From contig JAPJBO010000079.1 in the NCBI GenBank assembly GCA_030068145.1, positions 248,001 through 312,000 of the forward strand: a stretch of 64,000 bases of DNA, read 5' to 3'. The first letter of the stretch is position 1; each line of letters starts with the position of its first letter. The notes below the pieces were generated by a model, which ran no database searches, had not been told where the DNA came from, and worked only from the letters and a program-made list of their open reading frames with translations. The position numbers were made by a program, and so were the translations under genes. Source of the stretch: Diplonema papillatum. Lineage: Eukaryota; Euglenozoa; Diplonemea; Diplonemida; Diplonemidae. Shown in pieces: positions 1-64,000 of this stretch.

Positions 1-1
1 C

Positions 2-1540
2 GAGTTGCAGCGGCAGCAGGCCTTCTTCAAGGCGCAGGCCGACGACGCGGCCGTCAAGTCCGCGAAGCGGGCGGCCGAGCCGGCGTCTATTTTCCCGCCG
101 CAAGGGGGCGCGGGCTGCGGGGAGAGAGGAGAGGAGGGCGAGCGGGGGGCCCTCGGGCAACTCGACCTCGAGCTGCAGAGGCAGCAGGCCTTGTTCAAGG
201 CGCAGGCCGACGACGCGGCCGGCAAGTCCGCGAAGCGGGCGACCGAGCCGGCGGCCGTGTTCCCGCCGCGGGCGGGCGCGGGCTGCGGGGGCGAGAGAGC
301 AGAGGAGGGCGAGCGGGAGGAAAAAGACGCGAAGCGCGCGAAGCGCAGCGGGCCCCCTCCTCCTGCTGCTGCTCCTGCGGAGGGGCAGCCGCGGCGCCGG
401 GAGGCGGCCGAGCAGCTGGGCGCGCTGCTGGTGCGGGAGATCGGCGAAAAGCACCAGGCGCAGCGCCGCGAAATCGTGCGCGGGGGGGACGCCGCCGCGG
501 CGCGGCCCGCGCTGCCGCCGGCGGTGGCGGCGCGGGAGGCCAGCAGCAGCGGAACGGGCCGATCGCCGACGACGACGACAACGCCGACGCTGATTCGCGG
601 CGGAGCGTGCGAATCGGCGCCGGCGACCGGCGTCTCGCGGACCCCCGCGTCAACCGCGACGCCAGCCAATCCGTTGCAGCGGGCCTCGACGAGTTCGTCG
701 TCCACGCCGTCCTCTTCTGAACTGCAAGTGTTCGACACCCGCCGCACGCAAGTGCAAACCGTCCACACGTCAGTGTTCGTCTCCACGTCTCAAGCGACAC
801 CCGGCCCGCCTGGCGAGTCTTCCAGGGTTCCTTCCCACCGTTTGCCGGCATCGCAAACACCGCCTCTTTCTTCCACGCCGCTAACAAGCCGGACGTCGAC
901 AGCGCCCACTGAGAAGCCAGGAAGCGCGTCTACGACGACGCCCATTCCGCCGAGCACTTCGAGCTCGACGAGCCTTTCCGGGTACCTGCACCAGGAGCGG
1001 ATCGACAGCCTGCGCCAGCGGTACACGCAGATCCTGGAGGACACGCGGCAGGGCGGCCAGGTCGCCGAGGAGCGGCGGCGGCGCAGCGAGAGCGAAGCCG
1101 ACGAGGGCACGCGGATCATGCGCCTCCTCGAGCAGCGCGCCGCGGCGCTGGCCAGGGAGGCCGCGGGCATCTCGACGCAGAACCCGGACGTCTCGTTTGC
1201 GGTGTCGTCCCTCTCGAGCTTGACCCAGCAGCTCCGGTCGCCGGGGCAGTTCGAAGCGGACCTCACGGGGACCACGACGCCCTCGCCCTCCGAGCGCCGG
1301 AACCGCGACGACGGCCGGTGGCAAGCCTCGTCGGCGACTCAGTCGTCTTCGCTCCCGCATCCCCCCGAGGCCTTCTCTGCCGCGTCCACCGAGAGTGATT
1401 CCCCGTCGCAGCCGCCGTTCCACAACCCCTTCCTCGCTGAAAACACCCCCGACACCATTGACCCCTCCGATGCGTCGTCTCACACCGCGAGCCATTCCCT
1501 CGTTGATCTGCTTGCTCTCCCCGATGATTCGGAAATCTAG
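2..1540 (+). CDS. Low-complexity coiled-coil protein, 5' end outside window
   Basis: The frame is already open at the first bases of the window, so the true start lies upstream; about 512 codons remain, ending at a TAG. The N-terminal part carries two copies of a 56-residue unit (168-bp period) built around the motif LQRQQA-FKAQADDAA, rich in Ala, Lys and Glu. A long Ser/Thr/Pro-rich stretch follows (about residues 180-325). A charged helical segment likely to form a coiled coil lies at about residues 325-395 (QERIDSLRQRYTQILEDTR and a run of Arg/Glu). The tail is again Ser/Pro-rich. High GC at third codon positions and the long uninterrupted frame support coding. I recognise no family. Scaffold or cytoskeletal roles would suit such a composition, but nothing in the sequence proves one. 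Confidence 0.65.
   Translation, partial: ELQRQQAFFKAQADDAAVKSAKRAAEPASIFPPQGGAGCGERGEEGERGALGQLDLELQRQQALFKAQADDAAGKSAKRATEPAAVFPPRAGAGCGGERAEEGEREEKDAKRAKRSGPPPPAAAPAEGQPRRREAAEQLGALLVREIGEKHQAQRREIVRGGDAAAARPALPPAVAAREASSSGTGRSPTTTTTPTLIRGGACESAPATGVSRTPASTATPANPLQRASTSSSSTPSSSELQVFDTRRTQVQTVHTSVFVSTSQATPGPPGESSRVPSHRLPASQTPPLSSTPLTSRTSTAPTEKPGSASTTTPIPPSTSSSTSLSGYLHQERIDSLRQRYTQILEDTRQGGQVAEERRRRSESEADEGTRIMRLLEQRAAALAREAAGISTQNPDVSFAVSSLSSLTQQLRSPGQFEADLTGTTTPSPSERRNRDDGRWQASSATQSSSLPHPPEAFSAASTESDSPSQPPFHNPFLAENTPDTIDPSDASSHTASHSLVDLLALPDDSEI
3..340 (+). repeat. In-frame tandem duplication, 168-bp period
   Basis: Two adjacent copies start near positions 3 and 171. They differ at scattered bases and keep the reading frame (168 = 56 codons). 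More copies may lie upstream of the window. Confidence 0.7.
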
Positions 1541-1590
1541 TTTCCACGGAGCATGCACGAGGCCGCAGACCGCCACACGTCGTAAATGTT

Positions 1591-1640
1591 GCATTAGTGA
1601 ATTTGTCAGGCCTTCGACTACCCTGAGCAACGCATAATGC
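1591..1640 (+). repeat. Hairpin repeat family E, copy 1
   Basis: A 50-bp unit closed by the complementary arms GCATTA (1591-1596) and TAATGC (1635-1640). Its 28-nt core (1607-1634) is identical to 7162-7189, while the arms differ between copies and stay self-complementary. Confidence 0.6.
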
Positions 1641-3224
1641 TACAAGTCAATCGACTGTGGCATTTTTCATCCTGTTGCCTCCGGCTTCATTCATCTCTTA
1701 GTCAATGAAGCGAGACCAATGAATCATCAGACCATGCTTTTGCATGTCGTGTATCGAGCAACATTCATCCCCGTGTGCTTACGCAAAGGTTTCTGTCCCC
1801 GCTTAGGGTGACTAGCTTGATGGTGAGAAACGTGCACGACCCCACTAAATGTAAAACAAGGTCGGCGTAGCTAAGCAACCTGGCAAGCGCAGGTTTGTAA
1901 AGTTCTTCAGCGTATTTTTACGCAAAATCCTTTTTAGAGGACGAACCCCGACGGTTTCGCGATTGAGCATCGTCAGACTTTTGTACTTGCGAAACACTGC
2001 CCACACCGGAACAGACGTTTTCTTTTCTTTCTCTGTAGACTTTTCTCCTCCTCCTCCTCCCATCTCAAAAGAGACAGAACGTCATCCCCGTATTTAGATA
2101 TGCAAAGGTAGAATTTTCCTTGTACGTGCCAGGGGGGGAAGAGTCTGTTTTGTGAGTGAATATGTTCGTTAGGCCAATCTCTTCCCAAAACCCCTCTGCG
2201 TTCTCCTTTCCAAACTGCCAGTATTACGCAAATTCTGAAAGAACACTTCAGGTTCGTTTTTGAGTGTTCCACCAGGCTTCCCCGGCCTGTCATGAACACT
2301 TCTGCCAACCTTGATCCACAATCAAAATGTTGTAGAGAGAGTGTCTTCTTGCGTTCGCGTTTTTGAGTGCAAAAGTGTGGTCTTTCACTCGCGGTAGGAG
2401 AACAAAGTTTGGCTCACTGTTCCGAACAGGCTGCCCGCGACCCGCGGAGACTTCTTAGAACGCAGCCTCCTCTCGCCGCTTTCCCGTTTTGTTCGACCGT
2501 ACGGAGTTCGTTCTCCCGCCCGAAGACAAGCTCAGCGGGAACAGAAATCGCACGGAGCATACAGTAAAAGCTTGTGTGAAAAGCCAAAGCCGAACCTCGG
2601 TTGCCCGGCTACGCGCACTTTTTCAGAATCCCGTTTCACACGTCTTGCCCATGAACACTCATTGAGGCTAAGGATTTGCTTTGGAATTCTGCGGCACATG
2701 GACATGGGTCCCTTGCTTCGATTGACACACCCCCTAATATTTTTAGTCAAGCTTCATGCCTGCAACCGTTCCCTTTCCATCGCGAGTACATTCGCAGCCC
2801 GCATGAGTTCGACGAATAATTCGACGCGGCAGTATCAACTCGTTAGGTATTGTCGACGCCGTTCTGACAGTCAAAGATACTGCCAAGCACCTCACCTGCG
2901 TAAATGCAACCTGACGACGAACGTGTGCTCGGTGAAAACTTCGGGAGGTGTCGCTTTGCGTCGCGGTGCTACGCCGCGGTTAGAGGCACTCGGGGCGAGA
3001 GCGATTTTCGTTCGCCCCAGGCCAAAAGTCACCACCGCTGGATAAGGATCGCATACGAGTCCGCTTTGCTCGTCGACGCAGTGTCTACCCCAACTTTTTT
3101 TTCTCCAGGTTTGCGGGGCCCACCCGCCCCCTTTTTTTTGAGCACGACACGTTTTGATTGGAGAAAGCGGGGAGTGCCCCACTCGAACGGTGGCTGTTTC
3201 TTTTTTGTTTCTGAATTTGAAAGT

Positions 3225-3345
3225 GTGCTGGGAATAGTTGCCTGGACCTCTTGAGTTGAGTGCTTACCAGGATTGCGGGAGTCGGTCAACCGTTTCGTGA
3301 GAAAAAGCGAAGAAAACAGAACTTCTTCTTTTTCGTCGTCGATCT
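3225..3345 (+). repeat. Dispersed repeat family B, copy 1
   Basis: The unit runs from a TTGAAAGT-TGC motif through ATAGTTG, ACCTC-TGAGTT and GAGTCGG to CGTGAGAAAAAGCGAAGAA. Related copies lie at about 15575-15725, 27790-27895 and 42905-43050, all in the same orientation. Confidence 0.65.
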
Positions 3346-3420
3346 GTATCATCCTTGTGACACTGCCGAGAGCTGCGGCTCAACTATTCCCCCAGGCGCA
3401 AGAAAATCAAAGCAAGAGGA

Positions 3421-4827
3421 ATGGAGTCCCGCGAGAAGGGATGGTGCTGGATGAAGCTTTCGGTCGGGGGTGACCCGGTGCCGCGCCGCGTCGTTTTCGA
3501 GCTGTTTTGGAGGGAGGCGCCGCGGGCGAGCGCGAATTTCTTCGCCCTATGCCGGGGGGGGCACCGGGGGGCGGGAGGAGGTGCGACGGGGCTGGGTTAC
3601 CAGGGCTCGTCGTTTCACCGCGTGATCCCCGCGTTTTTGCTGCAAGGCGGCGACATCACGCACGGGGACGGGACCGGCGGGGAGTCGATCTTCGGGGGGC
3701 CTTTCGAGGACGAGAAGTACCTCCGCACGCACAGCGGGTCCGGCCTGCTGGGGCTGGCGAACTGGGGGAAGGACACGAACACCAGCCAGTTCTACGTGAC
3801 GCTCGCGCCGGCGCCGCATTTGAACGAGCGGAACGTCGTCTTCGGGCGAGTGGCCGCGGGCATGGAAGTCCTCCGGCTCATCGAGAACACAGTGCAAACT
3901 TCGTTCGATGACGTGCCCGAGCCACACTGCCGCGTGGTCGTCGAGAGCTGCGGCGTGCTCGAAGAATACGCGGGGGAGGACACCGCTTCGCAACCGTTCC
4001 CGGAGTGCCCGCAGGACAACCACCCGCCGCTGGGCATCGACGCGTTGCTCGAGTCCGCGGAACGGTTGAAAACGGAGTTCGGGAACAAGCGGTTCCAAGC
4101 AAACCGGTACGGCGACGCCTCCGGGTACTACCTGACCGCCGTCCGGTACCTCAAACACGCGGCGAGCCTTCTGGAAGAGAAGGCGGGGCGGGGCGGCGAG
4201 GGCGCCGCCCCGCCTGCGCCAGGGGATCGCATGGCAGCGGTAGCGGCCGCGAAGCTGGCCGTCTACACCAACCTCTCCGTGTGCCACGGGAAGGTGGGCG
4301 ACTGGGTTGGCTCCCGGCGGTACGCGCGGGAGGCGCTGAAGTTCAACGCCGACCACCCGAAGGCGCTGTATCGGTTCGCCGAGGCTGTTTTCCGCCTCGG
4401 AGGCGACGTCGACACGGCGTGGGACGCCGCGAAGCGGTGCGCCAAGCTGGCCGCGCACGACAAACTCTGCGCAGAGCTGCTCTCCGAGATTGGCGACGCT
4501 CGGAAGACGAAGATGAAAAAGCTGTCCAACGCTATGGGGCGGTGGACCTCAGACCTCGAGGTCAAAGGGAAGTGCATCGAGTTCGAAGATCGGCGTTCTC
4601 GAAAGCGTGTCACCGTGTTCCCTATGTCAGGGGGCGGCGTTTCGTACCGCATTGGTACCAACGAGAGGGACCGCATCCGGCAAGCTGTCGTCGACAAGGC
4701 GGCCGGCTCCGTCTCATTCCCTGAGATCCGGCGCACGCTGTCTCTGCCCGCTGACAACGGTGCGGCCCTCATCGGGCAGCTCACAGAGTTTTTCGCGGAA
4801 AACGGCGTCGACGTTACCATGGCGTGA
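3421..4827 (+). CDS. Cyclophilin-type peptidyl-prolyl isomerase with TPR domain (Cyp40-like)
   Basis: 468 residues. An N-terminal cyclophilin domain (about residues 10-175) is followed by a TPR helical region (about 200-375) and a C-terminal segment of about 90 residues that I do not recognise. Cyclophilin motifs are clear: FHRVIPAFLLQGGD keeps the catalytic Arg, the Phe and the Gln, and TSQFYVT and NVVFGRV follow. Two pocket residues differ from human CypA: the Trp121 position is His (APHLNERN) and the His126 position is Asn, which usually lowers cyclosporin binding. The TPR part (KLAVYTNLSVCHGKVGDW, EALKFNADHPKALYRFAEA) matches Hsp90-binding cyclophilins, so a cytosolic co-chaperone role is likely. 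The first ATG after a pyrimidine-rich CAG (3392-3394) was taken as start. No intron is needed. Confidence 0.9.
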   Translation: MESREKGWCWMKLSVGGDPVPRRVVFELFWREAPRASANFFALCRGGHRGAGGGATGLGYQGSSFHRVIPAFLLQGGDITHGDGTGGESIFGGPFEDEKYLRTHSGSGLLGLANWGKDTNTSQFYVTLAPAPHLNERNVVFGRVAAGMEVLRLIENTVQTSFDDVPEPHCRVVVESCGVLEEYAGEDTASQPFPECPQDNHPPLGIDALLESAERLKTEFGNKRFQANRYGDASGYYLTAVRYLKHAASLLEEKAGRGGEGAAPPAPGDRMAAVAAAKLAVYTNLSVCHGKVGDWVGSRRYAREALKFNADHPKALYRFAEAVFRLGGDVDTAWDAAKRCAKLAAHDKLCAELLSEIGDARKTKMKKLSNAMGRWTSDLEVKGKCIEFEDRRSRKRVTVFPMSGGGVSYRIGTNERDRIRQAVVDKAAGSVSFPEIRRTLSLPADNGAALIGQLTEFFAENGVDVTMA

Positions 4828-5625
4828 CGCGCTGGCCGAGAAACAACGTGGACTGACTCTCGTATGGAGCTGAACTGCCACTTCGGCAGTTCGGCGGTGT
4901 GCCGGTGTTTAAGGGCCGCGTTTTAGGGATTTATGACGAGTGCCCATCCAAAAGCCTGGTGTTACAGCCGCCGGTTGCTGAGTTCCGCGGTTCACTCCTT
5001 GCAGAGGACCAAACCCGGCCGCTGTCGTGAGCCCGGCCATTTGGCGCGGCCACGCACGGTGTTTTGGCACTGAAGTACGTGTCCTTGCGCGTTGCCACCA
5101 GAGAAGCTCGACCGCGAGGGTGCGAGGCACAAAGACGGCAAGTTGCAAGGCTTGGAACTCTAGCTGTGTGAAGCAGCAGGCCTGACCAAGGCTACGTTCT
5201 GCCCTTGTTTGAGCAATCAACGCAACGTTTTACTTCCGCTGATGCCTTCGGGAGAAGCCCAAGAGTAGATTCTAATTGAGTTTTCCACCGTTTTTTGTGA
5301 TGTTACGTCGGTTTGGTTTAGGCATAGACAGCCGTTCGGCGCAGAAACCGATGCCACCGATTTCATTGTATTTTTATTGGGATCGACCCCGTACCTAGTA
5401 GCTCACCGTTCGGTATCGGTGAGGGAAAACAAAGCCGATCCTCAATGCGCATGCACAACTCGACAATCATAGCAACGTCGGCTATCGTACGTGACTGCAC
5501 CTTTCTCGATGCTTGCACAAATGTTTTTTGCTTGGGGGACCTGCCCACGTTTTCATCCAACGAGCAACGCGCATCTGTTTTAGGGAAAATAAAAAAAGAC
5601 AAACAAAGACAATCAACGTGAAACA
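4828..5625. other. Intergenic region with 3'-UTR hairpin
   Basis: No gene seen. A perfect 8-bp hairpin (arms 4872-4879 and 4885-4892, GAACTGCC / GGCAGTTC, 5-nt loop) lies 45 bp after the cyclophilin stop, in the expected 3' UTR. The rest is unremarkable, AT-richer DNA. Confidence 0.5.
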
Positions 5626-6446
5626 ATGGACCCGACGGTCTCAAGTGGCAGCGTTTTCGCCTTGAAGGGCGTTCAGAACCACATCCTGTCGCAGCAATGG
5701 AAGGAGGCGATCGCGAAGGAGCAGCAACTGCACAAGCGCTGGAAGCTGAATTACGCACGACACATGCTCGAAGAAGAGAACGAGCTTCTGGAATCGCACG
5801 TGCGCCGCGACAAAGAAGAAGCGTTAAGGTATGCAAACCGCCACTTTCGATTACCTACCTATTTTCCGTGTCTTCGTGGGTAAAACAAGAAACGTTGCTG
5901 CTGCCAAGATGATATCGCACGCGTGAACTCAGGGGTTTTTATAGTCATGCAGGCGCGGTACTTTGACATCAGCGAGATTCAGCCCGCAGACCATCACAAC
6001 AGAACAGTGCAACCTTCTACTCTGACACACAACGAAAGGATGGCCGTCGCAGGCAACCTGGGCGAATATATCGTCGGAAACACAATTCTGCGCCTCCCGA
6101 CTCCACGAAAATGCCCACAAGAGGTGAAACGTAGACAAAACGACAGAACGACGCGAAATCGTCGCACGAAAAAAGTTGTACACAAAACACACGCAGACGG
6201 ACCAAGCCGAACAGTACCGAACGAGGGACGCTGTACGAGGACGGTCTTGGCAGGCTCCCGTACCTGAAGCTGCGCCGGGGGAAGAAGCCGCACGACAAGT
6301 CGGATCGCCCCCTGACCACTTCGCAAGAAGTAGGGTGGCACGCGGGCAAAGCGTCGAAGTTGAAGGAACCGCTGGACTTCAAAGCGGAGTGGGGGCACAA
6401 GCCCATCGTCCACTCGTCTTTCTTCCGGCAGCGGGGGATTTTCTGA
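5626..6446 (+). CDS. Small two-exon protein, axonemal (CFAP144-like) candidate
   Basis: Exon 1 is 5626-5828 and ends AAG|GTATGC, leaving 2 nt of a codon. Exon 2 starts after an AG at 6196 (or 6214; both keep the frame) and ends at the TGA 6444-6446, giving about 150 (or 144) residues. Exon 1 encodes a charged helix (QQWKEAIAKEQQLHKRWKLN). Exon 2 encodes LPYLKLRRGKKPHDK, RPLTTSQEVGW and a C-terminal SSFFRQRGIF. The size, the KE-rich helix and the TTSQE-GW motif recall small ciliary microtubule-associated proteins such as the CFAP144/FAM183 group, but the match is from memory and loose. The exon join is supported by phase and by coding-like sequence ending exactly at the stop. The intron is 368-386 nt. 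Confidence 0.6.
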
Positions 6447-7146
6447 CGCAGCGAGCCTCTCCCGGGCGTCAGAGTCGGCGTGCCGCTAAGAGTGCGCGTC
6501 GTTGCGGAACATAACTTCCCGTGACGTGACAAGCAAGTGGGCGCCCTTTTCGGGCAAACGGCCCCATAGAAACCGCGAAGGCGGGGGAGGAGATGCCGCA
6601 CGCCACAGCACACCCTCCTCGTGACTTCCAGGAGGCATGCCAGTTGCATGCGCTCTCAGCACAGATATTTTCTGGCTGACTTTTCGTCGCCGAAATGAAA
6701 GAAGAAGTCTGTGGGGGGGTTTTTTATCTTCGCGCTAGTTTTCTGTTTGTCGGAACACCAGCCGGAGCAGAGAGTCTTTCCGTGGAGACCACACGGATGC
6801 ACCGATGATCCATTGAATCAGATTGTGCGTCCGTTTTGCGCTCATTGTCTTTGATCCAGCTCCCGACGGAAAGGTCCACCTAGTATGGCTCGCGGGTTCA
6901 AGGGACCCCGCGTGCAAGCGCCTTTAGGCCACGGTTGCATTACACCCCCGTCTGCCCGGCGGGCTTGACACGCTTTCCTTTTTCTCCCCTCCCCAGACCT
7001 GCCTAGGTTTTTACAAGCCTGCATGTCTCTGTGCTTCAGTTGCCTTTCTCCTGCTGTCTCCGTTGTTGTTGAGCTGAGTCAAGCTTCGGGAGCCACCCGT
7101 GACCTGAAGGCAGTAGCACCGCACTGTACGCAGATGTAAATCTGTT

Positions 7147-7195
7147 GCATAGTGTGATCGCCAGGCCTTCGACTACCCTGAGCAACGCACTATGC
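7147..7195 (+). repeat. Hairpin repeat family E, copy 2
   Basis: Closed by the complementary arms GCATAGTG (7147-7154) and CACTATGC (7188-7195). The 28-nt core 7162-7189 is identical to that of the copy at 1591-1640. Confidence 0.6.
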
Positions 7196-7757
7196 ACACT
7201 CCGTGTCTACGTCACAGCAGATGGAACGCGTTTGTTGCCCCGCCGCGGGGGCGGCCTACAAGTGGGTGTCGTTGTGGCCTCCCGGCCGGAGCAATCGTTG
7301 GATGACCCCTCGCTCGTTTCTTCGCGTTTGCGTCGGTTCGCGCGCCGGGTGGACTGTACGCAGATGAACAGGATGACAGCATAACAGTTTGACAAACATT
7401 GCGTCACGTCACTTAAAGCTGGGTTGGAGTGAGCACAGAGCACAACCTTGGCTCTCCGTTTCTCCTGGGTTCAAACTCAGAAATACAGCGGCATAAGGAA
7501 AACACCCACACGCCCCCCAACAAGAAGAAGAAACCAGCGCGCATACCCGCACACGCTCAAACAATCTTCACACACCGAGACGTCGTCCCACATGCCGAAA
7601 GACGGCTGAAACGTGACCGGCGCGTCCGGTAGGCCGCCTGTGCGCACGACGACTGCGCCAACAGTGAAGCACGTGCAGACGACGTGTGGGAACACTGGAA
7701 CACTCTGAGCACGTTTGAGCAGGTCGGCGCCTCGTCGTCCACCGCGCCGCGAACGAA

Positions 7758-8055
7758 GACTGGCTGCCAGCAGTGTGCGTCTACCGTCAACAGCAACAGG
7801 CGAGTCCGTAATCTTGCGCTTATCGGTGGTGCTGTCGGCACACAGTGAACAGCCTGGCTACCAGCAGCGCACTCTACGTCAACAGCAAGAAAAAAAGTAA
7901 GCCCGGAACTCTTGCTGGCGCTGTCGGCACTCACGCACAGTCAACCCCAGCCTGGCTGCCGGCAGCCTCTGCCGTCAAGAGCAACAAAGAAAGGTAAGTC
8001 GCCGGAACTCTTTGCGCTCACCGTGGCGCTGTCGGCACTCGCACAGCGAACACCA
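7758..8055 (+). repeat. Three degenerate ~94-105 bp tandem units in the antiporter leader
   Basis: Units begin at 7758, 7852 and 7950 with a (G)CCTGGCT(G/A)CC motif and continue through GTCAACAGCAA to GCTGTCGGCAC. Units 2 and 3 contain GTAAG at 7897 and 7994. The third (AAAG|GTAAGTC) is a strong splice-donor match, so these may be duplicated untranslated leader exons. Confidence 0.55.
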
Positions 8056-8122
8056 GCCGAGGACGTGTCCCCTTTCTTACCTCTCGCTCCCCTCCGAGGG
8101 CTTCGCGCAGCGCCGCGAGACG

Positions 8123-11100
8123 ATGCTGACGTGGCTCGGCGCGGCGGCTGTCGCAATTGGCACGCTCGCGGTCTCCGCGCAAGACCCGGCTCTTGGGTAC
8201 GGGAACGCAACCGACGGCGAGTGCGATGGGCCGTGCCCTGACTGCAGCGAGTTCGCTGGCGGCGAGGTGTACTGGTTTGAGCTCGAATGCCCCGAGCAGG
8301 CCGGGCGGAATGCGTCGTACTGCGCGTCGGTTCTGCAGGCGGAGGCCGGCCTCACCGAGAGCCCCGGCGAACACACGACGCCGCACACCATCATCGTCAT
8401 TTTCGGCTCCTTCGGCATCGGCGCCGCGGTGCGGTTCTTCTTCAAGGGCTCGCCCGTACCGTACACAGTCGTCCTCTTCGCCATCGGCATGCTCTTCGGC
8501 GGCATCGGGAAGCTCGGCGGCGTCGACGAGTACGTCGCGCTCGCGGACATGAACCCGCACTTGATCTTCCACGTGTTCCTCCCGGTGTTGGTGTTCGAAA
8601 GCGCGTTCGCGATGCCGGTTCACGTGTTCAAAAAGGTGGCGGGGCACTGCCTGGTCATGGCCGGGCCCGGCTTGATCCTCGCGTCGCTATTAACGGCGTG
8701 CGTGGTCAAGTACGTGTTCACCGACTACGGTTGGACGTGGCCTGCTTGCCTGTTGCTCGGCACCATTCTGTCAGCCACAGATCCGGTAGCGGTTGTGGCG
8801 TTGCTCAAGGACCTCGGTGCGTCTCCGGTGATCAGCACGATGATCGAAGGAGAGTCGCTGTTCAACGACGGCACCGCGATCGTGTTCTTCACGGTGCTCC
8901 AGTCCGCGGTCCAGGTGCAAAACTGCGAGCCCGACTGGGCCACGTGCCACTTCAACGGCGAGACGTGCCTCTGCTCCGACTACGCCTGCACCATCCCCGA
9001 CTCGGCGGGAGAGGTCGCCCTCAAGTTCCTGCGGATCTCCCTCGGGGGGCCTCTCGTCGGCCTCGCTGTAGGTGCCATCGCGGTTCCCTGCCTGCAGCGC
9101 GTCTTCAACGACGCACTCGTCGAGATCACCATCACGCTGACCGCTGCGTACGTGACGTTCTTCGTCGCTGAGGAGTTCTTCGCCGTGTCAGGGGTCCTCG
9201 GCGTGGTCACCACAGGGCTGCTCTTCTGGCAGAGCATTTCGCCCGAGGTGGAGCACACCATGCACCACTTCTGGGAGATGGTTGTGTACCTGACGAACAC
9301 GATGATCTTCATGCTCGCCGGGCTCATCGTCGCGATGAAGGCGTTCGACGTCGTCGGCACGCTGGACTTCGTGTACCTGGGCGTGCTGTACGTGGCCATC
9401 AACTTGATCCGCGTGTTGGTGATCGTGGTGCTGACGCCCGTCATGCGTCTGTTCGAGACGCAGTTCAGCTTCGGCGAAAACGTCCTCGTGGCTTGGGGGG
9501 GCCTGCGGGGGGCTGTCGGTCTGGCTTTGACGCTGATCGTGAGCTCCGACGAGACGGTGACGCCGGAGTCGCTGCGGACGAAGTTCGTGTTCCACATGGC
9601 TGGCATCGTCGTGCTCACGCTGTGCATCAACGGTGTGACCACCAGGAGGATCGTCGCGTACTTCGGCCTCAACAAGATCCCCGCCCGGAACCGGCGGATG
9701 ATGCAGAAGCGGTATCCGGACCTGAAGCGGGAGCAGCAGCTTTCCATTGCCGACCTTCGGCGCGACGCTCTCTACTACGATACCAACTGGTCCGAGCTGG
9801 GACGGCTTGTCGATTTGGACCTGGCGCTGCCTTCTTCGAAGTTCGCCGACCCGTCCAACAAAAAGGGCGACAGACTCGAGGAGACCGAAGAAGAGGCGCG
9901 GCTGGAGGTCAAGCACGTCTACCTCAACACGGCGCAAGCGTCGGTGTACCAGCAGTACAGCTCCGGCATTCTCGAACCGAGGGTCGCTCGTCATCTGTTG
10001 CGGGTGATTGAATCGACTCGGGAGATAAAGGAGGGGACAGACCCTGATAATCCGGATGCATGGTTGACGGCGGACATGGTGGAAGGGTACTTCAGCCTTC
10101 CGAGGTTCATCGGTGACCCGTCCACAGCTACGGGGCTGAAGATGTGGATCCTGCTCAAACGGTGGAAGCACGCGTTCTCTGTCACCCTCGGCTGGGACAC
10201 CTGCCACCGCTTGGCCGCCGAACGCGCCCCCGCCCTCCTCCCCCGGGGCCCTGCCAGCACCCTCATCGCGCATTGCAAGCGCTGCCGGATCCGTGCCAAC
10301 AGCCACGCCGAGACGACCATCCTCCAAAGGACTGAAATCTCGTGCATGATCAAGGTCCGCTCCCCCCGGGGTTCATGTTCTTTTTTTGTATAAGCACCTG
10401 CTTCGTAGGAAATGCTTGACAGCTGCGAAAGATCAACTGAGGTACATGTGCTGTAGCCCACACGAAACACAGGTAAATCTGGGTTTAGTGGCGGGCGTAA
10501 GCGTTCAAAAAGAACTTTAACTCTAAAAAGAACCACTTTGTAGTTGTATTGTTTTCTCCCCCTCTAGCCTCCTTCGAATTGATCACAAGGCAGTCCCTCG
10601 AGTATTTCTGGGAAGGGTGCTTGCCGAGTCGGACGAGACGATTTCGATCTGCGCGATGCCCCCTGACTTTTTTAGTTTCCGTCCCCTCTGGTTTCCGAGG
10701 AGGCGTTTCGTTGCTGCCGCCTTCTCAACGATCTTGCACGTTTGTATCCGCAGTATCCTGCCAACCACACAATTTTCAGTACAGTCAGCAGCCCCAGCCG
10801 CGCCCGCAAACTTACACGTACACACAGACAAAGCACGCTGCCCGGTACGTATTGAACCACATGCGCCAGATGCTTGGGCAAATGGCCAATGCCGGAAGGC
10901 TCGACGCTGCCGTATGCGCATCCCCCCTTCCTCAACACCGCTTTGCTTGCATTTTAGCCGACACGTTCACACGGACTTCCGAACATCAGCGTCATCTTTT
11001 CTTTTGTTTCGCAGCCGCTGCTGAACTCGTTCATGTACTTAAAAGAACTCAATGCTAAAACAAACATAACGTGGGCGGCGCCGAAGCTTTACCAGCTTCG

Positions 11101-14100
11101 GCTGACACCATTTGCGCACTTAACCATGGTTAAGAAGACGACTGAAAGCACAGACACAAAGATAGCTCAAAGCATCTGCAGGCAAAACCCCGTTTTTTCA
11201 CAGTTCTTCAGTAGGTGTGTGAAAAGACTCGCAATTCTGCGCACTGGCCCGAGATGCACTGAACCAACACACGCGCAGGATAAGAAAGCCCTCATGCTGG
11301 TTGTCGAAGAAAAAATGAAGCAGCTTCGGAAATTCCCGAGCACGCTGCGGCCTTGCACCGCGGAAGAAGCCCTGAAAGTGTGCCTCTTTTTGTTCGGGGT
11401 ACGGTCGAGGGTGAGGGGAACACTGGAGTCTGGGTATCGCCTACCGTGGGGACAGGAAGCCGTCGCGCGGTTGGCACTTGCACGCATTTTTGGTGAAGTA
11501 GCACCACTGTTTGCCTGAAATGATGCACAACGTACCTTTACCTGGCGTATGACTCTCGTGTGATTATCATCCATTCGTTTACAACCAAGATCACTGATTC
11601 TGGCAGCGTCTCCCATCGGCTACGAAAGGCCCGGGCATTTGTGAAAACCTTCCTCACGACGTTGCCTTCCAAATGATGCACAACGTACCTTTACCTGGCG
11701 TATGACTCTCGTGTGATTATCATCCATTCGCATACAACCAAGATCACTGATTTTGGTCGCCCACGAACTGCTAGCGCCTTCCGGCGCCTACGAACTGCCC
11801 GGGCTTTTGCGAAACTCTTCCTCACGTTGTTGCCTTCCGAATGATGCACAACGTACCTTTACCTGGCGTATGACTCTCGTGTGATTACCATCCATTCGCT
11901 TACAACCAAGATCACTGATTCTGGCAGCGTCTCCCATCGGCTACGAAAGGCCCGGGCATTTGTGAAAACCTTCCTCACGACGTTGCCTTCCGAATGATGC
12001 ACAACGTACCTTTACCTGGCGTATGACTCTCGTGTGATTATCATCCATTCGCATACAACCAAGATCACTGATTTTGGTCGCCCACGAACTGCTAGCGCCT
12101 TCCGGCGCCTACGAACTGCCCGGGCTTTTGCGAAACTCTTCCTCACGTTGTTGCCTTCCGAATAATGCACAACGTACCTTTACCTGGCGTATGACTCTCG
12201 TGTGATTATTATCCATTCGCTTACAACCAAGATCTGATCCAAGCAGCGTCTTCCATCGTCTACGGAAGGCCCGGGCTTTTGTGGAAACCTTCCTCGCGAC
12301 GTTGCCTTCCAAATGATGCACAACGTACCTTTACCTGGCGTATGACTCTCGTGTGATTACCATCCATTCGCTTACAACCAAGATCACTGATTTTGGTAGC
12401 GCCTTCCGTCGCCCACGAACTGCTAGCGCCTTCCGTCGCCTACGAACTGCCCGGGCTTTTGCGAAACTCTTCCTCACGTTGTTGCCTTTCGAATGATGCA
12501 CAACGTACCTTTACCTGGCGTATGACTCTCGTGTGATTATTATCCATTCGCTTACAACCAAGATCTGATTCAAGCAGCGTCTTCCATCGTCTACGAAAGG
12601 CCCGGGCTTTTGTGGAAACCTTCTTCATGTTGTTGCTTTCCAAATGATGCATAACGTACCTTTACCTGGCGTATGACTCTCGTGTGATTACCATCCATTC
12701 GCATACAACCAAGATCACTGATTTTGGTAGCGCCTTCCGTCGCCTACGAACTGCCCGGGCTTTTGCGAAACTCTTCCTCATGTTGTTGCCTTCCGAATGA
12801 TGCACAACGTACCTTTACCTGGCGTATGACTCTCGTGTGATTATTATCCATTCGCTTACAACCAAGATCTGATTCAAGCAGCGTCTTCCATCGTCTACGA
12901 AAGGCCCGGGCTTTTGTGGAAACCTTCTTCATGTTGTTGCCTTCCAAATGATGCACAACGTACCTTTACCTGGCGTATGACTCTCGTGTGATTACCATCC
13001 ATTCGCTTACAAACAAGATCACTGATTCTAGTAGCGTCCTCCATAGTCTACGAATCGCCGGGGGCTTTTGTGAAAGCCTTTCTCATGTGTTGCCTCCGAG
13101 TGATGTATAACGTACCTTTACCTGGCGTATGACTCTCGTGTGATTACCATCCATTCGCATACAACCAAGATCACTGATTCTGGCAGCGTCTTCCATCGTC
13201 AACGAAAGGCCCGGGATTTTGTGAAAACCTTCGTCACGTTGTTGCCTTCCAAATGATGCACAACGTACCTTTACCTGGCGTATGACTCTCGTGTGATTAC
13301 CATCCATTCGCTTACAACCAAGATCACTGATTCTAGTAGCGGCCTCCATAGTCTACGAATCGCCGGGGGCTTTTGTGAAAGCCTTTCTCATGTGTTGCCT
13401 TCCGAATGATGCACAACGTACCTTTACCTGGCGTATGACTCTCGTGTGATTACCATCCATTCGCATACAACCAAGATCACTGATTCTGGCAGCTCCTTCC
13501 ATCGCCTTCGAAAGGCCCGGACTTTTGTAGAAACCTTCGCATGGCGTTGCCTTCCAAATGATGCACACCGTACCTTTACCTGGCGTATGACTCTCGTGTG
13601 ATTACCATCCATTCGCATACAACCAAGATCACTGATTCAAGCAGCGTCTTCCATCGTCAACGAAAGGCCCGGGATTTTGTGAAAACCTTCGTCACGTTGT
13701 TGCCTTCCGAATGATGCACAACGTACCTTTACCTGGCGTATGACTCTCGTGTGATTACCATCCATTCGCATACAACCAAGATCACTGATTCGGATAGCGT
13801 CTTCTATCGTCTACGAACGGCCCGGGTTTTGTGTGAAACCCTTCCTCACGTTGTTGCCTTCCAAATGATGCACAATGTACCTGTACCTGCGTATGAGGCT
13901 TCTGGGACTGCACTCCACCGCGTACGCACGAGCAGGCCCCACGGTTGACTCTGACTTTAGATTGGTCTGCGTTCAGAGCGAAACCTGAGACGAAGAGGTG
14001 CACTCACCGCGGTGGAGGGTTTCAAACCCCACTCTGGGTCCGTACACTCTCCTCTTTACCTTATTTATGAAGGCTTGCATACACAAACATGCATGAGAGG

Positions 14101-15168
14101 CAGTGTTCTGCCTAAACAATAACTTAATATTCTTCCACTTCTGTGTCTAAACAAATACGGCTCTCGACGGGCAAACCAAGTAATTCATTGACAACAAACA
14201 CGTCTCTCCAAAAGACAGGCAACCAAATATATCACTGTCAACAGGACACGCCGTGGTTCAGCGAGGCAGGGGAAGCTGGGAAGGAGCAGCTGCTGGAAGC
14301 GTTAGCCACCGGCAGCATGACGGAGCTTGTCGTCGAAGCCGGGCGGCGCGTCGAGCAGTTCGGGCCGGCGGGCGGCCGCAGCCTGACGGGGCTCTACCTC
14401 GTCGTCAGCGGCATCGTTGAAGTCCGCGTCGGGCGGCGCCCGTTCCGGTACGGCAGCGGGTACACCGTCGGGCTCCAGCAGCTGCTGACCCCGGACCCGG
14501 GCATCCGCGGCACGCGCTTCAGCAACGCGTGGACGGCGTCGCGGTGCCGGCTGCTGTACATGCCGGCCCCGTTGATGCTCAGCGCGATGGCGCAGCACCC
14601 CGGCGTGCAGAACGGTCTCTGGCGCCACGGCGGCGCCGCGGCGGCCCGCATCCTGATCGAGCTCGCCGAAAAAGCGGGCGAGCGGCAGCCCCTCTTCCAG
14701 CAGCGGATTGCGCGAGTTGCCCAACGGGGCACCTTGGAATTCGTCCTCGACGCCGACGAGTTCGAGCCGGGCGCGTCTCGGCAGATCACGCTGCCACGCG
14801 GCGCCATCGTGGTCCTCCTGCGCGGCGTCTGCTGGGAGTACGAGCGGCGGAGTGCCGGCTGCCGGCCGGCGCGGGTCAACGAGTTCGCGCACCCGTGCCT
14901 GCTGCCGCCGTCGTTTCGGTTCGCCACCTTCTCCGAGCACGCGACGCTGTGGGTCATGCCCGAGGAGGAGGTGCGCGCCGGCGAGGAGGCGAGGAAGAGC
15001 TGGCGGCGGCTCAGGGCCAAGATCAAGGCCATCACGCTCTGGGTGGGGCTCCTCGGGGACACGCACCGGCGTAACGCGGTCGCCGTCGCTTTAGGCATGC
15101 CGACTCGTGAAGAGGCCCTTGCGCGAGACGCCGAGATGAAACAAAGGTCTGCTTCTCAGTTAAAGTAA
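8123..15168 (+). CDS. SOS1-type Na+/H+ antiporter (NHE domain plus cytosolic cNBD-like domain), 4 exons
   Basis: The model has exons 8123-10354, 10780-10911, 11015-11128 and 14245-15168, all joined in phase 0, for about 1,133 residues, close to plant SOS1. The start is the ATG at 8123, giving a signal-like MLTWLGAAAVAIGTLAVSAQ; an earlier in-frame alternative lacks one. Exon 1 holds the 10-12-helix exchanger core with TDPVAVVALLKDLG and the ion-binding ESLFNDGTAIVFF, then the cytosolic linker. Exon 2 encodes TKHAARYVLNHMRQMLGQM, which aligns with the SOS1 helix after the membrane domain. Exon 4 encodes a cyclic-nucleotide-binding-like fold (PWFSEAG, LYLVVSGIVEVRV) whose phosphate cassette looks degenerate, as in SOS1. 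Exon 3 is the least certain. Expected role: plasma-membrane Na+ extrusion driven by H+. Confidence 0.8.
10387..10610 (+). repeat. Dispersed repeat family A, copy 1 (in antiporter intron 1)
   Basis: It begins GTATAAGCACCTGC, passes through GTAGCCCACACGAAACACAG and GGGCGTAAGCGTTCAA, and ends near CAAGGCAGTCCCTCG. A near-full second copy is at 15355-15575 and a partial third at 15757-15960, flanking the far end of the same gene. The TCTCCCCCT(C/A)(T/C)AGCCTCC segment also recurs near 22360. Confidence 0.7.
11029..11057 (+). repeat. 29-nt match to the terminal repeats of the 31113-32084 unit
   Basis: These 29 bases are identical to 32053-32081 and differ by one base from the left terminal repeat near 31133-31161. 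Here they fall inside predicted exon 3 of the antiporter, encoding FMYLKELNA. Confidence 0.7.
11522..13900 (+). repeat. 153-bp satellite array (about 16 units) inside an antiporter intron
   Basis: Units begin GATGCACAACGTACC at about 11522, 11675, 11843, 11996, 12162, 12315, 12496, 12643, 12796, 12947, 13101, 13254, 13406, 13557, 13710 and 13865. Most spacings are 151-155 bp. A few units carry insertions to 166-181 bp and the last unit is decayed. Two sub-variants alternate in the first half, which suggests a higher-order repeat. Open frames on the minus strand across several units arise because 153 is divisible by 3. Confidence 0.9.
14070..14130 (+). repeat. Hairpin repeat family D, copy 1
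   Basis: AGGCAG (14098-14103) pairs with CTGCCT (14108-14113) around a TGTT loop, preceded by AAACATGCATG and followed by AAACA-TAA. Other copies are at 44878-44915 and, on the minus strand, 59779-59815; a partial one is near 58010-58045. Confidence 0.65.
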
Positions 15169-16130
15169 CGCATCAATGAACGGAAAGTAGGAAAACAGAA
15201 CGGATGGATGGCAGAAACCACCGCCTAAGGAATGATACCGAGAAAAGTCGAACGCCACCAGACAACATTACATCAACCTCGGTTGATTGTCGGCAGGATG
15301 TCTTCAGTTTCCTCACACATGCATTGCATGCGTGGCTAAACAAGTACCGTGATTTTTTATTGTATAAGCACCTGCCTTGTAGGAAATACTTGAAGAGGCT
15401 GCCAGCTACAAAAGGTCAAAGGAGGTAAATGTGCTGTAGCCCACACGAAACACAGGTAAATCTGGGTTTAGTGACGGGCGTAAGCGTTCAACAAAAAAGA
15501 CCCACTTTGTAGTTGTCCCCCTCTAGCCTCCTTCGAAATGAGCACAAGGCAGTCCCTCGGGTATTTTGTTGAAAGTATGCAAATACTGCAGGGAATAGTT
15601 GACTAGACCTCCTGAGTTCGTGCTTACCACGAATTGGGGAGTCGGGAGAACCTACAAATCTAAAAGCAGGACCGACCCCGTTCGTGAGAAAAAGCGAAGA
15701 ATACAAACACCTTCTTTTGTCCATCTATCTTTGTCAAGAGCTGCAACTCAACTATTCCTTGTATAAGCACCTGCTTGTTAGGTAATACTTGAGGAACCCG
15801 CGAGTTGTGAAATCTCAAAGGAGGTAAATGAATAGTGGTATCAGCATGCTGATGACTCCCCACTATCGCAACATCCTATCTCAAAGGAGGTGAATGTGCT
15901 GTAGCTCACACGAAAGACAGGCGTCCAACAAACAAGAACCCACCCACTTTGTTGTCACGAGGGCCCGTCTAGTATTTCCAACGCAGTTTCACGAAAAAAA
16001 GAGTACCCGAACCTCGTCCCCAACAATCAACAGCAGCCGAGCGTGCTTTACCGGGACCCCAGGCGCCGGGACCGGCTCGCCACCGCCGCGGGGCAAAGGT
16101 CCGAAGCTGCGGCCGTCGGTCTCGACGCTG
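15169..16130. other. Repeat-filled intergenic region
   Basis: Almost all of it is dispersed repeats: family A at 15355-15575, family B at 15575-15725, then a rearranged family A piece at 15757-15960. A CCCCAG at 16057-16062 could be a splice acceptor for the next gene. Confidence 0.55.
15355..15960 (+). repeat. Composite of repeat families A, B and A'
   Basis: Family A (about 15355-15575) passes straight into family B (about 15575-15725), joined at a TATTTTGTTGAAAGTATGC segment. A second, rearranged family A copy follows at 15757-15960 and contains an internal duplication around TCAAAGGAGGT-AATG. Confidence 0.6.
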
Positions 16131-17066
16131 ATGGAGGAGAACCGGGCGCTGCAGCAAGCGCTCGACCAGCAGCAGCGCGGCGGCAGCTCCGCCCGCGAGG
16201 GCGGGTCGAAGAGCCATTCGCTGAAGAAGCGGCATCCCGTCGAGCCGCTGGCGTCCGTCGACGCACCGCGGGGGCCGCTGCTGACAGGCACGCAATCGCT
16301 CCCCGCCCACTACTACGCCCCGAGTCTTTTGGGGGCTGCCGGCTTCGGGTCGATGCAGAGCAACTGCAACACGCCGCTGCTCTCTAATTCGCAGAATTTC
16401 GGGTCCGGCGAAATGAGCCCCTCGAACACGATGCAGCTCCGGTCGATGCTCGGCATCGGACCTCCGCTCAGCGCTGTCCACAGCGGTCAGAGTTACCTCT
16501 CGAATAGCCTCAGGCAGCCCAGCATGAACAACATGTCGAACAGCCCCAGGCAGCCGCAGCAGAGCCTGCACGCCATCAACAGCCTGCGCGGCATCAGCAG
16601 CCTGAGCAACATCAACAGCTGCAACCCTGCCCACAGCGGGAACCCTCTCTCCTCGGGCGACGACATCGGGAAGCTCAAGCAGCTCGCCGAGTTGCGTGAC
16701 GAGGGGCTCGTCACCGCGTCGGAGTTTACGTTGGCCAAGCGGAAGATCCTTGGCATCTCCGACGCCGCGCCCGACTCGCCGTATTTGATGTCCAGGACGC
16801 AGTCGGAAGCGCACGCGGCGACCCCTCGCACCTCGTCCTCTTCAAAGTACCCGGAAACCCAAGGCAACCGGTGGGGCGCACCAGTGCTCAGCCAGTCGAG
16901 TGCTTTCAACATCGGCTCGTGGGATTCAAGCGGGTTGAGGTCCACCGCGCTGGCTTCCACAGCGTCCAGCTCTTCGCGGCTGCCGCCTGACCGGGTCCGC
17001 GAGCTCAAGGCGAAGTACCTCAACGTCAAGCCCCCCAGCGAGGATATCTCGGAAGTCCTGCTCTGA
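16131..17066 (+). CDS. SHOCT-domain protein
   Basis: 311 residues from the ATG at 16131. The open frame reaches further upstream, but only through repeat DNA with no other ATG near coding-like sequence. The N-terminus has a short helix (MEENRALQQALDQQQR); the centre is Ser/Asn/Gln-rich and probably disordered. At about residues 178-211 lies a SHOCT-like helical hairpin: DDIGKLKQLAELRDEGLVTA then SEFTLAKRKILG, the usual pattern of Leu-x2-Leu, Arg-Asp-x-Gly, and Glu-Phe-x3-Lys. SHOCT domains are common in bacterial oligomerising proteins and occur in scattered eukaryotes; they give no specific function. A coding start in the GC-rich stretch from about 16063 is possible if a 5' exon exists. Confidence 0.65.
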   Translation: MEENRALQQALDQQQRGGSSAREGGSKSHSLKKRHPVEPLASVDAPRGPLLTGTQSLPAHYYAPSLLGAAGFGSMQSNCNTPLLSNSQNFGSGEMSPSNTMQLRSMLGIGPPLSAVHSGQSYLSNSLRQPSMNNMSNSPRQPQQSLHAINSLRGISSLSNINSCNPAHSGNPLSSGDDIGKLKQLAELRDEGLVTASEFTLAKRKILGISDAAPDSPYLMSRTQSEAHAATPRTSSSSKYPETQGNRWGAPVLSQSSAFNIGSWDSSGLRSTALASTASSSSRLPPDRVRELKAKYLNVKPPSEDISEVLL

Positions 17067-17165
17067 GGCCCTCGCGCAGCAAACCGCGGTTGTGCTTTCC
17101 CTTTCCCTTCGGGACGCCGGTTGCATACGGGAGTTCTGGCGGCTGGTCTCTGTGGTTTCGCACCT

Positions 17166-17366
17166 GCGTAACCACTGGTTCTGTTGCCGTATCTTTTGCA
17201 CGTAACCACTGGTTCTGTTGCCGTATCTGTTCACGTAACCACTGGTTCTGTTGCCGTATCTGTTCACGTAACCACTGGTTCTGTTGCCGTATCTGTTCAC
17301 GTAACCACTGGTTCTGTTGCCGTATCTGTGCACGTAACCACTGGCTCTGTTGCCGTATCTGTGCAC
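17166..17366 (+). repeat. 33-bp minisatellite, six units
   Basis: Units start CGTAACCACTGG at 17167, 17201, 17234, 17267, 17300 and 17333 (spacing 34, 33, 33, 33, 33). They lie in the expected 3' UTR of the SHOCT gene. The array is open in frame as an 11-residue repeat but has no coding context. Confidence 0.85.
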
Positions 17367-17997
17367 ACTCAGACTGAGTCAGAAGAAGAAATCGCCAAAA
17401 ATTCCCATCATATATATGAGCACTTCACTTGCAAACCTCATCTTTCTCGCCGAGCTCGTTCAACCGCCCTGAACGGACGGGAGCCAATCGGTAGTCGGAG
17501 TACTTCCGACTCGAAACTTCAGGTCGTGCTCCGAGTCTACTCGCAGCTTCGGCGAATGTGACGTCCAAATTCACCGCCAGATCCCGTGTTTCGAACGAAT
17601 TACACGAATCCTTCCATGGTAACTCATTGAGGAGTCGTTGTTCTCAGAGTTTGAGCCTTCTGGCTGGTTTGCTTCGGTTCTCACTCTCTCCCCCCTCATC
17701 CGAAAGAGCGAAGGTTGCATCGAGAACCACTATACGTGGGTTTGAAACGTGCATGGGCCCCTATTGGATCTCTCAAAGCTCCGATAGTGATGCGCTTACA
17801 TCGAATGACTGGTTGGTGGATGACACGGCAAAGATACAGCGTGTGACCAATCCTGCGCTCGATTTGTTCCTTTCTTTTCTTTTAGTAAATCCGTCTGGCT
17901 CCTCGAACCAACGTTGTGCCGTGGAGGGGACACCTCCACAATACTCCCAGAACGAAATCGTTGTTTCTGCACTCAAAAGTCCACCCCTCCCCACCCC

Positions 17998-18115
17998 GCG
18001 TCACCAGACCCACACCGCTGTCCTGTCTGCAGGGTCTCTCAGTTTCCGCGCTGATGGTGGTCCACCTAGTCTGTCCATGGCTTTGGAGGACCGAAACACA
18101 GCACAGATAGGACAC
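17998..18115 (+). repeat. Dispersed repeat family C, copy 1
   Basis: Shared features are CACACCGC-GTCCTGTCTGCAG, CAGTTTCCGCGCTGATG-TGGTCC and GGACCGAAA-AC-GC-CAGA. The closest relative is 22150-22260; a more distant one is 46118-46250. Confidence 0.55.
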
Positions 18116-18147
18116 GGTGAGGGCGTGGTGTTGGGCAGATGTCTTTC

Positions 18148-18170
18148 GGCCGCGATGTTTCATCGCGGCC
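18148..18170 (+). repeat. Perfect 10-bp hairpin
   Basis: GGCCGCGATG (18148-18157), loop TTT, CATCGCGGCC (18161-18170). It lies between genes, just after repeat family C. Confidence 0.75.
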
Positions 18171-19186
18171 GCCAAGTCCTGAGCAACGTGCGCCGTCTCT
18201 TTCTTCTCGATAAATTGTACGTTGTGTCTCAGTCGTAACCACCGGACACTGTAAAGTATTGCATCCGTCTTTTCGTGCTCTTGCACTACGTCTGGCAAAT
18301 TCGTCGTAAGGCAACTGCCGCAAGGCCCATGCACAGCACTGCACACTTTAGCAGTGCGCGCCTTCATTTCCAATCACAAGCAACACCCCACCCTGTTGTC
18401 AATCCTCGCTTGCCAGGCTCGCGCTTCTTCTTTCCCTACGACCGCAGTGACCGACCCACCTGTCGAAGAACTCGCGCTAGAATTCCGCGCAACAGCAATA
18501 GAGAAGAGAGTTGGTTTCGTTTCATACCTGGTTCCTTTTTTTCCCGTACATGCTAATGCGCTGCAACTTGCATGTTGTAGTGGTAGCCGTCCCCCGCAAA
18601 TAGGCGGAAAGAACTCGCATTATTTGGAAGAGTTGCTTTGTGTCCGCATCCCAGCATCGAGTCCAGATTGTCGCTTTCTTGAGCGCAGGCTTTGCATCGC
18701 GGCGCTGGGCAGACCAGTTGTTCGATGTGACGACAAGGGCCAACTACACCACTGTGGCACACTACTACATTACAACTAGCCGTCATCGCCTTCGCCTTAT
18801 AGGGCCCTGACCGCACGTGGACACGACATTTCTGGTGTACCACGACCAAACCCGCCCGAAACTCTTGTAACTGAGTCTCCACTATCCATGCTGCACCGGC
18901 CGGGAACAGACGCGACATATGGCCATGCCTTGGTTGCCGTAGCCAACGCCGACCGCCGCGCTAGAGGGGGGTGGGGGGGGCAGCCCATGCTAGCCTCCCT
19001 CCGCAGAAAGTCTGTCTTGCTGAGTTGCGGCATGCAGTACAGTACCCGCAGCCGCGTTCGCAGGAAAAACCCCCTGTGGGCGGTCGCACGTGCAGCTCCA
19101 CCACGTGTGTTCTTGCAAACCACCCCCCCCCTCACGAAACAGGTCCCGGTCCATAAAAAAAGAAAGAAAAGCGCGCCAAGATTACG

Positions 19187-20389
19187 ATGAGGTCACTCCT
19201 CGCACTCACAATGTGCACCGCCGCCGCAGCTCTGTGCCCGGGGGCTCTGCACGGCACCCCACCAACGGACAATGCCACGATCCCGACGCTTGAGGAGTAC
19301 AACGCAGCGCTGAAGACACTCGACATTCCGTCGGTTGTCCGTGACGTAGTGCACATGCTGACGATGTCGCAGGAGTGCTGGCCGGCTGACATTTCGCCGA
19401 ACTCGAAGGTCAACCAGTCGTACGGCGGACTGTTCACGAGGCTCGCTTGGCACTGCTCCGGCTCCTACCGAGCCACAGACGGGAGAGGTGGGTGCGGCGG
19501 CGGCAGGCAGAGGTTCCAGCCGGAGAACAGCTGGCCGGACAACACCAACCTCGACAAGGCTCGTGGCTTGCTTTGGCCGATCAAGCAGAAGTACGGAGAC
19601 GCGCTCAGCTGGGGCGATTTGTTCATCATCGCCGGGACGTCGTCGATCCTCCACATGGGAGGTCCGGTGACCGAAATCTGCGCCGGGAGAGTGGACGACG
19701 CGGATGGTAGCGCCAGTGCGCCTCTCGGGCCTGGCCCAGAGCAACCTGCTTGCCCCTTCCAGGGAGACTGCAAGCCGCCGCTGGGGACGTCCACCGTGGG
19801 GCTCATCTACGTGAACCCGGAAGGTTACATGGGCATCCCGGACCCGACGCACAGCGTGCCCGAGATCCGCGACGTGTTCGGTAGGATGAGCATGAACGAC
19901 AGCGAGACGGTTGCCCTCATCGGCGGAGGCCACGCCTTCGGCCGCACGCACGGCGCCTGTCCAAAGGGAGCCGGTCCTGCGCCGAACCAGCAGCCCAGCG
20001 ACCCGTGGCCCGGGCTCTGCGGCGACGGCAAGGGTCCGAACACGTACACGAGCGGCATCGACGGCCCGTGGACGAGCGACCCCTTCGCTTGGGACAACGA
20101 GTTCTTCCAGCTGCTCGACAACGTCACCACGTACGCAGTAACGAAGGGGCCCGGCGGCCACTACCAGTGGGAAACTCCGGAGAAGCCCGGATTGATGATG
20201 ATGACGACCGACATGGCACTCACGTACGACCCCATTTACCGCCAACTTGTCCACGAATACGCAACAGACCTCCACAAACTGGAAGTAGCGTTCTCGGCAG
20301 CTTGGGAAAAGCTCGTCACCAACGGCGACGTGTGGGCAGCAGAGAAGAAGTGCTGGAAGCCAGACCAACAGTTCAAGCAGAGCTTGTAG
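19187..20389 (+). CDS. Secreted single-domain class I haem peroxidase (catalase-peroxidase-like)
   Basis: 400 residues with a likely signal peptide (MRSLLALTMCTAAAALCPGA). The sequence follows the N-terminal, catalytic half of KatG: RLAWHCSGSYR has the distal Arg-Trp-His, NSWPDNTNLDKARGLLWPIK is diagnostic, and GGGHAFGRTHG has the proximal His. TSDPFAWDNEFF and MMTTDMALTYDP supply the proximal Trp region and Asp. The three residues that form the KatG Met-Tyr-Trp cofactor are all present (AWH, GLIYVNPEG, RMSMND). The C-terminal KatG domain is absent, the loop before GLIYVNPEG is short and Cys-bearing, and the end (DPIYRQLVHEYATDLHKLE) resembles ascorbate peroxidase. Likely removes H2O2 in the secretory path or outside the cell; the electron donor is unknown. 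Confidence 0.9.
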   Translation: MRSLLALTMCTAAAALCPGALHGTPPTDNATIPTLEEYNAALKTLDIPSVVRDVVHMLTMSQECWPADISPNSKVNQSYGGLFTRLAWHCSGSYRATDGRGGCGGGRQRFQPENSWPDNTNLDKARGLLWPIKQKYGDALSWGDLFIIAGTSSILHMGGPVTEICAGRVDDADGSASAPLGPGPEQPACPFQGDCKPPLGTSTVGLIYVNPEGYMGIPDPTHSVPEIRDVFGRMSMNDSETVALIGGGHAFGRTHGACPKGAGPAPNQQPSDPWPGLCGDGKGPNTYTSGIDGPWTSDPFAWDNEFFQLLDNVTTYAVTKGPGGHYQWETPEKPGLMMMTTDMALTYDPIYRQLVHEYATDLHKLEVAFSAAWEKLVTNGDVWAAEKKCWKPDQQFKQSL

Positions 20390-21358
20390 AGAAGATGCTG
20401 CCATAGCAGCGAGGACTAGTATCGTTCAACAACAACACGCACACGACTACTTCCACTTTGCATGCTCAGATTCCCTTTTTGCCGTGTCAGCGAGTGTCTA
20501 AAGAAACCCCGAACATCTTCCCCCCCGCGTCTTCCGCGATGTCCGAGGAGTATGCTTGTACCAGCTAAACAAACGATATCAGCGTTTTAATCTAAACGAT
20601 GGTCACATCCCACAAACAAAGAGAAGTCGTGGGGGGGGCAGCACGTGCAAAAGTCCGCAGACCCGAGGACATTTGTTTTCTTTTTGTGCACCCCCCTCCC
20701 GCAGTAAACTATTTATTCGCACTCCTGTACTGAAGGGAACATTTCCGGAGCAACGGCTGCGCATGAACGGAAGGAAACCGGATAGTGCGAATACAGAACC
20801 AGCCCGGCTGTCCGAGAGATTTTCACTTGGAGGAAATGAGAAGCTCGTCGCCGCATCCCGTGGCGTTTTCACTTGCGTCCTGAATCCAGCTTTGCGTAAA
20901 AAAAATGATCAGGCAATGCGTTCAACGAAAACAACTCTCTCTTCCCATCATCATCGTTAGTTTGGTATCAGCCGCGGTTGTGCTCTTGTTTCTCATGAAC
21001 CATTTTATCAGTATTTGCTGACCGCGCAAGACCCTAACCCGGAGCTGTTCCCGACGGCGCAGACGTTGTACAGATGCTGTGCATCACGTACACCACACTG
21101 TCCGTTATTCACCTCGGGCACCTCAGCAGTCACTCCCTGTCGAAGGATGACCCTGGCATCCCCCTGCAGCAGGGATTTCGTGGACCCCACGCGACACCCA
21201 TGGGGGACCCGCAATCCTCCGCGGTTCAGAAAGAAATGCGAGCGAAAGCGCCCTCACCCCCGAAGGGCAATCCCGCCACTATTTTCCACCACGCGAACAA
21301 ACTGACTCAGTATCAGCAATAATTCCCTTTCACTCAATGCCCCCCTACCCGAAACAAG

Positions 21359-21609
21359 TTAACCCCTTATGGACGGAGGGTGATGGAGGTTGTCCAGGGT
21401 GCGGAAAGCCTGGAGGAGACTGTAGATCGCGCGCAAGTGTTTCATGAACTCCACCACGGAGGAACCTGGGGCTCGTTGGAAAGGTTTTGTAGTCTCTTCA
21501 CAGCAGCAAGCATGGAAGGATTAGACGTGTCTCTAATGCAGAGCCCGCACTCCAGCTCGGGGTCTGCCGTTTTCGACATAAATACATGTCCCCGTCCGTA
21601 AAGGGTTAA
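21359..21609. mobile_element. piggyBac-type MITE with TTAA target duplications
   Basis: A 251-bp unit bounded by TTAA at 21359-21362 and 21606-21609. Just inside are imperfect inverted repeats: CCCCTTATGGACGGAGGG on the left and, read from the right, CCCTTTACGGACGGGG. TTAA duplications and a CCCTTT-like terminus are typical of piggyBac elements. There is no transposase, so it would be non-autonomous. A related end, TTAACCACTTAAGGACGGAG read on the minus strand, is at about 59757-59780. Confidence 0.7.
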
Positions 21610-22149
21610 CCTCTCACAACACGAAACTGAACACTAGAAGAATGCGTGAGTTACTCAAGCATCGGACGTACCGGGCCGCAACGAGCAAACGCCCGAGTTT
21701 CACTCAGATATCCCGTCTCCACGGGTCTTGATGAGTCTAGGGATCCAACACAGCTCGCCGAAAGCGGCCAATATCTGCACGGGAAAGTTGTCAGTATACT
21801 CTTTGCACAGCGCACCCTGCATTCCTTGGCGTGGTAGGATACACCCTCGGGTGCCTGCCAGCTGTGTACAGCAAAAGGATTTGTAGTACTCATCATCATG
21901 CCGGCCGGTGGCTCCCCTAACTACGCAACACGGGCGAGGACTCGGGGACCCTTCTTCAATGCAATCTTTTTTTGAAAACGTTGTACATGCGCGTGCGCGC
22001 GCGTAATTTTTGGTGGCTCGTTCAGACGTGGCCGGTCTCCCCATCCCCCACCCGGGGCTGTAGGGGCCTCCTCCCCGTTACGGATTCGCCTGTGCTCTAG
22101 TAGCACGGGTGGTCCTGGCTGTGACGAGCTACGAACAGCCGTCTGACAA

Positions 22150-22260
22150 ACCAGACTCTCACACCGCAGTCCTGTCTGCAGACACTCAGGTTCCGCGCTG
22201 ATGATGGTCCGCCTTATGTGTGCGTGGCTTAAAGGACCGAAATACGGCGCAGACGGGACC
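22150..22260 (+). repeat. Dispersed repeat family C, copy 2
   Basis: It shares CACACCGCAGTCCTGTCTGC, GGTTCCGCGCTGATGATGG and AAAGGACCGAAATACGGCGC with the copies near 18000 and 46120. Confidence 0.55.
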
Positions 22261-23298
22261 AGTGCGGTGTTGAGCACATACCCATTCCAAGCACGTTCTT
22301 GCAATTCCCCCACCTGGGCCCACCCTTATGCAAAAAATACCCTTCTGTAGTTGCACTTTTCTCCCCCTACAGCCTCCATCGGAAACAGCACCGGTGCTGG
22401 TGCTCGGAAGCAGTCGGAGTCTAAATGTAGAGAACCCGCACCCCGCGGCAAAAAAGCGAATATTTTGGCCACTTTTAACGTCTGCGGCCGCATTCCCCAT
22501 CGCCCGATGAGAAACGAGCAGGCCGCGACCGCTGCTGGGACTGGCACGCTGTTGCCCCGTTGCAGTCCCCGTGTGTGTCTTCCCCCTTCCCCTCCGCAAC
22601 CTTTTACCAGCTCAAGTTTAGCGCTCAATATCCGAACCTGCTTCATTTCTCATCCAACCCGTATTCGAGAAGCGACGATTCTCTAAGTGTTCCCGGTCAA
22701 GCTTCCCACGATGGAATTGTGGCGAACACACGAAAGTCACCGACGTTGGTTCTTTTCCACTTGCCTTCTCTTTCTGCCGTGACATAGAGACTCGAGGAGA
22801 CGGCAATCCACAACACGGAACAACATGGGTTTGACTGTGGACTTTATTCGACCCGGTTCTGCTACCCGAGAAATCGTTTTGTGTCTTCCAAATGCAGTTT
22901 GTCAAGAACAGAAACCAGTCGATGGCAGCGCACTAATCCTCACCCGTTCGACGAACAAAGCAGGTTTGAAGGAAGTGCGCAGATGCGCAGAAACAAAGGA
23001 GGCGCCGGATCCGATTTTTGATTTGTTGTTCATCGCGTAGCTTCAACGTGATGTGTCCCATCACGAACACCCGTGTCGTGCCGGAACATGATGTCGTCTG
23101 CGTAACGTAGCAAAACCGCGTGAGCTGCGAAGTCATGCGCACGAGATGTCCTGATACTGACATTTTCCCAGCCGGCCAAAAATGTCTGTCCTTCTCTGCT
23201 GAAGAGAACAAAATGAAGCGATAACCCCGTACCAGGATGTGCAGGTCTCGTCCCCTGAGCAAGTAAAGAGAATTCCCGTCCCCAGAGAGTAAGAAACG

Positions 23299-24099
23299 AT
23301 GGCGGACGTCCTTGGCCGGCACGAGTGGAAGTTCGTGCAGTCCGATGCGAAGAAGTTCGAGGCGTTCAACAGCGCGGGCGCCGAGGAATTGCTGCAGAAG
23401 TGGGACCTCGCCGGCGCGAACCAGGTGTTCTGCTTCAAGTTTGACGACACGTACCGGCGCGGCATGGCGGACGACTTCATCCAATCGTTTTTCAACGATG
23501 CATCGGTGAGGGCGCTGCTCCGCGTGCGCGACGAGAACGGGTACCTCGGCTTCCTCGGCAAGGGGTCCATCGACTCCGTCCAGTACGACAACTTAGACGC
23601 GACGCTCGTCCGCATGGATATGTTCGACAAGCTGGAAGACGCTGGCATCGTGCGGGATACCGGCATCCGGAAAATGGTCGACCAATTCCTTCCCGGCGGC
23701 GTGACCGTCTCGGACGAGCTCCGGAACTTGTTCCTCAACGAAGACGAGTCCGAACACGCCGGTTTGTTCTCCGCTGACGACAAAAACGAGTTCCTCTACC
23801 ACGTCCTCTGGCGGCTCGTCGCCGGCGGCGCGATGTGCCAGTACGAAGACGACTTCGGCGCGTACAAGCAGATGGCGAAGTCCGTGTACAAAGACCTGGT
23901 TTCCGTCGTCAAAAACCCGGACACGGGCCGCCTCGAGACGTGCTGCCACGTGTACTCGATCAAGGCCATCAAAGGCGCGTCGACCCCGCCTCTCTTCGGG
24001 CGTCCGCAGTTCTCGAACCACAACTTCTGCTACCTCAGCGTCAATCCCGTGTCCCGTCTCGTGTGCGTTTGGTACAACGCCTTCGCATCTCCATTTTAA
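23299..24099 (+). CDS. CFAP300: CFAP300 (cilia- and flagella-associated protein 300)
   Basis: 266 residues, about the size of human CFAP300 (C11orf70), and collinear with it from memory. Conserved blocks include FKFDDTYRRGMADDFIQSFF (human [20 protein letters not shown]), GIVRDTG, VSDELRNLFLNEDES, FSADDKNEFLYHVLWRL, GGAMCQYEDDFGAYKQ and IYKDLVSV-like VYKDLVSVVKNP. CFAP300 is a cytoplasmic factor needed to assemble or transport outer and inner dynein arms; human mutations cause primary ciliary dyskinesia. Its presence means the organism builds a motile flagellum with dynein arms. It is intronless here. The last codons and the stop overlap the first, degenerate unit of the 78-bp repeat that follows, so the C-terminus (YNAFASPF) may have been altered by the repeat. 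Confidence 0.93.
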   Translation: MADVLGRHEWKFVQSDAKKFEAFNSAGAEELLQKWDLAGANQVFCFKFDDTYRRGMADDFIQSFFNDASVRALLRVRDENGYLGFLGKGSIDSVQYDNLDATLVRMDMFDKLEDAGIVRDTGIRKMVDQFLPGGVTVSDELRNLFLNEDESEHAGLFSADDKNEFLYHVLWRLVAGGAMCQYEDDFGAYKQMAKSVYKDLVSVVKNPDTGRLETCCHVYSIKAIKGASTPPLFGRPQFSNHNFCYLSVNPVSRLVCVWYNAFASPF

Positions 24100-24420
24100 G
24101 ACGAAACTACGGGTTTCACGTGCGTGGCACGTGGTCGGAAAACTACATCGAAGGTTCGGCTGCCCGCATCGCTTAGCGTCAGGTGCACCTTCATTTGAAG
24201 GCGAAACCGTGGGTTACGCTGCTAAACTGGGGGTCTTGCCGCCCGCATTGCTTGCGTCAGGTGCACCTTCATTTGAAGACGAAACCGTGGGTTATGCTAC
24301 TAAACTGGGGGTCTTGCCGCCCGCATCGCTTAACGTCTGGTGCACCTTCATTTGAAGACGAAACCGTGGGTTACGCTGCTAAACTGGGGGTCTTGCCGCC
24401 CGCATTGCTTGCGTCAGGTG
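24080..24420 (+). repeat. 78-bp tandem repeat at the 3' end of CFAP300
   Basis: Units begin GCGTCAGGTGCACC (or AACGTCTGG) at 24176, 24254, 24332 and 24411. A degenerate first unit from about 24080 includes the CFAP300 stop codon. The period is 78-79 bp, and the conserved heart is CATTTGAAGACGAAACCGTG. Confidence 0.8.
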
Positions 24421-25672
24421 CACGCCTCAAAACGCCTTGGCACCCCCGTTCCACAAGAAAGACGGCCCTGGCAGAGCATGCAGACACTGGCCGTCTGGGC
24501 TCGCGGTATATCAACACAATAGAACTTAAAGAGACTCCGTGTTCCTGACTTTTTGTCCACCAAGCCTGCACGTTTTGCCCTGAGTGCATGTTTTCTTGAA
24601 GCATCGATTTCATTCCCGAGCTGCGATCGCGGCCTTCGGGTCCCGAAGGCCAACAAGCCCTATAAGGGCAGCCCCACGGTCACCTCGGTGGTAAGTCGAG
24701 TCAGAGGGAAGACGCGAAAACGAACCACCGCGCCGCGCGAAGGAAAAACAAAACGACGATTCTCTTCTCTTTAATGCCAGCCCCGCCCGGGCGCGCACCG
24801 CCCTCTCTCGACCCTAGCTCTCTCCCCAGCCCGGTCCTGCAATAAGGATCGGCATCCTGCTTGATTATTGATCGATTGAAGCGGAACGCCGCCCCTTGAC
24901 ACTCACACCCAACCACACACCGAAAGCTGGGTGTCTCCCGTTTCATTCTGCGGTGCGTCGCTGGCTTGTGAGAATCAACAACGAAGTTGAGGTCTGAACA
25001 CTTTGCGCTCGGTTCGCGGAGCAGATGTGAAGAAGGCAACCGGCCTCGGTGCGGAGACAGTACCCTACCAATCGCCCCCCGCACGACTCCGCAAAGGAGA
25101 GCCTCCAGCGAGTCGACTCCGGCTCCGACAGCTTCCGCGCCGGATCGACCCCGGTTTGGTCCACCGGGTTCACCACGACCATGAGGCTGTGACTGCCGCC
25201 GGTACTACGTCACGCGGGGGATGGAGGGTGGGAAAAAGAATCGGGAAGGTGTGACTGACATTCTTTGATCCTGTTGGTTCGGGCTATTTCATGAGTGCTA
25301 CCTTTTACCGGGATATTTGCTAGTCGTCGAAGCCAGCCCCACCCCGAACTCTTCTGGTGTCGATCCGAGGTGGTCGTGCTAAACTGCAAAACCCGACGGC
25401 GCTGCAGGTGCTGTCGAGTGCCCAGCCGCGACCCCTGCGAGGCGGGGTCTTGTGCCCTTTGTGCGTCACCCATCGTCGCAGAGTCGACCTCCAGAGCGAC
25501 CTGCGCCCGCCTTAACAGTACGAAGAGAAGCCGAACGTGAACAGCACGGGAATGAGAGGCCGAAAGTTGAGAGAGACAGTAGAAGTAGCGCCGTCTCCGG
25601 CATGGGTAGCAAATCAAAGATGCAGTTAAGCACAAAAAGGCGGGGGCAGGGGGAGTGCGCGAGGGGGAGAAG
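24421..25672. other. Intergenic region with a perfect hairpin
   Basis: No gene supported. GGCCTTCGGG (24631-24640) and CCCGAAGGCC (24642-24651) form a perfect 10-bp inverted repeat with a 1-nt gap. Confidence 0.5.
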
Positions 25673-27733
25673 ATGCCCGTCTCCGCCAACAGAGCGACCG
25701 CCACCGTCTGCCTGTGCTTTGTAGCCGGGTACATGCTGGCAGGCTCCCTGCGGAGTGACGTCAGCTGCCCTCTAGCAGTCCCGAAGAACACGGACCAGGT
25801 GGTGCGCAAACCTGCGGTAGACCCGAAAACAGTGCCAACGGTAAACGTCCAGCCGCCGGTTGCCGAAGGCGCGAAGCCAAAGCAGGGCGACGGAGTGACG
25901 ACGTGCAACCCCGGGGACATCGTGGAGGTGACTGCGAAGGAGCAGGACACGGTGAAAATCCGCAGAGGACTGATCCGCGACATCGTATCCAGCCAGTATG
26001 GCGGTTCCCGGACTCACGACACGACAGGGCTAGTTGACGCCTTCGTGGTCAGAGGAGGCCTCGATTTAGAAGTAGCTGGCAGCGTCCTCGGTGGAAACCC
26101 GAGCCCTGCCGGCACCAACGTGCTGACCATCAAGTTCCGTTGCGCCACGGCAGAGGAAAAAGCGTCGATGGAATCTCCCGCGACGCTCTCCTCCGCAGAC
26201 GTCGAGTTCGTGCGGAAGACGTACGCCGCGTGGGCCGAAGAAGGACAGCGCTTCTTGGAAAACCCGAAAAGCGCTTGTTTTTTTGAGAAGGACCTCATCA
26301 TGCCGAATCTGCCAGCGACTTGCTCCGGCGAGTCGGCGGAGGACGGCGCGAAGAAGAAGTGCCGGTCCGAGATCGTAGACGCGGCGAGGGCTTACGGCGA
26401 CAAAGTGGGCACACTGCCGGCAAACTTCCACCTAGCCATCCTCTGTGCGCTGTCGAAGGTCGAGCACCAAGTCGGCATAGAGCAGCTGCAGTCGTTCGCC
26501 AGCAAGAATCAGCCGGTTTGGCTGGTCCGAATTGCGGATGGGGTCATCTCCTGGGAGCTCAGCAGCAAGTCTGACTCGTGGAAACATGAAAGCGACTCGT
26601 TCAGCATCCTCCAGATGTCGCTGTACACGCTCGAGGCGGCGGTCGCCAACCTGCGGTCTCGCGACCCTTCATTCAATTCGAAAGACCCCATCTACCTGTT
26701 GATCAACGCACTCGACGAGCCGCGCGTGATGCCACCAGAAGACATGATCCCCCCCGTACCCCCGCCTGCTTCACTCCTGCGTGACCGCCATCAAGGCGAT
26801 GCGGTTCCGAGTGCCCAGTGGGTCGATGATTGGACGCAGTGGGGCAGCAAGAAGACGTTTTCGTTCGCCAGCAAATCGCTGCCGGTGATGTCTTGGTCGA
26901 CCGTGCCCGGGTGGCACAGGGACGTCATCGTGCCCAACAGGCACCCGGGATCGTGTCACGACTTTTTCTTCGACCCGCGCATCAGCGAGGTGCCGTTCGA
27001 GCAAAAGGACGACATCGTCCTCTTCCGCGCGTTCTCGGCCGCGTGCGACAGGAAAGGGAAAGGGCCCAGGCAGCGCCTGGTTTGCTTCGCAGACGACCAC
27101 AAGCATCAACTCGTGATCGCGGGGAAGACCATCACCCTCGACATCGGCGGCGGGCGTGGCTGGGGGCCGACGGGCTCGCAAAAGTTCATGTCGCCCGCGC
27201 GCCAGGCGCGGCACAAGTACCTTCTGCTGGTTGACGGCGTCGTCGCCGCTTTCCGCTCCACGTGGTTGCTCCAGTCGGGCTCCGTGATCCTTGCCTGCGG
27301 CATGTACAAAGACGTGCGCACGCAGGTGCTGAAACCTTGGATCCACTACATCCCGTTCTCCAACGATTTGCACGACTTCGAAGACGCGCTGTCGGTTGTT
27401 GTCGAGAACCCCGACTACGCCAAGTGGGTCACGCGCAACGCCGCCGAAGCCGGGAAGCTGCTCAGCGGCCACCCCACCGACGGGGGCGCTACGTTTGACG
27501 CGCACTACTTCGAAGTCCTGCTGCAGTACTACCCGAAGTTGGTGCAGGTGACGAACGATCTGCAGGAAATCCAGGACGTTCTGCGTTGGTCCAAAGACAA
27601 GAAATGCGACGACTGGCTCAGCACGACCAGCCGCATCCGGCAGTGCCTCCCTGACACGTATGCATGCGGTGCCAACTACACGGCTGTCGGCGAGAAGAAG
27701 GTCAACGCGAACTATTTCGGTGGTTCCGGATGA
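25673..27733 (+). CDS. GT90 (CAP10-like) glycosyltransferase, tandem copy 1
   Basis: 686 residues from the ATG at 25673 (MPVSANRATATVCLCF), chosen because copy 2 has the matching MPVVSNRT start. A single N-terminal hydrophobic segment (about residues 7-25) suggests a type II Golgi or ER membrane protein. A variable stem lies at about 26-75, then a long luminal region. The C-terminal third has the GT90/CAP10 signature: HKYLLLVDGVVAAFRSTWLL, QSGSVILACG, LKPWIHYIPFSNDLHDFEDA and then NPDYAKWVTRNAAEAGKLL. GT90 enzymes include fungal CAP10 xylosyltransferases and animal POGLUTs that add O-glucose or xylose; the substrate here is unknown. The last 1.8 kb is nearly identical to copy 2. Confidence 0.85.
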   Translation: MPVSANRATATVCLCFVAGYMLAGSLRSDVSCPLAVPKNTDQVVRKPAVDPKTVPTVNVQPPVAEGAKPKQGDGVTTCNPGDIVEVTAKEQDTVKIRRGLIRDIVSSQYGGSRTHDTTGLVDAFVVRGGLDLEVAGSVLGGNPSPAGTNVLTIKFRCATAEEKASMESPATLSSADVEFVRKTYAAWAEEGQRFLENPKSACFFEKDLIMPNLPATCSGESAEDGAKKKCRSEIVDAARAYGDKVGTLPANFHLAILCALSKVEHQVGIEQLQSFASKNQPVWLVRIADGVISWELSSKSDSWKHESDSFSILQMSLYTLEAAVANLRSRDPSFNSKDPIYLLINALDEPRVMPPEDMIPPVPPPASLLRDRHQGDAVPSAQWVDDWTQWGSKKTFSFASKSLPVMSWSTVPGWHRDVIVPNRHPGSCHDFFFDPRISEVPFEQKDDIVLFRAFSAACDRKGKGPRQRLVCFADDHKHQLVIAGKTITLDIGGGRGWGPTGSQKFMSPARQARHKYLLLVDGVVAAFRSTWLLQSGSVILACGMYKDVRTQVLKPWIHYIPFSNDLHDFEDALSVVVENPDYAKWVTRNAAEAGKLLSGHPTDGGATFDAHYFEVLLQYYPKLVQVTNDLQEIQDVLRWSKDKKCDDWLSTTSRIRQCLPDTYACGANYTAVGEKKVNANYFGGSG

Positions 27734-28638
27734 TGCCAAGCCAGGTCTTCAAACTCCCGAATTGGCGTTTGGGTTTTCGAGAGTATACATGCTGCTACTC
27801 GACCTGACCTCTTGAGTTTGTGCTGCTGATGATTGCGGGAGTACCTAAAGCAGGACCTACCTTCCTTCCGTGAGAAGAAGGCGAATCATACAGCCAGACC
27901 TTGAAGGCTGAACGTTCTTGAGTCGACATGCGGGGATACTCCCCGGAGAGATGGCTCCGGCACTCGTCTCTCTCTCGACATTTGTGGCGTCAACTTACTG
28001 AGTGGAGACTAATCTGGTCTCTCAACGCGGCACAACCCCGGGAACAACCAGGCACACACCCGGCGAGTACCCGGTACAAACCTGCCAAGAACCAAGCAAC
28101 CCGGCACAGAGCCAGCAAAACTGAAAAATGTTGGCCGACTCGGCGACAATGAAAGAGTAAAGCAGCGGCTGGAGCTTCTTCAATTCGCAGCCTCCGTGTC
28201 TTCCGCACGGAACTGAATCATTCTCGGTTCGCCATCTCGGCATTTTCGGTCTCGACGGTCTCTTGCATTACGATACCGAACACGCATTTCGTTACCCTTT
28301 TATTGCTGTAAGCAAGTTGATGCCGGCAAGCTCGATACCCTCTGGACGACCGATCGCACCTTTGTTGGTCGCGGAAGTTTGGCACGAGCGCCGACGGGTT
28401 TGCACGCCCGACTCGGAACATTCAGGTTCTTTTGATCTAATCACAACGATCTGCCAACGATTGCAATCAGTGTGGACGGCCGTCTCATCTCCGATTCGCC
28501 ACAAGCGCAGCAGCCTTGCAACGCTCAGTTTTTAGTCCTTCGGTTGCTATGAGTGGCCACCACCACCAGACACCAAAAGGTACAGACAACAGGTGCTGTG
28601 CCCGTGTAGGGCGCGAAGGGAGAGGGAGGGGAAGGAAG
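27734..28638. other. Spacer between the GT90 genes
   Basis: No gene. Repeat family B (copy 3) at about 27790-27895 lies right after copy 1; the rest has no clear structure. Similarity between the two GT90 loci does not reach into this spacer. Confidence 0.5.
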
Positions 28639-30762
28639 ATGCCTGTGGTTAGCAACAGGACGATCATCATCGTCTTCATGCTCTTCGTTCTTTCGCATCT
28701 ACTGGCGGGCACCCTGCGGAGTGACACGAGCTGTCCATTCCCAATCCCGAAGAGCACGGACCCGGTGGAAGTCCTCACACACGCGGGGGTACCTGGGCTG
28801 CCTAGCGGCAGGCCTACGACAAAATTGGCTCGCCCCGAGAGCACGTCTGTAAAGGAACCTGCGTTCCACACCGACAAACCAGCGGTAAAAGCTGAAGCCG
28901 TGGCGCCAAAGCAGGGAGGGGGAGCCACCGTGGCGACGTGCAACCCCGGGGACATCGTGGAGGTGACTGCGAAGGAGCAGGACACGGTGAAGATCCACAG
29001 AGGACTGATCCGCGACATTGTGGCCAGCCGGTATGGCGGTTCCCGGTCTCACGACACGGCAGGGCTAGTTGACGCCTTCGTCGTCAGAGGAGGCCTCGAT
29101 TTAGAAGTGGCGAGCAGCGTCCTCGGTGGAAACCCGAGCCCTGCCGGCACCAACGTGCTGACCATCAAGTTCCGTTGCGCCACGGCAGAGGAAAAAGCGT
29201 CGATGGAATCTCCCGCGACGCTCTCCTCCGCAGACGTCGAGTTCGTGCGGAAGACGTACGCCGCGTGGGCCGAAGAAGGACAGCGCTTCTTGGAAAACCC
29301 GAAAAGCACTTGTTCTTTTGAGAAGGACCTCATCATGCCGAATCTGCCAGCGACTTGCTCCGGCGAGTCGGCGGAGGACGGCGCGAAGAAGAAGTGCCGG
29401 TCCGAGATCGTAGACGCGGCGAGGGCTTACGGCGACAAAGTGGGCACACTGCCGGCAAACTTCCACCTAGCCATCCTCTGTGCGCTGTCGAAGGTCGAGC
29501 ACCAAGTCGGCGTGAAGCAGCTGCAGTCGTTCGCCCGTGCGAACGGGCCGGTTTGGCTGGTCCGAATTGCGAACGGGGGCATCACCTGGGAACACGGCGG
29601 GAAAGCGCCGTCGTGGAAGCATGAGCTTGCGTCGTTCAGCATCCTCCAGATGTCGCTGTACACGCTCGAGGCGGCGGTCGCCAACCTGCGGTCTCGCGAC
29701 CCTTCATTCAATTCGAAAGACCCCATCTACCTGTTGATCAACGCACTCGACGAGCCGCGCGTGATGCCACCAGAAGACATGATCCCCCCCGTACCCCCGC
29801 CTGCTTCACTCCTGCGTGACCGCCATCAAGGCGATGCGGTTCCGAGTGCCCAGTGGATCGATGATTGGACGCAGTGGGGCAGCAAGAAGACGTTTTCGTT
29901 CGCCAGCAAATCGCTGCCGGTGATGTCTTGGTCGACCGTGCCCGGGTGGCACAGGGACGTCATCGTGCCCAACAGGCACCCGGGATCGTGTCACGACTTT
30001 TTCTTCGACCCGCGCATCAGCGAGGTGCCGTTCGAGCAAAAGGACGACATCGTCCTCTTCCGCGCGTTCTCGGCCGCGTGCGACAGGAAAGGGAAAGGGC
30101 CCAGGCAGCGCCTGGTTTGCTTCGCAGACGACCACAAGCATCAACTCGTGATCGCGGGGAAGACCATCACCCTCGACATCGGCGGCGGGCGTGGCTGGGG
30201 GCCGACGGGCTCGCAAAAGTTCATGTCGCCCGCGCGCCAGGCGCGGCACAAGTACCTTCTGCTGGTTGACGGCGTCGTCGCCGCTTTCCGCTCCACGTGG
30301 TTGCTCCAGTCGGGCTCCGTGATCCTTGCCTGCGGAGCCTTCAAAGACGTGCGCACGCAGGTGCTGAAACCTTGGATCCATTACATCCCGTTCTCCAACG
30401 ATTTGCACGACTTCGAAGACGCGCTGTCGGTTGTTGTCGAGAACCCCGACTACGCCAAGTGGGTCACGCGCAACGCCGCCGAAGCCGGGAAGCTGCTCAG
30501 CGGCCACCCCACCGACGGGGGCGCTACGTTTGACGCGCACTACTTCGAAGTTCTGCTGCAGTACTACCCCAAGTTGGTGCAGGTGACGAACGATTTGCAG
30601 GAGAGCCGTGTGCGTTGGTCCAAGGACAAGAAATGCGACGACTGGCTCAGCACGACCAGCCGCATCCGGCAGTGTCTCCCTGACACGTATGCATGCGGTG
30701 CCAACTACACGGCTGTCGGCGAGAAGAAGGTCAACGCGAACTATTTCGGTGGTTCCGGATGA
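28639..30762 (+). CDS. GT90 (CAP10-like) glycosyltransferase, tandem copy 2
   Basis: 707 residues from the ATG at 28639 (MPVVSNRTIIIVFMLFVLSHL, a signal anchor). In-frame ATGs at 28516 and 28549 are less likely because copy 1 lacks that extension. The stem is longer than in copy 1 and quite different. From about 28936 to the stop it matches copy 1 almost base for base, except for a block at 29512-29640 and one near 30600. The GT90 motifs (HKYLLLVDG, LKPWIHYIPFSNDLHDFEDA) are unchanged, so both copies should be active on similar donors. The homology stops at the stop codon. Origin: tandem duplication followed by gene conversion, or selection on the stem and one luminal patch. Confidence 0.85.
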   Translation: MPVVSNRTIIIVFMLFVLSHLLAGTLRSDTSCPFPIPKSTDPVEVLTHAGVPGLPSGRPTTKLARPESTSVKEPAFHTDKPAVKAEAVAPKQGGGATVATCNPGDIVEVTAKEQDTVKIHRGLIRDIVASRYGGSRSHDTAGLVDAFVVRGGLDLEVASSVLGGNPSPAGTNVLTIKFRCATAEEKASMESPATLSSADVEFVRKTYAAWAEEGQRFLENPKSTCSFEKDLIMPNLPATCSGESAEDGAKKKCRSEIVDAARAYGDKVGTLPANFHLAILCALSKVEHQVGVKQLQSFARANGPVWLVRIANGGITWEHGGKAPSWKHELASFSILQMSLYTLEAAVANLRSRDPSFNSKDPIYLLINALDEPRVMPPEDMIPPVPPPASLLRDRHQGDAVPSAQWIDDWTQWGSKKTFSFASKSLPVMSWSTVPGWHRDVIVPNRHPGSCHDFFFDPRISEVPFEQKDDIVLFRAFSAACDRKGKGPRQRLVCFADDHKHQLVIAGKTITLDIGGGRGWGPTGSQKFMSPARQARHKYLLLVDGVVAAFRSTWLLQSGSVILACGAFKDVRTQVLKPWIHYIPFSNDLHDFEDALSVVVENPDYAKWVTRNAAEAGKLLSGHPTDGGATFDAHYFEVLLQYYPKLVQVTNDLQESRVRWSKDKKCDDWLSTTSRIRQCLPDTYACGANYTAVGEKKVNANYFGGSG

Positions 30763-32652
30763 TGCGGCGAGCCCCCGATCTTCGTAGTCATGACTTGACA
30801 TTTTTGTCGGAAAACGGGCACGCTCAGCAAGGTTCAGCTGTCTGAGAAGTAGCCATGAAAGCGATTAACAGGCTTCCGCCAGTATCGCCGCGATGTGGCG
30901 CCAACTGCAACGCGCCTCCCTTTTCGGTATCTTCCGGGGCGCTCTGCAATCTTGCAGGCCACTCCGAGGCGTGGACAATTTGTTGTGGTGGTTGATGACA
31001 GAAGACCATCCCGAAAAAGCAAGCACCAAGGCACGATTTTTATATTGAGCTTCAAGCTGAAGGCGGCATGTCGCATATGCGAAATACCCCAGAACTGCGG
31101 GTAAGTGCTAGAAGTGCATGCTAATCCATGTGGTTCATGTACTCAAAAGAACTCAATGCTAGAACTGCACCCAGACCCCGTGCATATGCCGGGTGTCGGT
31201 ATAGAGAAGGCACTCGTCACGTGCGCGACCCATCACAAAGGGAAGTGTGAGGCGTGCAGAGCACTCGTCCGAAGGGACGTTCCCACGGTAGAGATGTGCT
31301 GCCGGCACCATCGATGGGCAGCCAATCGCGGTGTGCACAGAGCACAGCACGTCGAAGTGCGGCGAGTGCACGACGGCGGCGGCGTGTTGCCGCAGCGGGC
31401 ATCATGCCTGCCGCACGCATGGCAGAGGAACCTGCCAAGAGTGCAAAAGGCTCCCTACGCTGACGCAGAGGCGACCCGCGGCATGTTGCAGCCGCGGCCA
31501 CCACCAGTCCAACAAGCCGAACGTCCAGTCAACCCCCGGACGCAACAAGAAGAAGAGGCCCTCCTCACCCACCCAGGTGGGTGTACAGCGGGAGACGCCA
31601 TTAGGAAAGCGAGCGGCGCGAGCGCCGCTCGCGGCAACGAAAAAGGAGACGGCGGCAACCGGACGGGCGACCAAGAGGCCGCCACCAACGCCAGGAACCA
31701 GCGAACGACCAGCGCTGAAGAAGAGGGTGCTTGGCACCCCGAAGGAAGGCCCGATCACCGGCCGCAAGCGGAAGAAGACGAAGGCGACCACCCCCGACTC
31801 AGGGGTGCATCGAAGGAAGAAGAAGGTTCCGAGGGCAAGCAGCTCTCAGAAACGACCGGGGACCACGGGCACGCCAATGCCCTCGAAAGTGAAAAACGGG
31901 CACACGTGCCCGCCCTCGTACTCGCCGACTCAGTCTCTGGAATCGCAAGAAACCCCGCTAGCTCCACAAATGCTCGACCTTGACGACGCAATGGCAGGTG
32001 ACGACGTCATCCGATAACCTGACTTTCAAGGCAGTGCATGTTAATCCACGTGGTTCATGTACTTAAAAGAACTCAATGCTAGAAGGTGCTTGAGGTGGTG
32101 CTCAACACTGTCCAATCTGCACCTGTTGCGGTTCTTTTGATGCCACGGACACATTTGATCGGCCATCAGCAGCGCGGAGCCTTAGACACAGGAAGCTCAG
32201 CTTTATCGTGAAAACAACGAACCGAAACGTATGGGGAGAGATGCTTCCCTGCTTTCTCGCGGCGTATGCTAGCCTTTGGTCTCGGCGCGTTTGGTTTTGC
32301 ATCCAAGAGCAGTCTTTCTTCTTCCCCTTCGGTAGACGTGTACACGAGGCGGGTCCTTCCGGATGGAACTGGTATGGCGTGTAGTGAGGCCGCGCAATTG
32401 ATGCGCGCGAAATGAGGCGTGTTCCTGCAATCTGTTTCAAATTCCAGCATCCGTTATCACAAGAGGCAAAGAGAGAGGCGGGCGTGCGCCGAGTACACAC
32501 AGGCTTGACCGCCAGTAAAAAGGCCGCCCCATCTTAAGGATGCTGCACCGGTAGCTTGCCGTTAGCTTGCTTCGCTGACTCTCGTGAGTCACTTTTGGGA
32601 AACTCGACAACATAAATAAGGGTGGGGAGGGAAGGGGAGCCACGGTGGAACC
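30763..32652. other. Intergenic region containing a 972-bp repeat-bounded unit
   Basis: Apart from the element at 31113-32084 no gene is supported. A short perfect hairpin (TGACTC, TCGT loop, GAGTCA; 32576-32591) lies in the expected 5' UTR of VPS39. Confidence 0.5.
31113..32084 (+). mobile_element. Fossil or non-autonomous retroelement-like unit with direct terminal repeats
   Basis: Two 52-bp direct repeats (31113-31164 and 32033-32084, about 49/52 identical) bound a 972-bp unit. The interior encodes a Cys/His-rich, zinc-finger-like region with repeated C-x2-H, C-x2-C and CC-x3-H groups (about 31210-31510), then a Lys/Arg-rich tail to about 32017, a layout typical of nucleic-acid-binding gag-like proteins. 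No polymerase or recombinase is present. It looks non-autonomous and broken in at least one place. TGCTAGA precedes the left repeat and TGCTAGAA ends both repeats, as would fit recombinase-type insertion. Class is unproven. Confidence 0.5.
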
Positions 32653-35600
32653 ATGGTGCACAAGGCGTTCCGCCTGAAGGCGGTGCAAGACGTAAAGAAC
32701 CCAGTTTCCGCACTGTGCACAGTCGGGAGCAGCAAGCTGATAATAGGATGCAGCGACGGATCCATCTTGCTGTGGGATGTCAGCAACGGGGGAACGAAGC
32801 TGAGCCCGAAGCACGTCTGCAAGCCGAAGTCCAAGGCGCCTATCCAGCAGCTGATTCCCCTTCCGGATCTCAACTTGCTGCTAGTTGTCTTCGACGGCGT
32901 GATTCAACAGCACACCATCAGCCCGATAATCGAGCTCAAAAAAGAGGTGCCGAAGATTTCCGGCGTGACCATGGTCGCTGCAAAGAAGGACCGCGACCGA
33001 TACTACGCGGCGGCAACCGTCAAGCGGCAGAAGGTGTACATCCTCGAATACCGGAAGGAAGAAGCTGGCTTCGTGCAGAGGGCTGACCGGGCGGAGTACA
33101 CGCTTCCGGAGACACCGAAGACCCTCGTCTGGAACGCCTACGGGATCTTCATCGGGTTCAAGAAGGATTTCGGGTGGCTCAACGTTGGGACGAACGCGAC
33201 TCGGATGAAAGAAGTATTCGCCGCGTCGTGCATTGTGTCCATGCCGGTGACGTCGGAAGTGCTGCTGATCCGAGGTCAGGAAGGAGTGTCCCTGAACAGC
33301 GAGGCGGACCCTTCCAGGAAGACTGCGTTGCAGTTCCAGTCCATGCCGCACACGCTGGCCTACACGTATCCTTTCATCCTGGCTCTGGGCGACCGATCGA
33401 TCGAGGTGCGCGCGTTCCAGCCGCTTGAAAGCCGCGAGCAAGGGTGCGACATCAACTGCCAGGAACTGCAGCTGGCGCACCCGAAGTTCATCTCGCTCCC
33501 CAACTACATCGACATGGACCAAGCGGCCCTGCAACGCGTCGCGACGCGGCGGCCGGGCAACGAAGAAGAGGACCGAGGCATCGTGCACACGGCGCAGCCG
33601 CTGGTGTATGTCACGAGCGGGACGCAGAGCGTCCAATTGTTGGAACCCGTCCCGTTTTCGGAGCAAGTCGAAGAGCTGCTGTCCCGAAACAAGTCCGACG
33701 ACTACGAAGCGGCGCTCACCCTCGGGTCCCTGCTGACGGCGGACGACATTTCGGAGGATCTCATGAACCGCGTGTACATCATGTACGGCTTCCACCTGTT
33801 CTGCAAGAACCAGTTCCTCAAAGCCATGCACCTGTTTCTACGGGGCAACATCGACCCGCGGTGCGTGATTAAAATCTTCGGCCTGCTCCCCTCCTACGTT
33901 GAGCAGCGATGGACGCCATCACCGGAGCACGCGCGCTGCATCCAAGAAGCGCAGAAGGCGCTATCCGAGGTGCAGGAGAAGCTCAAAGCCATCGCGCAGC
34001 TCAAATCGTGGCTGAAGAACCTCCGCCAGTCCCCGACGCAGGCTGAAATGCAGGACGACCCGCTGAAGCTCGACACGACCGAGGCAGGTGTGTGGACGGC
34101 TCCATCTTCTGTTTTTTTTGCGACAACCAATTTCTGCTTCCCTGGAGACAGTATTTGTTACAGCTAAAAAGAACGTTGGCAGCGGTTTAACCAGAACACA
34201 CGTAGGTTAAATCGCACAAACAAAAAATATTTGCTCGTGCTATGGCTTGTGAGTTCAAGGCCGTGGATTGGTCCCCGATCCAGGTTGTCCGCGCCCCCGA
34301 CGAGTGGGAGGCTGCGGAGGAAGACGTCGACTGCTGTGTCGATTGTGGAAAGATCCACACCGCGGGGGCGTTCTGTGCCCGATGCGGGAAACGGGGTCTG
34401 GCCACCTGCCTCAAAGCGGCGCTCCCAAGGGAAGTCGCGCCCCTGTTCGTAGACCACTTAGCGGCGGACGGGTGGGTTTGCCCCGCCTGCATAGTGGCGG
34501 TGCACCAGGCTGGCACCACTCTTCAAGAAGAGTTCCGTGTCCGGATCGCTCGTGCTCAAGAGCACGACGCTCCGCCGAGCTTGGCTCAAGAGCCATTGCT
34601 CGCTGCCGTTGAGGAGGGCCCGGTCAAGACCGCTCTCCTCGCTTTGTTCGCCCAATCTGCCTTCCAAAACCTCCCGATGGCTGCGCAGGCCGCACCGGTC
34701 ATGACCGAGGCGGTGGACCCACGCCGAGTCATGACTTGGGTGGAGGGGTTGGCGACGGCTCCGGGGCGCCAAGTCATCCTGTCCGAAATAAAAGGCAGAT
34801 ACGCCTACCATTTGGTTCCCGAGAACCCCCACGACGCGGGGAGCGTGGTCGACCACGAGCGCCGGACCCACTTCGTCACTCTTATCGCCCTGATGCCGTT
34901 GGCGTACCAGACCCCGCCCATCCTCCAGGTGCTCCATCACATCATGGTCCGCCTGGAGGCCCTGCGGCTGAAGTGCTTGCATGCGAACGGGATCGAATTC
35001 CAGATTGCGTGGGAGACCCGGTTCGGGTCTTTGGACTACACCGACTTCACGAAGTCGGCTCTGGTCCAGGCGCAAAAGTCCATGGCCGACCTCTCAAAAA
35101 AGGCGGACCAGAGGGACGAAAGGAGGGAGCACCCCTCGAAGAGGCCGCGGAAGTGAATTGCGGCGAGCGCTTCTGTTCCCACCGGCCTGCCTTCGGAGGG
35201 TTTGTGGAAGGAGTTGGCAGCGAGGTCACGACCTCGGAAAAAGGACTCCGCGTGCCCCGATCAAGATCGGTTCCGGACGGACCAGGAGTCACTACTCCTC
35301 GCGTTGCAGAAGTGCTACAAGAGCACCCCTGCTATGCTGTCGGTGGTGAGCCGTGCTCAGAGGTACGCAGTGGAGGCCCGCCGGTTTTACCCCGCATTGT
35401 CCGACGAGGAGGCTTTCCTCATGTGGGTGAACCGGAAGATGATGGCCGGCGAGCTCACTGCCGAATCTGCCCTCCAGTACGCAACGTACTTCAGGATGTC
35501 CCGGGTGGACTGGATGGGTGCTTATCGCCGTTCGGTCAAGCTGACCATGGAACAGTTCGAGGGCCGACGCACCCGCGACGCCGGACGGACTCCGACCAAG

Positions 35601-38600
35601 GCGGCGATACAGTTGGTAGTCTCACGAGGCTCGTCCTTGCACGCCATGGCCCTCCGGTTCCAGTGGTCGACGGCTTGCAGGTTCGTGGATCTGCAGCGGA
35701 TTCGGCTGGACCACATGTGGTCGGTGGACACAGGACAGGTCATGATCCTGTTCGTCGGCGGGAAGACCGACCCTACCTCAAGAGGCCAGGGTCTCTTGCT
35801 ACCGCGAAGCGGTCCTTTTCTGACGCCTTTCTGGGAATGGATCACGATCCATCGGCCGGCCCTGGGCACCAAGGCGCCCCTGTTCCCCAACCTGTCACGA
35901 CAGGCCTACAACAGTTTCCTACAAGAGGAGCTGGGGGTGTCGTCGCACCGCATCAGACATGCCGCGCTGAGCTGGGTGGCCCTCCTGGAGGGCGAGCAGA
36001 CGGCGATGAACGTGGGGCGACACCTGAATCCCAGGACGACGCGCTTATACACTCCGCATCACCTTTGGCAGCCGGTCCTGCTCTCAGCCCCGGGCACAGC
36101 TGCCTTGCAAAGGACTGGGTGAACAGCGGCCCCGCCAAACAATCGCTGTGGCCGCGTCATCTCGACAAGATCCTGCAGGGGTATGACTACGCCAACGGCT
36201 GGCTAGACGCGAGTAGCGGGAAACGGGTCACGAAGGCCTCGTATGACGGAGAGATCGCTGCGACCGCCCCGCCGTTCAATCACGAAGCGCTTCTGCAGGA
36301 TTTCCCCAGCCTCCGCAGCAACATGAGGTGGGTCCTCGACGCCGCGTTTATCGCCACCATGCTGAAGCCGGGCTCGTTCGTATCCGGCCCGGGGCCCCGC
36401 AACTCCCGAATGATGCCGCACGTCGATCGCTTGCTTGAGTTGGACGTCGCTGCACCGGTCCCTAAAGCGGCGTCTTCCCGCTGGTTCCACGGCGCGTTTA
36501 CGGTGGACAAACGGGCCCCCGGTCAGCTGCGCTTCATCCTCAGCTGCGAATCCATCAACCGGGCTACGGCACACGTGCCTCTGCCCCCCTGCGACCTGCC
36601 CAGCTACGCCACCATCGTGACTACGGTGCTGTCCCGCAAGTGGGTGGCTGAGTTCGACTTCCGCTCCTTTTTCTTCCAGTTTGCGCTGCCTCCAGAGGTC
36701 AGGAAGTATTTCTGTTTCCGTGTTGAGGGCAGGCTGATGTGGATGACGCGCCTGCCGATGGGCTACCGTGCCGCGCCTCAGGCGGCCCAGGCGGTCTCGC
36801 TGGAGCTTGCGGTTGCCGCCGCCCAGGGTGTTGACGTTGAGGTCCTCGCGTGGATCGACAACGTGATCTTCGTGGCGGACACTGAGGCCGAAGTTATGGA
36901 AGCCTCGGCTCGCTTCAAGGCTTTGACTTCGAAGTAAGGCTTGACCATCGGGAGCTGGTCCAAGCCTTCTACCCGCGCGGTGCTGCTGGGACTGGATCTC
37001 GACCTCGCAGCGAAGGGACCGGTAATGGGCCAGATCCTGGAGTTCAGTGCGGCTCCCGTCCGCGTGTGGTGGAAACTGACCGGGTCTCTGCTCTGGCGTC
37101 GCCACGTGATGGGGTACCCTCTCCACGAGGTGCTTCCCCTCTTGCATTGGATGTCCGCCCTGGCCTCCGGCCGCGCGTCTACCGACAGCGCGTTCTGGGA
37201 CTCCGTCGCGCCTTGCCCAGCTGCGGTCAAGAGCTGCCTCGCTGCCCAGTGCTCCGACATGCGGGGTAACGCCTGGCGGCAATGGTGCAGACCGGTTTAC
37301 ACTCGTTCGATTGATGTCGTCTCCGACGCCAGCATGTCGGCATGGGCATTCGTGGCAGACGGGTTCCATGTCTATGGGGGCTTTCCTTCGGAGTTGCTCC
37401 ACGCGGACATCTTCATGAAGGAGCTATACGCCGTCGTTCGGGCCGTAGAGCACGCGGTCCACGCCCAGTCGAGCATGGACATCAACCTGCTTTGTGACAA
37501 CAAGGCGGTGATAGGCTGCGTACGCCGCGGCTACACGCTTCGTCAGGATGCGATGCAGCTGCTAACTCTGATCAACAAGAGCTTGGCCTCATCCAGGAGC
37601 CGGCTGAACATCAGCTACGTTCCGTCGCTCCAGAACATCGCGGATCAGTACACAAGACTGAATCGTCCGCAATGTTAGCGCCCAACATCGACTTCCCGCT
37701 TCGTCGAGTCCTCGTCAAGTGGGTCGGTTGGTTTTTCCTCCGTGTGGCATGCAATTCATCATATCAGGCGATCAGCCGCTTTTTTGCTTAGTTTCCGCCG
37801 GGTCCCATCCCGGGTTATCTGTCGCTTACGGTGGTGAGAAGGAGGGGGGAGGGGGGGTCCGAATAGGGGCCGCTCGTGCTCCGGTGCCTGTTCTTTTATG
37901 CGACAACCAATTTCTGCTTCCCTGGAGACAGTATTTGTTACAGCTAAAAAGAACGTTGGCAGCGGTTTAACCAGAACACACGTAGGTTAAATCGCACAAA
38001 CAAAAATTTGCCGGCAAACACGGAAGACCTCAACCCCAGAGAAGTAGCTTCATATACCCTATGTTGACCCCATACAACATCCAAAAAAAAAAAAAAACTA
38101 TAGTTATAGCCAGCGGCCGGGTGTCGTGGGTGGGCAGCGGGAGTGGGTGGTCATGTGGTGGGAGGTTGTGGAGGTTGTGCAGTGGGTGGGTGGTGCGGTG
38201 GGCAGTGGTGGGGTATGTAGTGGGCAGTGAGTGGGTGGATGATGCAGTACGGTTACTGCACCTTGGATCATCGTTCTAGCAACGTACACCCTCAATTTTG
38301 GAACCTGGCCCATTAGCTTGGCAAAAATTTCCGCGCCTGCGGCGCTGGCATTTTTGGCTTGTGTATTGTTTCATGCCCTGTTGCCAAGACCGCAGTAGTC
38401 CGCCCTGCTCTCTGCTGTGGTGGGCAGTAGTGACAACCACAAAGAGGAGCTGAAAGTGCACTTGACTCAACTTTGCCGCAGTCCCTGTGGACTACAACGC
38501 GGCTCTAGCGATTCTTGCTGTTTGGATACCTGCAGCGCTGACCCATTAGCTTGAAAAAATTTTCGCGCCTGCGGCGCTGGTACAAGCTTATGTAGTGTTA

Positions 38601-40528
38601 CATGTCGTGTTGCCAAGAAGACCACAGCTGTCTGCCCTGCTGTCGCAGATAACCACCAGGCGACACTTGCCTTCTTCGCATGGCTTTTTTGCTTCCCGAA
38701 GGACAGTCTCTGTGGTGGACAGTAGTGACAACTACAAAGTTGCCACAGTCTGCGGACTACAAAGCGGCAAGCGATTCTTGCTGTGTGGCGCTACCTTCGA
38801 TGAGCAAAACCCACTTGCATGTGCCGCATTTCGTCCGAACACCCCACGCCCTCAACACAGTGTCGGTCTGAGCTCCACACGCACCAAATGCCACGAGGAC
38901 CAGTGCTCTGTACAACATTTGGTAGATTTTACGTGGGGCTCAGAGCTCAAGCTACTTCCCTGCTCAACCCGCTTTGAAAAAAAAAAAAAAAAAAAATGAC
39001 GCCCGCCGACCGTCGCCGCGTGGGTAGCTCCGAAGGATAGCAGCGTCAGCCGTAGCGGAAATTTCCAATTCCGCCAGCTTACGCATACCCATATCAGTGC
39101 GGCAGTATACCTTTTTCTCCTCCGAACCACAAACCGTCACTCGCGCTCAAAACCAATTCAGGGATGAAGCAAGCTTCCGTCGACACGGCGCTGCTGCGTG
39201 CGCTCCTCCTGACGTCCGAGCATGACGTGGCTCCCTTCCTGGAGCTGCCGAACCGGTGCGTTCTGGAAGACTGCGAGAGCTTCTTGCGGGAAGATTCGAA
39301 GTGGGGCGACATCGTCGCTCTGTACAAATCCAAGCGCCTCGACCGCAAGGCGCTAGAGTTGCTGAAGGACCTCGGCGAAGGCACGAAGTCGAGAGACCCG
39401 AAAGCCAGGGAACTCGGCATCAACGGCACCATCGCCTACATCCAAAAGCTTGATCCTGCCAACGCGACCCACCGCGAGCTGATCCTCGAGTACTCGGAAT
39501 GGGTCCTCCTTCGCGCCCCGCACCACCAAGCCCTCCCCATGTTTTATTCGAACCCCAAAAAGGTCATCACCCCCCGGCTCGTCTACGAGCATTTGCGCAA
39601 GGTCCTCCCCCGCAATCTCGAGTGCCAAGCGGGGTACCTAGCCAAGATGCTGGAAGACCCCATCCTCAAAGCGCTGCCCGAATGCCGGAATTCGTCGATT
39701 CACGAAGCGTTGATCGACGTGTACGTCGCTCTGGTTAAGAAATACAACGGCTGCGGGAAGGTGAAGGACGCTGAGGCGATCAAGGCTCGGCTGCAGAGCT
39801 TCTTGAAGACATCCGAGCGTTACGACCCGGAATCGGTCAAGCAGCAGTTCGCCGGGGAGGATTTCTACCGCGAAATGACGATCGTCCACTGCAAGCTGGA
39901 GCAGCACGAGGACGCGCTGCGCATCCTCGCCCACAAGCTGAACTCCTTCGACGAGTGCGTCGCGTACTGCCAGAACGAATCGGTCGCGAAGCCGCCGCCG
40001 TCCGCGGCCGCCCCTTCCGCGGCGCCGACCTCGGCTCTCGCCAAGGGCCGCGAAAAGCGGCAAGAGCTGCACTTCATCCTGTTCACGCTCCTCCTGAACC
40101 CCGACGACAAGAGCCCTCCCAAAGTGGAGCAAGCCCTGCGGCTCCTCAACCTCTACCCCGACAAGGTCAACTGCCTCAAAGCGCTGAAAATGCTCCCCGC
40201 CGACACGAAGGTGCACGACGTGGCGCAGTGGATCGTGCAAGTGCTCAAGGACGTGTCCGTCAAGAACCGCGAGACCAAGATCTACATGAACCTCTGCAAG
40301 TCGGAGCACCACCAGGTCGCCGTGCAGCGGGTGTACCGGCTGCGGGAGAAGTTTGTCATCGACCAGAAGACGGTGTGCCCCGTGTGCAAGCGCAAAATCG
40401 GCAACTCGATCGTCGCGTACTACCCCAACGGCAAGCTCGTGCACAAGATCTGCGCCACGTCGCTCCTGGTCTGCCCCGTTACGAAGAAGACGTTCTCGCC
40501 TCTCGACGAGCTGGGCCCAAAAAACTGA
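32653..40528 (+). CDS. VPS39: VPS39/Vam6 HOPS subunit, two exons split by a 5-kb intron
   Basis: Exon 1 is 32653-34087 and exon 2 is 39162-40528. The donor GAGGCAG|GTGTGTGG (phase 1) and acceptor AATTCAG|GGATGAAG (phase 1) join in frame to give 933 residues, near the 886 of human VPS39. Exon 1 encodes the CNH/beta-propeller domain (MVHKAFRLKAV, LIIGCSDGSILLWD, VWNAYGIFIGFKKDF) and the first Vps39 helices. Exon 2 carries the clathrin-repeat alpha-solenoid (ALYKSKRLDRKALELLKDLG) and the C-terminal zinc motif (TVCPVCKRKIGNS with a later His and Cys). VPS39 links Rab7 to HOPS for late-endosome/lysosome fusion. A retroelement occupies most of the intron, but splicing would remove it, so the gene should be intact. 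Confidence 0.9.
34120..38006 (+). mobile_element. VIPER/DIRS-like tyrosine-recombinase retroelement (fossil) in a VPS39 intron
   Basis: Two identical 107-bp direct repeats (34120-34226 and 37900-38006) bound the unit. Parts in order: a gag-like frame with two Cys-pair zinc-ribbon-like groups (34242-35156), a tyrosine recombinase (35202-36122), and an RT then RNase H region (about 36120-37675). The recombinase shows the catalytic set Arg (ACRFVDL), Lys (GGKTD), HRIRH, GRH and Tyr (TTRLYTP). RT shows FDFRSFFFQF, LPMGYRAAPQAAQ and WIDNVIF. RNase H shows VSDAS, KELYAV, LLCDN and NIADQYTR. The order gag/YR/RT-RH is that of trypanosomatid VIPER. Identical repeats suggest a young insertion. It looks nearly whole, with about one break. 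Expected split B repeats were not recognised. Confidence 0.85.
38007..39161 (+). repeat. Rest of the VPS39 intron: G-rich tract, tandem duplication, poly-A runs
   Basis: A poly-A run at about 38082-38096 is followed by a G/T-rich tract (38120-38240) with many GGGTGGG-type runs. Two diverged tandem units of about 235-265 bp come next (38309-38541 and 38542 to about 38805), each starting CCCATTAGCTTG. A run of 20 A closes the block at about 38977-38996. The intron ends AATTCAG at 39161. Confidence 0.6.
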
Positions 40529-41739
40529 AGGCGGCCTCCTTGGCGCCTCCAGCTTGTGTCGTTTCGGTCTGATTCGACTCGGCTCGTGTCAGCTCCAGTC
40601 TGATTCGACTCGGCTCGTGTCAGCTCCAGTCTGATTCGACTCGGCTCGTGTCAGCTCCAGTCTGATTCGACTCCTGCAGCTTCAAGTCCGTTTCGATTTG
40701 TGTTCAGCAGCAGTCTATCGCGACCCTGGCCTGGTCCGTTTCGTGTCAGCGCCAGCCTGATTCGATGCGTGATCAGCAGCGGTGCAAAATCGACACTGCT
40801 GCGTGCGAGATGCTGGGGCTCCTCGCATCGCTCTCTCAGGAGTTACCCGCTGGTGGGCGACGGCCGCCCTCGCTCTGGCCGCTGGAAACGTTGTGGAAAA
40901 TGCTACACGCGCTGGCGAACGGGTTCCTTTTCCTGTGCTTCGCTCCACCCTTGCCTGCGTTTTGTGGACGAACGACGGAATGCGAAGCTCGAAAAAAGTT
41001 CGTTTTGTCTCCCGTTCATTCATCGCCCCTTCCGGCACGCACTACGAGACGAGGAGGGGGTTGAAGGCAAACCAGATCCGTAGCAAAGGTGACGTGAGAC
41101 CGGTCGATAGAACCCTGGTTCCGGGGGGCAGTTGCAACCCCCCACTCTCTCCCCGTGCAGAGTTGATCAGTTGATGCCAGTTGCAACCCCCCACTCTCTC
41201 CCCGTGCAGAGTTAATCAGTTGATGCCAGTTGTAGCCCCCCACTCTCTCCCCGTGCAGAGTTGATCAGTTGGTGCTAATTCTCCAGTACTTCGTGTATAG
41301 GACAAGCCCCAACTACATGAGAGTGTTCCTGCTTTGCCCGGCTGGACGGTCATACCGGAAGACGGCAGACGGCTACGGCGCCCTCTGTTGCCCTAGGAAT
41401 GTCTTCCTCTTGCCGAGACTCCGGACCTTCGAAAAGTCGAAGGACTCGAAGCGAGTCAGACGATACGATTTTATCTGACGCAGCTTATGCAGCAACGACA
41501 CGGAGAGGAGCTTCCCTCGATTCCCACGTATATGCAGATACAAAGAACTACCGCGCCCACCACAACCAGGCGGGCGAACGCCACTAATACACACGAAAGG
41601 CTGATCACACGAAAAACTCTCCTCCCACCCCCCCCTTCCCCGCCCCCCCCCTTCCAGTCAGTCAGCGGTCATTCCTCGCTTGTTGTGGCTGAACGAGGCG
41701 GGCTCCGCCGACAAGAGGGAGCCGCTCGCAACCTCGCGC
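40529..41739 (+). repeat. Intergenic region with two minisatellites
   Basis: A 31-bp repeat (CTGATTCGACTCGGCTCGTG; units at 40569, 40600, 40631, 40662, then decayed copies to about 40770) is followed by three units of a 49-bp repeat from 41131 to about 41275 (CCCCCCACTCTCTCCCCGTG). A C-rich tract ending CCAG at 41654-41657 is a likely splice acceptor for the tetraspanin gene. No other gene seen. Confidence 0.75.
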
Positions 41740-43551
41740 ATGTCGGGTGCATACGGCACAGACGATGACGAAATTGCGAACGACGGCCCCCCGATGCTGG
41801 GCGAGGAGCGGATCGAACAGGCCGAGTGGGTCGCTGATCCGAAGCCGCCGTCCAGCTTCTGCATGAACTACGGGCTGGTGATCATCAACGTGGTCCTCCT
41901 GCTCAGCGCGACAGCGCTCATCGTGGTCGGGTCGAAGGCGCGGGAGTCGTCGATAACGCGGATGTGCGAGCCTTGCAAGGACATCTCGACCGCGGCCACC
42001 GTCATCGGTTCGATCTTCCTGTGCTTCTCGTTGCTCGGCATGTTCGCCCTCGTCCGGCGTGCGGTCGGTATTCTCGTCGTCTACGTCGTCATCCTCTTCG
42101 CCCTGGTCCTCGCCATCGTCGCTCTGACCATTGCTTCCGTTTACTACGCAGCACACGGCGTCGACCTCAGCCCGGAATGGGAATCGCGCGTTGGCGCGAG
42201 CGACTCTGTCATCTGCGACATTCAAAGTATGCCGCCAATTTTATTCGATGCCAGCACCAAACGCGAACGAGGGGCAGACAGCGCTGCCTCCGCACTAAAC
42301 GAAGATTTCCCCCCTTCCTTTTCTTGAGTCGGTTGACGCGGGGGGGGGGCGTGCTTTTAATACTGGCGGTAGCGTGCTTTTAATACTGGCGGTAGCGTGC
42401 TTTTAATACTGGCGGTATTGCGCAAAAGCGATGCTCGTGGTCCTGCGCCGACGACTGCTGCTGTTTGCGCTCGCATCGGCGCCGGGCAGGCTCTCGTTTT
42501 GTAAAGATTGCACTGCTACTAGTACCGCTGGCAGTGCAGCCTGTCGTCGCGGATTGTTGCCGCATATCGAGTTCAAGGTACATACGTCAATCTACCAGAG
42601 AACCCACCAACGTGATAAACCAATTGCGCAGACAGCTACCATTGCAGCGGTTGGAGCGTTTGCTGCGGACCGAACCCCGGCGACGGTCCGTTTCCCCCAG
42701 AAGAGCAGCACAAAACTTCCGAGTGCAGGTGTGAACGTTTTTTTTTTTTTTCTTCTGAAGCCGTGTCCTGAGGCGTTACGATGATTGTGACAAACGCACC
42801 GAATCACTGCCTGACCTTTCTACTTTCGATATATGCATCATCCGCGACGGTGAAGACGAAGCAGCAGACGGAGCCAGTATACGCAGTAGGAGAAGGATGG
42901 AATATTTTTTGAAAGTATGCCAATACTGCAGGGAACAGTTGACTAGACCTCCTGAGTTTGTGCTTACCACGAATTGGGGAGTCGGGAGAACCTACAAAGC
43001 CAAAAGCAGGACCGACCCCCCCATTCGTGAGAAAAAGCGAAGAATAAAATGAAACGAGTGCTCTTCGAAAATAACCACGACTTATCTCCGCGACGCTACT
43101 TCATATGACCCCTGACGCTCAGCCTCAGAACGTCGCCCCTGTAGCGGAGCCGCAGCAGGAATACGGTGGATTTGCATGTGCGAGCAAAATAATTGCACTC
43201 GAGTCATGTCATCTATTTAGGAGCTGGAACACTCTGGCACCCATGCTTGCCTAACCTCCTGCCCACCTCGACCACAGCTGGGACAGCCGATACTGCTTGA
43301 CTACGTGCGGGGACGTGTTGAACTCACAATCGAGCTCGTGCGAGTCATCTGTAAAGCACTGGCTCAACACAATCCTTATTCCTTTCGTTCTTGGAATGGT
43401 CATCGTCCTCGGCTTCATCGTCGGCGGAGTCTTCTTCAGCGTGCGCCTACGCCGATCAGCCAAGGGCCCAGTCAGGTTTGTAGCTTTCTCGAACAAAAGT
43501 GTCGACTGCGCAAGATGTAAACGTGTGTCCGTAATAGCGGGTTCGGCCTAG
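41740..43551 (+). CDS. Tetraspanin-like membrane protein, three exons
   Basis: Exons 41740-42226 (ends phase 1), 42535-42577 (43 nt, ends phase 2) and 43278-43551 give about 267 residues. Exon 1 encodes a short cytosolic N-terminus (start MSGAYGTDDDE) and three membrane helices: NYGLVIINVVLLLSATALIV, the VIGSIFLCFSLLGMF segment and VVYVVILFALVLAIVALTI. Exon 2 supplies the cysteine pair of the large loop (VVADCCRISSS). Exon 3 adds two more Cys (RYCLTTCGD, SSSCESSV) and the fourth helix (WLNTILIPFVLGMVIVLGF). The CC-C-C-C pattern and four helices fit the tetraspanin layout, and the phases fit only with the micro-exon included. A donor-like CAG|GTTTGT at 43475 leaves open a further 3' exon. Role: membrane microdomain organiser, partner unknown. 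Confidence 0.7.
42349..42420 (+). repeat. 23-bp tandem repeat, three units, in tetraspanin intron 1
   Basis: GCGTGCTTTTAATACTGGCG is repeated at about 42349, 42372 and 42395, after a run of G. Confidence 0.8.
42905..43050 (+). repeat. Dispersed repeat family B, copy 4 (tetraspanin intron 2)
   Basis: Very close to 15575-15725: it shares TGAAAGTATGC-AATACTGC, GACTAGACCTCCTGAGTT, CACGAATTGGGGAGTCGGG and GTGAGAAAAAGCGAAGAATA. Confidence 0.75.
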
Positions 43552-44877
43552 CAGTCACCTGTCATGATGGACACGGCATCATGCAAGTGCGTAAACGTAG
43601 CTGCAGAGGTGCTGATTATCGTACCCGTATGCGCTCGATCAAATATACGACAATCGAGGAACGGTCGTGTTGCTCGTGACAATGCCGCTTGGGGCGAGGG
43701 TTGCTCCATGCGCAGCCCTCGCGTTTGGGGAGTCCCTGTTACGAGAAAAGCGGTGGTTGTCCAGGCGTCAGCCAAGATAAATCCATCATTTGCAGCAGGC
43801 ACAACATTGCACGTAACTCCAGCTCTAAAAACCTACGCAGGTGAGGTGAAAAATGAAACGTGGCCGCAGCGACGCGATGCGGGTCGCCGGTCGACCTCGT
43901 GCTTCGATTACAAACCTGCGCTGTGCTTGTTGCGCTGTTGCTGTCCTCGCAGAAGAGAGCAATCGTCCTAGAGGGCACTTTGGACCCCACACATACTGTT
44001 GCGGGGTAGCTGATTTGGCTGGCAGAGTGCAGTGCCAGGTTGCTGCAGAAGGCCGCTCGACTCGTCGCACGCGACACGAAACTGCGACTGCACATACGGA
44101 GTGGTGGAGTGGACAGCTTTGGCCCCACACAACTTGTTGGGGGGCAGCATCCAGGCTTGCATCCAGAATGCAGTGCCAGGTTGGGAGGGGGGGGGGGGGG
44201 GGGGGGGGGAGAAGGGGTGGCCCAGGTTCAAATGCATTGCCCAGGGCCTTCCAGGGTCTTTCTCACTGCCCAACATACCACCCGCCTCAGTTCGGTTGGG
44301 GCACCTGTTACACCCAAAGCACGTCCGAGGCTAGCACAGGCGCAGCTGGCAACGACTGTCAAGAAGAGCCCAGATTCGAGCTCGTCACGAAGGACGAGAA
44401 ATGCCCAACGCACGGAGTCGAGAAGCACGTGCGAAACTCGCAAAAAACGTTATTGCGTTCTCAACGCTTGTGAGAGTTTGCGGGCATGCGCAGCTGCCAG
44501 TCTCAACCTATTGTTCGCAGGCCACGGCTTGACATGTATGAAAACGAAGGAAAGTTATTTGCGCTTTTTCACTATCGCGAGCCTGTTGCCTGGGACACCC
44601 CAGAGTAACCAGTCCACGCCCAACTCTTATTGGCCCTTTCACGAGGGCCCGTTTCAGTTCACCCGTGATGGTTCAGGTTCCCGTAACGGTATCGGGAAGT
44701 GGGAAAGTAGGACGGCGGCAAATAAGTCGACATGGGCGGGTGTGATCCCTCCTCGCGAGAGAGGTAGCTCCTGGTCCCCAGGTTGGGCAAAGTTATTTTC
44801 CCTCTTCGCATCTCTTCTAGCCTTCGCGGACTTTTCGCCTGAAAAACTGCCACCCCCCCCCCCCCCCCCCCCCCCCG

Positions 44878-44915
44878 CATGCATGCGAGGCAGTGTTCTG
44901 CCTAAACATTAAACT
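44878..44915 (+). repeat. Hairpin repeat family D, copy 2
   Basis: GCATGCATGCGAGGCAG then TGTT then CTGCCTAAACATTAA, directly after the C24 run. Confidence 0.65.
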
Positions 44916-46117
44916 AAGTTTTTCCCCCCCGGCATTCGCGAGTGTGTTATAGCGTGGGATTCCGATAAGATTCCCGTCACTAAAAGGAGGAACAGTCTAG
45001 GACAAGGTTGTCGTGCTTTACTGCTTCGCGAAGTCCGCAAGGTGGGGTAGTCGGGGTGTATGTGGCGCGGACCTCGGCTGAACTAGCAACGTATGATGCT
45101 GTGCATGTGGCATATGCGACTTGCACCCTTCAGTACCCTCATTCTGGGACTGGACGGGGCACAAATTCACCTGGCAAGCCTTCTTCTGGGCTTAGCACCT
45201 CCGTTTCTGGCGTAGAAGTCCCTAGATTGCACACACATACACATACACATCAACGCCCTACTACTGCGTTTTATGCATCTCTTCGCAGCTTCTTTCGCTG
45301 CGAAATAGTGTGTTTCTACAATATTGTCGTAACAGTCGTATGTCGTCTGCTTTAGGAGCTCGGCTCCGCTAGAATCCTTAACAGAGTGTTCTTTGCGTTC
45401 TTCCGATCAAACCATCCGGCACGATCACGTCGAGAATTTTTATTAAGGTAACTTGGGTCGGGCAGCTCCGCAGCGATTGTTGGCGTGTTGTACATGATAG
45501 CACGTGCTGAGGACCCGGCTCTACCTTTCCCAGATGTCGATGGTTTACCTCTAGCATGTGGTCTCAGCATGCCGTTCGCTTGCACCGCTTACGCTTGTCC
45601 CTGTCCAATCGTTCTCCTGTCTTCTCCAGTTCGTCTCCGCCCAATCCTCAACCAACTTGAAAACGAGCCACTATGTTTCGCTTCAGACCATTCGGCCGGC
45701 AGCAGGAGGATGGCAACCCGCTTGCTGTGTCGATCCCCCACTCCGACTGGAAAGAACTTTCCCAATAGGTTCTAAGGAAAGACCGCCAGAAAGAAATAGC
45801 TACGACCGGAAAGAAAAGCTGCGAACTTCTGGTACTGTTGAACCAGCAGTGCAACGAGGAACAACTTCCCTACTTCCAAAGAAAAAAAATGCCTGTGCGT
45901 CTGTCTCTCCACACGGTAGGGCGGGCCTTCGAGACGATCTCAAGACGATAAACGGTAGGCCACGGCCGCCATCGCAAGCAACTGCTTCTCTATTCTTCCC
46001 TTCCGCTCCTGCTCGGAGCTCCAGGTTAGGATTGACAAACAGAAAAGTACTCAAACCGATCCCCTGCTGATTGCGGGGAGGGGGAGGCAAAACCGGATGT
46101 CCGTGGTGTGGGCACTC

Positions 46118-46250
46118 TCACACCGCCAGTCGCTGGTGCTCCAGCACCCTGATTCCATTCGGGTTGGCACGGTGGTGAAGAGCCCCTCGGCTCTTTTCCC
46201 CAAATCCCGCGATACGTCCGCGGCTGAAAGGACCGAAAAGACCGTGTGCG
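46118..46250 (+). repeat. Dispersed repeat family C, copy 3 (distant)
   Basis: It shares CTCACACCGC and the block GGCTGAAAGGACCGAAAA then GTGCGCAGACG with the copies near 18000 and 22150; the middle is different. Confidence 0.4.
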
Positions 46251-47319
46251 CAGACGTGTTCAAGATACGGCTTTAATAGGTGGAGGTAGGGGACAAGAGA
46301 GAATCTCACTGGTCCATTCACACGCGTCTTTAATTAGAAAACGAGAGATTTTGGCCTCTTTACGAACCTTATAAAAACGCGGGTAATCGAACATATGTCT
46401 TAATCCTGTAGCTCTGTGCACCGCCAGTTCCTTCGTCCGGCAAGAACTTCCGTGTTGCCCATCAGGTTTCGGCCGAAATAGGCACTTACTTCAACCGCTC
46501 CGTGGTCTCTATCTGTACAATAGCCTGCACCAAACGCGAGAGCCCAGCGGGGGGGAAAAAAAAAGCCTCACCCAGGTTTTTGGGTTTCCTCACTAAAAGT
46601 GAGGTTAGCGGGAGCTCTGTGCAGAGGGAGTAAAAATAAAGTGTGCATGACCTGATTCGCTGGCGAACTCCTTCTTTTTGTAGTTGTGTGGAAAGGTTTG
46701 TTTTGTTAGGTCCTCCCCCTTCTGTGAGAAAAAAGTGAGCAAAAAAAGTGAAGGACTAAAAAGCCTCTTTTCTCCATCCGCGGGAGCCGCGACTCATTTT
46801 GCAGCCATGCGTCGCTCTTCGTCTTGGCCGAACAAGGAAAGAGATGGAAAATAGAAAGTAAGAACGAGCCCGCTGTCTGCGCACGCATGCGCTGTGCTGG
46901 CCAAGGAACGCTTTTTTTCTTTTGCTCCGTTTTTTTCTCGCGACATTGCAATGTGTTCCAAAAATGTATGCCTGAGAACCAACACCAAACTGAAGATCAT
47001 GTCACTGTCGCAGTTGACATGTCCGTGCTTCACATGGAGATCCTTAACTCAAGACATACCAGGTGAAAAAGAAGAAGAACGACCTGAAGAGAGGACCCAA
47101 ACTCGGCCTGCTCAAAAAAAAAAAAGACGTTAACCCAAACAACTTCCGCCGGTAGAGAAATCTTGCCTAAAGGAATCAACTGCCTTCGGGTAGGCTAGTC
47201 TGACACTAGTTGTCGTCGGGAAAAAAAAAAGCCACGCCGGAAACACAAAAAGCCACGACAGTGCACGGTACCAGCTGGGAAACGCAGAACACGTCCTCAC
47301 AGCCAACGACGCGGCTCAC

Positions 47320-50300
47320 ATGCAGAGCTTTGCAGAATCCGCTGGGCTTGAATCCATCTACGGCAGAGAGCCGAAGCTAAATGATGTGCTGATCGAATTC
47401 TCGCGGTGCAACAAAGCAGCAATGAAGAGCGTTTGCGAGCGGATACGAGTACAAGAGTCGGAAGACAAGGCCGCAGAGGGGGCAAACTGGCTGAGAAGTG
47501 AATTGAGCACCCGGTAAGAGGGTGAGTTCCTTATTTTCTCTCCCTAACTAAAGCGCGTCACCAAAACTCCTTGCCAAACAAACAAAGGTCGCAAGACACC
47601 AAACTGATCGTCCTTCGGGATCGACGGTAACACAAAAGTGTAGATGCGTCACGCAACAGTTTTTGAAAGGATAGCGAAAGAGCGAAGACATATTTTTCGC
47701 CATCGCTGCGTGCTTGCATCCGGTGGTGCCATCAAAGGCTTCTTGTCTAGGAGACCTGTGCTGCTGACGCAACACCAGCATAATAGATGACAATCTGTGG
47801 GGGGTTCAGCGCGGGGCGGCGGCGCCCGGCTCGCCCAGCGCGCCCGCAGCAAAGAGACACAGCTGTGCAATGCCGGACTAGCGCTGTCAAGGGACCATGC
47901 CGATAACGCGTGTAGTGTACTTCTTTGCATGCACGAACTGCCCACTAACTCAACACTCAAAAAACAGGTGCGGGGAGGGGTGGAAGCGGCTGCACACATT
48001 CCAATGCCCTTTGCATCGAACCACTGGTGCAGGCCTGACGAAGCGGCGTCGTTCGGCAGCTGCGACTCGCAGATTGTGCGGTTGGACGACACGGCGCCGT
48101 CGCCGGCGCCTTCCGGCGAGCGGCCGGCTCCCGCCGCCGCTGCGCAGGAGGCGCGGGGCGCCCGCGTTCGAGCGCGCCCGCAGCAACCAGCGACACACAT
48201 GCACACGACTAGCGCTGTAAAGGGACCCTGCCAATAACGCTGGAGCCCCAAAAACATGAAAATCCGTGTAGTGTACTTCTTTACATGCACAAACTGCCCA
48301 CCCCCCCTAACTCAACACTCAAAAAACAGGTGCGGGGAGGGGTGGAAGCGGCTGCACACATTCCAATGCCCTTTGCATCGAACCACTGGTGCAGGCCTGA
48401 CGACGCGGCGTCGTTCGGCAGCTGCGACTCGCAGATTGTGCGGTGGGACGACACGGCGCCGTCGCCGGCGCCCTCCGGCGAGCGGCCTGCCGCTGCGCAG
48501 GAGGCGCGGGGCGCCCGGCTCGGCGCCCGCGCCTTCGAGCGCGCCCGCAGCAACCAAAAGCGCCGCGAAAAGTACGGCGCCGCCGCGAAGCCCCAGCCGC
48601 CCACGCCGTCCCCCGCGCGGTCGACCGCCGACCCGTCGGCGACCGGCGACGACACCTCTTTTGCGGCCCTCTACAAGCGGACTTTCGGCCACCCGCCAGA
48701 CCCCACGCCCGCGCCCATCGACCTGGACGACGCCCCTTCGCTAGTGTTCGGTGCGCGCTCGGGGTCGCCGGCGGCGTCGCTCTCGGCGGCGGAGACGAAG
48801 GGGTCCTCCTCCTTCAGCCTGTACGGCTCCGTCCGCGGGCTGGCTGGACAAAAGCTGCCGGCAGGCACCCTGCCGGCCGCCGCTTTGCGCGGCGAAGCCG
48901 CGGCGCCAGCCGGCGCTTCGGACAACGCACCGGACCCGCGCGAAGCGGTCGCCGGGACGCCTGCGGTCGGCTGTGGAAACACAGCTAGTCTCACCGTATC
49001 GGGGACTGTCGATGGCTCGCCGGGGTGTACCCCGGGTCGCATCGACGGCAGAGGCCAGTTGACGCACGGCCCCGCGCCCGCGGTCGGTCGTGGCAACTCA
49101 GGCAGTCTCACTGTATCCGGGACTACCGATGGCTCGCCGGGGTACACCCCGGATCGCCTCGACATCAGAGGCCGCTTGGCGCACGGCCCCGCGCCTGCGG
49201 TCGGCCGTGGCAATGTAGCCAGTCTCACCGTGTCGGGGACGACCGAAAGTTCGCCGGGGTACACCCCGGGCCACTTTACGCACGGCCCCGCGCCTGCCGT
49301 CGGCCGTGACAATGCAGCCAGTCTCACCGTATCGGGGGCCACCAAGTGCACGCCGGGGTACACCCCGGATCGCCTCGAGGCGTTCATCAGGGCCCACTCG
49401 AGGCACGGCCCCGCGCCTACCGTCGGCCGCGGAAACACAGCGAGCCTCGCCGTATCGGCGACCACCGAAGGCACGCCGGGGTACACCCCGGATCGCCTCG
49501 AGGCGTTCATCAGGGCCCACCGACCGCCGGAAACGCCCGGCGCGCAACCGGAGGCGGACCAGGTCTTGGATCCCCCTCAAGTTCCCCCCGAAATCCCGGC
49601 GAGCGCTGGGTTTGACGTGCCTCAGGCAGCCAACGCCGCAGGCTCGAGACACCAGCCGTCTGAAGACGCACGCGCCGCCGCCCTGGAATCGAAGCGTGGC
49701 CGCAAAGCGGCGCCGGCTCAAGCTCGCAGCCTTGAGCAGCAGCCGGACGGCCCTGCGCCGGCGCCGAGGCGTGCCGGCAGCGGCTTCGCCCGCTCGGGCC
49801 CCGCCGCGGGCGCGGCTGCGGCGGGGGCGGGCGGACCGGGGCCGGCGAGCACGTTCTCGGGGGGAGCGTCGGCCACCGACTGTTTGATGGCCGCCATCGC
49901 GCGGCGCCCGGGACCACCGCGGCGGCAGCCCGGCGGCGAAGCGCCGCCGGCAGTGCGCGGGAAGCTCAGCCTGCGCATCGAGGACGCGAACGACGCGCCG
50001 AAGCGGAACATCTGCGTGCGCAGCATCTTGAAACGACCGGACGCCGCCCCCCCCGGCGCACCCCCCAGCCGCGGGCGGGAGGAAGAAGAAGACCCCGACT
50101 GCGACTCGACGCCTTTCGTTCCGTTGACGGACGAAGCCAGGGCGAGGATTTGCTCGTGGTTGACCGGCACCGAGACCGAGGCGGAGCCTCGGACACCCAC
50201 GCGGCGGGACGCTGGCTTATTAATATTAGGCGCAAGCTCGCACCCGCCGGCAGCCGGGGCAACCCGCGCAAGCGACCGGAGCAGCAGGCGGTCAGAAAAA

Positions 50301-53300
50301 GGCGAGTCGAAGCCCGCGGGCGCGCGCCGGCGGTCCGAGGATGGAAGTGCGAAGAAACCGCCGCGCGAGCTTTCTCGCGATGGCTCTGCTGTGAGTGACG
50401 GGGGAAGCGACCGAGCGGGGAGCAAAGACACGGGCGGCATTGCCGGTGGGCGCAAAGTGTGCGAGGAGGCAAGTGCGAAGAGCCGGTCTCGTGAAGCTTC
50501 TCACAACTCTCTTGCGAGCTCCAAACCCAAGCGTATCCAAAGAAGCGGCAACCCCAATCTCAGCCTCAATCGTGCGGAAAGCTTGCGTACAAAAGGGAGC
50601 ACGGCAGGGCTGGGGGGTAGGCACAAACTGGCCGAGGGTGCACGTATAAAGCGCGCAACTTCTCGCAACAGCTCTGTTCCGAGCAGCAGGTCCAAACGTA
50701 GCCGAAGTCGTGTGGGAAGCAATGTTTCAACGGGCGCGGATGCAGCAAATAACAGGAGCCTCCAACGCAGTGTTCCGAGGGTCGCAATTGGGCGCAAGCG
50801 CCCCGCAGAGGGCACCTCGAAGAAACGGTCGCGTGAAGATTCTCGCAGTGCCTCCGTTGCGAGCAGAAGGTCCAAGGGTAGCCCCAAGTGTGCAGCAAGC
50901 AACGATTCGAGGAAAAGCGCAGCAGGGCTCGCAGTCCATCAGAAGCCGTCTGAACGGAGCATTGTGAAGAAACCGTCACGTAAAGTTTCCCGCAGTGTCT
51001 CCGTTGCACGCGGCAGATCCAAGTGTAGCCCCCAGCGTGGGTCAATCAACGATTCAAGCCGAAGCGCAGCAGGTCTCGCAGTCTGTCCAAGACGGCACGA
51101 GGAAAGTAGCACACAGCCACGGCGCGACCCTTCACACAGTGGGTCCGTTGCCAGCGGCAGACCGCAAAAGAGTTGCCACAGCGCGGGAAGCAAAAAAGCG
51201 GCGGAGCCGACGGCAAGCATCGATGAACGCCGCCGCGCAGATCACAGCCAACAACGCGGGCCGCCGGCGCAGGGCAAGCCGTTGTTCAAAAGCGCCGAAC
51301 CGGACAACACCGTACTGCACGTAGGTCATTCGCCACGTGCTGTCGCCAAACCCATACTCGTGGGAGCAGTGACAGATGGAGCTGCTTGTACGCAAACAAC
51401 GTCCCTGCAGGCAAGCGGACTATCGCTCCAGGCCCGCCCCCGTCGTTCACCGGTACCGATTCCCGAGGATCGATCTGCACAATCGGTCAACGTGCAGGTC
51501 AACAATTCGAAGGACGCGGGCCCGCTTGATGGCAAGCTGGCTCAAGTTGCCTCGACAGATGAAGGGGACGAAGAAGCTCATGCAAATGCAAGCGGACCGC
51601 ATTGCGACGCGTCGCTAAACGGTGTTCGCACGGTCGACGAGACAGCTGTTCGCAGTGCTTCAAAGCGGCCCAACGAAGATACGGATCCTGCACACGATAG
51701 AACTCCATCCAGGGGTATGCACGCTTCGGGTTCGCTTGCAAGCAAGTTGTCCTCGGAAGGAGCCTTGCCGGGAGAACGCGACGCGATGCACACAGACTGT
51801 GTCGTCATACTTGATGTCAAGCCGGCATCGCCTCCAGACTGCATTCCGCCTGTGAAACTATCATCGGCCCATGAGTGCGAGGAAGCGAGTCAAGCGTTGT
51901 TCCCGTCGCTGAGTCCGAAGGGGGCACCCTTGCAACGGTGTCCGGAAAGAGCTGCCAAATTGGGTTTCAGATGCGATGTAAACGGCGCAGATTGTGCACT
52001 CATTGAGTTCTCGTTCTCGGAAAATGCTGAAGGATGTGAAGCTCCTCCGTTGTCTCCGAGTGCTCGCAACGAAACCAACGGCAGGTCCGTGACAACAAGA
52101 CCCCTCTACATCGACCAGCCGCTCTTGCTGACCTGCTCCATTGCAACACGGAGCCCTTCTCGCGTCTCATCAAGTGGGGTTGTGCCGGACTCAGTACCAT
52201 CTCCGAATTCGCAACGAGAAGATCCGCCACCGGATGACGATGTGCAGCAAACTGCTGGCAGCCAAGTCGCGCTTAACGCATCGGCAGCTCTTCACGCGAG
52301 AGTACCCGAGCAGAAGGCGCAACCAGCTTTCGTAAAAGAGCCGCGGACAGCACCCAAAGTAACCCCACAATGGCAAGACCCCCGGTCCAGCATTCGGGAA
52401 CTGCGCCCGCCTGATGACAGTGCGAAAGAAGATGCGCATACTCCGACGGCAATGTCGGGTCGTAGCGTCAAGAACAAGTCTGGCCTTCTCACAGACAAAC
52501 CACCACCCAGCAACGGGATAAGACACCCAGCATCGGCCCCGATCCGTGCTATCGAAGTCAAGCCTGGCCGTTCCCCGATACGTCTTTACAAAATGCCAGC
52601 GCCTGACAGCAGTGTCCCAACAGCGGCCCCGCGTTGTGAGATCGAACACCAGATAGCACCCGATGCCGATACGAAGGACCCGACATCAGATCGTTCGCGC
52701 CTTCATGAAGTCAAGCCTGATAGTTCAATGACAGGCCCATTTAGAGAACCCCCCGCTGTGGTCCATAAAGACGAACCTGGGCCTGACCTTTTCCGGCCAG
52801 CTGCTCTCGCAGCGCCCCTCGATACGAGAGACGTGACAGTAGCAGCCACACTCCATACGATTCAGATCAAGTCCGACCGTCCTCAGACGGACTCTCGCGA
52901 GGGATTGCCGCCAGGCTGTACCGACGGCACCACCGCAAAAGGTGGCCATGCGGCTGAAGTCGAACCGGGCCGAAAAAAGACGGGTGCCACTACTACTGCC
53001 AGCAACGGGGGCTCGGCGAAGGCGAAGCGGAAGCGCAGCGCCTCCGGCAGCCGCCGTGCCGCCAGAAGGACGCCCGCCCGCCCAGGAATAGCAGACGGCT
53101 CTCCCGCTGGCGAGCAGAGCGAGGAATGCAGCCCGACTGGGCCGCGCGATACCCAAGTTCAGGGAGGCGCACGCGACGGGCCTCGGGCGACGGCTGTGGA
53201 AGCTCGACAACGGCGAGGGTCCGCAGAAGACGAACCCACGGGACGGCTGCCCGAGCAGGCGACCCAAGCAGCTGCTGACGACCGCACCGCTAGCGGCAAA

Positions 53301-56300
53301 AGTGTTCCAGGCGGCCATCGCGTGGCTGCGACTGGTGTTGCCTCGCCCTCCCCCGAACCTCCTCCAGCGATCTTGCCGGTGCAAGCAGCTGGCGGTAGAG
53401 CCGTTAGCGCCCGCAGTGTCCCCGACGGCCATCGCGTGGTTGCAGCCGGTGTTGCGTCGCCTTCCCCCGGACCTCCTCCGGGAGACCCCCCGACTCTGCC
53501 TCCGGGCACGGGCGGCGGGGCGCTAGACAGAGCGTCTCCAGCAGAAGCAGTAGCAGCAGAAGCAGTAGCAGTAGCAGCAGCAGCAGAAGAAGCAGCAGCG
53601 CCACCTGCACCATTAACAGAAGCATTAGCAGCGCCACCAGCAGCTGCAGCAACAGAAGAAGCAGCAGCGCCATCAGCAGCTGCTGCAGCAGCAACAGAAG
53701 AAGCAGCAGCGCCACCAGCAGCTGCTGCAGCAGTAACAGAAGCATTGGCAACGCCACCAGAAGCTGCAGCAACAGAAGAAGCAGCAGCGCCATCAGCAGC
53801 AGCTGCAGCAGCAACAGAAGAAGCAGCAGCGCCACCAGCAGCTGCAGCAGTAACAGAAGCAGTAGCAGCGCCACCAGCAGCAGCTGCAGCTGCAGCAGTA
53901 ACAGAAGAAGCAGCAGCAGAAGCAGCGGCGGATGCCGTCGAAAAAGCGCACGCCGCCGGCGGTCAAGCGCGGCGAGGAAAACACGGCCGGAAGGCAGCCG
54001 CCCCGCCCGAGCCGCCGGCCGCGAGAGGAAGGAAGAAGGCTAAGAAGTCCGCCAAGGGCAGCCCCCCCGCAGGCGAGGCGGGCGCCCGCGCACCCGACGC
54101 GGACTTGCGTCGGTTGGTGCAAGGAAAGCCAACCGAGGACGAAGCCGAGGACGGCCAGCTCGATGTGAGCCCCTTCGTACAGGCCGCCCCGAGCCTGGTC
54201 GACCCGCGCGTCGTGACGGAGGAGGACCAAAGCTCGTCGCAGACGTTTGCACCTGCAGCGGCGGAGCACAGCGCCGCGGGCGTGTTGCCCTACTCGCCTT
54301 CTTGCCATTCAAACCCCGACGCGCACACCGCGACGCAGCCCGCGGTTGCTGACTGCGTGGAGCTGCCCCGTCCCACGCAGGGCAAGGGCGCCGGCGCCGA
54401 GCCCCTGCTGCTGCGCTCCGTTTGCTTGCGGGGGTTCAAGTCGTTCGCGGAGGAAACGACGATCTCGCTGTCGAGCGGGTTCAACTGCATCGTCGGCGTC
54501 AACGGAAGCGGGAAGAGCAACGTTTTGGACGCGTTGTGCTTCGTGCTCGGGATGAAGCCCGCGTTCCTCCGCTGTAAGCGGCTCGCCGAATGCGTGTCCC
54601 GCGTGGGGGGAGGAGGAGGAGGCGGGAAGTGGCCGACGGAGGTGACCATCGGGCTGACCGACGGTTGGAGGACGCACACCGTGTCGAGGAAGCTCAGCGC
54701 CGCCGGCGCCAGCGAGTACGCTATAGACGGCGCCGCGTGCCCGTCGAGCAAGGCGGTCGCGTCCTTTTTCGCCGCCCGCGGGGTCGACCTGGCCTTCCCG
54801 CAGCGCTTCGTGGTCTTCCAGCAGAACACGACGACCCTCCTCTCCTCGACGCCCCTCGACCTCCTCTCCCGGTTCGAGGCGCTGTCGGGGTCGGCGGCTG
54901 CCGGCGAGCGGTGCGAGGCGCTGCGGGCCGAGCTGGCGGCGCTTCGCGCCGAAAAAGCGACGGTCCTCGCCGACGCCGAGCGGGTGAGCCGCCGCGTCGC
55001 GGCGGCGGAGCCGCTGCTCGCGCGCTGGCGCGTCGTCGCGGCCCGGCACCGGGAGCTCGCGGCCGCCGAGCGGGCGTGGGCCGTCGGCGCGTGCCGCTGC
55101 CTCCACGCTCTCGCATCCGCCTGCAGGCGCACCGCCACCCAACTCACCAGCGGGCGGGTCGACGAGGCGAAGACCGCGTCGGAAGCAGCGTGCGCGCGGG
55201 TGGACCGGCAGCGGGACCTCCTCGACGGCGCCTGCCGCACGTTGAAAAAGGAGCTGCGCCCGCGGGCCGATCGCCAGCGGGGCCACCTGGCAGCCGTTCA
55301 GCAGCAGTGGGCGAAGGCCCGGAGCGCCGAAAAAGCGAGGGAAGCGTGGCGGCAGGTCGCCGAACGCACGGCGGCCGACCTCGAGGAAGCGGACGCCGAG
55401 GCGGAGAGGGGCAAAGTGGTGGCGGACGCGTACGACGAGGAGGCGGCCGGACTCGAGGCGAAGATCCGCGCAGCCTGCGCCGCAGGGTGGGGTCCGTCGG
55501 CGAGCGGGACGGCAGCCCGGGCGCTGGTGCAGATGACGCGCGAAGCCGCGGAGAAGGACGCCGAAAAGCGGCGGAAGGAAGAGCAGCACGCGGCGGCGCG
55601 AGCCGACGCCGCCGCCGCGCGGGCCGGCGCCGCGGCCGCGGCGGAGAGCCTCCGCCGCGCGAAGGCAGCGCTGGAGGCGGCCGCGACCGCCGTCGCCGAG
55701 GCCAAGCAGGGCCGGGCGGCCGCCGCCGACGAGCACCGGCGGCTGTCGGCGGCGCTCGCGGCCCTGCAGAAGCGGAGCAGGGGCCGCCGAGCGGCGACGC
55801 GCGGCGGCGCGCAGCAAGCCCGCGGCGAGGCGTACAGAAGGGAGGTCGCCCTCTTGCAGCAGCGCCTGATGCGGGAGAAGCTGCGCGGGGGAGCCAGCGG
55901 CGACCGCGAAAACACCCCCGGCGACGCGCACGGGAAAACCGGCGCTGCGGTGAGTGATCGTGCCATTTACGGGTTCGCGTGCGAGTGGGTCACCGTCGAC
56001 CCGGCCCACGCCGTGGCGGTCAACAGCGTGCTCGCCGCGTACGCGGCGAGCACGGTGTTCGTGTCCGGCAGGCAGGTGGCACTCGAGGTGCTCGGACACT
56101 TCCGGGATCACCGCGTCGGCCGCGTGTCCTGCGAGATTGTAGGGGACCACCCGCCCAGCGGCGCGGCCGCCCCGCCGCCGCCCGCCGCCGCTGCCGCCGT
56201 GCACCGGTGGCACGGGGGCCCGGGCGAGCAGAAGTTCCCGACGCAGTGGCACCCGGGGCTTGGCGCCGCCGTCCTGCAGCGCGTCCGCGCCGCCGCCGGC

Positions 56301-57932
56301 AGCTGGGCGCTCGCCGCCGACTTCGGCGGCGCCTTGGCGGTCGCGAGGGCGCGCGGGGTCCCCGCCGCGACGCCGGCGGGCGAGCTGCTGCACAGGCCGG
56401 GGGTCTTCTCCCGCCCGCTGCCGCCGGCGGACTGCCTGCGGTTGCAGCCCACGGGCCCGGGCGTTGATCTCCCGCGCGAGGAAGACGGCGGCCGGCGGCG
56501 GGAAGAGGACGGCGACGATGATGAAGAGAAGGCGATGGAGCAGCGGCTAGCCTCGACAGCCCTGCAGCTGGAGACCTGCGGAAACGCGGTGGCCGACGGG
56601 TTCGACCGGCTCGGCGCGGCGGAGGCGTGCATCGCGCAAAGCCGGAGCGAGCGGGCGCGCTTCGCCGACCGCGAGGAGGACCTGCGCATGCTCGAGGCTG
56701 CGCTGGCCTGCGAAATCGGCAGCCTCAACGTCGCCATCGGCGACTTGCGCGCGAAGGCCGACGCCGCCCGCGCCGAGCTCGGCGGCGCGGCCGAACAGCG
56801 CAGCCAGATCGACTCCGCGCTGCGGACGGTGGAAAGCCTCGGCGCCGAGCTGTCCGACCTGGAGGGCCGCCGGTTGTCGGCGCGCCGCTTCGTGGCTGAA
56901 ACCCGCGTCGCCTGCGAGTTGCAGCGGAAGGCGTTGGCGGCCCTGGAGGGCAAGATCGCGGGGCCCGACGGCACCGGGGTTTCCAACCGTGATGTGAAAA
57001 GCGCGCAGAAGCGCTTGAAGGAGACCGAAGAGCTCTGCAGGGAAGAGGAGTGCGAAGTTGCGCGGCTCGAAGTCGAGCTGGAGGGCGCAGAGAAGGCTGC
57101 CGTGAAGGCGCTGAACGAGCTGGAGAAGGCGCAGGAGGAACTGGCCGCTGTGGGGAAAAGGTGGAAGGACGCGGATAGGAGGAGGCGGAAACTGCTGAGC
57201 GGGCTGCCTCCAGACGTCGCGGCGCAGGCTGTCGTGCTGGCTGGCGAAAAGGACCGCAATGTGGAAGAATGGCTGAAAGGTGTAGAAGCAGAGCGGGTCG
57301 AGTTGGAAGGTAGACACCGTGTGCTGAAGTCAGCCGTGTCACTCGTCGATGAATCGATCTTGCAGGAACACCTAGCCAACGCCCGATGGCTTGCACAGTC
57401 ACGGTCGGTCCTCGAAGAGTTGGAACCTGAGATTCAAAGTCACCTGACCGTCTTCGAATCACTTCTATCGCGCAGGCTCGAAATTGTCAACAACTGTCTC
57501 ACGCGCGTCAACCAGCACACGTCGCTCGCATACAAAGCACTGACCGACGCCACCTCTGACTGTGCCCTCTCATACAAGCCGGATGCCGTGCACCTTTTCG
57601 CGCAGGGTGTATCCATCCGAACTCGCCTCGCCGGCTCGAGCCAGTGGCTGCCCACGGACAAGTTGTCCGGCGGCCAGAAAGCGCTGGTCGCCTCCGCGCT
57701 GGTGATCGGCATGCAGCACGCGTTCCCTTCGCCATTCTATCTCTTCGACGAGATCGACGCTGCGCTCGACGCGGAGAAGGCGCAAAAGCTTGCCGCCTTC
57801 CTGGCTTCGGACAAGTCCCTCAAACAGGTCGTCTGCATCTCGCTTCGTCACCAACTGTACAACACCGCGAAAACCCTCATTGGCGTGTACCAAGCCTCCG
57901 GCGTTAGCCGAGTAGTTCAAAAGCGTTTCTGA
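47320..57932 (+). CDS. Giant SMC-family ATPase with ~2,070-residue N-terminal extension
   Basis: Exon 1 (47320-47513) ends CCG|GTAAGAG in phase 2; the AG at 48393-48394 restores phase, and exon 2 (48395-57932) runs 9.5 kb unbroken, giving about 3,243 residues. The last ~1,170 residues are a complete SMC: Walker A GVNGSGKSN (about 2099), a Gln loop (VVFQQN), an Arg-finger-like basic patch, an Ala/Glu/Arg-rich coiled coil, a hinge (YGFACEWVTVD, about 2590-2730), a second coil, the signature LSGGQKALVASA (about 3155) and Walker B YLFDEIDAALD (Asp 3183). The end CISLRHQLYNTAKTLIGVY most resembles SMC1, while the head GFKSFAEET also recalls SMC2 and bacterial SMC, so the class is open. The extension holds GYTPDR repeats, Arg/Ser-rich repeats and an Ala-rich tract, and is probably disordered and nuclear. 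An alternative start inside exon 2 (48366) would skip exon 1. Confidence 0.85.
47795..48560 (+). repeat. Tandemly duplicated 5' exon region of the SMC gene
   Basis: The segment 48260-48560 (start of exon 2 with its acceptor) is repeated at about 47910-48185, and the tail of a third copy lies at about 47812-47910. The upstream full copy keeps the acceptor (CACTGGTGCAG at 48032) and the frame RP-D-AASFGSCDSQIV, but it diverges and soon meets a stop (about 48236), so using it would give a short product. Confidence 0.75.
48950..49530 (+). repeat. In-frame ~39-residue repeats, five units
   Basis: Each unit reads roughly PAVGRGN-ASLTVSGTT then GSPGYTPDRL and ends HGPA. Starts are near 48963, 49081, 49198, 49291 and 49423; one unit is shortened and the last two carry an extra EAFIRAH segment. 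Confidence 0.8.
50430..51230 (+). repeat. Degenerate Arg/Ser/Lys-rich protein repeats in the SMC extension
   Basis: About six diverged units of roughly 42-45 residues with the pattern KxSExSxxKKxSRxxSRSxSVAxxRSK then a Gly/Ala-containing spacer (for example SIVKKPSRKVSRSVSVARG). This basic composition would suit DNA or RNA binding or phosphorylation. Confidence 0.6.
53527..53940 (+). repeat. Ala-rich GCA/GCAGCAGAA repeat within the SMC gene
   Basis: Imperfect 60-120 bp units built on GCAGCAGCGCCACCAGCAGC encode EEAAAPPAAAAAVTEA-type repeats. Likely prone to length change by slippage or unequal exchange. Confidence 0.85.
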
Positions 57933-58678
57933 ACGCTTCGTCTCGTTGTCAGGTTGGAACTGCAGCCTCCTTTCGGGCGTACACCTGCTTTCAGGGATAT
58001 GAAAAGTCGCAGGCTCTGCCTGAAACATTAAACTATGCTTTTTCCCTCAGGGGGAGTTTTATAGGCCGTTTTCGGCCCATCTTTCATGGCTTTGTTGTAC
58101 GAAGCTTTTGCAGCACGCTTGCGGTAAAATTGTGAAGAGCATCGCGGCCTGGAGCCCAACATCCGAGATCCGCTGAAGGACTGTTGACTCAACTTTCGAT
58201 GTGTTTCGGGCAACGTTGGTGGGGAGCTCTTCCGCGTTGTGTTTCCCTCCCTTTCTTTCTCTGCCCACTGCGCATCTTGGCGGAGCATCTCTCATGCCGC
58301 ACAGCGGCTGTTCTTCTCCAGCGCCTCAATTCCCTTTGCCGACTGCACTGTACGGTGGACGCGACTTAGAATGCAGACCGCTTCTCAAAGTACCGCTTGG
58401 TCTCGGCGGGGGGACAATCGAGCAAGACAAGGTGCTAACCGATTCATTGTCACGTTCCGCTCGCCGTTGCTGTTGCCTCGCTGTTGCCTTTTCCTGCGCT
58501 GATGTAGCTAGGACTTAAAGAGCGACTCACGATTTCCTCGGTGTCTATTCTCCTGAGGTGAGATGTGGCCAACTTGTCTCTTCAAAAACGCGTTGCTTGA
58601 GGGAACGCTCAACGACCTCAGCCACAAATAGCATTCGTTTTGTTCTCAAATACAAGAAGAAGAGGGAGATCAGGCAAA
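57933..58678. other. Spacer between the SMC and carrier genes
   Basis: No gene seen. A degenerate family D piece (CTCTGCCTGAAACATTAAAC) is at about 58010-58045. Confidence 0.5.
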
Positions 58679-59554
58679 ATGAACTCTGACCTGTCTGTGG
58701 GGCAGCAGGTCCTGTCTGGCGGGTGCGCTGGCAGTCTCGCAGAGTTCTGCACGGTGCCCATCGACGTCGCGAAGCTGAGACTTCAGACGCAGGCGGGGTC
58801 GAAGTACAAGGGCGTTTACAACACGATGCGGACCATAGCGAAGGAGGAAGGGACGACTCGCCTTTGGCGTGGCGTTGTGCCGGGCATGCAGCGACACTTT
58901 CTCTGCGCTGGTTTGCGTATCGGTCTGTACGTCCCAATCCGGGATTTCTGGACTCCCGCAACCCATGTGGGTCCGCCGTCTCTGCTGACGAAGAGTCTAG
59001 CTGCTTTCACCGCAGGCTTCGTTGCAATGACCGTCGTCAACGGACCGGATGTGGTGCGGACAAGGATGCAACAGTCAGGGTCCGCTACCAAGTACCCGAC
59101 AGTTACGCGCGCGTATTTGACGATCCTGAAGGAAGAAGGCATCCGAGGGTTCTACACCGGCTACTGGCCGAACGCTCTGCGGAACGGGGTGATGAACGTG
59201 TTCGAAGTCGGCATGTACGACCAGGCGAAGCAGGTGCTCCTGCAATCTGGTTACTTCGACAACGGGCTGCCGCTGCACTTCACCGCTGCCATCATCGCCG
59301 CGTTCACCGCGTGCGTCGCGGCGAGCCCGCTGGATGTTGTCAAAAACAGGTGGATCACCGACGCAGCTCACAAGTACTCGTCCGTCGCCAACGTCGTGAC
59401 CACCATGTACCGCACCGAGGGCTTCAAGTCGTTTTACCTGGGGTTCTTCCCGTTCTTCTGCCGCGCCTCATCGTTCATCGTCGTCGAGTTCCTCGCCTAC
59501 GAGCAAGTGATGCATTTCCTAGCAGTATGCACCTCTCTTTCACCTGTCGACTGA
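58679..59554 (+). CDS. Mitochondrial carrier family (SLC25) protein, UCP/dicarboxylate-like
   Basis: 291 residues, the usual carrier length, in three repeats of about 95 residues. The repeat signatures are PIDVAKLRLQTQ, then GPDVVRTRMQQ (its first Pro shifted), then PLDVVKNRWIT. Each is followed by the typical second-helix motif (EEGTTRLWRGVVPGMQR, EEGIRGFYTGYWPNALRNG, TEGFKSFYLGFFPFFCR). The FCTVPIDVAKLRLQ start and overall pattern are closest to the uncoupling protein, oxoglutarate and dicarboxylate branch. It should sit in the inner mitochondrial membrane and exchange small anions. The substrate cannot be fixed by eye. Intronless. The ATG at 58679 gives the standard N-terminus without a long presequence. 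Confidence 0.93.
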   Translation: MNSDLSVGQQVLSGGCAGSLAEFCTVPIDVAKLRLQTQAGSKYKGVYNTMRTIAKEEGTTRLWRGVVPGMQRHFLCAGLRIGLYVPIRDFWTPATHVGPPSLLTKSLAAFTAGFVAMTVVNGPDVVRTRMQQSGSATKYPTVTRAYLTILKEEGIRGFYTGYWPNALRNGVMNVFEVGMYDQAKQVLLQSGYFDNGLPLHFTAAIIAAFTACVAASPLDVVKNRWITDAAHKYSSVANVVTTMYRTEGFKSFYLGFFPFFCRASSFIVVEFLAYEQVMHFLAVCTSLSPVD

Positions 59555-59778
59555 ATGAAGTTACGACGAGACAAAATTGAAACCACAACAGCAAGTCGCC
59601 CTACCAGTTCCTTTTTTGTATTACTTACACGTTGTGTATAAGGCTTCGTGGGGGCCTGGTCAACCACCTCATCACCCCGGGCAGAAATCCTGCTCCGAGC
59701 TCCAACGGATACCTGAGATTCGCCATGGAGCCACCCCTTTTCCCAAATTAACCCTGCCCCCCTCCGTCCTTAAGTGGT

Positions 59779-59815
59779 TAATGTTTAGGCAGAACACTGC
59801 CTCGCATGCATGTTT
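59779..59815 (-). repeat. Hairpin repeat family D, copy 3
   Basis: Read on the minus strand: AAACATGCATGCGAGGCAG, TGTT, CTGCCTAAACATTAA. It is next to a piggyBac-like end, and CACCGCGGTG lies about 130 bp away on the side where copy 1 also has it. Confidence 0.65.
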
Positions 59816-60333
59816 GATGCTAGCATCAAGTCTTCGTCGAAGAAAGTGTAAAATAAAATAGGGGAAGGGGAAAAAGGGTCGCAGGGAGTGTAAGACTCCG
59901 CAGGTAGGGACTCTTCCTCTGTATTCTTTTTTTTCACCGCGGTGTTGTGTGCATCTCGTTCTTTGTCTCTGGTTTCGCTCTTGAACGCATACCAATCCAA
60001 AGTTAGAGCTCTTCAGTGGGTCCTTTGGACGGGGACTTTCGGTCCTGTTCCGGTGCTTTCACAACTTTCTGGTTCCAATGTATATCGCATCCTTCCTTCG
60101 TCGGTTCGGCTGTCGGGTGTTGATGTACGGCTTTTCTTCGTTCGTTGGGCGTCCTTCGTCATAGGCTTTCCCAACATAGTGGTAAAACTGTGTCAGCACC
60201 CGTGCGTCCAGTTCGTACTACAGTTCGTCCAGAGGAGTTTCCCAAGAACCTCTCGTCATGTTTCCGCCTGCAGTATCCTCTTCTACCCGGCTAGCATCCG
60301 GAAGTGTCCGGATCACGAGCCGTAGCATGCCCT

Positions 60334-60789
60334 TCACATCGTGCAAGGCTGGTGTGATGGCATGCGCTGGTTCCGTGGGGCGGCATTGCAGTGGAAGCCC
60401 TGCGCATGCATTTCCTGGATGCTAAGCCGTTTGCATCTGTGCCGGTATTCCAACCGCGTCTCAATGCAGGTTGCACAAAAGGCACTTCGGTGCCCGCCAC
60501 CGCCCACGCCTCGAAAGAGCGACCACAATTCTGCGTGGTCACCACCAAACACAAATCGGCTCAGAGGAATGATTGCATTGTTCTTGCGGAACGTACTTTC
60601 CTGAATAGTGCTCAGATGCGGCAGGCAGCTGAAGATCCACCATGAGTGGAAGGCAGGCTTCCGCTTATCGCACACAGTAAGAAACCGCGTCGCCTTGAGG
60701 CCCCCGGACAGTCCAACAGCAAGACGCTGCCTCCCTGTTGCCCCACGGAAGGCGTTGCCTGATTTGTACGCGTCTATTGTCACAACCAC
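60334..60789 (-). CDS. Possible exon or relic of unknown family
   Basis: A 151-codon frame on the minus strand with a moderately protein-like pattern: SRFVFGGDHAELWSLFRG, then GHRSAFCATC and further Cys/His pairs (HRCKRL, FHCNAA). An acceptor-like ACCCGCAG precedes it. It could be an exon of a zinc-binding protein, a transposon relic or chance. It would be the only minus-strand gene in the window. I do not recognise the family. Confidence 0.25.
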   Translation of the reverse strand: MVVTIDAYKSGNAFRGATGRQRLAVGLSGGLKATRFLTVCDKRKPAFHSWWIFSCLPHLSTIQESTFRKNNAIIPLSRFVFGGDHAELWSLFRGVGGGGHRSAFCATCIETRLEYRHRCKRLSIQEMHAQGFHCNAAPRNQRMPSHQPCTM

Positions 60790-60991
60790 TGCGGGTGGGC
60801 AGCCACCCTGCTCCAGTGGTTGTGCGCACTTAATGTTGTGCGCTTACGGCAGGTGGTTTGGCAACCTAGTGTTCACCATTCATGTTTCTGCGTGCACAAC
60901 ATCGGCAGGACGAACCTGCGGAACAGTATTCGACACCGACGCCATATCCACCGCCTAAAAATGGACTTTGCTGTGTAAAACACTAGCAAAC

Positions 60992-61124
60992 ATGACTAGT
61001 GCACTAGTCATTCTTACTAGTGCACTAGTCATTTTTACCAGTGGCACTAGTAAGAATGACTAGTGGCACAAGTCATATTACTAGTAAAATTTCTGACTAG
61101 TAAGTTCACTTTAAAATGACTAGT
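60992..61124. repeat. ACTAGT palindrome cluster
   Basis: Nine ACTAGT sites in about 130 bp. It includes a perfect 16-bp palindrome GACTAGTGCACTAGTC (60994-61009) and a perfect 21-bp inverted repeat with arms 61002-61022 and 61045-61065 and a 22-bp spacer. A C-run follows at about 61131-61141. Confidence 0.85.
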
Positions 61125-64000
61125 GATTGGCCCCCCCCCCCAAACCAGCCATCCAGGACCAGAATGCCGTAATTGCCGGATGGTAGTCGTGGAAGTAGAG
61201 GGCAGACGTCTACAAACAGCACCCTCCCATCACATCGCGCGCTTTCTTGGCATGTGAAAGCGCGTTCGTTGACTCTGTCTCCCGCTACAAACAAGGCCGC
61301 ACGCGGACGTGGTCTCGCACGTTTTTGGTGTTGCTTTGGTCCTTTCTCTGTTGGCTCAAATTTTAGACCCCATGTCAGTTCTCCTGTCATGCTTCTTCGA
61401 GTACTTGCGCTTGTTCTGCACCGCACCGGGGGCTCGAGTTGTTTCTTCTGGCACCCGTTGCCCGGGGAAACACTGTCGACTCGTCGGCAAGTATGCGGTT
61501 GTACCTCCCTAACACGGGGGGGCCCCATTTTTTGGAGGTGACTTCGTTGAGAGGGAAAAACACGCAGTCTTTTTCCCTCAGGTTTCATTGTCGCAAACGA
61601 ATCACCGCGTGCATCGGGCGGCGCCCACAGCACGGAACAAAGCGCCCATGCGGGGCTTCAAGCTCATTAGACAATCGACGCACACCACACGAACGTATCA
61701 GGTTACCACACAACGTAAGCACACTCTCCCCGGTAGCTCCGGTCAGTTGACCTCCGTCGGGCTTAAAAAGGTTTTCGGCCAGGGAAGCAGAGTCATGCAT
61801 CTTGTCAGCCCATTGGAACGTGCCACTTTTCATCGGCTAAGTTGGGCACCCAGTTTCTTTTCCCTTACAACGGGTACCTAAGGTGCCAGTAGACGCACCA
61901 GGGATTTGGACAGACGTGGGTAGACTCGGTCGGTGATCACATTCAGGTTTTGCCGGGTTGTGTCTGGTTCTCGCGGGTTTGTGCCGTTCTTACCGGGTTC
62001 TATGCAAGGTTGCAGATACCACTATCAATACAGATCCTTTTTAGATCCTGGAAAATTAGGTTACCCAGGCTAGCAGTGGTGTGGACGAGTGAAGGGCATT
62101 CATTGCTGAGCCTACTATTATTTGAACCTTTTCTTCACACAGGCCCGAAAATCGCCACCGCCCGCTTCCACGAGTGCTGCGTAGTGAAATCTTGCTCCGG
62201 AAGCCAAGTCTGAGTGAATCTATAATCGCGGAATGCCGGCGGCAGTTTCCTGTGCGTGCCGTTGCCGCCGGATGTGCTGACGCAGGCGAATGGCGACAAG
62301 TGCGCGAGCTGCACAGCGATTTGACTTGAAAGGCGTGGAAGACCTCTTCATCCTTCAATAGCCAAGTCCGTGGGGAAACCCCCTCTGCTCCACAAGGCTC
62401 TATGCCTGCCGCGGGAAACAAGCGCATCCCCCTCCTGACACAGCACAGAAAAACGGTGTGGACCGAACCGAAGGTTCACCCGGCAGTTCGTGCTGGTCAG
62501 AAGGAAACGCGCTTTGCTTCCCTCATGCTCATAAAACAAGGAGGAAAAGTAAAACAAGGATTCGGTCGCGCGCCTTTAAAAATGCAGGCAAGACCGTCCT
62601 CTCCTGGTGAACTGGCTGCAATCAAGCCTTGACTTGGCGTAAGATTTTCAACATTCCGCCCCCCCTTTTTTTTTGAGAGAACAGTTGTACTGAAGGGAAC
62701 ATTCCGGAACATCGGTTGCACACGAAAAAGTTAATAAGCCAAGCCAACGAAGTGCGGTAGGCGGGAGAGAGGTTTGTACCCCGTGTACATGCGAAGGAAC
62801 ACCAATATTTTACCTTATCATTTTTATCATCATTGTCCAGTTGGTGTTGGATAGCGTCGTCCACTATCGTTTGTCAGCGCACGCCCAACTCCGGAAATGT
62901 TCGTCGGTGCAAAAAAAGACAAGCGAAGATTGTGCCCATGCACGTGTGAGAGTGGTTCGCGCGGGCACGGCCTGTTCTTTGTTCAACAAGAACGAACCTG
63001 CAACCGCTTCGGCATGTTCACAGCCTTGCGCGTTGGATCATCAATAAAAGCCGAGCAACCTGGTGCTTCAGGGCCAATGGTGGTGGTTTTGTCTGATTAA
63101 CAGAGTGCACCATTTTCTAAGGGTACATTCTTCGTAACCTGCGCTCTGGATCCTGCGCATGTGCGAGCTGTTGTTTCAACAGCAACAGCTGAGTGCAATC
63201 ACCAGCGCTGGCGACCAGATGTGTCCACTAATTGTGTTACCGACAGGTTCAAATACGGCTGCTTCAGCTTCGTACGAAACTACTTTCCTGACCCCTGCCT
63301 CTGCCACCTGCGCGGCCTCATCGCACCTCACGCAAAAACCGGCAGTCAAATGCCTGGATTCTAAAAAAAGACATCAACCAAGCCACGCCTTTACGTCGTG
63401 TCGAAGATAATCGCTCTAGCCCCCCATTACCCGTGAAGTCGACCACAAGGTGGCTTCTCGAGCCCTGCACGGGCGCGTGTACGCTCTTCCGCTAAGTTGA
63501 ATCGTATTTGCCGGTAGCTGAAGTCCCTGTGCGCCCGCGTTGGCAGTCTGATCAAAGCATGCAAACTGCTGCGACGCCACCGCACTGCTCTCGCTGACGC
63601 TTTTCTCGTCCGAGGTGGCAGCTGCGCGAACATAGTGGTTGTGTACAATTATGTGATCAGAACAAAGAGTCGTCTCACGCGCGATTCGGTTCAGCTTCCA
63701 TGGGTGCTCCCCCGCAGGATTCTGCGTACGCTCGCCCCTCAGGTTCTATCGACAACAGTTGAATCACACGCATATAAGAGAGGAGTCGTACACGAAAAGC
63801 ACCTGGTCCACCAACCTTTTCTGTTGGCGGATGGAAATGGAGTGGTATGTACGGTGTTCTGGTCAATGCATCAGAGCGTGCTTCTTGTGGATCTTAGTTG
63901 CTGCCTGATCCCCGGTGAGATATCGTCACATTCAATACAGTTGGAAACTCCTGTCTCCAACACACAACAAGCGCCCCCCCCCACGCGGAGTGCCCGACCG

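Follow-up and report, generated by a model that had tools for sequence, protein, structure and literature searches.

The analysed window, a 64,000-nucleotide stretch of Diplonema papillatum DNA, carries on its + strand an open frame that runs from stop to stop over 3,239 codons (48213-57932). Its coding part (48285-57932) encodes 3,215 amino acids from the first ATG at 48285, or 3,188 from ATG 48366, which is possibly an alternative start. The frame is real: it contains no stop, whereas 54.6 would be expected under a first-order Markov model. As the first-pass annotation had proposed, an N-terminal extension and an SMC protein share this single unbroken frame, with Walker A at residue 2071. 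The gene start it gave, 47320, did not hold, since the frame from there contains many stops and the ORF begins at 48213, with its first ATG at 48285.

Upstream, 47902..48189 on the same strand repeats part of the 5' end of the gene (48258-48556), at a spacing that is not a multiple of three. By blastn, 47909-48189 and 48265-48556 agree at 265 of 301 positions (88%), and the copy reads as a local duplication. A 5' repeat of the same kind is described for Diplonema papillatum in the portions of PMC10161547 that were available. A CTAAC...CAG stretch at 48307..48329 (+), 36 nt upstream of ATG 48366, is a possible splice acceptor, judging by the sequence, and it recurs at 47945 within the upstream copy. 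Neither an Rfam scan nor a tRNA scan of the window gave any match. A dinoflagellate host was rejected: no spliced-leader relic turned up, and the matches of CFAP300 include one labelled 'Hpha_', presumably from the diplonemid Hemistasia. The database gene call P0002 begins only at residue 1145 of the long frame.

Residues 2041-3215 (54405..57929, +) make up the SMC protein from head to head, with a predicted layout in which a degenerate hinge separates two coiled coils and a head lies at either end, and the long-tailed protein matches the SMC_N profile at 159 bits. Like the cohesin and condensin ATPases SMC1-SMC4, it is predicted to unite head, two coiled-coil arms and hinge in a single chain, and it has their Walker A, Q-loop, signature, Walker B and D-loop. 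The head motifs are intact, as had been claimed, with Walker A (GVNGSGKS, 54495..54518, +) in the N-terminal head, and the signature (LSGGQK), Walker B (FYLFDEID) and D-loop (AALD) at 57663..57770 (+), signature and Walker B lying in the C-terminal head. Unlike SMC1-4, it has QQ for QG after the Q-loop glutamine (RFVVFQQN, 54804..54827, +), a feature common to a relative on contig C21 of the same genome, and its degenerate hinge between the coiled coils (55959..56420, +) has no Pfam SMC_hinge match, so that dimerisation is not assured. The predicted structure shows coils with a globular centre, at a mean pLDDT of 66.3 and with most hinge blocks below 70; its top Foldseek match was condensin Smc4. 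In phmmer searches against the PDB, archaeal Smc (111.8 bits), SMC1 (111.5) and SMC2 (99.6) came out nearly level. The mix of SMC1-like and SMC2-like features that had been noted fits a divergent paralog. SMC5 chains reached 21 bits, compared to 112 for the best PDB chain; the protein's scores place it among SMC1-4 and prokaryotic Smc chains, not with SMC5/SMC6. On sequence grounds, residues 2041-3215 constitute an SMC ATPase that is divergent and complete in its ATP-binding and signature motifs.

Canonical SMC genes were found on other contigs of this genome: SMC2 on C467 (51-61% to SMC2 references), SMC4 on C242 (44-81% to SMC4 references), SMC3 on C1721, and SMC1 in pieces, with its N-half on C1390/C2207 and its C-half on C2866. 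In the tree, each of the four grouped with its canonical references at 99.9-100%. The long-tailed SMC is therefore none of them and, by this census, is an extra paralog beside canonical SMC1, SMC2, SMC3 and SMC4; the earlier reading as a standard eukaryotic SMC of the SMC1/SMC2 kind finds no support in it. Identity as canonical SMC1 or SMC2 was ruled out by the census together with AU tests. Two further extra SMCs, on C21 (L015) and C139, bring the number to three. For each half of C21 the best blastp match was the long-tailed SMC, at 90.1 and 92.8 bits (next matches, 65.5 and 70.5). The two share GVDx.FPxR..V.QQ and CISLR.QL blocks, and neither has a Pfam hinge. C21 differs in that no long extension was seen, another gene's frame ending about 250 bp upstream, and in its lower GC3 (0.60-0.67 vs 0.70-0.89 in the long-tailed SMC). 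By eye, that upstream frame looked USP-like.

The long-tailed SMC and C21 were sisters in five full-head trees, none of which contained SMC5/SMC6, with support of 92-100%: 94.7/98 and 91.7/96 in two trees, 99.8/100 with C139 dropped, 95.7/97 with bacteria dropped and 99.6/98 under a mixture model. Placing the long-tailed SMC alone inside SMC1, SMC2, SMC3 or SMC4 was rejected by AU tests (p = 0.002, 0.0014, 0.0003 and 0.0007, respectively), and every tested placement apart from C21 was likewise rejected. By the SH test, three of five separate placements were not rejected in a first run (p-SH 0.08-0.09), while all four were rejected in a second. Plain head identity to C21 (31.8%) hardly exceeds the 31.3% obtained with the SMC1 reference 6qpq.

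The pair could instead have arisen by lineage-specific duplication of a single canonical SMC (1, 2, 3 or 4), evolving fast and keeping a role near that of its parent, for example a meiotic or stage-specific one. We consider this the less probable origin, though one to be taken seriously: placing the pair inside SMC1, SMC2, SMC3 or SMC4 gave AU p values of 0.19, 0.44, 0.45 and 0.24, and the C-head motif block locally resembles the genome's own SMC3 (67% over 39 aa). Against it, maximum-likelihood trees that included C21 set the pair outside SMC1, SMC2 and SMC4, and outside SMC3 as well where SMC3 had two members, and the heads are no more than 24-31% identical to any of the canonical types. The acetylation lysine pair of SMC3, present as GSKKDEY in the genome's SMC3 on C1721, is also absent from the long-tailed SMC, which has SAAGASEY there.

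What further sets the protein apart from SMC1-4 is its 2,039-residue N-terminal extension (residues 1-2039, 48285..54401, +), which matched no Pfam family, is of low complexity and is probably mostly disordered. The first-pass annotation had called it basic; this is true in patches, with a net charge of +45 in residues 601-1000, but as a whole the extension is only mildly basic, with a net charge of +36 over 2,039 residues and -21 in residues 1601-2000. Similarly, the GYTPDR repeats it described correspond to a five-unit family of 33-41 aa (...SLTVSGTT..SPGYTPDRL; 48923..49501, +; spacing 117, 117, 99 and 123 nt), in which exact GYTPDR occurs only three times. The Arg/Ser/Lys-rich segment of residues 601-1000 (50085..51284, +) contains imperfect repeats spaced by 147 and 468 nt. 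Further along the + strand lie a basic cluster read from the sequence by eye (residues 1578-1595, 53016..53069), presumably nuclear-localisation-like, an Ala/Glu/Pro tandem-repeat tract (about residues 1752-1890, 53538..53954) and a Lys/Arg cluster, RGRKKAKKSAKG (residues 1914-1925, 54024..54059), about 115 residues before the head. S/T-P (CDK) sites were not enriched in the extension (45, compared to 37.7 in shuffles, with a maximum of 57).

Triplet periodicity in eight of nine extension windows exceeded that of every noncoding window, and the spacings of repeats D1, D2, D4, D5 and D6 are all multiples of three. The 56-nt pair D8, also within the ORF, breaks this rule by being out of phase, probably by chance in GC-rich DNA. 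Substitutions between D2 copies fell 99/86/120 at codon positions 1/2/3, and codon changes were 51 synonymous to 145 non-synonymous, the other frames giving 30/164 and 20/176; as the pairs are not independent, these counts give a weak signal.

We judge it unlikely that the mature SMC lacks the extension, or its middle at 50.6-54.2 kb, which in that case would be an in-frame intron or belong to a different gene upstream, while a spliced 5' exon would provide the SMC start. Codon usage in 50.6-54.2 kb is unlike that of the window's other genes: a codon-usage model backs the ORF at 48.2-50.6 kb and again at 54.2-57.8 kb, but not in between, where GC3 is 0.44-0.59 vs 0.89 in the SMC part, dropping to 0.70 at its end. 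This atypical usage could mean that part of the extension is young, weakly constrained or spliced out. The late start of P0002 points the same way, as do the cis-introns, some non-canonical or very long, that the available portions of PMC12621601 and PMC10161547 describe in diplonemids. Against removal of the extension, the atypical segment is stop-free despite the mismatch with the codon model; before 54.2 kb, 37.3 stops are expected in the same + frame under the first-order Markov model and none is present, stops do occur there in all five other frames, and the repeat spacings keep the frame. Moreover, there is no in-frame ATG between 52728 and 54552, and 54552 lies downstream of Walker A, so that a separate AUG-started SMC near 54.2 kb would lack this motif. 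That the locus is a decaying or non-functional SMC copy is very improbable: the hinge is degenerate and the branch long, but the 3.5 kb SMC frame is intact, with all ATP motifs and a strong third-position bias.

In condensin SMC4, too, a low-complexity N-terminal tail precedes the head, and in yeast this tail is subject to regulation. The head starts near residue 154 in yeast Smc4 and 99 in human SMC4 (PDB), compared to about 2041 here, more than ten times further in, and the genome's own SMC4 is the separate gene on C242. The nematode X-specific condensin is said to contain lineage-specific extra SMC4 paralogs with a special chromosome-wide task, and the long-tailed SMC resembles these in being a lineage-specific extra SMC. 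The nematode proteins are reportedly recognisable SMC4 duplicates, whereas for the long-tailed SMC and C21 each of SMC1, SMC2, SMC3 and SMC4 is acceptable as the parent type (AU p 0.19-0.45).

Among 2,669 scored candidates, the only homolog of 1,768-5,626 aa was the window's own protein, and a protein search (7,996 candidates scored) showed no ortholog among the matches listed, the best 120 of 2,408. Because the protein is compositionally biased and candidates were chosen for the words they share with it, this absence is weak evidence. A search for viral relatives gave 116 pattern stretches; one locus was confirmed, matching over just 26 residues. SMC occurs zero times in the main text of the mitochondrial-proteome paper PMC12699882.

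Collectively, we favour (probability about 0.6) an SMC motor specific to this lineage, whose giant and probably disordered tail would tether or regulate it on chromatin. The folded-back heads would dimerise through the hinge and ATP, as in other SMCs, probably as a heterodimer for which C21 or C139 are the first candidate partners, and the complex could work as a DNA clamp or a loop-forming motor. The extension may hold it on chromatin or in the nucleus through its basic Arg/Ser and Lys patches, while Ser/Thr-rich parts may be regulatory, in a role comparable to that of the much shorter SMC4 N-terminal tail. Such a complex could help keep diplonemid chromosomes condensed in interphase. The fuller version, a further diplonemid SMC complex beyond cohesin, condensin and SMC5/6, in which a heterodimer with C21 (or C139) would use the tail as a multivalent chromatin tether aiding condensation throughout interphase, is speculative, and we think it improbable as it stands.

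In the available portions of PMC12324889, diplonemid chromosomes are described as condensed in interphase, when condensin SMC4 is mostly diffuse and cohesin is on chromatin; the authors suggest that cohesin may organise this condensed chromatin, so that an extra SMC would not be required for it, and we found no mention of one in those portions. SMC1 and SMC4 of P. papillatum were YFP-tagged at their endogenous loci in that study. Eukaryotes are described with six SMC subfamilies in the portions of PMC9389158 available. Here, SMC1-4 are all present together with three further SMC ATPases, one of which has a tail larger than its motor. An interphase-condensed lineage with extra SMCs offers a clear, testable case of SMC innovation, and the long-tailed SMC gene lies in, or close to, a species where endogenous YFP tagging works.

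On the forward strand, we found a reading frame that stays open from 48213 to a stop ending at 57932 (3,239 codons), encoding 3,215 residues from the ATG at 48285. The first-pass annotation had proposed that a single unbroken frame joins a long extension to an SMC part, and this was borne out, with the extension at residues 1-2039 and the SMC part at residues 2041-3215: under a first-order Markov model fitted to the local sequence, 54.6 stops were expected in this frame (37.3 of them upstream of 54.2 kb), and none was present. The remaining five frames contained stops in most kilobases. The start originally placed at 47320 had to be abandoned, as its frame is full of stops. Positions 47902-48189 duplicate the 5' end of the SMC gene (48258-48556; 265 of 301 aligned positions, 88% identical) at a spacing that is not a multiple of three, with an acceptor-like CTAAC...CAG stretch kept in the copy. 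Repeated 5' regions of this kind are described for Diplonema papillatum genes (PMC10161547). Because the ATG at 48366 follows the end of a CTAAC...CAG stretch (48329) by 36 nt, translation may begin at that codon, giving a putative protein of 3,188 residues.

Triplet periodicity in nine 600-bp intervals wholly inside the extension gave chi-square values of 31.9, 22.8, 12.7, 23.9, 26.1, 18.3, 38.7, 56.0, and 235.8. Values outside the frame were at most 13.9, the exceptions being an interval that falls within the adjacent carrier gene (66.0) and another consisting almost entirely of the frame itself (33.2). Within the frame, the spacings of repeat families D2, D4, D5, and D6 (117, 117, 99, 123, 147, 114, and 468 nt) were all multiples of three, as were those of the Ala-tract family, D1. 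The short GC-rich pair D8 was spaced out of multiples of three, as were pairs D3, D7, and D9, which involve the copy upstream of the frame. When a codon model was trained on nine frames in the window with Pfam support, it favoured the frame at 48.2-50.6 and 54.2-57.8 kb but not at 50.6-54.2 kb, which counts against coding there. GC3 in this middle section was 0.44-0.59, compared with 0.89 in the SMC part, where it dropped to 0.70 at the end. One alternative is that 50.6-54.2 kb is an in-frame intron; overall, we consider it unlikely that the extension or its middle is absent from the mature SMC protein. The last in-frame ATG before the head lies at 52728 and the next only at 54552, past Walker A. 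An SMC that begins near 54.2 kb would therefore require a 5' exon joined by splicing, or a start codon other than AUG. We read 50.6-54.2 kb as translated, yet young or weakly constrained.

No Pfam family matched the extension, which is composed of 17.6% Ala, 11.4% Pro, 10.5% Ser, and 8.7% Arg, a composition suggesting disorder. Its net charge is just +36, with +45 across residues 601-1000 and -21 across residues 1601-2000. S/T-P pairs were not enriched in the extension (45 pairs, where shuffles averaged 37.7 and reached at most 57).

Besides the SMC gene, ten frames in the window passed the Pfam cut-off, all on the plus strand (20 plus-strand frames scanned), while no family was found in ten minus-strand frames, a minority of those on that strand. 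The published D. papillatum genome (280,293,864 bases, N50 190,080) is described as having long unidirectional gene arrays (PMC10161547). A CFAP300 gene at 23293 had 16 database matches including itself, the eight best others being 50-59% identical; one carries the label Hpha_, which probably denotes the diplonemid Hemistasia phaeocysticola. Two Glyco_transf_90 frames are adjacent on the same strand (25610-27730 and 28441-30759). At 32620-40528, a frame with a CNH domain lies about 5 kb from one for the C-terminal part of Vps39, with other coding-like frames in between; the two may belong to a single Vps39 gene interrupted by introns or an insertion.

The SMC part matched Pfam SMC_N at 159 bits, and its ATPase head motifs proved intact as originally annotated, with Walker A, Q-loop, signature, Walker B, and D-loop all present. 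An AlphaFold2 model built on a 21-row alignment (mean pLDDT 66.3, pTM 0.41) gave the order head, coil (179-513), globular middle, coil (704-1061), head, and its top Foldseek match was condensin Smc4 (E 1.4e-28, TM 0.25). Pfam SMC_hinge had no match in the protein or at its place in the genome scan. By eye, two database Smc proteins, P0010 (Streptomyces carpaticus, 1,589 aa) and P0013 (1,537 aa), carry long Ala/Pro-rich hinge-region insertions.

We then searched the organism's own assembly (271,365,524 bases, 2,910 contigs) for SMC genes, assigning SMC1-4 by blastp to reference heads. There were at least 13 SMC_N matches (13 of 57 candidates scored) and six SMC_hinge matches (seven of seven scored). 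SMC2 was assigned to contig C467, SMC4 to C242, and SMC3, with the KK site present, to C1721. The SMC1 N-half was found on C1390 and C2207 as an identical frame (1,704 identical bases), and the hinge and C-half on C2866; we infer that these halves form one gene. With SMC1 pieces (L012, L013, L014/L030) spread over three contigs, the assembly is at this point fragmented or duplicated. One SMC_hinge match, at L029 (G000:C243:18193-18579, plus strand; 24.4 bits), had no SMC head by blastp in the surrounding 9.9 kb, and its protein appears to be hinge-only and SMCHD1/DMS3-like.

Neither the window protein (contig C79) nor the SMCs on C21 and C139 were good blastp matches to SMC1-4 references. Both halves of the C21 protein matched the window protein best (90.1 and 92.8 bits, compared with 65.5 and 70.5 for the next). 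Between the N- and C-terminal frames of the C21 gene (L015) lies a frame at about 4996-5622, presumably transposase-like by resemblance, which probably sits within a long intron. L016 (G000:C139:273500-282000, minus strand) encodes a third divergent SMC ATPase, with signature YSGGQR, Walker A GANGAGKS, and, by eye, in-frame repeats in its coiled-coil region. Neither C139 half nor the C21 N-half matched SMC5/6 chains in the PDB at E 1e-6. The C139 protein is close neither to SMC1-4 nor to the window and C21 pair, and is too divergent for placement.

In a tree of the heads (349 columns, 20 sequences), SMC1, SMC2, SMC3, and SMC4 each formed one group at 99.9-100% support, the genome's own copies included, and the window and C21 proteins were sisters (91.7 aLRT/96 bootstrap). 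Without the genome's SMC3, the pair was recovered in an earlier tree (94.7/98), minus C139 (99.8/100), minus bacteria (95.7/97), under a mixture model (99.6/98), and with the N-head (86/88) or C-head (99/97) singly. In AU tests on this tree, separating the window protein from C21 and placing it inside SMC1, 2, 3, or 4 was rejected (p 0.002, 0.0014, 0.0003, and 0.0007), but placing the pair together inside any of these was not (p 0.19, 0.44, 0.45, and 0.24). A first AU run showed the same pattern, rejecting five of five separate placements (p 0.003-0.015), of which the SH test rejected two. The SMC1- and SMC2-like features first noted in the head fit a divergent paralog. Plain head identity does not settle the closest relative, at 31.8% to C21 and 31.3% to one SMC1 reference, the latter across an alignment gap of some 57 residues.

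Among the papers searched on diplonemid condensin, SMC paralogs in diplonemids, SMC N-terminal extensions in Euglenozoa, and protist SMCs, no title or opening of an abstract reported an extra or long-tailed SMC in diplonemids; a gene model for the window protein may already exist unnoticed. Judging from its family and intact motifs, the protein most likely acts as an SMC-type motor, which would work like other SMCs through ATP-driven head engagement, as a dimer holding DNA. We infer a dimer partner, a chromatin target, and a role for the tail. According to one study, the chromosomes of P. papillatum stay condensed through interphase; cohesin sits on them, condensin SMC4 is mostly diffuse, and the suggestion made there is that cohesin may cause this condensation (PMC12324889). 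A role in chromosome compaction would be a candidate function for the window SMC, rather than a finding.
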